Part shown: in pieces, positions 1-38,138 of the stretch
Numbering within the stretch: position 1 is the stretch's first letter
Layout: every line of letters starts with the position of its first letter
Assembly: GCA_900545715.1 (NCBI GenBank)
Contig: URAJ01000022.1
Span: 1-38,138 of the forward strand
Source of the DNA: an uncultured Opitutales bacterium
GTDB lineage: Bacteria > Verrucomicrobiota > Verrucomicrobiia > Opitutales > Intestinicryptomonadaceae
Direction: 5' to 3'
DNA: 38,138 nucleotides
Translations under genes and position numbers: made by a program
Notes under the pieces: generated by a model
Database searches by the model: none
What the model was told of the DNA's origin: nothing
What the model saw: only the letters and a program-made list of their open reading frames with translations

Positions 1-109
1 TCATGGCTAAAACTAAAATAGGTTTTCCATCATCTAATATACCTTTATATAAACCGGTTGAGAAAAACTTATTTATTGATTTCTCAGATATCCCGAATTT
101 TTCCAATTT
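1..109. repeat. Direct repeat copy 1 (lipoprotein paralog)
   Basis: This stretch matches 1373-1481 in the same orientation over 109 bases with two mismatches by eye. It codes for the same part of the two small lipoproteins read on the minus strand, so it marks a recent duplication or gene conversion. Similarity ends abruptly at the mature N-termini of the two proteins. Confidence 0.9.
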
Positions 110-208
110 GAGGTCTTCTTTTATATTATTTTCGTTCGAACTACATGCTGAAAAAAATATGCATCCACATATAGTTAAACATGTTAATATTGCTTTTACA
201 TATTTCAT
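1..208 (-). CDS. Small lipoprotein, partial (runs off window start)
   Basis: The gene starts with ATG at 208-206 and leaves the window at base 1, giving the first 69 residues. The N-terminus has a Lys, a hydrophobic stretch and a lipobox-like FSAC at about residues 20-23, so an exported lipoprotein is expected. The next part (KLEKFGISEKSIN... onward) is almost identical to the paralog at 1038-1580. The start lies one base after the TAA at 210-212 that ends the extended frame of the RHS tip, so tip and lipoprotein look like one module. A lipoprotein behind an RHS tip could be a cognate immunity protein or an accessory surface protein. That role is inferred from position only, and I do not recognise the family. 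Confidence 0.75.
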   Translation of the reverse strand, partial: MKYVKAILTCLTICGCIFFSACSSNENNIKEDLKLEKFGISEKSINKFFSTGLYKGILDDGKPILVLAM

Positions 209-314
209 ATTACTTCTCAGCAACATTTACTGTAAAATTTCCAGCAGCTGAATTTAATCCCGGAGCAGATAATATCACAGTTCCTGTATAATTTCCTTCC
301 CCCAAATTATATGA

Positions 315-1010
315 TTATTTTCCTAAATTAGGTGTATAATATTGAGCACTTTGCATGCCGTCAAGTATAGTAAAATCATGCGAAACTTTTTCCCATGTAT
401 CACCATTAAAACTAACTTGACCTGAAATTGTAAAAGTTTTACTTCCTACATCTCCTTCTTCTCTCTCTATTACAAATCGTACAAGAGGAATCTCTACCGC
501 TACATTTACCGTTGTCTCACCAGATGGAATATATTGAGTAGGCTTAGGGGCAGAAGCAACTCCTATGACAGTCATCTTCCAACAACCCAAAGGATCCAAT
601 GCATAAGTCGGCACAACCGCATAGAACTGGTTGTTTATACCGTCCGGGTATCCTGCGGGGTCGGAGGAGCGCCAGCGGGCGGTGGAAGCGTCGTAATTGC
701 GGTATGGGAATACATACGCCTGCAAGTCTTCGTCGTAGGGCTTGCCGGTAAATCGTGCGGAACGGTCTTTTTGGATACTTCCTTCACCGAATATTGTTGT
801 GTCTTGGTAATCCTTTACAAGATTTCCCTTGGTATCCATACTCCATAATGTCGTCCCCAAAAAGTCGTGCTCGTGGTAGCGCACGCCCTCGTCGGTTTTA
901 CTTAGTATCGGAACTCCGCCCGATACATGCGGCTCATTCACATATATGTCACTTCCCCGGCGGATTAGCGCCAATCTGTCCCATGTCCACACTTCCGTAC
1001 TCCAGTTCAA
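315..1010 (-). pseudogene. Orphan RHS-repeat C-terminal tip, truncated
   Basis: The translated sequence carries the end of an RHS/YD-repeat core: FTGKPYDED, then YDASTARWRSSDPAG, then YALDPLG. RHS proteins use this junction before a variable C-terminal domain. The roughly 1000 residues of upstream RHS shell are absent: the frame opens only at the TAG (1038-1040) of the preceding lipoprotein gene, and the only start is a TTG at 1010. After DPLG come about 90 residues of beta-strand-like sequence, not a recognised toxin. The frame stops at TAA 315-317 but continues in phase for 34 more sensible codons to TAA 210-212. An orphan tip left by RHS tip replacement is the best reading; expression is doubtful without a start and shell. 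Confidence 0.65.
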
Positions 1011-1037
1011 AACATTTACATCTATGATATGTATTGG

Positions 1038-1580
1038 CTAAGGAGTATCAATCTTTTTCTTATAGATGAATGCTAAGTATGGCTTATTATATGTACTATC
1101 GTTAATTTTAGTAATTTCAAAATATCTAACCAATGTGAATCCGTTCTTTACCTCAGTTGGAACATTGTAGGCTGTATCAGCATCAATCTTAAAATCTTTG
1201 GATCCCAACTCTATTGTAGTATCAAGCTTTAATTTTCCGTTTTCATACATTCCTATAAATCCAAAAACAAAAGGCGGATCCATAAAATTCATGCCGAGCT
1301 CTATTTTCTTACCGTCTATTAGGTTGTAAAAAGGCCCCATATTAATATTTGGTTTAGGTACAGCATCTGAAATCATGGCTAAAACTAAAATAGGTTTTCC
1401 ATCATCTAATATACCTTTATATAAACCAGTTGAGAAAAACTCATTTATTGATTTCTCAGATATCCCGAATTTTTCCAATTTAACGGCATCTTCTACATTA
1501 TTGCCGCTTGCGCCGCACACTGAAAAATTCATGCATAAATACGCAATAAATCCAATTATAATTTTTCTCAAGCACTTCAT
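1038..1580 (-). CDS. Small lipoprotein, paralog of the gene at the window start
   Basis: A predicted 180-residue protein. I chose ATG 1580-1578 because it lines up with the start of the paralog at 208; ATG 1592 and TTG 1613 are in frame upstream. The N-terminus has MKCLRK, a hydrophobic stretch and an FSVC lipobox-like site, so a secreted lipoprotein is likely. The segment KLEKFGISEKSIN through ILVLAM is nearly identical to the partial paralog, while the signal regions have diverged. The rest has alternating hydrophobic residues typical of a small beta-rich domain and matches no family I know. It sits directly upstream of the orphan RHS tip and ends in the same frame as that tip. A role as immunity or surface accessory protein for an RHS module is possible but unproven. 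Confidence 0.75.
   Translation of the reverse strand: MKCLRKIIIGFIAYLCMNFSVCGASGNNVEDAVKLEKFGISEKSINEFFSTGLYKGILDDGKPILVLAMISDAVPKPNINMGPFYNLIDGKKIELGMNFMDPPFVFGFIGMYENGKLKLDTTIELGSKDFKIDADTAYNVPTEVKNGFTLVRYFEITKINDSTYNKPYLAFIYKKKIDTP
1373..1481. repeat. Direct repeat copy 2 (lipoprotein paralog)
   Basis: Second copy of the 109-bp repeat found at 1-109, with two visible differences (around positions 1428 and 1442). It lies inside the lipoprotein gene at 1038-1580. Confidence 0.9.
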
Positions 1581-1854
1581 GATAGTTTTCATTTTACAGT
1601 TAATTGTTAACAAATAATTGAAAACTAATCAATATATTTTATTTCAGATCCAAAAATTGAAATAACTTAATGCTTTAGTTTTTTTTAATAACTAAAAAAA
1701 GTACAAAATTTTCATTACTTAGTATGATAAAGACTTATTATATAAATATCCTTCCATTGAAAGGGAATTTCTAGCTTTAATATGGGCGAGCTTTCGACAT
1801 TAGTTTGTTTGCTTGCTTGATAACATTTTTTTACGTTCTCATTATATATTACCG

Positions 1855-2172
1855 CTAATTGGCAACTTTTTTCCCGTAATATTTTCTTTTATAATATCGC
1901 TTTTTTAGTATATTTTCCTTATTAAGTTCAAAGATTTCTTCCCATTGCTTTATAAGAGCCAATCTTTCCGTATTATTGAAATTATTTTCCGCAAGATATT
2001 GCATCGTATAACCGGGGTTATTCCCAACAATGCGATCAAGTAAATCTATTATTACCACGTCTCCCGTTAGCATTACTGAACCTATTTTCAATGCTCTATA
2101 TAGAGTAGGTACATATTTTAATGGGATTTTATCGGAATCTACACTATCTAAAAATACATGTATTTGCGCCAT
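1855..2172 (-). CDS. Hypothetical protein, small, basic C-terminus
   Basis: A 105-residue protein starting at ATG 2172; a TTG at 2193 would add seven residues. No signal peptide or transmembrane segment is evident. The middle is predicted helical (VVIIDLLDRIV, MQYLAENNF, LALIKQWEEIFEL) and the tail is rich in Lys, Arg and Tyr (KKRYYKRKYYGKK). I do not recognise the family. It lies in AT-rich accessory DNA between the efflux operon and the lipoprotein/RHS module, on the same strand as both, and could belong to the RHS-associated gene set. No clear ribosome binding site precedes it. Just upstream, the 10-base word GCAACTATGA occurs twice (about 2190 and 2211), perhaps marking a small duplication. 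Confidence 0.5.
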   Translation of the reverse strand: MAQIHVFLDSVDSDKIPLKYVPTLYRALKIGSVMLTGDVVIIDLLDRIVGNNPGYTMQYLAENNFNNTERLALIKQWEEIFELNKENILKKRYYKRKYYGKKVAN

Positions 2173-2283
2173 AAAAGCAAAAAAAAGTTGCAACTATGAT
2201 AATACATAGTGCAACTATGAATTTTGGCTTTCGCTAACTGCCGTTTTAAATAATAGCTTTCTTATTTATGGGCAATTTACGCT

Positions 2284-5200
2284 TCATACGGCGTTCTCGC
2301 TATTTGGATTAAACCCAAAAAGTTTAAACGCCGCGGGAGTCACTATCACGCTCAATATCGTAGATGACACCAACCCTCCAACTATCATCACCGACACCGG
2401 ATACAGCAGCTCCTTGCCGGGGCTTTCGGGGTTGAACATCAACGGCAGAAGCGCAAATGCCGCCGTAAGCGCCGTCATTAAAATCGGATTTATTCTTTCA
2501 ACAGTTCCGCGCTCTATCATCTTATCGCCGAAATTTTCGCCCTCAAACTCCATCAAGTGCATATAATGCGAGACCATCATTATCGTGTTGCGCGCGGCAA
2601 TCCCCGACAGGGCTATCATGCCTATTAGCGAAGCTACCGACATCGTCCCTATAAAGTACCACGTCGCAAAAATCCCGCCCGCGAAGGCTGTCGGAATACC
2701 AAGCATTATCTGCAGCACCAATGCGGAGCTTTTAAAGTGCGTATATAATATCGCGTATATTGCAAGCATCGCAAATATAAACAACAAACCTATGCGCCTA
2801 CCCGCATCTATGCGGTTCTGGAACTGGCCCTCTATATTCGCGTAATATCCGTGCGGAAGGTCCAAGGATTCGTCTATTATCCTTCTTATTTCCCCGGCCA
2901 AGCGCACGGAGTCTCCGTCGCTCGTATTTAAGCCAACTACCACCCTGCGTTTTAGCCCTTCCCTGTTTATGTGGTTTGCGCCGGTGGAATCCTCCACCCT
3001 CGCAAAGGACGATAAAGGATATTTCTCTCCGGATATATTTTCTATCAGAAGCCCCTCTATATTCTTTTTCGACGCGATAAAATCTTCGTCCATTCTTAAA
3101 AATACATCGAAAACCGCTTCGCCGTCGACAATCTGCGCGAGGACTTCGCCTCCGAGAACTTTTTGAAGAATATCGTTTATCTCGCCTACACGCACACCGT
3201 AGAGCCGCGCCTTTTGCCTATCGACTTCGATTTTTATCTGCGATGTCTGCGCTTGCCTTTCGACGCTCACGTCCCGCGCGCCGGGAAGTCCGCCTATTTT
3301 ATCTGCGAGCTCCGAAGCCTTGCGCCTGAGCACTGAAAGATCGTCGCCGAATATTTTCACCGCTATCTGCGACTGGGTTCCGCTGAGCATGTAATCGATT
3401 CTGTGCGCCATCGGCTGCCCTATTGAATACGTTATTCCGGCGACGCGGTCGAGCTGCTTTCGCAAGTCCTTTATTATTTCCGACTGCGGCCTTTTGGACG
3501 TATCAAATTCAACGTTGAATTTCACTATGTTTACGGGCTCGGCGTGGTCGTCCTTCTCCGCCCTTCCGATTTTCATGCCGCTCCTTTTTACTTCCGGATT
3601 TTTTGAAAGTATTTTTTGGACTATCGCGCCGATTTCCTTTGAGCGCTCTATCGAGCTTTCGGGAGACAGCTGCAATATCAGAAGCGAGCTTCCCTCGTTG
3701 AGAGCCGGAATAAAGTCCCTGCCCATTATCGGGAAGAATGCGAACGCGAATGCGGAAACTGCCACCGCGAGCGCGAGCGCCGCATGAGGGAACTTTATTG
3801 AGGGCTCTATCGCGATTTTCGATATAATGCGCTTAATCGTCCGCGATATAATCGGCTCACTGCGCGCTTTCCCCGTCTTGCCGAGCATTATTGAGCATAG
3901 CGCGGGCACCACCGTAAGCGCCACGAGAAACGATGCCGCCATCGAAACTATCACGGCCTCCGCCAGCGGCCTAAACATTTTCCCCTCTATGCCCCCAAGT
4001 CCGAATGTCGGGATAAAAACTATCATAATCAAAACAGTCGCGTAAAATATCGACGCCCTTATTTCCACGCACGCGTCCAATATTATTTTTAGCGAGAGCT
4101 TCTTTTTCGACGGGTCCCCATTTTCTCTCAGCCTTCTGTACACGTTTTCCACATCCACAATGGCGTCGTCAACCAGCATGCCTATCGCCACTGCAAGCCC
4201 GCCAAGAGTCATCGTATTTATGGACGATCCGGTGAGTTTAAAATATATTATCGAGATTGCGAGCGACAGCGGTATTGCGGTTATCGTTATGAAAGTCGTG
4301 CGGACGTTGAATAGGAATATAAACAGAATCGCAAACACCATTATTGCGCCGTCTATAATTGCGTCTTTTACGTTGTCGACAGCCGTCTTTATGAATTGGT
4401 CCTGCCGGTAAATTACACAGATTTCCGTCTTTTCGGGAAGGCTTTTTTGTATCTCAGCAACGGCGGCTTCCAACGCCTTTGTAAGTTTTAGCGTGTCAAC
4501 GCCGGGCTGTTTTGACACTGTTATCATAATGCCCGGCTTGCCGTCTATTGCGGCGTCTCCGCGCAGCTGCGCCTTGTCTATGCGCACGTCCGCCACGTCG
4601 CCTACGAGTATGTTGCCGTCGCCGCCGCTCTTGACCACCGAGTTTTTGATATCCTCAACCGACGCACTCCTGCCGACATTGCGCACGCTAACTTCAACGC
4701 CCCCGCGGTTTATTATGCCGCCTCCCGTGTTGGACTGCGCTTTCGACACGGCTTTTTCGAGCTCTTCAAGCGTAATTCCGTAAGACGCCATTTTCGCGGA
4801 GTCGGGGACAACCCTGTACTGCTTCAAGCCTCCGCCGGTTGAAAGCACCTGCGAGACCCCTGGGATATTTGTCAGGCGGCGCGCTATTGTGTAGTCAGCC
4901 ATTGTACGCAAGTCTATCGGAGAGACATCAGGGTTGTCGGTTGAAAGCCCCAATATCATAATCTCTCCCATCACTGACGAAATCGGCGCTATGAGAGGGC
5001 GCACCCCGTCAGGCAGCGACGACGAAACAGATTGGAGCCTCTCTTGAATCAGCTGGCGCACCTTGTAGGGGTCGGTATTCCAATCGAATTCCAAGCTTAT
5101 CATGCACAGCGACGGAGTGTTTGCCGAGCGCACCCGCGTGACCCCGCTTAGGCCGCTGAGAGCCGTTTCGAGGGGTACGCTTATGAGCGTCTCGATTTCT

Positions 5201-5382
5201 TCGGGTGCCATTCCCGGCGCCTCGGTTACGATTGTCGCTATTGTCTTGTCGAGGTCTGGAAGAATATCGACGGGCAGCTTTATTGAGCAATATACGCCGT
5301 AACACGCCACTATCGCCGCCGTAACGATAACCAAAAACCTGTTTGCCAACGAATAACTTATTATTGCGGAAAATATTTTCAT
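2284..5382 (-). CDS. RND heavy-metal efflux pump (CusA/CzcA type)
   Basis: A 1032-residue inner-membrane RND transporter, the usual length for the heavy-metal efflux subfamily. It opens with a transmembrane helix followed by the RND hallmark KLPVDILPDLDK and the LISVPLETALSGLSGV segment of the porter domain. The central helix motif GLAVAIGMLVDDAIVDVENVYRRL-like region (around residues 395-415) holds the acidic residues used in proton relay. Two halves each with a large periplasmic loop and six helices are evident. It uses proton motive force to push metal ions (monovalent Cu/Ag or divalent cations) out through the partner adaptor and channel. It follows the adaptor gene by 8 bases. Exact metal specificity cannot be read with confidence; the metal-efflux assignment rests on the family motifs and the His-rich adaptor. 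Confidence 0.92.
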   Translation of the reverse strand: MKIFSAIISYSLANRFLVIVTAAIVACYGVYCSIKLPVDILPDLDKTIATIVTEAPGMAPEEIETLISVPLETALSGLSGVTRVRSANTPSLCMISLEFDWNTDPYKVRQLIQERLQSVSSSLPDGVRPLIAPISSVMGEIMILGLSTDNPDVSPIDLRTMADYTIARRLTNIPGVSQVLSTGGGLKQYRVVPDSAKMASYGITLEELEKAVSKAQSNTGGGIINRGGVEVSVRNVGRSASVEDIKNSVVKSGGDGNILVGDVADVRIDKAQLRGDAAIDGKPGIMITVSKQPGVDTLKLTKALEAAVAEIQKSLPEKTEICVIYRQDQFIKTAVDNVKDAIIDGAIMVFAILFIFLFNVRTTFITITAIPLSLAISIIYFKLTGSSINTMTLGGLAVAIGMLVDDAIVDVENVYRRLRENGDPSKKKLSLKIILDACVEIRASIFYATVLIMIVFIPTFGLGGIEGKMFRPLAEAVIVSMAASFLVALTVVPALCSIMLGKTGKARSEPIISRTIKRIISKIAIEPSIKFPHAALALAVAVSAFAFAFFPIMGRDFIPALNEGSSLLILQLSPESSIERSKEIGAIVQKILSKNPEVKRSGMKIGRAEKDDHAEPVNIVKFNVEFDTSKRPQSEIIKDLRKQLDRVAGITYSIGQPMAHRIDYMLSGTQSQIAVKIFGDDLSVLRRKASELADKIGGLPGARDVSVERQAQTSQIKIEVDRQKARLYGVRVGEINDILQKVLGGEVLAQIVDGEAVFDVFLRMDEDFIASKKNIEGLLIENISGEKYPLSSFARVEDSTGANHINREGLKRRVVVGLNTSDGDSVRLAGEIRRIIDESLDLPHGYYANIEGQFQNRIDAGRRIGLLFIFAMLAIYAILYTHFKSSALVLQIMLGIPTAFAGGIFATWYFIGTMSVASLIGMIALSGIAARNTIMMVSHYMHLMEFEGENFGDKMIERGTVERINPILMTALTAAFALLPLMFNPESPGKELLYPVSVMIVGGLVSSTILSVIVTPAAFKLFGFNPNSENAV

Positions 5383-5390
5383 GGCGATGC

Positions 5391-6650
5391 TTATTTTTTT
5401 GATTTACGCGCGTATGCCGCGGCAAAAATTACGTTTAGCAAAATAGAGCCGCCCAAAACAGCCCATAAGAGGTAGCCAAAATACCCCGATTTTTCCAATC
5501 TTTCAAAAAGCGGCAACCCCGCCGCCGCGCCGCCGGTAGTATTTTCAGACGCGGCGGACGCGTGCTCCGATTCGCTGTGGGCGTGGCCTTCGTGCCCGTC
5601 TTCGAGGTGGACTTCTGCGGGTTCGTGTGCGGCGTGTTTTGAGTGGTCGTGGTCAGTATCTTTATAATTAACAGTAGCGTTTATCGAGTTTGCGTGCCCA
5701 TCTGCAACAATATCCGCAGCGGGCATAAATTGCAGCTGGTAAACGCCGCTCGTCGCGACAGTCTCACCAGCTTTCAAGCCGTGCAGGATTTCCGCATTCA
5801 AATCGTCCGTACGGCCGACTATTACCTGCCGTTTTTCAAATATCCCGTCTTCGCCGCAATTTTCAACATACACAAATTTCTGCCCCTCGCCGCCTATTAT
5901 TGCGGTCTTTGGAACGGAGACCGCCGGCTTGCCTTCGCCCGCCGATATATATACAATTCCGCGCATACCGCTCTTGATTTCTCCGCCGGGATTTTCAATC
6001 AAGAAATATACCGGCAGCGTGCTGGTGTCGGGAGATAGCTTTGAGCCGAATTTGGCGAGCTTTGCCCGGAAGATTTTGTCGCCAAAAGCTTCGAGCCTGA
6101 CGCGCGCGCCCAATCCAAGCCTGAGTTTTCCGATATCGTTCTCAAACACGTTCGCGACTGCGTAAAGCGACGACGTATCCGCAATCCGCGCTATTTCCGC
6201 GTTTGGCTCCACCGGGCTGCCTTCAAAAGCGTTCAAAACCTCCACAATTCCGCTCTGGGGCGCTTTTATCACGACCGACGGCGGGGGATTGCCAGGCAAT
6301 AGGCTCTCTATTTTGCAAATAGGCTGGCCTTTTTTTACGGACGAATCGGGCGTTATGTAAAGCTCCGCAATCCTTCCTGCTATGCGAGCCGAAACGGCGG
6401 AGACTTTTGAGGGAATATTTTCGATTCTGCCAATGGCGGCCACAATATCGTCGATTTTTCTCGGCTCTGCCGCCGCAGTTTTTAGGTTTATTGCCTCCAT
6501 CGACATTTTGTCGACGCGGACAAAATTTGAAATCCCGGCATTCGCCGACGCGTCGGGAGCGTCGCCGTGGTCGCAGTTTTCGTGCTGGGCCGATGCCTGC
6601 AAAGCCATCGCAGCACTAAACAAAATATAAATAAAAGTCTTATTTTTCAT
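5391..6650 (-). CDS. RND efflux periplasmic adaptor with His-rich tail and C-terminal TM helix
   Basis: A 419-residue membrane-fusion protein. A cleavable signal peptide ends near AQHENCDHG. The barrel-sandwich (lipoyl-like) half motifs flank VSARIAGRIAEL and IKAPQSGIVEVL, followed by beta-barrel and membrane-proximal domains (PKTAIIGGEGQKFVYV, GLKAGETVATSG). This is the CusB/CzcB type adaptor joining the pump at 2284-5382 to the channel at 6640-7899. Two additions are unusual: a tail at about residues 328-375 with nine histidines among acidic residues, and a hydrophobic helix near the C-terminus (about 390-413) followed by RKSKK, which would anchor the protein from its C-terminus. The His cluster suggests metal capture or sensing in the periplasm. 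The start overlaps the end of the channel gene by 11 bases. Confidence 0.9.
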   Translation of the reverse strand: MKNKTFIYILFSAAMALQASAQHENCDHGDAPDASANAGISNFVRVDKMSMEAINLKTAAAEPRKIDDIVAAIGRIENIPSKVSAVSARIAGRIAELYITPDSSVKKGQPICKIESLLPGNPPPSVVIKAPQSGIVEVLNAFEGSPVEPNAEIARIADTSSLYAVANVFENDIGKLRLGLGARVRLEAFGDKIFRAKLAKFGSKLSPDTSTLPVYFLIENPGGEIKSGMRGIVYISAGEGKPAVSVPKTAIIGGEGQKFVYVENCGEDGIFEKRQVIVGRTDDLNAEILHGLKAGETVATSGVYQLQFMPAADIVADGHANSINATVNYKDTDHDHSKHAAHEPAEVHLEDGHEGHAHSESEHASAASENTTGGAAAGLPLFERLEKSGYFGYLLWAVLGGSILLNVIFAAAYARKSKK

Positions 6651-7899
6651 TTTTATCCTCCAACGCCAATGCGTATTTTAAAGCTATTGAATTTCTCGCC
6701 TGCTCTGCGAGAATCGAAACTCCGGTAAGTTTCATCTGCAAATGTGTCTGCCATGCGCCGAATACATCGGCTATGCCGGCGCGCGCCTCGCGCCTGGCGG
6801 TTAAGTATTCGCCGTATATTTCCCCGGAGACCTCCTCCACTTCCGCCCTGTGTTTTTTCAGAATCTGCGCATATTTGTTTGCGCGAAGCCTATACAGGGA
6901 AATTTCCGCCGCAATTTGATTCTCCTTTGCGGCCGAGCGCGCCTGCGCCTGCTTTCTTAGCGAGAGCTGCTCCTCAATGCCGCCGTCGTAAGATTTGAAA
7001 GGCAGCGGAACCGACAGGCTCAGCCCCAATATCTTTTCGCGCGATTTCCCGACTGGCTCGTCCACGGATTCGGACGCCTCGAAAAACACCCCCACTTCTA
7101 CGTCCTCAAACCTTCCCGCTTTTAGAAGGGCGATTCTCGCGTTGGCGCTCTCTTCGGCTATAGAATACATTTGCCAATCCGGGCGAGACTCCAATGTCTG
7201 GCGCGAAAATTTTTCAGTCGGTGGGGGAATTTCCGCGAGTTTGTCGGCAAGGTTTATATCGACATCGGGGGATACGCCAATCAAGACCTTCAAGCGCGAC
7301 AATGCGGCGGCAAAGTCCACTTCGTCACGCATAATCTCGATTTGCAACTTTGAAGATTCGCTTTCGGCGCGCCTAACTTCAAGCGCGGAAACTTCCGCTT
7401 TTTCGGAGGCCGCTTTCAGCTCTTTCGCGAGCTCTTGGGTCGCCTTTAAGAGGGCGCGCCGAGCGTCTGAAACCGCCTTTTTTTCAAGGGCGTCAAGATA
7501 GGCGTTTTCGACGTCGAGCGACAGCTTTCTGCAAGCGTCTTCGTATTCGAGGGAAGCAAGTTTTATGTCTATGTTGCCGACTTCCCTCTCCTTGGCAAGC
7601 CGCCCGAACAACGGAAATTTTTGCGATATCGACGCCCTTACCGAATATTCGCCCTCGTCCGAGAAGAGTACATCGTTGCCGTATTCCGCGCCGAGCACCG
7701 GGTTATCAAGCCTGCCGGACTGGCTCGCCCTGCCCCTTGCCGCGTTAATTCCTTCCTTTACAGCCTTCAAGTCCTGGTTGTTGCGCAGGGCGAGCTCCAC
7801 CGCGGATTTTCTGGACAACCCGAGCGCCGGCTTATTTTGCTCGCCCGCCAAAGCGAGGAATTGCAGGCATATTGCCGCAATAATTAAAATTTTTTTCAT
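6640..7899 (-). CDS. TolC-like outer-membrane efflux channel (CusC/CzcC type)
   Basis: A 419-residue protein with an N-terminal signal peptide (hydrophobic core after MKKILIIAA, likely cut after LALAGE). The mature part begins with the outer-membrane factor signature SRKSAVELALRNNQDLKAVKEG and contains NPVLGAEYG, then long amphipathic helices, repeated in two halves (second half around LSLSVPLPF and EISLYRLRANKYAQIL). This pattern is typical of trimeric TolC-family channels, which span the outer membrane and periplasm. It is the first gene of the efflux operon, followed by adaptor and pump with overlap or short gaps, so the three should be co-transcribed. The gene begins six bases from a 74-nt inverted repeat that may affect its expression. 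Confidence 0.9.
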   Translation of the reverse strand: MKKILIIAAICLQFLALAGEQNKPALGLSRKSAVELALRNNQDLKAVKEGINAARGRASQSGRLDNPVLGAEYGNDVLFSDEGEYSVRASISQKFPLFGRLAKEREVGNIDIKLASLEYEDACRKLSLDVENAYLDALEKKAVSDARRALLKATQELAKELKAASEKAEVSALEVRRAESESSKLQIEIMRDEVDFAAALSRLKVLIGVSPDVDINLADKLAEIPPPTEKFSRQTLESRPDWQMYSIAEESANARIALLKAGRFEDVEVGVFFEASESVDEPVGKSREKILGLSLSVPLPFKSYDGGIEEQLSLRKQAQARSAAKENQIAAEISLYRLRANKYAQILKKHRAEVEEVSGEIYGEYLTARREARAGIADVFGAWQTHLQMKLTGVSILAEQARNSIALKYALALEDKNEK

Positions 7900-7904
7900 A
7901 CCAT

Positions 7905-7978
7905 TTATAATTAGAAAGTTGACAGTTAAACCCGCGCAACTCCTGCGCGGAATTAAACGTCACTTTCTCAAATTATAA
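7905..7978. repeat. 74-nt imperfect inverted repeat upstream of efflux operon
   Basis: The ends TTATAATT (7905-7912) and AATTATAA (7971-7978) are perfect inverse complements. Inside them AGAAAGT/ACTTTCT, GAC/GTC and the core CCGCGCA-ACTCC-TGCGCGG (7932-7950) also pair, with only small bulges. It lies six bases upstream of the channel gene start (7899). It could be a leader hairpin, an operator-like palindrome or a tiny palindromic mobile element; the sequence alone does not decide. Confidence 0.8.
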
Positions 7979-8898
7979 GCGGTATCGGCGTTCGCGTTCG
8001 ACAAGTAAAATGCGCCCGAAAAAAGCGTTTTGTAAAATCCGTTGATTTTAATCCGCGCGCCGGGATTGACATTTCGGCTTGAGGAGGAATATAGAGCGCA
8101 AAAATTGACGGCTGGGGCAGTTTCATTCTTTCGGAAGCCAACTTTACAGAATTGCCGTCGCCAACGAGCAAATCAAAGCAATCCGACGGCGCAGAGCAGC
8201 GGGCATCTTGCCGATAGAATTACCGCTTTGAATATTGCCGTAAAAAGAGCAGCAATGGTTCGGAACGGCGCTTATATGCACAATGTCTTTATGTATGCAA
8301 ACAACAACCGTTCCCACAATTCCCGCCAAGGAATTTAGGCAAAAGCATACATCAACAAACATTGTAGCTAAATAGCGCATTTTTGTAAAATTGAGGACAA
8401 ACTTTCCGTTTATTCAAGTTTTTTATTTAAGAAAAACATAGAATCAGCTTAAAAATCGGACAATTTTATTTTTTTTAAGGTAGAGATTCTTTTTATAAAA
8501 AGTTCAGCAATTTTATTTTTTATTTAAAATTTGACGATAGATACACTTGTTTGCTCTGTGCGTGCGCTCAAAATACCCCCAGTGGCGCAAGCCGCCTCGA
8601 CGAAGGCACATAATCCGCGCCGCAGTGCGCGCAAAATCACACCGCGAACGACTCGACTTGAACAGATTGATACGACGAATCCGCTTAGCGCGTGAGCGCG
8701 AAATACCACAATTTGTTTCATCGCCCCAGCGTGTCGCGTTAATCCGCGCCTCCGTGCGCGCAAAATCCCGCGCCTGCCAGAATTTACATACAAATAAAAC
8801 AAAGCGATAAAATAAATTTTCCAAAATCCGCCCTCCCCACAATCCATAAAAATTTCCCTTTGACACGCCAAGGCATATCAGTATCGTTCTATCCGATT
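7979..8898. other. Gene-free region, 920 bp
   Basis: No convincing coding region is seen on either strand. Short open frames are present but lack family features, start signals and coherent composition. The left part (to about 8390) has ordinary composition; 8395-8530 is very AT-rich and could hold promoters; 8561-8766 holds a duplicated GC-rich repeat. The stretch 8810-8898 leads into the first plus-strand gene. The region separates the minus-strand efflux operon from the plus-strand housekeeping genes, so both promoters should lie here. Confidence 0.6.
8561..8766. repeat. Duplicated GC-rich intergenic repeat
   Basis: Two similar units of about 78 bases occur at roughly 8561-8638 and 8689-8766. 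Each starts with a CGTG(C/A)GCGC-AAATACC-like word and ends with TAATCCGCGCC..GTGCGCGCAAAATC, with a less conserved middle containing CGC-rich words. The unit ends are themselves near-palindromic (GTGCGCGC). The antisense frame reads a repeating DFART.ARI peptide that is probably a by-product. It resembles dispersed intergenic repeats; copies elsewhere in the genome would be expected. Confidence 0.6.
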
Positions 8899-9348
8899 AT
8901 GGCTAAAATTGATCTTGAACTCGTTAAGGTCGTACTCCAACGCTCGGAGCTCGACGCGAAAAAAATAGCTCAAATTATCGAGGACATCACTTTTGAATCA
9001 AAAGCCCAAGAGGCGGAAAAAGAAAAAGAACCTCAGGTAAAAAAACAATATGTAGTCGTCGTGAGCGACCCGTACGGAAAATTCACCGACGCCGACTACA
9101 CAGGTTGGGTCGTGCAAATCCCGGAAGACGAAAACCCGGCCACAGCCCTCGAACGCATACATTTGGGCTCGTACGACTACAACCTGACCCCCAAAGGCAG
9201 GCGCATGCCGCTAAAAACGATTGCCGAAGCATGCGAATTTGGTTCGGCGAAAATTTTTAAAGAGCATAAAGTCTGGATAAAGACGAAAGAGCCCGTATTG
9301 ATAGTCCGCACAAACAATAAAATTCCCCGCGAAAGCAAACAAGAATAA
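8899..9348 (+). CDS. Conserved-looking hypothetical protein upstream of def
   Basis: A 149-residue protein. I chose ATG 8899 (MAKIDLELVKV) over the upstream in-frame ATG at 8860 because the added residues are not protein-like. The first 40 residues look helical and charged, with an EKEKEP linker. A beta-rich part follows (QYVVVVSDPYGKF, TGWVVQIPEDE, ALERIHLGSYDYN), then a helix-strand end (KHKVWIKTKEPVLIVRT-like). No signal peptide or membrane segment is present. It ends five bases before the def gene, so it probably heads the def-coaE-rho operon. The function is unknown to me; codon use and operon position make it a real gene. Confidence 0.75.
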   Translation: MAKIDLELVKVVLQRSELDAKKIAQIIEDITFESKAQEAEKEKEPQVKKQYVVVVSDPYGKFTDADYTGWVVQIPEDENPATALERIHLGSYDYNLTPKGRRMPLKTIAEACEFGSAKIFKEHKVWIKTKEPVLIVRTNNKIPRESKQE

Positions 9349-9353
9349 ACCCC

Positions 9354-9941
9354 ATGACCCGCAGACTCACAAAATTCGGCGAACCCGTCCTAAAAAAGAA
9401 AGCCGCCGAAGTAGAAGTATTCGACGAATCCCTAAAAGAACTCGCAAGCGACCTTGTCGACACTCTATACGAGGAGAACGGGCTCGGGCTCGCCGCGCCG
9501 CAAATCGACTCCTCAAAGCGGATATTCGCAATCGATATGCGAAGGAGGAGCGACGATTCCGTGCCGTGCGAATTTACAATCGACGGGAAATCGCTGCCGC
9601 TTGACATAGCAATGCCCCTGATAGCGGTAAATCCGGAAGTCGAGGAAATAGGCGACTATGTCGAAATAGCCGAAGAAGGATGCCTGTCATTTCCCGGGAT
9701 TTTTGCGGAAGTCGAGCGCAGCGCAGAAGTAAGGCTGACCTACCAAGACACCGACGGGGCAAAACATGTACTCGAGTGTTCGGGGCTTTTCGCAAGGTGC
9801 GTACAGCATGAAAACGACCACCTCGACGGCATTTGCTTTGTTGACAGGCTCACTCCGCGCCAACTTTTTAAAATCGAGCCTAAATTAAAAAAATTGCGCC
9901 GCCAGACCCGCGATTTTCTCAAATCCCAAAAAAGCCATTAA
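9354..9941 (+). CDS. def: Peptide deformylase
   Basis: A 195-residue cytoplasmic metalloenzyme that removes the formyl group from the N-terminal methionine of new proteins. All three family motifs are visible: GLGLAAPQ at residues 43-50, EGCLS at 108-112 with the metal ligand Cys110, and QHENDH at 151-156 supplying His152, His156 and the catalytic Glu153. The length is slightly above the common 165-190 because of an insert between the first two motifs (RRRSDDSVPCEF). It follows the hypothetical gene closely and precedes coaE by 15 bases in one apparent operon. Confidence 0.97.
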   Translation: MTRRLTKFGEPVLKKKAAEVEVFDESLKELASDLVDTLYEENGLGLAAPQIDSSKRIFAIDMRRRSDDSVPCEFTIDGKSLPLDIAMPLIAVNPEVEEIGDYVEIAEEGCLSFPGIFAEVERSAEVRLTYQDTDGAKHVLECSGLFARCVQHENDHLDGICFVDRLTPRQLFKIEPKLKKLRRQTRDFLKSQKSH

Positions 9942-9956
9942 ACGCGCCGCGTTTTT

Positions 9957-10580
9957 ATGAAAACCCTAAAAATCGGCCTCACCGGCGGCATGGGGTGCGG
10001 AAAGAGCGCCGCCGCCGACGCATTTCGGAAACTTGGCGTTGAAGTGCTCGACGCCGACAAACTCGCCCACATTGCGCTCGCTGAAAATATGGGCGTAAGA
10101 GAATCCCTGTCAAAAATTTTCGGGGAAAAGGCATTCCCGCCTGACGCAAATCCAAACCGCGCGGAAATCGCCAAAATCGCCTTTTCCGACAAGGAGAAGC
10201 TCGCCGCGCTCGAAAACACCCTGCACCCGGCAATCAATGCCATGTGGCTTGAAAGGCTGAGGGAAATACAGGCATCTTGCGATGGAAGATTTTCGGCGTT
10301 GGTTGTAGAAATGCCGCTGTTGTTTGAAAAAGGGCTTGAAAAAAATTTTGATATCTGCATTACTGTTTTTTGTAGCGAGACGGCGCGCCGCGAACGCCTC
10401 TTAAAAAGGGGAATGTCCGAGCATGATATCGACGCGCGCGACGCCTATCAACTGCCGCTCTCCCAAAAAGTACGTTTGGCGACGGTTGCTTTGTTTAACG
10501 AAGGCGATTTTGATTTTCTGTACAAGCAAGCCGCGCTTACATTAAATAATTTGAAAACCCAATGGACGAAGACACACTAA
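9957..10580 (+). CDS. coaE: Dephospho-CoA kinase
   Basis: A 207-residue enzyme that phosphorylates dephospho-CoA to coenzyme A, the last step of CoA synthesis. The Walker A loop GGMGCGKS is at residues 10-17, followed by the family pattern VLDADKLAH. Other CoaE features are the LHPAI motif and the [14 protein letters not shown] segment. The length matches the family. The last 19 bases overlap the start of rho in another frame, so translation of the two is probably coupled. Confidence 0.96.
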
Positions 10581-13228
10581 TTCCGCCCTCCGCGCCAGAA
10601 AGCGGATTGCCCGAAAAGAAAAAAAGGGGCCGCAAACCAAAAAATCAAACAGCAGAATCGTCAGATTCCCAAGCAGCTCCGAAAATCGCTAAAAAGAGGG
10701 GGCGCCCCAAAAAAGCCAAGGTCCCCGAAGAAGAAACTGTCGGGACGGGCGCGCAGTCTGAAGATGCGCCAACTGAAAGCGTTGCGGAAAGCGGAAGCGT
10801 GGAAACAGCTTCCTCCAATGCCTCCGACAACAATGCGGCAGCGTCCTCAGGGCCGCAATGGCGCGACGTTCATGTGGAAGCGGAAGACTCATACTCCCCC
10901 GACAACGAAATTTTCACTGGCACCGATAGCGGAGACGATTTTGCATACTCAAAATCTTCGCGCGAGGAGGCGTCAGACGAGGAAATTCCGCAATATTTTT
11001 CGACGAGCGACGAAGACCTCGACCCGGACGCATACCGCAATGTCCCCGACGCCGAGGGAAGTTCCGAATCCTACACCGAGGGAAATCCCGAGCCCGACGA
11101 ATCGGAAGCCATACTGTCCGACCCTTCGTACGAGTCGTTTGCGGACGCTGAAGCCGCGCGCCAAGACAGGCGCAACAATCGCAAGAATTGGAAGCAAAAC
11201 GCGCGCCAGGACAATTTCCGCGGCAATTACCAGCAAAACAGGCAGCAGAACCGGCAACAGCAAAACAGGCAGCAAAACCAGCAGCGTCAAAACCGCAATA
11301 TTCCACAGCAGAACCGCCAGCAGCAGAATAGGCAGCAAAACCAGCAACAGCAGCGCCAACAGCAAAACAAGCCTAAAAAGAATATCTGGAAGCAGGCGGA
11401 AAATGACGCCGAAGCGATGAATCCCGGCAATCTCCCCGAATGGGACACGCTAAAAACCGAGGCCGGGATATGCCAATGGATAGAAAGGCTTTTCGAGGGA
11501 AAGACGGCAGAGCCTGCCGCCGAAGAAAGCCGGAAAATTTCGGAAGGCGCCGAAGCCGCAACGCTTACGCTGTCCGCAACCGAGTCCGAAGCCGCAACGC
11601 CTACGCTGTCCGAAGCCGCAAAGACTACCTCTCCCGAAGCCGCTCCCGAATCAGCAAGCGCGTCTGGTACTGGCGCGGCCGATACCCAAGTAGGCGGGCC
11701 CGCAAAAGCGGAAATACCGCCGACTGCGCCGGAAGATATGTCGTACTGGGAATTGCTTGCAAGCTCCAATGACACCCGCGTGGAGCGGTCGGAAGCGCCG
11801 GAAGCCTTAGAGGGCGAAACCGCAAAAAGCGCGGAAGCCCAGGCTTCGGCAGAGGTTGCCGCCGAAGACAACAGCAAAACGGACTCCGGCGAACAAAGCG
11901 AAAAATTTGAAGAGCAAAAGTTTTTTCCGCTGCCCGACGGCTCGAAAATAGATTCGGTCGAGGGGTACGAGGAGCTCTGCCCCATGCACATAAAGGATTT
12001 GAGGGCAAAATATGCCGAGCTTTCAATACCGTTTAAGGGCGGCGTTCCGAAGTGCGAGATACTCGCGGAGTTTTTCAGGAATGCGTGCGAGAAGAGAAAG
12101 CTCGTTTACGTAAACGGCGTGTTGGACGTGTTTGAGGACGGCGCGGGAGGAGCGATAACTTTTGCTTCGGACAGCTACGCCCTAAAATGCTCCTCGGTGT
12201 ACGTTCCGCAGATTTTTATAGACAAGTACGCGCTAAAACGCGGCCATATTGTCGGCGCGCTCGCGGCGGCTCCAAGGTTAAATGAAAAAGAGAACTGCCC
12301 GTTCGCGGTAAGAATCACCTCCGTAATGGGCGCCTCCCCCGATTCCGCGCGCGACATAATACCGTTTACAGACCTCGTTCCGTACTATCCAACGCGCAGG
12401 ATAATCTTGGAGAGCCCCCTGCACAATTCAAAAGACAACCTGTCTATGCGCGCGGTAGATTTATTGACGCCGATAGGTTTTGGCCAGCGCGCGCTGATAG
12501 TCGCCCCGCCCCGCACCGGCAAAACCGTGCTTATGCAGAGCATGGCGAAGTCCATACGCTTCAACAATCCCGAGGCAAAAGTCATAATTTTGCTCGTGGA
12601 CGAGCGCCCCGAGGAAGTGACAGATTTCAAGCGCGCGATAGACGCCGAAGTGATAGCCTCCACATTCGACCAGGAAGCCTCCAGCCACGTCCATGCGGCC
12701 GAGATGGTAATAAGCAAGGCGCGCAGAATGGTGGAAGTGGGCGACGACGTCGTGATACTGCTCGATTCCATAACGAGGCTCGCCCGCGCCTACAATGCGC
12801 TGATGCCAAACGGCGGCAGGACGATGTCAGGCGGCGTTGAGGCAAACGCCCTGCAAAAGCCAAAAAAGTTTTTCGGCTCTGCGCGCAATATAGAGGGCGG
12901 AGGGTCGCTTACAATAATAGGCACGGCGCTTATAGAGACCGGAAGCAAGATGGACGAAGTGATATTTGAAGAGTTCAAGGGAACTGGAAACCTCGAGCTC
13001 GACCTCGACCGCTCGCTGTCCGACAAGAGGATATTCCCAGCAATCAATATAGAGAAGAGCGGCACCCGAAAGGAAGAGCTGCTCTACCACCCCGACGAAC
13101 TCACTAAGATATATACTCTTAGGAGGGCAATGAAGGGCATTCCCGCAGCCGATTCTATGGAAATGCTCATACAAAGGCTAAAAAAGGTAAAAACAAATGT
13201 TGAATTTTTGCTAGGATTGAATAGATAG
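10562..13228 (+). CDS. rho: Transcription termination factor Rho with long prion-like N-terminal extension
   Basis: An 888-residue Rho, about twice the E. coli length. The C-terminal half is canonical: a Rho_N/SAP-like segment near 477-505 ([13 protein letters not shown]), the cold-shock RNA-binding fold ([14 protein letters not shown]), Walker A APPRTGKT at 648-655, and Walker [17 protein letters not shown]. This is the hexameric RNA helicase that ends transcription. The first 470 residues are an addition: basic RGRKPK and KKRGRPKK motifs resembling AT-hooks, acidic stretches, a segment at about 200-275 made almost only of N, Q and R, and Ala/Glu/Thr/Ser-rich imperfect repeats. The whole extension looks disordered. 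The ATG at 10562 overlaps the coaE end. Confidence 0.96.
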
Positions 13229-13275
13229 TTAGCTTTCTACCTTAAAACGCATATTTACCAACGGAGACAATAAAC

Positions 13276-15000
13276 GTGACATCTGCTGACGATTTCGTTT
13301 TGCAACTAATTCAGGATAAAGGTTTAGTACCCCCGGACATAATAAAGCTCGGCCGCGAACAGCTCGTATCCGAAGGAGTTCCCCCAACGGACATAGACTC
13401 GAAACTCATCGACTTGATTGTAGACAAACGCTACTGCAAGTACGAAGACATTACCTATCTGCTGTCGCAGGAATTCAATATCCCGCTAATTTCCCTGCAA
13501 GACATACGGGTTGACGAAAGCGTATTAAAATTGCTCCCCCAAGATATTTTGAGGAAATACAACGTGTTTCCGATATCGTCCTCCGGCGGCCAGCTTGAAT
13601 TGGCGATATCCGACCCGATGGACATGGACTCCGTCGACGACATAAGCCATATACTAAATATGTCGGTGGATCTCAGGCTCGCGAGCCCCGAGGAAATAAA
13701 GAGGGCCATAGACGACCACTTCGGGGTAAACGCATACGGCGACGTATTCGGCGAGGAGATTGCCGGGCAAAATTCGTCTGCGGCGGCCGGCAATACGCTC
13801 GCGACCGGCAACGAAGCGGGAGTGTCCGAGGAGGAGGCCCCGATAATAAGGTATGTGCACAAGCTGATAACTGAAGCCGTAAAGCGCAGGGCGTCCGACA
13901 TTCACCTTGAACCGCTCGAAAAACGCTTCAGAATCCGCTACCGCATAGACGGCGTGCTGATAGAGGTTGAGAATCCGCCAAAGCGCCTGCAACCGTCGAT
14001 AATATCGAGGCTAAAGCTGATGGCGAACATATCCATCGCCGAAAAGCGCGTACCGCAGGACGGCCGCATACAAATAACTTTTAACAATAAAGAAATCGAC
14101 TTGCGTGTATCGAGCCTTCCGACCGTATATGGAGAGAGCATAGTTATGCGTATTCTCGACAAGGAGGGTTTGAGGCTCGGGCTGCCCGAACTCGGATTCT
14201 TCTCCGACGACCAAGCGGTGTTTGAGAGGATAGTCGGAATGGCCGACGGAATATTCCTCGTCACCGGTCCGACGGGATCCGGTAAATCGACCACCCTGTA
14301 CTCGGCGCTAAATTTTCTAAACCACCCCGACCGAAAAATCATAACGGTAGAAGACCCTGTCGAATACCAGATGACCGGCATAAACCAGGTTCAAGTGCGA
14401 AGGGAGGTAGGAATGACATTTGCCGCGGCTTTGCGCTCAATGCTGCGCCAAGCGCCGAACATCATCATGATAGGTGAAATTCGAGACCTTGAAACGGCCG
14501 AAATTGCAATAAACGCCTCGCTCACCGGCCACATGGTGTTCAGTACTCTGCACACTAACGACGCCCCGAGCGCCGTCACCCGACTTGTCGATATAGGGGT
14601 AAAGCCGTTCTTGGTCAGCGCATCGCTTCGCGCGGCACTCGCCCAGCGACTCGTAAGAAAGATATGCACAAACTGCAAATCCGTATATGCGCCGGATCCG
14701 CGCACCTTGCAGGCGATAGGCATAAATGAAATCGAAGCCGCAAAGATAACCTTCTACCACGGCGACGGCTGCCCGAAATGCAACGGCATAGGCTTCAAAG
14801 GCCGAATGGGTATTTTTGAAATATTTATAGTCAACGAAGAGTTGCAACAGATGATTTACGAAGGGCGAACCCTCGTCGAGCTGCGAACGAAGGCGAGGGA
14901 GCTTGGCATGCGCTCCATGCGCGAAGACGGTATCCGAAAAGTAGGCGGCGGATTGACGACCGCAGACGAAGTATTGAAGGTTACCCTGAACGAAGCATAA
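13276..15000 (+). CDS. Type IV pilus / type II secretion assembly ATPase (PilB/GspE), first copy
   Basis: A 574-residue hexameric ATPase that powers pilus or pseudopilus assembly at the inner membrane. An N-terminal MshEN/GspE-N type domain (about 1-150) precedes the ATPase core. Visible motifs are Walker A GPTGSGKS at 331-338, the Asp box after VTGPTG..., [12 protein letters not shown] (Walker B) and the His box [16 protein letters not shown] zinc site is formed by CTNC and CPKC near the C-terminus. The start is GTG 13276, with GGAG 9 bases upstream; no ATG gives a full N-domain. It lies 47 bases after rho and 16 before a second homologous ATPase. No PilT or pilin gene is in the window, so pilus versus secretion role is open. 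Confidence 0.93.
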
Positions 15001-15016
15001 TCGGAGGCGAAGCAAA

Positions 15017-16696
15017 ATGTTTGAAGACCACAACAATTCGATATACGAAATATTTCTTTCCAACAAGATGCTCACAAAAGAGCAGCTTGATGAGTTAAAC
15101 GAGACGCACTTAAACACCGGGCAATCTCTTGCGGACACGATAATATCTTCCGGGTTAGTCGAGAAAACGAAACTTTTGGAGGTCGTAGCCGACTATCTCA
15201 ACTACGAATACGTTCCGATTCCGCCGGCGAACATACCCGAAAGCGTCTATAAGCAACTGAGGCCGAATTTGGCGCGAACCTACGGCGTAGTTCCGATAGA
15301 GGCGACAGACACCTCCATAACGCTGCTTGCAAAGGATCCGTTCAACAACTCGATAATAGACGACCTCACCTTCACGCTGAACAAAGACGTGACGCTGAAG
15401 GTGATGGACCCCGACCAAGTCGAGACCCTCATCGTGCAGTGCTACGGCGAGGAAGATTCAAGCATTGACGATCTTTTGTCGGAGATATCTACCGTCGATT
15501 TTGACGAATCCTCGGAAGCCGACGCGGCAAATATGGCGAACGAGACGCCGATTATCCGCTTTGTAAACTTGGTATTGCAGCAGGCAATCCGCGACAAGGC
15601 TTCCGACATACACTTCGAGCCGTTTGAAGACATGTTCAGGATACGCTACCGTATTGACGGTGCCTTGTACGAAATGGCGCCGCCGCCAAAGAGCCTTGCC
15701 CTGCCCGTAATTTCGCGTATAAAAGTTCTCGCAAATCTGAACATAGCAGAGCAGCGCATACCGCAGGACGGAAGAATAAAAATGACGATATCCGGGCGCC
15801 CTGTCGACTTGCGTGTATCCACGCTGCCGACCCAATTCGGAGAGAGCGTGGTGCTCCGCGTTCTCGACAAGAGCGTCGTGAACCTCGACCTCGACAAGCT
15901 CAGTATGACAGACGAACTTGTCGAGAACATAAGAAGGCTCGTAAAGCTGCCCAACGGCATATTCATAGTCACCGGTCCGACCGGTTCCGGCAAAACTACA
16001 ACCCTTTACTCCGCCCTCCGCGAGGTCAACACGGTAGACATAAAAATACTGACTTCCGAAGACCCTGTCGAATATGAAATCGACGGTATCATGCAGGTGC
16101 AGATAAACCACCAGGTCGGTTTGGACTTCGCCCGATGCCTCAGAGCGTTCCTCCGTCAAGACCCCGACAAAATAATGGTCGGAGAAATCCGCGACCTTGA
16201 AACCGCCCAGATAGCGGTTCAAGCGTCTCTTACAGGGCACGTCGTGCTCGCAACCCTCCACACTAACGACGCCCCCGGAGCCGTCACGCGACTCATAGAT
16301 ATGGGGCTTGAACCGTTCCTGATTGCGGCGTCTTTGGAAGGCATATTGGGACAGCGACTCGTCCGCAGAATATGCCCGACATGCAAGACGGCGTACGAGC
16401 CCGACCAAGAAATAATAGATATGCTTGGAGTGGATCCGATAGAGATTGCCGACAAGCAATTCTTCTTCGGTAAGGGCTGCGCGGAATGCAACGGTTCGGG
16501 CTACAAAGGCCGACAGGGGCTTTTCGAGCTGCTTCTTGTCAACGACTCGTTAAGAGACCTCATAACCGCGAGAGCTCCGACGCTCGTATTGAAGCAGAAG
16601 GCGATAGAGCTTGGCATGCGCACCCTGCGCGACGACGGTTTGCGCGCGATTTTCGACGGCGCAACGACCGTTGAGGAAGTTTTGAAATACACTTAG
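15017..16696 (+). CDS. Type IV pilus / type II secretion assembly ATPase (PilB/GspE), second copy
   Basis: A 559-residue homolog of the preceding ATPase with the same layout: N-terminal MshEN-like domain, Walker A GPTGSGKT at about 320-327, [12 protein letters not shown], the His box [15 protein letters not shown], and a CPTC...CAEC zinc site. A strong ribosome binding site GGAGG (15003-15007) precedes ATG 15017. The N-domains have diverged more than the ATPase cores, which suggests an old duplication with distinct partner binding or mixed function. It is followed by the pilC gene 18 bases later, so the three genes form one operon. Confidence 0.93.
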
Positions 16697-16714
16697 TAGA
16701 AAAGGAAAACTGTT

Positions 16715-17962
16715 ATGGCAAAATTCAAATACATAGCCCTCGATAAGGAAGGCCGCGAGCTTAGCGGGGTTATAGAATCGACAAGCGAAAACCGCGCGCG
16801 CAAGGAGCTTGCCGCGCAGGGATTCTCGGTGTCGAGAATCGCGGAAGTGGCGGCAATAGCCTCCGACAAGAAGGCGACCGCCGCCAAGGCGAAGAAGCCG
16901 CTATTCGGGACGGGAGTAAAGAAGGAAAACATAACCGTGTTTTCCCGACAGCTCTCTACTCTTCTGAAAGCAGGGCTTCCGCTTTTGCGCGCACTCGAGG
17001 TAATCGGCCGCCAAGAAAAGAACCCCTACTTCAAGGCGGTGGTTGAGCAGCTTGCCGACAACGTGCGCACCGGTAATAAATTCTCCGACGGCCTCTCACA
17101 ACACCCCAAGATTTTTGACAAACTTTATGTAAATATGGCCAAGGCGGGCGAAGCCGGCGGCGTGCTTGACGTCGTTCTCGACAGACTCTCCACGTTCCAG
17201 GAAAAGGCGCTAAAAACCACTAATAAGGTCAAGAGCGCGATGGTTTATCCTATCGTAATCATGGGTGTTGCAGTGGCGATTGTCGCGATTCTTATGATAT
17301 TCGTCGTGCCGCAATTCCAGAAAATATTTACGGATATGCTCAAAGGCAACGCGAGAATGCCAGCGCTGACCCAGATGATTATCGACATATCCGATTTCAT
17401 GAAGGAAAACTACATATTGACCGGCCTTATAATAGTCGGCGTAATATTGTTCGTAAAAATTTTCTTCAAGACGAAAATCGGAATTAGGGTGTGGGACACC
17501 GCAGCGTTGAAGTTGCCGAAGATAGGCGACCTTGTGATGAAATCGACAGTCGCGAGGTTCACGAGAACATTCGGCACACTGCTCGCCTCCGGCGTTCCGA
17601 TACTCGAAGCTCTGACCATCACGCGCGGTACCATCAAAAACAGCCTGATATCCGACGCCCTTTCGAGGGTGCACGACCGCGTAAGAGACGGCGAAAACCT
17701 CTCCACGCCGCTCGACCAGCAAAACATATTCCCGACAATGGTGACAAGTATGGTGGAAGTCGGCGAGGAAACGGGCCAGCTCCCGGAGATGCTCAACCGC
17801 ATTGCAGACAACTACGACGACGAAGTTGACAACTCGGTAGGCGCTATAACTTCGATTATCGAGCCTATAATGATAGTGTTCCTCGCGGTAGTTGTTGGTA
17901 CAATCGTTATCGCGCTGTTCCTGCCGATTATCCAGATCATTCAAAACCTCACTGGGGGTTAA
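16715..17962 (+). CDS. Type IV pilus / type II secretion platform protein (PilC/GspF)
   Basis: A 415-residue inner-membrane platform protein that works with the PilB/GspE ATPase to insert or remove pilin subunits. The N-terminus (MAKFKYIALDKEGRELSG) is the classical GspF opening, followed by the first cytoplasmic helical domain (SRQLSTLLKAGLPLLRALEVI). A second copy of this domain is at FTRTFGTLLASGVPILEALTI. Three hydrophobic helices are visible (near MVYPIVIMGVAVAIVAIL, ILTGLIIVGVILFVKIFF and the C-terminal IEPIMIVFLAVVVGTIVIALFLP). It ends the operon, with a terminator 34 bases downstream. Confidence 0.95.
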   Translation: MAKFKYIALDKEGRELSGVIESTSENRARKELAAQGFSVSRIAEVAAIASDKKATAAKAKKPLFGTGVKKENITVFSRQLSTLLKAGLPLLRALEVIGRQEKNPYFKAVVEQLADNVRTGNKFSDGLSQHPKIFDKLYVNMAKAGEAGGVLDVVLDRLSTFQEKALKTTNKVKSAMVYPIVIMGVAVAIVAILMIFVVPQFQKIFTDMLKGNARMPALTQMIIDISDFMKENYILTGLIIVGVILFVKIFFKTKIGIRVWDTAALKLPKIGDLVMKSTVARFTRTFGTLLASGVPILEALTITRGTIKNSLISDALSRVHDRVRDGENLSTPLDQQNIFPTMVTSMVEVGEETGQLPEMLNRIADNYDDEVDNSVGAITSIIEPIMIVFLAVVVGTIVIALFLPIIQIIQNLTGG

Positions 17963-17995
17963 TCGTGCGGCGCGTTGCGCCTGTTAAATTTGCGA

Positions 17996-18024
17996 GCGCA
18001 CCCAAAAATGGGTGCGCTTTTTTT
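17996..18024 (+). terminator. Rho-independent terminator after pilC
   Basis: A perfect 8-bp stem GCGCACCC / GGGTGCGC (17996-18003 and 18010-18017) with a six-base loop is followed by seven T residues. It ends the pilB-pilB-pilC transcript. Confidence 0.92.
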
Positions 18025-18382
18025 ATCCCCGTGGAGGGCAATATGTTTTTGGAAGCGTTTATCTAAAAAAATTTTAGTTTCAAAATTTGAAAATTTGCCT
18101 GCATGAGTTAAGACTTAACCTGCGAGTGAAGCGCAATTTTTTAATATAAGGCGCAATTCTCGAATAACTTTTAAGTAGATATTTTATGGGTAGTTTTTAT
18201 GAACTTGCCGCAAACTGATTGCGTAATTCAGTGATTGGGGTTCTGAATAGCTTTTATAAATTTTATACGAATATTCGGTAGAATGCGCATTAGCGCAAAA
18301 ATTTACCAAAACCCCAAAGAGTAGTTGCAAGAAAGGGCGGAACGGTTAACATATTTGCTTTAAAATAAAACTTAATTTGCAA
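18025..18382. other. AT-rich upstream region of the polyketide/lipid cluster
   Basis: A gene-free stretch between the pilC terminator and the KASIII-like gene. It is clearly AT-rich compared with the flanking genes and should hold the promoter of the KASIII-like gene. I cannot pick a convincing -10/-35 pair or operator by eye, and no Shine-Dalgarno is seen before ATG 18383. Confidence 0.45.
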
Positions 18383-19441
18383 ATGGGAATTTCCATAACA
18401 TCTTTGGCATACGTTTTGCCCGGGCAGAAAAATACGAACGCCGAGCTTGCCGAGCGGTTTGGAAGCGAAACTGTTGCAAAAATAGAATCAATTTCCGGAA
18501 TATTGGAGCGCCGCACGGCAAAAGGAGATACATGCGCGTCTGACCTCGCCGTTAGAGCGGCCCGGCTGATTTTTGAGAACAGTAAAATTTCCCCAAAAGA
18601 TATAGACCTCTTGATTTTTGCGACGCAAACCCCCGACTACTTGATTCCGACAACCGCATGCATAATCCAGCAAAGGCTTGGAATAGATAATTCATGCGCC
18701 GCGTTTGATATAAATCTCGGATGCTCGCAGTTTGTTTACGCCCTTGCGACGGCGCGCGCTTGGATATGCGGGGGGCTCGCTAAGAATGCGCTCGTATTGT
18801 GCGCCGATACCCCTACAAAGATAATCGACCCGCTAGACCGCTCGACCGCCTGCATTTTCGGGGACGGAGGAGCCGCTTGCACAGTCTCAAAGAGCGAGAT
18901 TGACGGAATTTTGGGCTTTTCGTTCGGCACAGACGGCAAGGGATTTGACAGCATAATATGGCCAAATTCGGGCTTGCGCGGCTATGGAGGGGAAACCATG
19001 CGCGCAGATAAAATGGCAATGGACGGCTTTAAGATTTTCACATTCGCCTATAAAAGGGTCGCGGAGTCGGTCGCGGAAGTCCTTGAAAAAAACGGCATGT
19101 CCGTGCGCGACATAGACCTGTTTGTATTCCATCAGGCTGGGGAAATGATAGTCAAGTCTTGCGCCCAGCGCTTGTGTATTCCGACGGAAAAAGTTTATTA
19201 CAAAATGCACGACATAGGAAACTGCGGGGGCGCGAGCATTCCCATAGCGCTCGCCGACGCCGCCATAACCGGAAGGCTAAAAAGCGGCATGAAAGTACTA
19301 ATATGCGCCTTTGGAGTCGGGCTGTCTTGGGGGAGCGCAATATTGGAGTGGAACTGTGCATTCACAGGGGCGTTTACCGATGCCGACTTTTCTAATTCTC
19401 CTGAAAAGCCGAGAAGCCAGCGGGCGGCAGACATCGCATAG
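18383..19441 (+). CDS. KASIII-like 3-oxoacyl-ACP synthase
   Basis: A 352-residue FabH-fold condensing enzyme; I chose ATG 18383 over TTG 18377. The Cys-His-Asn triad of the KASIII family is visible: Cys114 in NLGCSQFVYA, His250 in FVFHQAGEM and Asn280 in DIGNCGGASIP. Enzymes of this type join an acyl-CoA starter to malonyl-ACP and so start a chain. The usual HQAN is HQAG here, which is common among secondary-metabolism members and may alter starter choice. The gene is transcribed towards the radical SAM-ketosynthase fusion gene and is the first gene of the cluster. It could load the starter unit for the chain built by the two KS-CLF fusions; this is an inference from context. Confidence 0.9.
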   Translation: MGISITSLAYVLPGQKNTNAELAERFGSETVAKIESISGILERRTAKGDTCASDLAVRAARLIFENSKISPKDIDLLIFATQTPDYLIPTTACIIQQRLGIDNSCAAFDINLGCSQFVYALATARAWICGGLAKNALVLCADTPTKIIDPLDRSTACIFGDGGAACTVSKSEIDGILGFSFGTDGKGFDSIIWPNSGLRGYGGETMRADKMAMDGFKIFTFAYKRVAESVAEVLEKNGMSVRDIDLFVFHQAGEMIVKSCAQRLCIPTEKVYYKMHDIGNCGGASIPIALADAAITGRLKSGMKVLICAFGVGLSWGSAILEWNCAFTGAFTDADFSNSPEKPRSQRAADIA

Positions 19442-19766
19442 TTTGGCAAAAATCTTCCCCTTATTTGCCCCGCCCTTTTCGATATTAAGTATTGGAAACA
19501 ATAATGCTCTTGCGGCGCCGCCCTGCCTCCCAATGCCATACAGTTGCGGCGGATTTCATATTTTCTGCAGACAAACGCGCAAAACAGTTTTAGCGGACGT
19601 CGAACTTTTTTAAACTATCTGGGCGCTATCTGATTTGCAACGTAAGCGCATTAGCAAATGCATACAAAACCACTGCGGGTTGATGAATGCAATTGCAATG
19701 CCGAAAATCTGCAATAAACTTTCAAGCTTGCTATGTGCTTGTGCATTGCCGCGCGCCTGCAATTCG
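19442..19766. other. Convergent intergenic region, 325 bp
   Basis: This lies between the ends of the KASIII-like gene (plus) and the radical SAM-KS fusion (minus). I see only a weak hairpin (ATTTGC/GCAAAT, 19633-19659) and no T-run terminator or gene. Open frames reading through it continue antisense into the fusion gene and are not believable. Confidence 0.5.
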
Positions 19767-22700
19767 TCACACGGCAAAAACCGCCGCGAAGTTGTTGCCT
19801 ACATGGCTCGACGCCGCGCAAAGAATCTTTTTGGGGGATTTCGGGAGCGGGAAATTGTCTATTTCCGCAATACCCGTTTTTTGCCGCCAAATTGGAATGC
19901 CTTTTTTAAGGCAAAACAGAACTTCGGCAAGCGCGGATATAGTGGAAGCCGACTCGATATACCCCGTATTGAATACATTTGTGACAATGCCAGCACTTGG
20001 GAAACGCCTGCGCCAGACATTCAGGATTTTTTCGTCCTGGGCGTCGCCGCGCGGACTCCAAATGAGCAAATCTATCTCAGAATCCGCCGTTTTCGCCTTA
20101 GCCAAAGCGTCGTTTACTGCAATCTCAAAACCCTCAGAACCGAGATTCGCACCGCAAAAATCGCCCGGCTCCTCGTATGAAGCGAAGGATAAAATCGAGC
20201 CAAACACTTCCGCATTTCTTTTTTGTGCGGACTCCATCGTCTCGAGAATGAATGCGCATGCGCCTTCCGCATACACTGTTTTAAATGGATCCGGCGAACC
20301 CGGCCTAAAATTTTGAAGTTCGCTTTCGGAATAAATATTTCCGATTTTGTCGTAGCCCGCAATCTGCTGCGCATAAAGCTCGTCGGCGGCAAACGCAGCC
20401 ATTCTTTCGGCACGGGCTTCGCGCAAGACGTCCGCCGCGTACCCTAATGCCTGCAAGCCGCCGTTCGGCCCAGGCGTAAGCGTCAGGTTCGCACCCTTCA
20501 ATTCAAGCGCCTTTGAAACCCAGCCTGCCGTGGAGTTTGCCGTTACGTTTGAAAAGCACCCGACGTCTCCGCGCCTCTCGGGATTTGAGAAAACCGCGTC
20601 CATGTGCGGGCTTTCGCAAGAGCCTCTGGCAATCGCCGAAACTAAGCCCGTCTTTTCGGAGTCCGCGCGCGCAAGCCTAATGCCGGCCCTGTCAAAGGCG
20701 CGCTTTACGGCGAGAGTAGCGTAGGTGCTTATATTGTTCATTCCCGAAAAATCCACGCGCCTGTCCAAGCGCCTGACGTCGAGCTTGGGAACTAGCCCTC
20801 CCAAACACCGCGACTCAAACCTTCCGATTTTTGCAATCGCCGACTCTCCGTTTTCCAATGCGCGTATATTTTCTTCAATTCCCGCACCGAGCGGGGAAAC
20901 GATGTCGAAGCCCGTCACAACAATTTCTGAATCGCGCTTGCGCTGCGGCCTCTGCCCGGCGATAAAATCGCGCTTTGAAATTACGACAGCCGCATTGTTG
21001 CCTCCGAACGCGTAGTTTGCCGATATGAAACAGTCATACTTGCCGTATTTGTGTTCCGAAAGGGCGGAAATTTCGCATCCAGGGCGCCTGCCAATATTGC
21101 GCTGTGTCTTCGGGATAAAATCGTCGTTCATTGAAACAACTTGGCATGTTGCTTCGAGTATGCCTGTTGCTCCCATGCAGTGCCCCATGTAGGACTTTGT
21201 TGATGTCACGGGAACATCGAGCCCTCCGAGGAATTTAGCAATTCCCTTTGACTCCGCCTTGTCGTTGGCGGAAGTTCCAGAACCGTGGGCATTGATGCAC
21301 CCCAAGTCGCTCACTTCAACGCCTGCGTCGGCCGCGGCGTTTCTTAAAGTGCGGAAGACACCGTCGCCGCGCGGATCCGGCTGGGTCGGGTGGTGTGCGT
21401 CGGCTGTGGTTGCGTGGCCGATTATTTTGCATTTGCACTCCGCGCTCCTCAAAAGCGCTTTGCCGAGGTTTTCCACAACCCAAAATGCGGCGCCTTCGCC
21501 TATATTCATTCCCTCGGGGGTCGAGAATGGAGCAATCTTTTCAGGCGAAACTACTTTAATTGCGCTAAAACCCGCAAAATTCGACAATGCGAGCGCGTCC
21601 GCCCCGCCCACTATCACGATGTCGCACCTTCCCGATTCGACGAGGGTCTGCGCAAGACCTATCGCCGCGGTGGAGCCCGAACACGCCGTATTTACCATCC
21701 AGCACTCCCCTCCGAAACCGACAGCCGAAACTAAGGCCTTTTGGAGGGCATAGAACTCGGATTGCGTCGATACGCTCCTGTTGAAATCTACTTTCTCCCC
21801 GTATTTCTGGCGGTACTCGATTTCTCCCGAATTCAGCCCCGCATTGCAGGTGGCAAGCACATATCCGATTTTTCCGGAATACGAGCCCAAATCAACTCCC
21901 GAATCTTCTATCGCAGCGCGAGCCGCGCATATCGACATCCTTATAAACGGGTCTGTGTATGTTTTAAGCTCCGATTCGCTCATGCGCGAGGCCGGATCAA
22001 ACCCTTTGACCTCGGCGCAAATTTTCGATACAAACGCGGATAGGTCGAGCTTAGTTCCCTGCGCGATTCCGTCTACGCCTTTTTTTAGGGAATCCAAGAC
22101 CTCCTTTTGGGAGCAGCCGAGCGGGGAAACTATGCCTATTCCTGTGACGGCCGCCTCCGAACCCACTCCGCGCACCTCCAAGCGCTTGGACACTTTTAAT
22201 TCGTCGCCGCACCAAACGCTCGGCTCCATCTGGGCGAGGTTTCTGGACTGGTTCATTTCATAAAATCCCTTCCAACAATTTACAAATTCGTCTTTAAGCC
22301 TCTGCGCCGACATTTTTGCCGGCTGGAAAACTACGTGGGCGCCGTTATATTTATACCACTCGCGCGATGTAATCCGCTTCTGCGACTCCAGCCTGCGCCA
22401 GTGGGGCGAGCCCGGGTACGGAGAAAAAATAAAAAATTCCGACATCGTAATTTTAGCGCGCGAGCATATTTCGAGGACCCTGTCTGAAACGCCCTCGCCG
22501 TCCCAATCGCGGCCGAGCCCGAAAGACGCAAAGAAGCTTATGTCCATTCCGCGGAGCATATCTACAAACTCTGCGAGCTTCGACAGCCCCGAGTCGTCCC
22601 CCCTCATAACCGCAATCGAAGCGGGATCCACATTCAGCGTACAATAAAAATTCCGCACGCCTGCTTTTGCCGCGCGCCTAAAAAACGCCTCGTCCGAGTT

Positions 22701-23480
22701 TAACGCCATAGTGGACGACACAAAAAATTTCCGTCCCAGCCCCTCCACTGCGTCAAAGAATCTCTCCGCGTACTCCCTTACCGCCTTCTGGGGGAAAAAC
22801 AAAGAATCATCGGTAAGGTATATATTCTGGTGCCTTAGCTGTTTTATCTCTTCAACCGCCATATCCACCGGTTTAAAGCGCATTCTGTTTCCCATGTGGG
22901 CGGGAATGATGCACATGGCGCAACCGTACGGGCAGCCGCGCGTAAGCTGTATTAAATCCTCGTCCCAGTCGTAGCACTTTTTGTCGTAAAAAATATCGCG
23001 GCGCGGCATAGGCATTTGCGACATATCTACCGGCTTGGAAGATTTATATATTTTTTTAAGCTCCCCGCGCGAGAAGTCGGCGAGTAGCTCCGGCCAAGTG
23101 TATTCGCCCTCGCCAACGCATACGGCGTCCGCCACGGCGAGGCATTCGTCGGGCATGAAGCTCGGGAACATTCCACCCATTACAACGGGCTTTCCTGCGG
23201 CGCGGCATAGGCGGGCGATTTCGAGGGCGCGCGTGCCCTGCGGGGTAAAGCAGTTTATTGCGTACAAGTCTGTGCCGTCGCAGAAGTCCAACTTTTCCCC
23301 TGCATTGTCGTCAACAAACGCAATCTCCACGTCTTTCGGTGTCAGGCTTGCGAGGATGGGAATCCCAAGCGAAGGCGGGCATGTAAACTTGCCAACCGTA
23401 AAGAATTTGCTTTCGGCCTCCATTTTTGAGACCGATTCGAGAAATTTTTCAAACCGCGGATATACAAAAGTGACTTTCAT
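19767..23480 (-). CDS. Radical SAM (B12-type) - ketosynthase - chain-length-factor fusion protein
   Basis: A 1237-residue protein with three parts. Residues 1-150 resemble a cobalamin-binding Rossmann domain (PPSLGIPILASL, FVDDNAG, VVMGGMFPS). Residues 175-430 are a radical SAM domain with the cluster-binding cysteines Cys183, Cys187 and Cys190 in RGCPYGCAMC. Residues 446-845 are a FabF-type ketosynthase with the full triad Cys600 (VNTACSGS), His732 (NAHGSGT) and His767 (STKSYMGH). Residues 861-1237 are a second ketosynthase fold in which the active-site region reads LTPGPNGG and the His motifs are lost, as in chain-length factors. It should elongate an ACP-bound chain, while the radical SAM part may methylate or rearrange it. 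The ATG overlaps the previous stop by four bases. I know no such fusion. Confidence 0.9.
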   Translation of the reverse strand: MKVTFVYPRFEKFLESVSKMEAESKFFTVGKFTCPPSLGIPILASLTPKDVEIAFVDDNAGEKLDFCDGTDLYAINCFTPQGTRALEIARLCRAAGKPVVMGGMFPSFMPDECLAVADAVCVGEGEYTWPELLADFSRGELKKIYKSSKPVDMSQMPMPRRDIFYDKKCYDWDEDLIQLTRGCPYGCAMCIIPAHMGNRMRFKPVDMAVEEIKQLRHQNIYLTDDSLFFPQKAVREYAERFFDAVEGLGRKFFVSSTMALNSDEAFFRRAAKAGVRNFYCTLNVDPASIAVMRGDDSGLSKLAEFVDMLRGMDISFFASFGLGRDWDGEGVSDRVLEICSRAKITMSEFFIFSPYPGSPHWRRLESQKRITSREWYKYNGAHVVFQPAKMSAQRLKDEFVNCWKGFYEMNQSRNLAQMEPSVWCGDELKVSKRLEVRGVGSEAAVTGIGIVSPLGCSQKEVLDSLKKGVDGIAQGTKLDLSAFVSKICAEVKGFDPASRMSESELKTYTDPFIRMSICAARAAIEDSGVDLGSYSGKIGYVLATCNAGLNSGEIEYRQKYGEKVDFNRSVSTQSEFYALQKALVSAVGFGGECWMVNTACSGSTAAIGLAQTLVESGRCDIVIVGGADALALSNFAGFSAIKVVSPEKIAPFSTPEGMNIGEGAAFWVVENLGKALLRSAECKCKIIGHATTADAHHPTQPDPRGDGVFRTLRNAAADAGVEVSDLGCINAHGSGTSANDKAESKGIAKFLGGLDVPVTSTKSYMGHCMGATGILEATCQVVSMNDDFIPKTQRNIGRRPGCEISALSEHKYGKYDCFISANYAFGGNNAAVVISKRDFIAGQRPQRKRDSEIVVTGFDIVSPLGAGIEENIRALENGESAIAKIGRFESRCLGGLVPKLDVRRLDRRVDFSGMNNISTYATLAVKRAFDRAGIRLARADSEKTGLVSAIARGSCESPHMDAVFSNPERRGDVGCFSNVTANSTAGWVSKALELKGANLTLTPGPNGGLQALGYAADVLREARAERMAAFAADELYAQQIAGYDKIGNIYSESELQNFRPGSPDPFKTVYAEGACAFILETMESAQKRNAEVFGSILSFASYEEPGDFCGANLGSEGFEIAVNDALAKAKTADSEIDLLIWSPRGDAQDEKILNVWRRRFPSAGIVTNVFNTGYIESASTISALAEVLFCLKKGIPIWRQKTGIAEIDNFPLPKSPKKILCAASSHVGNNFAAVFAV

Positions 23481-24016
23481 TTTAAGCCCCCAATTTTTGA
23501 AGATGCAAGGCGCAAATCAATACGCAAAAAACCAGATTCTATTTTGAGAACGCGCGGAAGATATACGCCATTTTTTGTAGTGTAGTCGGAAAATTCGACG
23601 CCGACATTTTCAGTTCGGGCAAACTGCGGCTTTCCGTCAACGGAATGGACGCGCAGCTCGCGCGATTTTACGCAATCGTGGAATCCGAGAGCCAGGCGGA
23701 AGATATCCGCGGCGAGTCCGCCGACCTTATCTTTGTCGCCAAGCAGCTCCGAAACGAAAAGCTCGCACTTTTCAGCCCCGGGCGAAAACCTGCCCTTTAT
23801 CAAAGTTCCCGCCGCAGAATCCACCGCCATTGCTGTTTCGCCGCCGCTTTTTTTTACGACATACACGGAAATCGGAAGTTCCCTTCCCCAAAAGGACATT
23901 ACCCCCCTCTGCACATATGAGCTGCAGCGCGAAAGCCCGAATACCGCTCCGTCTGCCCGGCAAATTGGCGGGAACGCAAAAATCAAAGCGCACAGTATTG
24001 AAATAAAAAATCTCAT
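23477..24016 (-). CDS. Exported protein, LolB/DUF3261-like, of the cluster
   Basis: A 179-residue protein starting at ATG 24016, which forms an ATGA overlap with the preceding LolA-like gene; the TTG at 24040 is less likely. A signal peptide is present (MRFFISILCALIFAFPPICRADG). The mature part is beta-rich, with alternating polar and hydrophobic residues (FWGRELPISVYVVKKSGG, SGFLRIDLRLASS). Small exported proteins of this kind sit beside the LolA-like gene in aryl-polyene clusters (DUF3261-type) and may act in delivering the lipid product to the outer membrane. The family match is tentative, as sequence similarity is low. Its stop overlaps the start of the fusion gene. Confidence 0.7.
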   Translation of the reverse strand: MRFFISILCALIFAFPPICRADGAVFGLSRCSSYVQRGVMSFWGRELPISVYVVKKSGGETAMAVDSAAGTLIKGRFSPGAEKCELFVSELLGDKDKVGGLAADIFRLALGFHDCVKSRELRVHSVDGKPQFARTENVGVEFSDYTTKNGVYLPRVLKIESGFLRIDLRLASSKIGGLK

Positions 24017-24612
24017 TCTTTGCCGAAAACCAATTTGCAATTAAAGCTTCCGGGATTCGATATGTCGAACGCCCCAGTCAAATCCGCACTTCCGAACGAC
24101 GATTTCTTTATGCGCATTTCAGTTCTGTCGCCGGAGGCGTCGTATATAGTGACAGTTTCCGGCTTTGGCGGCTTGCCCGTTATCTTTATTGACTTAATAG
24201 CCTTTGCGATAAGCGGATTTTTTGGTGTAAGCACAATTTCGTTCCCGGACTTATTTGACACACTGAAAAGGTTGTCGGGGACTTTTTCGCCAGAAAGCAC
24301 GCCCTTTAACCCCGCCATTATTTCCGACACCGCGCGCGAGCTCGGCATATCTACGCGCTTCCACTTGCCGTTATCGAACTCAAACGCCGCCGAATCCGCC
24401 CCGTCAAAAATCATCGCCGAAACAAACGGCGCGAGCGTCTGCCATCTAACCCTGCCGGAGGCGTCGGAGGCAAGCAGGCATTTTCCTTCTATGGGCTCGT
24501 CAAAAAAGCTCACGTATTTTTTCGTTTCAAAAAGCAGGGCGCAAGCTCCCCCTTTCGCGAATGCGGACGCACACGCAAAAAACAGGCACAACAATAAAAA
24601 AAACCTCTTCAT
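24013..24612 (-). CDS. LolA-like periplasmic lipid/lipoprotein carrier
   Basis: A 199-residue periplasmic protein with a clear signal peptide (MKRFFLLLCLFFACASAFA). The mature part has the LolA pattern of a half beta-barrel that binds acyl chains: EGKCLLASDASGRVRWQTLAPF corresponds to the conserved strand pair with the Arg-Trp element, and later strands include DLFSVSNKSGNEIVLTPKN-like sequence. Homologs in aryl-polyene clusters are thought to carry the lipid product across the periplasm rather than ordinary lipoproteins. The start overlaps the KS-KS gene stop and the end overlaps the next gene, both by four bases (ATGA). Confidence 0.85.
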   Translation of the reverse strand: MKRFFLLLCLFFACASAFAKGGACALLFETKKYVSFFDEPIEGKCLLASDASGRVRWQTLAPFVSAMIFDGADSAAFEFDNGKWKRVDMPSSRAVSEIMAGLKGVLSGEKVPDNLFSVSNKSGNEIVLTPKNPLIAKAIKSIKITGKPPKPETVTIYDASGDRTEMRIKKSSFGSADLTGAFDISNPGSFNCKLVFGKE

Positions 24613-26780
24613 AAAACTCTATAAACAGTAAGAGCGGCCATCGACGCGCTCGAAAGCGAATATTGCGCATAAAGGCCGATTCCCATTGAAAGTGCGGCGC
24701 CAGCCCCAAATGCCGAAGCGCTGTAATTCCTTCCGGATAAATCCTCCAAATATGTGAATCCTCCAAAATTGTCCGACACCCTTTCGACAAGTTTTCCTGA
24801 AAAGCCCGTAAGGCGGCATGGTGTAAACCAAGCTTTAATGCTGTCCGCCGAAATTCCCGCCCCGGAGAGCGATTCTTCAATCCAGGCAGTTTCATGCTTT
24901 GGATTTTTGGAAGAGCGCCTTATTTTTAGCAGCATAATCTCAGCCAGCGGACTGCCTTCACAACAGCCCTCTTTCCCGACAAAATAGGCGGCGCAAGAAT
25001 CCGAAAACGCGCGCGAGCCTTTCGGCAAGCGTTTTCTCATGGCGTATTCCGCCGCGAGGCTGTTGTACTCGTCGCCGCCGGCGACAATCGCCGCGGCGCA
25101 ATCGCCGTTTCTTATCCGCGCGCAAGCCTCCATTAAAGCCGCCTCAAAAGATATTTCCTTGGCAGTCGAAGCGCAATTGTACGCAAAGCATTTAAAATAT
25201 CCGGCTATCGCCGACGGCGGCGCATTGTGCACGGAATTTGTAAAAGCCGTCGGCAAAGGCGCGTCGGAAACCATAAAGTTTTCCAAAAACCTGGAAGTCT
25301 CGGACACCATTCCAAGGCCTGTCGAGCAGCTGACGCAAACAGAATCCCCAAATTCGGAAACTTTTGCTTGTGAAACAGCTTCGCGAGACGCCGAGATAAA
25401 CATTTTTTGAAGTTTTGCCCACTTGCGTTTTTTGAGGACGGGAATGTCCGGCAAAAGAGAATTTTCGTCCACCAGCGCAATTTCTCCGGGCTCAGGCAGC
25501 GTATCGAAACCTGCATTTGCGCGGGAAGCCCCTGCCCCATATATAAAAATTCCGCCTTCTGAAATAGGCTCATGCGCATTTTCTTCAAAAATCCCTCCCG
25601 CTTCGAGATTGCCGACATATATCGCAGCACATGAATTGTTTCCGCCGAAGCCGAGACTTACAGATAGCGCAGCCTTTGCGTGAGAGGGCTTTTCAGCGCG
25701 TTCGAGCGGCCCAGGGCAAGATCCGGAAACATACCCAGCTGAAGGCGGAAGCATTCCCTCTCTCAGCGCATCAATTGCAATTATTGCGTTTAAAATGCCG
25801 CTCGCGCCAAGCGTATGGCCAAAAATCGACTTCACAGAAGAATACGGCGGCACGTTCTCTCCGAATACGCCCTTCAAGGCCGAGAGCTCCGCGGAGTCGT
25901 TCGCGGGAGTTCCTGTTCCGTGCGCGCAGTAATAAGATATGTCGGCAACAGTAAGCCCTCCCTTGCGCATGCACTTCTCAATCGCTTTCTTTGCGCCTTC
26001 GCCGCCCGGGTGAGGAGAAGTCGCATGGTACGCGTCGCAAGTTGACCCGAAAGATATAAATTCCGCAAGCGCCCGCGCGCCGATTGGGAGATTTTCGCGC
26101 GCGCACAGAATAACCACGCCGCCGGCTTCGCCCAAATTTATGCCGTCCCTTTCAGAATCGAACGGCCTGCAATCGGACTTCGACAAGAGCCCGAGCGAAC
26201 CAAAGCCCTCCACCGTTATGCGCGAGAGTGTGTCGGCGCCGCAGACTATCGCGGCGTCGCACCTGCCCTCCGATATCGCAAGGCACGCGGATTCGAGAGC
26301 AAGCGACGAGCTCGAGCACGCGGTGGAGTACGTCGCGCATTCTCCCTCCGCCCCCGCGCGCCGCGCAACCAGCTCTGCCATAGCGGAACATTCGTAAAAC
26401 TTGAATGCCGGCGGCGTTCCTTTTTTGGCGCTTTTTAATATTTTTTCAAACGCATTTTCGGACTCCAATATTCCCCCTACGGAAGTTCCCGCATAAACGC
26501 CGATTCTTTCAGGCTCGAAGCATGAAAGCGACACTTTTTCAAGAGCCTCGTCGAGGGCCTCAAACAAAATCTTTGCGCACCGCGGAAGTTTTTCTGAGTG
26601 CTCCACGCATGCCTCTCCGACATGCGTTTTTTCGAAACGGCGCGAAGCGTACAGTCCGCAATCTCCGAAAGGCTTAAATAAAAATCCGGACTTGCCGAAG
26701 CTTGCGCGAAACGCCGCGCCCGCCCCTTTGCCGGAGTCGCAGCATAGTCCGTAAGATATTACTGTCGGGCGCCTTCTCAT
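24609..26780 (-). CDS. Ketosynthase - chain-length-factor-like fusion protein
   Basis: A 723-residue protein with two condensing-enzyme folds. Residues 1-395 are a FabF-type ketosynthase with Cys155 (STACSSSS), His287 (CAHGTGTPAND) and His322 (SVKSIFGH), so it should be active. Residues about 410-723 are a divergent ketosynthase-like domain of the type found in aryl-polyene clusters as a separate subunit: TNSVHNAPPSAIAGYF, AYNCASTAKEISFEAAL and VAGGDEYNSLAAEYA. The residues of a normal triad are absent from it. The pair probably forms a KS-CLF heterodimer-like unit in one chain that sets chain length. It follows an acyl carrier protein gene with an ATGA overlap, so it likely works with that carrier. 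Confidence 0.93.
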   Translation of the reverse strand: MRRRPTVISYGLCCDSGKGAGAAFRASFGKSGFLFKPFGDCGLYASRRFEKTHVGEACVEHSEKLPRCAKILFEALDEALEKVSLSCFEPERIGVYAGTSVGGILESENAFEKILKSAKKGTPPAFKFYECSAMAELVARRAGAEGECATYSTACSSSSLALESACLAISEGRCDAAIVCGADTLSRITVEGFGSLGLLSKSDCRPFDSERDGINLGEAGGVVILCARENLPIGARALAEFISFGSTCDAYHATSPHPGGEGAKKAIEKCMRKGGLTVADISYYCAHGTGTPANDSAELSALKGVFGENVPPYSSVKSIFGHTLGASGILNAIIAIDALREGMLPPSAGYVSGSCPGPLERAEKPSHAKAALSVSLGFGGNNSCAAIYVGNLEAGGIFEENAHEPISEGGIFIYGAGASRANAGFDTLPEPGEIALVDENSLLPDIPVLKKRKWAKLQKMFISASREAVSQAKVSEFGDSVCVSCSTGLGMVSETSRFLENFMVSDAPLPTAFTNSVHNAPPSAIAGYFKCFAYNCASTAKEISFEAALMEACARIRNGDCAAAIVAGGDEYNSLAAEYAMRKRLPKGSRAFSDSCAAYFVGKEGCCEGSPLAEIMLLKIRRSSKNPKHETAWIEESLSGAGISADSIKAWFTPCRLTGFSGKLVERVSDNFGGFTYLEDLSGRNYSASAFGAGAALSMGIGLYAQYSLSSASMAALTVYRVL

Positions 26781-27040
26781 TTGGCGTTTGCCGCTATGTA
26801 GTCGGCGAGCGCATTCACCGATGCGAACACCGTGGACGCCGAAGTTTTATCCTCGACAGAAACCCCATACTCTTTTTCAACCATGACGACGAGTTCGAGG
26901 GCGTCAACGGAGTCGAGCCCGAGCCCGTCGTCTCCAAATAGCGGAGTGTCTGAGTCGATTGAGTCGGGCGACATGCCTTGGAGGTTTAGGGCGGAAATCA
27001 TTTTTTTCTTTATGTCTGAAACGAGAGCTTCTTTGTCCAT
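26777..27040 (-). CDS. Acyl carrier protein (first)
   Basis: An 87-residue acidic helical protein starting at ATG 27040. The phosphopantetheine attachment site is Ser44 in GLGLDSVDALEL, the standard ACP motif. Helix 1 (ALVSDIKKKMISALN) and the last helix (SVNALADYIAAN) complete the fold. It carries the growing chain for the ketosynthases next to it, with which it shares an ATGA overlap. The upstream extension on the same frame (to 27094) is not ACP-like. The DSV rather than DSL at the serine is a minor variant. Confidence 0.94.
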   Translation of the reverse strand: MDKEALVSDIKKKMISALNLQGMSPDSIDSDTPLFGDDGLGLDSVDALELVVMVEKEYGVSVEDKTSASTVFASVNALADYIAANAK

Positions 27041-27344
27041 TTTCAATAATTTGTTAAAGCGATAAAATCTATCTGCGCTAGCCCGCGCCGACAAGCAAAA
27101 ACAGCGCTAGAAAATAGCCGGGCTACCGCGCGGCGCCCTACGCTGCGACTAAGCCTACATTTTAAAATCGGATAAAAAACCTGCAAAAAAAGCCCTGTCT
27201 TCCGCAATATATTTTCCCCTCCTAAAATATGCGCGGAAATTTTTATTTAAACAGATATTTTTAACAGGCGCCAAATGCGCCGCAAACGTTTTTTTAAGAG
27301 CGCAAGGATTTCCGAAAATGCCCCATTTCCCATTGGGAAAGAAA
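27041..27344. other. Intergenic region before the first ACP gene, 304 bp
   Basis: No gene is seen; the small open frames lack family features. It contains GC-rich inverted words around 27079-27125 (TAGCCCG / CGGGCTA, about 47 bases apart) and two copies of GCGCTAG, so a structured leader or terminator is possible. The region could separate two transcripts within the minus-strand half of the cluster: the exporter/acyltransferase genes upstream and the ACP/ketosynthase genes downstream. Confidence 0.45.
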
Positions 27345-28235
27345 TTATTTTTCGTCGCCAAAAAAATCGTAAAAATTGTACCACTGGTACGGATATTTTC
27401 TCAAAACTCCTTCGAGGTTGGAAAAGTATTGCGAAGCACCCGCGCTTGCCGCCTCGTCCGCCGTCGAGCAGCCTGAAAGGTCTATGTCTTTGCAGAACAT
27501 GCGGTACTTAAACATAGATTCCCTCATGCAAAATATCTGGAGCACCCGCGCCCCCGCGCGCCACGCGCAAATGTACGGCGCCCCAGGAGCCTCGATTCGC
27601 GAGCCGAGAAAATCGGCGCCCGCGCTCCTTCCGCCAGCATTTCTATCTGCATGCATTGCGGCAATTCCGCCCCCGCGCAATATTCCGTATATCGCAACCG
27701 CCGACATCGAATCCGAACTGTCCAAGACAACTTTCGGCTTTTCTCTCCTGCGCGATGACTCTACAAGCTTGCGGATTTCAAGCCTCTCGCGGTCGGCGCC
27801 CAAAATTGCGGCCTCCGGGAAATTCTCCGCAAGTTTTCCCGCGGCAATAGCCCAGCCCCCGGTGTGCGAAGCAAGCACGAGCGTCCCGCGGCCTTCCTTC
27901 GCGGATTCCCTTATTATACTTTCGGCGCAATCGCGCACTTTAATGCTTCCGCAGCCTGAAAAATAGGCGGTTCTATCGAGAATTGAAACGCCGAACGAGA
28001 AAACCGACTTATACGCGCGCAAAGAAATTGTCGGCACCCGGCAGCCAAAAATTCTCGAAAGATACGCGCAAATCGGCGCCACCGCGCGCCTCCTAAAAAG
28101 AATAAAAAACGCAGCGACAAACACAAGCAGCCCGTACGCCGGAACGAGCCCTATTTTCAGGAGGGATATAAACGCGAGAGTCCCCCAATATCCGCCGTAG
28201 GACTTTCCGCTCCAAGCCACTTTTTTATTTGCCAT
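27345..28235 (-). CDS. LpxL/HtrB-family lipid acyltransferase
   Basis: A 296-residue inner-membrane protein starting at ATG 28235, eleven bases inside the end of the exporter gene. One strong hydrophobic helix spans about residues 18-48. The family core includes LVLASHTGGWAIA (His124) and an AAMHADRNAGG segment matching the later LpxL region with its conserved Asp-Arg. Members transfer an acyl chain from an ACP to a lipid; in aryl-polyene clusters such enzymes are thought to attach the polyene to a lipid anchor. The acidic residue usually five positions after the His is Ala129 here, so the catalytic set may be altered or the alignment shifted. Confidence 0.82.
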   Translation of the reverse strand: MANKKVAWSGKSYGGYWGTLAFISLLKIGLVPAYGLLVFVAAFFILFRRRAVAPICAYLSRIFGCRVPTISLRAYKSVFSFGVSILDRTAYFSGCGSIKVRDCAESIIRESAKEGRGTLVLASHTGGWAIAAGKLAENFPEAAILGADRERLEIRKLVESSRRREKPKVVLDSSDSMSAVAIYGILRGGGIAAMHADRNAGGRSAGADFLGSRIEAPGAPYICAWRAGARVLQIFCMRESMFKYRMFCKDIDLSGCSTADEAASAGASQYFSNLEGVLRKYPYQWYNFYDFFGDEK

Positions 28236-30615
28236 CGAATTCCCCTCCAAGAATTTTTGCGAAGGCAGGCGCCGCCAATACCGACGCGCACAATATCGAA
28301 AATATGGAAATCCCTGCCGCCGCCCCAAGCCCGCTTATGACAGGATGCCGCGCAAACGCAAGCGCGCCGAAAGCCGCCGTAGTTGTAAGCGCCGAAAGCA
28401 GTACGGGGCCCGCCGCCGACACCCCTTTTTTCTCCCTTACTGCCGCCCACATAATCATAACCGCATAGTCTTGGGCGAGGCATACCGAGAATATCACAAA
28501 AATAAAGTTTGTAAGCGTTATCGGCACGCCGCACAGGCGCATCAGCGCAAAGCACCACACAAGCCCCGCGCAGACGCACGCCATTGCGCATGCCGCCATT
28601 GCCGCCGACCTGAGGGAAACAGCCAAAAATATTCCGACCACAGCCAATGCGCACAGCGCGCACTTCAAGAAAATTCCGCGCGTTTTGTTGGAAATATGCT
28701 CGCCCAAATACTCCATATCCAAAATAAAGGCATTCCCGTCTGCCGCCTCGACTATCCGCGCGAGTTCCGCCTTTGACGCACCGTCATTCAAATACACGGG
28801 CGCACATACGGCCGCGACACCGCCGCCTTTAAAAATTCTCTTTGAGAAAATTTTCGACAGCTCCCCGCTATCTTCTATTCCCACAGATTGCGCCCGCGCC
28901 GATGCTATAAAATCCAATGCAGGCTTAAAAATTTTGAATGATACCCCGTTTTTTGCGCATTCGGCCGAGAGACTGTCAGAAAAACTTTTTAGCCTCTCGG
29001 CAGTCCAAAATTCCTCCCACGCGCCTATGTTGCGGCAACTATCGGAGCGCGGAACGAGAAGCCCCGAAAGCATTGCCGGCGATACCTTCGGATACGACAG
29101 CGCCGCCGATTCCGCCGATTTTAGCGAGGCGAGCGCCGACTCCAAATTGTCGCCGTACGCCACTATCTGGGGAGATGAAATCATATTGCCCCACAGCCTT
29201 CGGATATTAGAATCAGCCGCTTCGCTCTCAGGCAAAAGTGCATTCATAGAAGAAATTTTGCCGTCAAAGCGCACATTTAAAGCAAGCGGCGCCGCAGCCG
29301 CGGAAATCGCAAAAACCAAAATTAAAAAAGCGCGCGGACTGCTGAATTGCGGCCTTAGAATCCGCTTTGACACCCTTTCGAGTAGCGCAGCCCTCCCGCT
29401 TCCTCCGCCTGCCGAAACCGCAAAGGCGGGTAGCGCGCATAGAGAAAACACGGCGGAAGCCAAAACACCCACAAACCCGAATGCTCCCAGCTGCACCATT
29501 CCGCCCCCGAGACACCCGACAATGACAAATGCCATTAAAGTAGTTGAGCATATCACCAATATTGGCGCGGCGAGCTTTCCAGCAACTCCCGCCGCAAAGC
29601 GGATGTCAAACCTGCCCTTTAAATCGAGCGGGCAAAGCACATGCACTGCGTAGTCTATTCCGACCCCGAGCGCGATAGACGCAAACGCCACCGAAATTGT
29701 CGAAATTTTGCCGAAAACCGCACCCGCAAAGCAAAACGCCGCCGCGCTCCCGAGAAGCGACGGCATAACGGCAAGAGGCGCAAACAATTTGTTTCTAAAA
29801 GCGACAAAGCACAGCGCAAGCATCAATACGCAGGTTGCAGCCATGCATGCGTACGAATCCGAGCGCGCGATTTTTGCGTTGTCGGCGGATATTCTATAAG
29901 AGCCGGTCCAGTCTATTTTAACGCCGCTTTCTAAGGCTCTCGAGCACGCTCTGTCGATTGATTCGCACACTTTTGCCGAGGCTGTTGAATCGCGCCCATT
30001 GGCGTCGGAGCGCGCGATGAGCAGAAAATTTTTGCCGTCCGTGTCTGATATCAAAGAGCCGTCGAATTTGTATTCAGCCCCTCCGCCGGACAGCTTTTTT
30101 AGCTTTTCGAGAACGAGCGGTATAGTTCCCGCCGGATCCGAAACAAAAGCCGATTTGAATACGGGCGCCTCGAAGCCCGACATTCTTCGCATATAGTATG
30201 AGAAGCGCTTTTTTATAGAATCAGGCGATATTGAACGCTCCAATTCCGATATATTGCAAATTTGCGGATAGACCTTCGGGATTTCCGCGGCGGCGCGGGA
30301 AGGATCCGGGAATGAGTCGAATTTGAATCCCTCCTTTTCCAGCTCATCGCGCAGTTTTAATGCGCACGCGCGAGCGGCGCCCTCTGGCCCACCCGAAACG
30401 TTAAAATAGACGGAGTTAGAAACGCCGAACCAGTCGGCGGCCATGCGCGCGTTTTCGAGCTGGGAATCCCAAAACGGGATAAGGTCGTACACGTCGGTTT
30501 TAAACGGCGCGTGTTTTGCGACAATTACCGCAGCCGCACAGAGAACGGCGGCGGCTACCGAAAAAAGAAGCCTGTGGAAATAAGTAAACTCCGCGATTTT
30601 CTTTACAAAATTCAT
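28225..30615 (-). CDS. MMPL/RND-type lipid exporter of the cluster
   Basis: A 796-residue inner-membrane protein with the MMPL layout: one helix (RLLFSVAAAVLCAAAVIVAK), a large periplasmic domain, a bundle of helices including SIALGVGIDYAVHVLCPL (a hydrophilic Asp-Tyr in the helix typical of this family), and a repeat of the arrangement in the second half (QDYAVMIMWAAVREKKGV). Homologs in aryl-polyene and flexirubin clusters are proposed to move the product out of the inner membrane. The start overlaps the glycosyltransferase gene by four bases (ATGA), and the end overlaps the acyltransferase gene. All three should be co-expressed. Confidence 0.92.
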   Translation of the reverse strand: MNFVKKIAEFTYFHRLLFSVAAAVLCAAAVIVAKHAPFKTDVYDLIPFWDSQLENARMAADWFGVSNSVYFNVSGGPEGAARACALKLRDELEKEGFKFDSFPDPSRAAAEIPKVYPQICNISELERSISPDSIKKRFSYYMRRMSGFEAPVFKSAFVSDPAGTIPLVLEKLKKLSGGGAEYKFDGSLISDTDGKNFLLIARSDANGRDSTASAKVCESIDRACSRALESGVKIDWTGSYRISADNAKIARSDSYACMAATCVLMLALCFVAFRNKLFAPLAVMPSLLGSAAAFCFAGAVFGKISTISVAFASIALGVGIDYAVHVLCPLDLKGRFDIRFAAGVAGKLAAPILVICSTTLMAFVIVGCLGGGMVQLGAFGFVGVLASAVFSLCALPAFAVSAGGGSGRAALLERVSKRILRPQFSSPRAFLILVFAISAAAAPLALNVRFDGKISSMNALLPESEAADSNIRRLWGNMISSPQIVAYGDNLESALASLKSAESAALSYPKVSPAMLSGLLVPRSDSCRNIGAWEEFWTAERLKSFSDSLSAECAKNGVSFKIFKPALDFIASARAQSVGIEDSGELSKIFSKRIFKGGGVAAVCAPVYLNDGASKAELARIVEAADGNAFILDMEYLGEHISNKTRGIFLKCALCALAVVGIFLAVSLRSAAMAACAMACVCAGLVWCFALMRLCGVPITLTNFIFVIFSVCLAQDYAVMIMWAAVREKKGVSAAGPVLLSALTTTAAFGALAFARHPVISGLGAAAGISIFSILCASVLAAPAFAKILGGEFDGK

Positions 30616-31364
30616 TTTTTTACGGAGATTTTTTTTAACGCTCCCTTTGGAAGAAATACAGCCAGAAAAGCCAATTTTGCGTTCATTATGGAGAATTTTA
30701 CCGTATCCTTAAAAGGTTTGTAATGCGACGCCCTCAAGCTCTCAGGCGTATAAATTACAGGAATCGGAAGCTCTATTATTCTAACGCCCGCCCACGCGGC
30801 GCGGACGAGCAGCTCGGCCTCGTAGGCGAATCCGCCCACCCCGGTTTTTAAGGCCGACACCTTTGCTATGGGATAGCACCTATACCCGCACTGTGTGTCG
30901 GATAAATCTACGGAAGTCTCGAAGTGAAACCAGAAATTGGAAAATTTATTCATGAACCTCCGCTTGGGCGGCACAGACGGGGACGAGAAATCGCGCACGC
31001 CCGTAATAATGCAATCGGGATATTTTTGCGCCATATCCGCAAACTTTGCGAACATTGAAGGAGGATGCTGCCCGTCGGCGTCGAGCGTAACGGCATGCGT
31101 AAACCCGCGCTCCGCAGCGGCGGAAAAGCCGGTCTTTAACGCCTCCGCCTTTCCCCTGTTTTGCTCCGAGCGCAAAACTTCGCATCTTTGACGCGAGTTC
31201 TTTATGGGAACATCGGAGCCGTCGTCTATTATGAGGGCAAAAACTTCATCAGGCAGGGCGCGGACAACGGCGTCGATAGTATCGGCATTGTTGTGCGACG
31301 GAATTATCGCGCAAATTTTTACGTTTGCCGCCCGCTCTCTTTGAACTTGAAATGAATCGCCCAT
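30612..31364 (-). CDS. Family 2 glycosyltransferase
   Basis: A 250-residue GT-A enzyme. The nucleotide-sugar binding start is CAIIPSHNNADTIDAVVRAL with IIDDGSD, and the DADGQH motif supplies the metal-binding Asp residues. The later part (GGFAYEAELLVRAAWAG, IELPIPVIYTPE) resembles dolichyl-phosphate mannose synthase-like enzymes. A hydrophobic segment occurs near the C-terminus. It probably adds a sugar to a lipid that carries the polyene. It is the first gene of the minus-strand half and diverges from the second ACP gene across 52 bases. Confidence 0.9.
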   Translation of the reverse strand: MGDSFQVQRERAANVKICAIIPSHNNADTIDAVVRALPDEVFALIIDDGSDVPIKNSRQRCEVLRSEQNRGKAEALKTGFSAAAERGFTHAVTLDADGQHPPSMFAKFADMAQKYPDCIITGVRDFSSPSVPPKRRFMNKFSNFWFHFETSVDLSDTQCGYRCYPIAKVSALKTGVGGFAYEAELLVRAAWAGVRIIELPIPVIYTPESLRASHYKPFKDTVKFSIMNAKLAFLAVFLPKGALKKISVKK

Positions 31365-31416
31365 ATGTTAAGAATTTTTATTACTTTTTTACAAAAACAA
31401 AATCATTGCAACACAA
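31365..31416. promoter_or_regulatory. Divergent promoter region of the cluster
   Basis: Only 52 AT-rich bases separate the start of the glycosyltransferase (minus) from the start of the second ACP (plus). Both halves of the cluster probably start transcription here with overlapping promoters. I cannot assign exact -10 and -35 boxes. Confidence 0.5.
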
Positions 31417-31698
31417 ATGCCCAATAATAAGGAAAAGCTGCAACGCAGAAAAGAAATATCGCTGCTGTTGAAGGAAAAATTAATAGAGGCGCTCGACATT
31501 CCATACGAACCGCGCGACATATCCGAAGACATAGCCCTGATAGGCTCCGGGCTCGGCCTGGACTCTCTCGACGTGCTTGAAATAGTATTATGCGTCGAAA
31601 ACAATTTTGGGGTCAAGGTCCCGGAAGGACAGACGCTCGCGCTGAGATCGCTAAACACACTCATAGACTTTATAATATCGGAACAAGATAAGAAATGA
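31417..31698 (+). CDS. Acyl carrier protein (second)
   Basis: A 93-residue acidic ACP with Ser50 in GLGLDSLDVLEI as the phosphopantetheine site. Relative to the first ACP it has a longer, basic N-terminus (KEKLQRRKEI), and its third helix (SLNTLIDFIISEQ) differs. Two dissimilar ACPs are usual in aryl-polyene pathways, where each may serve a different stage (start, elongation). It begins the plus-strand operon and ends with an ATGA overlap onto the GcvT-like gene. Confidence 0.94.
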   Translation: MPNNKEKLQRRKEISLLLKEKLIEALDIPYEPRDISEDIALIGSGLGLDSLDVLEIVLCVENNFGVKVPEGQTLALRSLNTLIDFIISEQDKK

Positions 31699-32768
31699 GA
31701 GAACTTGCCCTAAAAAAATTTTGGGAGGAGCGCGGCGCAAAATTCGGAGAACTCGGAGGGGCGCAATGCGTGGAGTCGTTTGCTGACGCGGAAAGCGAAT
31801 ACAAGGCGATACGCAATTCCGCCGGCCTTTGCGATTTCTCCTTCATGAGAATAGTGGAATTTCCGGAATCGGACGGCATCGACTACCTCGATACGGCGCT
31901 TGCCGCAAACATATTGAAGCTGCGCTACGGAAGAATAATAGACACATTCTTGTGCGACGAAAACGGCAAGATAACCGCCGAAGTGTTCGTTGCCAACATA
32001 GACGACAAGGTCTTTGCGTTCACCGAATCGCTAACAGACAGCGCGGAAATTTTGGGGGAAGGCGGAAATGCGAAAGACGCCACCAAAGATTACGCGATTT
32101 TCTCCGTTGACGGGCCAAAGGCGTGGGAAGTCGCGCGCGACATATTCGGCTCGGACATTTTCAACCTGCCGTACCTTGCAATAGAAAAATACGATTTTGA
32201 AGGCGATTGCGCATACCTAATGCGCAACGGCAAAACAGGGGAATTTGGATACAGTTTTGTAGTCCCCTCTGCAAAGGCCGAGGCGATGGCGCAAAAGCTC
32301 TGCCAAGCAGTTGAAAATGCGGGAGGAGCTCTTTGCGGAACAAAGGCGCACGCGGTCGCGCGCTTGGAAAGCGGATTTTTTAACATATACAAAGAAGGCG
32401 CATTGGTCGGCGACCCCATAGCGCTCGGTCTCCAATGGATGGCGGACTTCTCAAAGGACTCGTTTTCCGGTTCGGAAGCCGTATATAAAGTGCGCGAAGA
32501 AGAGGCGAAAGCAAAAATCACCGCTGTTGAGGGCTCGGGAGTCGAAAAAGGCGCCGCCCTGTACGACGGAGATAAAAAAATAGGGGAAGTCATCACCTCG
32601 ACAAAGTCTGTGTCCCTCGGAGACAATATAGGGCTTGCGCTAATGGATAGCGAATGCGCGTATCCATCGCTCGAGCTCTCAACAGCCCCCGGCGGCGAAG
32701 TCAATGCGAGGACTGTCACGAGACCCATGACAGTATCCGAAAGCCTGATAAAGGGAATGCAACAATAA
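31695..32768 (+). CDS. GcvT/YgfZ-like folate-fold protein, atypical
   Basis: A 357-residue protein of the aminomethyltransferase fold (glycine cleavage T protein, YgfZ, dimethylglycine oxidase C-terminal domain). The start region IRNSAGLCDFSFMRIVEF aligns with the T-protein pattern of Asn-Ala-Gly-Asp-Ser/Phe. Later family regions are IFSVDGPKAWEVARDIFG, ARLESGFFNIYKEG and DKKIGEVITSTKSVSLG. The T protein normally has an Asp-Asp-Leu around the folate-bound catalytic site; here it reads ITAEVFV, so the glycine-cleavage reaction is unlikely. Position between an ACP and a thioesterase suggests a one-carbon or folate-binding role in the cluster. Its exact chemistry is unknown to me. Confidence 0.82.
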   Translation: MRELALKKFWEERGAKFGELGGAQCVESFADAESEYKAIRNSAGLCDFSFMRIVEFPESDGIDYLDTALAANILKLRYGRIIDTFLCDENGKITAEVFVANIDDKVFAFTESLTDSAEILGEGGNAKDATKDYAIFSVDGPKAWEVARDIFGSDIFNLPYLAIEKYDFEGDCAYLMRNGKTGEFGYSFVVPSAKAEAMAQKLCQAVENAGGALCGTKAHAVARLESGFFNIYKEGALVGDPIALGLQWMADFSKDSFSGSEAVYKVREEEAKAKITAVEGSGVEKGAALYDGDKKIGEVITSTKSVSLGDNIGLALMDSECAYPSLELSTAPGGEVNARTVTRPMTVSESLIKGMQQ

Positions 32769-32772
32769 AAAT

Positions 32773-33195
32773 ATGGCCAGGAGAATAACGCGCAGAATGG
32801 CGATATCGCCGGAGTTCAGAGACATCGACCTCATGGGCGTAGTCCACAACTGCGTGTATTTCGAATGGTTTGAGCGCGGCAGACTTTCGATAATGAACGA
32901 AGCCTTGAATTTTGACGATGCAAAAAAACTAAATATAGCAGTTCCCGTCGTCAAAAATTCATGCGAATATCAAGTGCCTGTGAGACTCGGCGACAGCCTT
33001 GAATTATTGACGCGCCATAAAATAGAAGATCCGTTTTCGGGCAAGCTCGAATTTACGCACGAACTTAGAAATGCGCGGACGGGGGTCCTGCATGCTTACG
33101 GAGAGTGCGTATGTTGCGTGGCGGATATCCGCACTATGAAACTCGTGCGGAGCTTCACCCCGGAAATAGCCGAAAAATATTTGCAACTGAAATAG
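32773..33195 (+). CDS. Hot-dog acyl thioesterase (4HBT/YbgC-like)
   Basis: A 140-residue protein of the hot-dog fold. The active-site segment FRDIDLMGVVHNCVYFEWFERGR contains Asp17, which lines up with the catalytic Asp of 4-hydroxybenzoyl-CoA thioesterase. The length matches the family. It may release a finished chain or clear misprimed acyl groups from the ACPs; some members in such clusters instead act as dehydratases. It starts four bases after the GcvT-like gene and ends one base before the reductase gene. Confidence 0.92.
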   Translation: MARRITRRMAISPEFRDIDLMGVVHNCVYFEWFERGRLSIMNEALNFDDAKKLNIAVPVVKNSCEYQVPVRLGDSLELLTRHKIEDPFSGKLEFTHELRNARTGVLHAYGECVCCVADIRTMKLVRSFTPEIAEKYLQLK

Positions 33196-33196
33196 A

Positions 33197-33925
33197 ATGG
33201 GCGAAAAAGTAGCGATAGTAACGGGTGGCTCGCGCGGCATAGGCAAAGCGGTAGTCGAAAAATTTGCGGGCGCAGGTATAAAGGTGTATTTCACATACGC
33301 AAACTCTGAGGATTCCGCGGCAAAGCTTGCGGGGGAATGCGGCGCGACTGCAATACGCTGCCCCCAAAACGACTCCGAAAAAATAGCCGAAACAGTCGAT
33401 AAAATATACGCCGAAAACGGGGCGATAGACATTCTCGTAAACAACGCAGGCATTACGCGCGACAATTTTCTAATGCTAATGCCAAAACCGTCGTGGAGGG
33501 AAGTGATCGAGACAAACCTCAACGGAGCCTACGAATGGACAAAGTGCGTAGCAAAAAAAATGTACGCGCGCAAAAGCGGCTCAATAATATTCATATCGTC
33601 GGTATCAGGGCTTGTAGGCGTTGCGGGGCAGACAAACTACGCCGCAAGCAAGGGGGCAATATGCGCGTTTTCGCGGGCGTGCGCCGCCGAGCTCGGCGCA
33701 AAATCAATAAGGGTAAACACAATTTGCCCAGGATTTATAGATACGGACATGACCGCAAAAATCCCGAGGGACATTGCAAACAAGCAGCGCGAGCGGATTG
33801 TTTTAAAACGCTTTGGAAAACCTGAGGAAGTTGCAGAAGCCGCGTTTTTTCTTGCGTCGGACGGGGCGTCGTACATAACGGGCCAGACTCTCGTAGTCGA
33901 TGGGGGGCTCACAGGCTGCGTCTAA
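33197..33925 (+). CDS. 3-oxoacyl-ACP reductase, FabG-like
   Basis: A 242-residue short-chain dehydrogenase. The NADPH-binding loop TGGSRGIG is at residues 9-16, NNAG follows, and the catalytic set is the Ser in FISSVSG with YAASK. The C-terminal VDGGLTGCV is typical of FabG. It should reduce the 3-keto group formed by the ketosynthases before dehydration. It is the last gene of the plus-strand half; a hairpin lies about 100 bases downstream. Confidence 0.95.
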   Translation: MGEKVAIVTGGSRGIGKAVVEKFAGAGIKVYFTYANSEDSAAKLAGECGATAIRCPQNDSEKIAETVDKIYAENGAIDILVNNAGITRDNFLMLMPKPSWREVIETNLNGAYEWTKCVAKKMYARKSGSIIFISSVSGLVGVAGQTNYAASKGAICAFSRACAAELGAKSIRVNTICPGFIDTDMTAKIPRDIANKQRERIVLKRFGKPEEVAEAAFFLASDGASYITGQTLVVDGGLTGCV

Positions 33926-34024
33926 TATTTTTTACCTTAAAAATTTTATAATTTTTTTTAACGTATTTTTGCGGCGCGAGTTTGGTGATTTTTGTAATTT
34001 GACCAAACTTTGCCTACGAATAAA

Positions 34025-34056
34025 AAAAGGTTGCGCGCATTGCTGCGCGCCCTTTT
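34025..34056. terminator. Bidirectional terminator hairpin
   Basis: The stem GCGCGCA / TGCGCGC (34033-34039, 34044-34050) with a TTGC loop is extended by AAAAGG / CCTTTT, with a two-base bulge. The A and T runs on both sides allow use on both strands, between the convergent FabG-like gene and the small minus-strand gene. Confidence 0.8.
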
Positions 34057-34106
34057 CCTCCGCATATTGCCTGTCGGATAAAATATAAAATTCCACAGTT
34101 TTACGC

Positions 34107-34334
34107 TCAGACCCCTTTTTCAAAGAAATCCCTTATTTCCTCCCAAGTCTTTCTTATTTTCTTATCCTTGCCTTTAAAGCGCCCAATCCAGTAAACCGCC
34201 CCTCTGGAAACGAGCAAAGTTCCCATTTTTTTAGTGGAGTTATCGTCCCCGCAAAATACGGTAAACTCCATACCGGTCGCGCCTTTGCCAAGATACGCCT
34301 TTGTCGTTGTGAATTCTACTTTATGTTCAGACAT
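34107..34334 (-). CDS. Small hypothetical protein
   Basis: A 75-residue basic protein starting at ATG 34334. The first half suggests beta strands (HKVEFTTTKAYLG, MEFTVFCGDD, TLLVSRGAVYWIGRF) and ends with a helix (TWEEIRDFFEKG). It has no signal peptide or membrane segment. The sequence looks like a genuine small domain rather than chance coding, but I do not recognise it. It lies alone between the FabG-like gene and a repeat-containing gap, so it may not be part of the pathway. Confidence 0.6.
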   Translation of the reverse strand: MSEHKVEFTTTKAYLGKGATGMEFTVFCGDDNSTKKMGTLLVSRGAVYWIGRFKGKDKKIRKTWEEIRDFFEKGV

Positions 34335-34873
34335 AATTTCCTTTCATTTTTACAAATCGAAAAATAATATATAATATATTTATATGTCAATATTAAACAC
34401 TAAATGAATATAGGTTTTATTGTAATTTGATTATAATAATTTCATATAAATAATCTACTACATTTCCGAATATTTAAGTGATTCTTAAAAAAAGACAGAC
34501 ACTTTCGGAATTTTTTAGAAAAAATCCGCTAAAAAAAAATTTCCTCCGAAACTAAGAGACGGCAAAAGCTAACTAAAAAAAAATTGAAAGCAGGCCGAAA
34601 GAGCAAGGAAGCGCCCTTTTTCACTCCTGAGAACGTCGCCGACATTCTCCCGAAGCTAACGGACGTGTTAACATTATTGATTGCATTAACCCTTCCGAAA
34701 GAATCAATCCTGCCGCCTCGTTTAACCTAACTGGGAACGTCAGTACATTCTCCCGATTTTACGGCTGCGTTAAACCCTCCGAAAGAGATTCCCCTCAAGC
34801 CTCGTTTATCATTGGCAATACTATCGGCGACGTCTCAAGAATTTTGCCGGTGGCGCTAACTCCAAAAGAAAAG
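34335..34873. other. Gene-free region with degenerate repeats, 539 bp
   Basis: The first part (to about 34560) is very AT-rich and can hold the promoter of the small gene on the minus strand. The second part, about 34629-34890, holds degenerate direct repeats. I see no complete gene in it. Confidence 0.5.
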
Positions 34874-34890
34874 CTAAACCCCGCCTACCC
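34629..34890. repeat. Degenerate direct repeats of about 75-100 bases
   Basis: Two clear units, about 34629-34727 and 34733-34808, share GAACGTC..., ACATTCTCCCGA, GTTAA, ACCCT-CCGAAAGA and GCCTCGTTTA in the same order. The first has a short insert in the middle. A third, weaker copy begins near 34813 and runs into the end of the flavoprotein gene. On the plus strand one frame gives repeating PSER-P-ASF peptide words without a start codon, so this could be the remnant of a repeat-encoding gene or an RNA element. Confidence 0.55.
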
Positions 34891-35962
34891 TTCTATCCTC
34901 GCCAAGGCTAAAAATTCTTTTCATCGAGGCAAATAGAGACATATTTCCCGTCACCTTCATTCGGCCGGAACGCATGAGAGCTGAAACATTCCGGCGCGCA
35001 GACATAACATCGGCCCAATCTCCTGAAGCGACAGTTATAGTGACGTCTGCCGGATTGTCGCGCGCATTGTCCAAGAACGCGCATTCGCCGCCGCGCACGC
35101 TTAAAAGCATTGACCAGTTTTTATCCGGGAAAACAAATTTGAAGTCCGCCTTTTCAGGTGCCATCTTAGGATTTAACATTCCGCACATCTCATGCAAAAG
35201 AATCCGCGGGTCGGAAACCATTGAAAAACTTTCAAATGGAGTTCCATTGCGCCGCAATCGCCAAAAGACCTGCGCATTTTTTGCGAACGACTCCCTTCCG
35301 CGGCTAAGCGACATGCACATGGTGTCAATGCGCTCCCACGGAATGCGCCCCGTTTTTGCGAAGCACTCGCCCGCCGACTCAAATGCGGACAAGACTTTGC
35401 GAACCCTCACGCTGCCGAGCTCACGCATGGCGAAATATGCAGACTCTCCCCTCGTTATGTCTGCTACGTATTCAAAGCCCATTGCGTCTGCTATCATCTT
35501 GTACGTGTGCGACAACGCCTCAAATACATCGTCGTGCCTTCCCGAGCCTACACTTATAGATACGAACTTTTTGTCTTTCTTTTTAAATCCCGTCTCGTTA
35601 AGCATCTTGCCGTTTTCCGAATCGAAGCGGTACCCGCGCACAAACGGGAAACACCTGTCAAAAAAGCGCTTCATCTGCGCGCTCATAGAGTAAAAATATA
35701 CAGGCGATAGACAGACGAGAGCGTCGGCGGAATCGAGAAATTCGATAGCCTCTGCCATATCGTCGTCAATCACGCACTTTCCGCACCTGTCAAAACCCGC
35801 GCTGCATGCGAAACAGCCGCGGCAATCGCCTATGTTTTTTTCGCTCAGGCGGAAATCGAGTATCTCTGCCCCGCCCTTTTTTAACCCGCGCAAGAAAAGG
35901 TTCCCGACGATTTCAGTCCCCCCGTTGTCGCGGGGATTTCCTCTGACATACAATATCTTCAC
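34874..35962 (-). CDS. Fe-S flavoprotein fused to SCP2-like lipid-binding domain
   Basis: A 362-residue protein. The start is GTG 35962, which overlaps the dehydratase stop as GTGA. Residues 1-180 are a flavodoxin-fold NADPH-dependent FMN reductase with a cysteine cluster at 47, 50, 53, 60 and 63, as in iron-sulfur flavoproteins, and the SPVYFYSMSAQMKRFFDR motif. The last 110 residues (LLSVRGGECAFLDN, VTITVASGDWADVM, GRMKVTGNMSLFASM) match the SCP2 sterol/lipid carrier fold. Binding a lipid next to an FMN/Fe-S centre suggests redox chemistry on a polyene or aryl lipid, an inference. The middle (180-250) resembles no family I can name. Confidence 0.82.
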   Translation of the reverse strand: MKILYVRGNPRDNGGTEIVGNLFLRGLKKGGAEILDFRLSEKNIGDCRGCFACSAGFDRCGKCVIDDDMAEAIEFLDSADALVCLSPVYFYSMSAQMKRFFDRCFPFVRGYRFDSENGKMLNETGFKKKDKKFVSISVGSGRHDDVFEALSHTYKMIADAMGFEYVADITRGESAYFAMRELGSVRVRKVLSAFESAGECFAKTGRIPWERIDTMCMSLSRGRESFAKNAQVFWRLRRNGTPFESFSMVSDPRILLHEMCGMLNPKMAPEKADFKFVFPDKNWSMLLSVRGGECAFLDNARDNPADVTITVASGDWADVMSARRNVSALMRSGRMKVTGNMSLFASMKRIFSLGEDRRVGGV

Positions 35963-36414
35963 AGTTTGACGTTTTTATCCGAAGCCAATACTATAGTGCC
36001 GGAAGCGGCAATATCCCTGCCCTTTCTGGCCTCGACCGAAAAGCTGTACAAGCCGCCGTATTCGCGCACAAATTTTGCGTTTGTGCTCAAAACGCCCCCC
36101 GCCTTAACAACCGATTTAAATTTTACATTCGCCGCTGCGAGAAAAAACACTTTGCCTTCGTGCGATTTGTCGCCGGACGCCTGCGCGTTTAAGGCAATCA
36201 GCAACCCGCAAGTTTGAGCGAGCGATTCCGTTATCATAACGCCCGGCATTATAGGCATGCCCGGGAAATGGCCCTTAAAGAACGGAAGCGTCGGCGGAAT
36301 ATCAAGCTCGGCGACAATTCCTTTTGAAGCGTCGCACTCCACGACCCTGTCAACCATGAGAAACGGCTCCCTCTGCGGGAGGAAGTTCATAATTTCCGAC
36401 TTTTCCAACAACAT
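35959..36414 (-). CDS. FabZ-like 3-hydroxyacyl-ACP dehydratase
   Basis: A 151-residue hot-dog dehydratase; I chose ATG 36414, as the TTG at 36450 is improbable. The active-site pattern PFFKGHFPGMPIMPGVMITESLAQ holds His49 and Glu63. It removes water from 3-hydroxyacyl-ACP to give the trans-2-enoyl product; with no enoyl reductase in the cluster, repeated use gives a conjugated polyene. It follows the acyltransferase gene by 32 bases and overlaps the flavoprotein start. Aryl-polyene clusters usually have two dehydratases; only this one is seen here. Confidence 0.93.
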   Translation of the reverse strand: MLLEKSEIMNFLPQREPFLMVDRVVECDASKGIVAELDIPPTLPFFKGHFPGMPIMPGVMITESLAQTCGLLIALNAQASGDKSHEGKVFFLAAANVKFKSVVKAGGVLSTNAKFVREYGGLYSFSVEARKGRDIAASGTIVLASDKNVKL

Positions 36415-36446
36415 TTGAAAAGAATAGAAAAAATGCGGCGTCAAAT

Positions 36447-37226
36447 TCAAGACTTTTTGGATACCCGCATAATTTTACACTCGGCAGATATAACCCTAAA
36501 CGCTTTTGCGGCAAGCGAATCCGCCGAATTGAAGTCCGACGGAGAAAGCGGAGGCAGTATTTTTATATGGAACGCAAATCCCGTCTTTTCGGGCAATAGC
36601 GGAGTTCCGCGCGTAAATACCGGCTCCGAAGACACTATTGCAGCCGGCACAATATCTATCCCCGTCCTGCGCGACAACCTAAAAGCCATACTTTTAAAAT
36701 CGCCCAACCGTTCTCCGTTCATTCTCGTGCCCTCGGGGAAAACTATGAGATTGCAGCCCCTGCCGACAGCGTCAGATATTTTTTCCATAGCCCGCTCAAT
36801 GTCTCCGCGTGAGCCGTCGCCGGTAGATATAAAGTCAAAAAAGCGCGTCAAAAGCCATATGGCAAGAATCGAATCGTACTTGCCCTTGACGACGACAGCC
36901 GCATTTGGAATTTGGGAGATTGCAAATAACGGGTCGAGCAACGATATGTGGTTAAAAGTATAAATGGCCGGAGATTTTTGGATATTTTCGAGTCCATCGA
37001 TTTTTACTTTATAGCCACCGACGCTCGGGAAAATAGTGATGGAAAGCAGCCGAACGATAATGCGCAAGGCTGCATTTATTTTCTTTTTGTAATCGCGCAA
37101 CCCAAAGAGCGAGAGGATAAGGCAAATTCCAATAACCGCGGCAAAAACAATATTTGCCAGAGCAAATAAAAGGTAGCACAAACCTATGCGAAATTTTGCG
37201 AAAAATTTTTTAAACATAGCCCGCAT
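36447..37226 (-). CDS. PlsC-family 1-acylglycerol-phosphate acyltransferase
   Basis: A 259-residue membrane protein with two hydrophobic N-terminal segments (CYLLFALANIVFAAVIGICLILSLF) and the acyltransferase motifs NHISLLD (His93, Asp98) and FPEGTR (162-167). The ending is basic. Members add an acyl chain to the second position of a glycerophosphate lipid. Position beside the dehydratase and flavoprotein suggests it transfers or edits the acyl anchor of the product, though an ordinary phospholipid role is possible. It is the first gene of this minus-strand group. Confidence 0.92.
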   Translation of the reverse strand: MRAMFKKFFAKFRIGLCYLLFALANIVFAAVIGICLILSLFGLRDYKKKINAALRIIVRLLSITIFPSVGGYKVKIDGLENIQKSPAIYTFNHISLLDPLFAISQIPNAAVVVKGKYDSILAIWLLTRFFDFISTGDGSRGDIERAMEKISDAVGRGCNLIVFPEGTRMNGERLGDFKSMAFRLSRRTGIDIVPAAIVSSEPVFTRGTPLLPEKTGFAFHIKILPPLSPSDFNSADSLAAKAFRVISAECKIMRVSKKS

Positions 37227-37233
37227 AATTATG

Positions 37234-37866
37234 CTATTTTTTCGGTTCCGATTTTGAGAAATGCCATGCTATCAACCTTTGCACCGCGATTAGGACACCT
37301 ATCAATAGCGCGAACACCCACAAGTTGCGCCACATTAGAGAATCCGAAGCTGCGGCTGAGCCTATGTAGATGACGACAGCCCCGATCGCGCCTTGTACAG
37401 CGAGATTTACGACAATATAAGTTGCAAAATTAGAGCGCAAGCCTCCCAATATCAGATTTTGTACAAAATAAGGTATGCCCGGTACCGCTCTGACAAAAAA
37501 ATTGACATTAGCCAAATTGTACGGATTGGGTTTGATTTTAAACTTAATCAAAAGCGATTCGAGCATATTTGGCGGAACGATAAATCTTCCGAATACATAT
37601 CCTATAGATGAGCTTATGAAAAGGCCCGCGAGGCAAATAATCCAAGCCTGCAAAAATGGGAAAGCCGCTCCCGCAAAAAGATAGCATATTGATAGCGAAA
37701 ACGGCAATGCGCACCCTATTCCCATAATTGCAAGGAAGATAAATGGATTATTGTTTGACTCGGCAAATTGCAGGCACAAATCGAGCAATTTGCGCCATCC
37801 GAAAATGTATTCGAAAGCTACGGCAAGAAATAGGAATACAAGAATTTTTACGGCAAATTGCTTCAT
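37234..37866 (-). CDS. VTT/DedA-like (TVP38/SNARE-associated) membrane protein
   Basis: A 210-residue integral membrane protein with five or six hydrophobic segments. The VTT-domain landmarks are visible: ALPFSLSICYLFAGAAFPF, a GLFISSSIGYVFGRF segment, and NFFVRAVPGIPYFVQNLILGG, where Arg and Pro sit in the family signature F.R..P..P. I chose ATG 37866; ATG 37953 is possible, and the longer frame to 38031 runs antisense through the tRNA and is wrong. The family includes lipid scramblases and undecaprenyl-phosphate flippases. It ends seven bases before the PlsC-like gene begins, so it may be co-transcribed with that lipid gene group. Confidence 0.85.
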   Translation of the reverse strand: MKQFAVKILVFLFLAVAFEYIFGWRKLLDLCLQFAESNNNPFIFLAIMGIGCALPFSLSICYLFAGAAFPFLQAWIICLAGLFISSSIGYVFGRFIVPPNMLESLLIKFKIKPNPYNLANVNFFVRAVPGIPYFVQNLILGGLRSNFATYIVVNLAVQGAIGAVVIYIGSAAASDSLMWRNLWVFALLIGVLIAVQRLIAWHFSKSEPKK

Positions 37867-37970
37867 ATTGAGAGTGCAGTCGCAAGATATGGGAGATAAT
37901 AAAAAGAGTAGTATATAGAAAAATATATTGACTAATTTACAAGAATAAAGCATATTTGAAACTTTAAAAA

Positions 37971-38046
<76 letters not shown>

Positions 38047-38057
38047 CTGACTTTAAG

Positions 38058-38088
38058 ACCTTGCAAGCAAGCCACTTGCGAGGTTTTT
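38058..38088 (+). terminator. Terminator after tRNA-Thr
   Basis: A 10-bp stem ACCTTGCAAG / CTTGCGAGGT (38058-38067, 38075-38084) with one G-T wobble and a seven-base loop is followed by a run of five T residues. It is 12 bases past the tRNA. Confidence 0.8.
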
Positions 38089-38138
38089 GGGTCAACACCA
38101 AAGGTTGTGGAATAGGTTGATTTTTTAGATTTGTCTTT

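What the first reader, a model, noticed from the sequence alone, without database searches (positions are those of the whole stretch)
19767..23480. Radical SAM (B12-type) domain fused to a ketosynthase and a chain-length factor
The single 1237-codon frame carries a cobalamin-type radical SAM module (Cys183, 187, 190), an intact ketosynthase (Cys600, His732, His767) and a ketosynthase-like domain with no catalytic Cys (LTPGPNGG). Aryl-polyene systems use separate KS and CLF proteins, so covalent joining to a radical enzyme implies modification of the ACP-bound chain during elongation, such as C-methylation at an unactivated carbon. Proposed ladderane gene sets of anammox bacteria also pair KS with radical SAM proteins, so an unusual ring-forming lipid is an alternative.
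Basis: partly seen in the sequence, partly recalled or inferred. Interest (0 to 1): 0.88.

Follow-up and report, generated by a model that had tools for sequence, protein, structure and literature searches.

The report
Radical enzyme fused to polyketide synthase
A bacterium close to the Verrucomicrobiota carries one large protein that joins a vitamin-B12-type radical enzyme to the chain-building pair of a polyene-lipid-like pathway; the same unexplained fusion recurs in other bacterial phyla and may mark an undescribed class of modified lipids.

Summary
These seven residues are invariant in 45 of 45 aligned rows. The fusion is an established family: 35 of 44 fetched loci, in Verrucomicrobiota, Fibrobacterota and Omnitrophota, have it in one open frame, and sampled radical SAM parts of fused proteins group together (support 99). 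In Deltaproteobacteria/Myxococcota the same radical SAM protein is a separate gene, in six of seven loci directly before KS-CLF. A conserved locus goes with it: ACP and a GcvT-like protein (18 of 19 loci), ketoreductase, often a second KS-CLF, dehydratase, thioesterase. It is an aryl-polyene-like type II PKS, but no aromatic starter gene was found in the window or two related genomes. Most likely the radical SAM domain modifies, probably C-methylates, the ACP-bound chain; radical cyclisation or B12-independent chemistry (best fold match: AprD4) is not excluded. The domain is not a ladderane-type TIGR04072 protein, though such genes share 6 of 10 genomes. Ten literature searches showed no description of the fusion.

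The parts
19767..23480 (-). rSAM-KS-CLF fusion, 1237 aa: B12-binding-like + radical SAM (residues 1-430), ketosynthase (about 440-838), chain-length factor (about 850-1237)
22191..23480 (-). radical SAM part, residues 1-430; AlphaFold2 pLDDT 89.5, Rossmann-like domain then radical SAM barrel
19770..22190 (-). KS-CLF part; fold like PfaC KS-CLF (6riw)
24609..26780 (-). second one-chain KS-CLF (723 aa), KS half nearest NCBIfam PRK09185 (269 bits, cut-off 407)
26777..27040 (-). acyl carrier protein 1 (NF006617 76.4 bits, cut-off 70, scanned as 26777-27094)
   Evidence: start read from the sequence
27345..28235 (-). LpxL-like acyltransferase
28225..30615 (-). RND/MMPL exporter, HpnN-like
30612..31364 (-). 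family 2 glycosyltransferase
24013..24612 (-). LolA-like lipoprotein carrier
23477..24040 (-). 187-aa protein without a Pfam or NCBIfam match, found again in L001 and L002
31417..31698 (+). acyl carrier protein 2, part of the conserved core
31695..32768 (+). GcvT-like (folate-binding aminomethyltransferase-like) protein, part of the conserved core
32773..33195 (+). 4HBT thioesterase
33197..33925 (+). FabG-type ketoreductase (best NCBIfam TIGR01830 284.8 bits, cut-off 297.75; FabG subfamily NF009466 224.1, cut-off 222). Its best Pfam match, PF13561, is described as enoyl-ACP reductase
34874..35962 (-). flavodoxin/FMN reductase fused to SCP2 lipid-binding domain
35959..36450 (-). FabZ-type dehydratase (NF000582 114.4 bits, cut-off 113; Pfam FabA-like)
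36447..37226 (-). PlsC-type acyltransferase
37234..38031 (-). VTT-domain membrane protein (33.5 bits, cut-off 33.9), membership of the set uncertain
18377..19441 (+). FabH-type ketosynthase III, possible initiator

Best explanation
The protein is the elongation-and-modification unit of a dedicated type II PKS that makes an unsaturated (polyene-like) acyl chain for an outer-membrane lipid. Its KS-CLF half condenses malonyl units onto an ACP-bound chain (family knowledge; residues shown). The ketoreductase and dehydratase reduce and dehydrate, and with no separate enoyl reductase seen among the genes scanned the double bonds should stay (inference). The radical SAM half, docked on the KS-CLF, makes a 5'-deoxyadenosyl radical and alters the same ACP-bound chain between condensations; most likely it adds a methyl group from methylcobalamin to a carbon that ordinary methyltransferases cannot reach (inference). 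The acyltransferases then place the chain on a lipid carrier and RND and LolA move it outward (inference from family names). The GcvT-like protein is a constant partner, presumably for a one-carbon step that I cannot name.
For: Fusion in one open frame in 35 of 44 fetched loci and in 116 of the 120 best of 232 matched clusters by length; 47 of 47 sampled fused radical SAM parts on one side of a branch, SH-aLRT 99. Separate form: rSAM gene followed directly, in another frame, by KS-CLF in L034, L035, L037, L039, L040, L041. Catalytic residues invariant 45/45, CLF residues replaced. Core locus in 19 fused loci with 6 kb downstream: ACP2 18, GcvT 18, FabG 18, second KS-CLF 11, FabD 11, dehydratase 10, thioesterase 10, flavodoxin-SCP2 8, PlsC 8. 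CysS, a B12 methylase acting on a pantetheine-bound substrate (PMC12846815, passages), is the top single-sequence PDB match and the match runs through the B12-binding domain. Five Rossmann-order strands plus a further strand in the model, as described for class 1 Cbl enzymes (PMC13331322, one section). MetH activation domain, hence probable cobalamin use, in 9 of 10 fusion genomes, 8 over the cut-off. Model of residues 1-1200: pLDDT 89.1, pTM 0.87, compatible with a fixed rSAM/KS-CLF arrangement.
Confidence: 0.5

Rival explanations
1. The radical SAM half forms C-C bonds within the polyene chain (ring formation), giving a carbocyclic or ladderane-like lipid instead of a methylated one.
For: TIGR04072 (ladderane-type B12 rSAM) over the cut-off in 6 of 10 fusion genomes against 38 of 387 in a phylum sample; a TIGR04072-like gene (327 bits, cut-off 360) and an HpnR-like rSAM lie upstream of the fusion in L026; one Verrucomicrobiota contig (G002:C44) holds fusion, HAL, a second rSAM and TIGR04072 within about 33 kb; antiSMASH 'ladderane' clusters were reported from Fibrobacterota, Myxococcota, Verrucomicrobiota and Omnitrophota among others, function outside anammox bacteria unknown (PMC9902471, passages).
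Against: The fused domain itself is not TIGR04072 (62.1 bits, cut-off 360). Related Opitutales genomes G001 and G005 have the fusion but no TIGR04072 over the cut-off. No phytoene-desaturase-like gene, named as unusual in the Kuenenia clusters (PMC2649909, passages), among the window genes scanned. The ten genomes were my choice and not corrected for kinship.
Confidence: 0.2
2. The radical SAM half does not use cobalamin; like AprD4 it keeps a B12-type fold without the cofactor and removes an oxygen or a hydrogen from the chain (radical dehydration, desaturation or epimerisation).
Against: The single-sequence PDB search puts CysS first and AprD4 at E 0.21; Pfam B12-binding over its cut-off; fold similarity at 18% identity shows no function.
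Confidence: 0.2
3. The radical SAM half acts on a different substrate (a starter unit or a protein), and the fusion only fixes the 1:1 amount of two enzymes of one pathway.
For: No direct proof that the chain is the substrate; lone relatives occur without KS-CLF nearby (L038, and the distant L044).
Against: Fusion kept across phyla; the unfused gene lies directly before KS-CLF in six of seven close-family loci where the next gene is held (L034, L035, L037, L039, L040, L041; not L038; L043 is cut by its contig end); pTM 0.87.
Confidence: 0.08
4. Assembly or frame artefact joining two genes.
For: None found.
Against: One open frame through the joint in 35 loci of named genomes in several phyla and in the relatives.
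Confidence: 0.01

Closest known systems
Aryl polyene (APE) type II PKS, ApeO-ApeC with ApeQ, ApeE/F and others
   Same: KS-CLF, ACP of the PRK09184 family (over cut-off), KR, dehydratase, thioesterase, LpxL-type acyltransferase, LolA, RND exporter; in three Fibrobacterota loci (L011, L016, L021) a HAL gene and an APE-like KS lie upstream
   Different: KS and CLF in one chain twice; fused radical SAM; GcvT-like and flavodoxin-SCP2 genes; no aromatic starter gene found in the window genes scanned or in genomes G001 and G005; KS2 below the PRK09185 cut-off (269 of 407)
PfaC KS-CLF of PUFA synthases (6riw)
   Same: one-chain KS-CLF, top fold match of the 1200-residue model, E 8.2e-44
   Different: no dehydratase domains in the chain (that PfaC has them is recalled); radical SAM instead; discrete ACP and KR genes
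Cobalamin-dependent radical SAM methylases CysS, TokK, TsrM
   Same: B12-binding-like Rossmann domain then radical SAM barrel; CysS is the top single-sequence PDB match
   Different: fused to KS-CLF; shorter (430 residues against 530-664 in the chains matched); methylation not shown
AprD4 radical SAM diol dehydratase (6fd2)
   Same: best overall fold match
   Different: about 18% identity; complex with paromamine (title of the entry); no PKS link
TIGR04072 ladderane-type lipid rSAM proteins
   Same: B12-binding plus radical SAM in lipid clusters; in 6 of 10 fusion genomes
   Different: fused domain scores 62 bits against a cut-off of 360

Membership tests
Cobalamin-dependent radical SAM methylase (class 1) | CX3CX2C cluster motif in a radical SAM barrel | tested here: met
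   C183, C187, C190 in 45 of 45 rows; Pfam; model
Cobalamin-dependent radical SAM methylase (class 1) | N-terminal five-stranded Rossmann B12-binding domain | tested here: met
   Pfam 39.7 over 32.1; strands 2-7, 52-57, 72-76, 99-102, 119-122 in the model; their order and direction in the sheet were not measured
Cobalamin-dependent radical SAM methylase (class 1) | residue under the cobalt from the loop after strand 3 (Trp, Arg or Asn in the solved ones) | tested here: inconclusive
   Pro80 of an invariant F-T-P-Q aligns with CysS Trp75; feature from PMC13331322 (one section) and PMC12846815 (passages)
Cobalamin-dependent radical SAM methylase (class 1) | binds cobalamin and transfers methyl | not testable with these tools
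   -
TIGR04072 rSAM_ladder_B12 | score over curated cut-off 360 | tested here: not met
   62.1 bits
AprD4 radical diol dehydratase | NCBIfam NF033070 score over its cut-off 500 | tested here: inconclusive
KS-CLF pair | active KS plus inactive KS-like partner | tested here: met
   45 of 45 rows
Aryl polyene cluster | KS-CLF, ACP, KR, DH, TE, acyltransferase, LolA, exporter | tested here: met
   the list of parts is partly recalled
Aryl polyene cluster | aromatic starter supply (ammonia lyase, AMP ligase) | tested here: not met
   none among the 30 window ORFs scanned; HAL in 7 of 10 fusion genomes but not in G001, G005 or G007; no genome is held for the window itself
PUFA synthase PfaC | KS-CLF followed by dehydratase domains in one chain (recalled) | tested here: not met
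   no dehydratase domain in the 1237-aa chain
Ladderane gene clusters of anammox bacteria | phytoene-desaturase-like genes beside FASII and radical SAM genes | tested here: not met
   none among the window ORFs scanned; feature from PMC2649909 passages

The most novel reading that the evidence does not exclude
A polyketide/fatty-acid synthase in which carbon-chain elongation and radical C-C bond formation happen in one polypeptide on the same ACP-bound chain, giving an undescribed class of methyl-branched or carbocyclic polyene lipids across Verrucomicrobiota, Fibrobacterota, Omnitrophota and, as separate genes, Myxococcota; these clusters may account for part of the 'ladderane' predictions outside anammox bacteria.
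Probability: 0.35. Interest if true: 0.87.

Novelty: new variant of a known kind. Interest (0 to 1): 0.72.

Why it matters
Type II PKS and FAS systems reduce, dehydrate and use ordinary methyltransferases (general knowledge); in the searches listed under Tried and rejected I saw no description of a radical B12-type enzyme built into the elongating KS-CLF. If it modifies the growing chain, it would add radical chemistry to chain elongation, offer a one-gene handle on lipids of many uncultured bacteria, and make the meaning of 'ladderane' cluster calls outside anammox bacteria testable. The nearest named relative, Puniceicoccaceae bacterium Marseille-Q1082 (81% identical in the best segment, on a 1.77-Mb contig), may be an isolate to judge by its name, so a product search looks realistic.

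Tried and rejected
Frame artefact: rejected by homologues. Ladderane membership by TIGR04072: rejected. Enoyl reductase: the SDR at 33197-33925 has a Pfam match whose description says enoyl-ACP reductase (PF13561); the NCBIfam scan puts FabG-type ketoreductase models first, one over its cut-off, so I read it as KR. The dehydratase is FabZ-type by NCBIfam, although the tables label it FabA. GcvT-like as the Fe-S repair protein YgfZ: I looked by eye for the YgfZ cysteine motif (recalled) in the translation and did not see it; the NCBIfam and PDB matches are GcvT and aminomethyltransferase. The position of Thermotoga T-protein Asp96 (number counted by me in the alignment; its catalytic role recalled) is D in 16 and E in 3 (window, L001, L024) of 19 sequences, so a folate-type reaction stays possible. 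Cobalamin riboswitch as proof of B12 use: none in 12 sources. Lack of B12 use in these organisms: not supported (frames of G004 and G009 hold stops), though CobS is missing in 6 of 10. FabH-type gene as proof of a non-aryl starter: weak, since G005 has only this one FabH-type match at E 1e-8 and it may be the housekeeping one; G001 has two. My first gene caller picked wrong strands in G+C-rich loci; counts come from tblastn instead. Of 44 loci only 19 fused ones had 6 kb downstream and were counted; the other 25 were left out of those counts; L013 is the one of 19 without ACP2/GcvT, and in L001 and L024 these lie upstream. The tree is a quick one from 98 chosen rows of the listed proteins; fused proteins of 1150 aa or less were dropped. 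Literature: ten searches, of which 13, 24, 38, 85 and 86 combined radical SAM with ketosynthase, ketoacyl or CLF terms; by listing and abstracts no paper describing this fusion was seen. Papers opened: PMC2649909, PMC9902471, PMC12846815, PMC8358021, PMC11868695 (passages), PMC13331322 (abstract, passages, one section). The library lacks most subscription journals.
Full report
What is there. The frame at window:19767-23480 (minus strand) is 1237 codons from ATG to stop. Pfam finds a B12-binding domain, a radical SAM domain and one full ketosynthase over their cut-offs; the C-terminal 390 residues are a degenerate ketosynthase, seen as a second stretch of the KS models. In an alignment of 45 rows (window cut to 1200 residues, 44 database proteins) C183, C187, C190, C600, H732, K762 and H767 are invariant, and the matching residues of the C-terminal domain are replaced in all 45, except that 4 of 45 keep a His at the H767 place. 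This is the pattern of a KS and its chain-length factor.

How common. A database search with the radical SAM region, limited to proteins of 0.55-1.75 times this length, matched 232 clusters at E 1e-3 or better; of the 120 listed (52-100% identical over that region) 116 are 1222-1302 aa long. One scan of named genomes gave 44 loci. In 35 one open frame runs through the joint: Verrucomicrobiota (Opitutales, subdivision 3, Kiritimatiellia, Lentisphaerae/Victivallales), Fibrobacterota (Chitinivibrionales, Chitinispirillaceae, Fibrobacter), Omnitrophota and one unnamed bacterium. The other nine are Deltaproteobacteria or Myxococcota; one of them (L043) is cut by its contig end. It is rare within the phylum: 3 of 387 sampled genomes matched the radical SAM part at E 1e-60, one of these (G158) as a 468-aa frame at 34% identity. 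In a quick tree of 98 sampled rows the 47 fused radical SAM parts form one group (SH-aLRT 99), with 34 lone ones and 17 more distant ones outside it: one origin of the fusion fits.

Why the two halves belong together. In L034, L035, L037, L039, L040 and L041 a separate radical SAM gene lies directly before a KS-CLF gene in another frame, and all but L039 (contig end) then show a second KS-CLF. L038 is the exception among close relatives: a lone gene. The AlphaFold2 model of residues 1-1200 has pLDDT 89.1 and pTM 0.87, which fits a defined arrangement; no interface score was available. Its top PDB match is the one-chain KS-CLF of PfaC.

The surroundings. Around the gene the window has two ACPs, a second one-chain KS-CLF, a FabG-type ketoreductase, a FabZ-type dehydratase, a thioesterase, a GcvT-like protein, flavodoxin-SCP2, two acyltransferases, a glycosyltransferase, LolA and an RND exporter. 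Among 19 fused loci with at least 6 kb downstream, ACP2 and GcvT occur in 18, FabG in 18, KS-CLF2 in 11, FabD in 11, dehydratase in 10, thioesterase in 10, flavodoxin-SCP2 in 8, PlsC in 8, RND in 5 and aromatic ammonia lyase in 3. In L011, L016 and L021 (Fibrobacter/Chitinispirillum) the ammonia lyase and an APE-like KS lie upstream. So the locus is an aryl-polyene relative. The window's own branch differs: related genomes G001 and G005 have no ammonia lyase match, nor has G007, and a FabH-type gene stands beside the fusion in window, L001 and L024, and near it in L037.

The ladderane link. The fused domain is not a TIGR04072 protein. Yet TIGR04072 over the cut-off is in 6 of 10 fusion genomes against 38 of 387 in the phylum sample; 0 of 14 control genomes reached the cut-off. 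The ten were chosen by me from several phyla, mostly for long flanks. On G002:C44 the fusion (48.5 kb), ammonia lyase (69 kb), a second, lone relative of the rSAM beside a KS (78 kb) and TIGR04072 (79.5 kb) lie on one 105-kb contig. PMC9902471 reports antiSMASH ladderane clusters from the same phyla with unknown function (passages only); whether they are these clusters I could not test.

Verdict. A real, conserved and, as far as the searches listed under Tried and rejected show, undescribed fusion in an aryl-polyene-like lipid pathway. Shown: architecture, conservation, grouping of the fused proteins, genomic partners, catalytic residues. Inferred: polyene product, action on the ACP-bound chain, methylation, outer-membrane destination.

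Noticed in passing
L061 and L062 (G002:C44, 60-90 kb): With L008, about 42 kb of one Verrucomicrobiota contig holds the fusion, an ammonia lyase, extra KS genes, a second lone rSAM relative next to a KS, a TIGR04072 gene, an AMP-ligase-like gene and exporters: a possible supercluster with three B12-type radical enzymes.
   Followed up: partly
L026:3629-5059 and 8420-9760: Two further B12-type radical SAM genes, one TIGR04072-like (327 bits, cut-off 360) and one HpnR-like (148 bits, cut-off 650), upstream of the fusion in a Victivallales bacterium.
   Followed up: partly
window:31695-32768: GcvT-like protein is among the most constant partners (18 of 19 loci) and has no explained role; the T-protein Asp96 position is Glu in window, L001 and L024 and Asp in the other 16 of 19.
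   Followed up: partly
window:34874-35962: Flavodoxin/FMN-reductase domain fused to an SCP2 lipid-binding domain, no NCBIfam match at E 1e-5; possible electron donor or reductase of the pathway.
   Followed up: no
window:23477-24040: 187-aa protein without Pfam or NCBIfam match, beside LolA, found again in L001 and L002.
   Followed up: no
window:10562-13228: 888-aa Rho-like protein: the Rho RNA-binding and ATPase matches start only near residue 517, leaving a very long N-terminal part.
   Followed up: no
window:34682-34808: Two 43-nt direct repeats, 72% alike, 84 nt apart, in the non-coding stretch between the two operons.
   Followed up: partly
window:1-2000: G+C drops to 35% against 45-54% in the other 2-kb steps of the window.
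   Followed up: no
window:2284-7899: AcrB-type pump with HlyD-type and OEP-type partners, a tripartite efflux set.
   Followed up: no
window:13276-17962: Two adjacent GspE/PilB-type ATPase genes followed by a GspF-type gene.
   Followed up: no
L036:1084-1165: ZMP/ZTP riboswitch (RF01750, 52.1 bits) in a Fibrobacter contig, apparently unrelated to the cluster.
   Followed up: no
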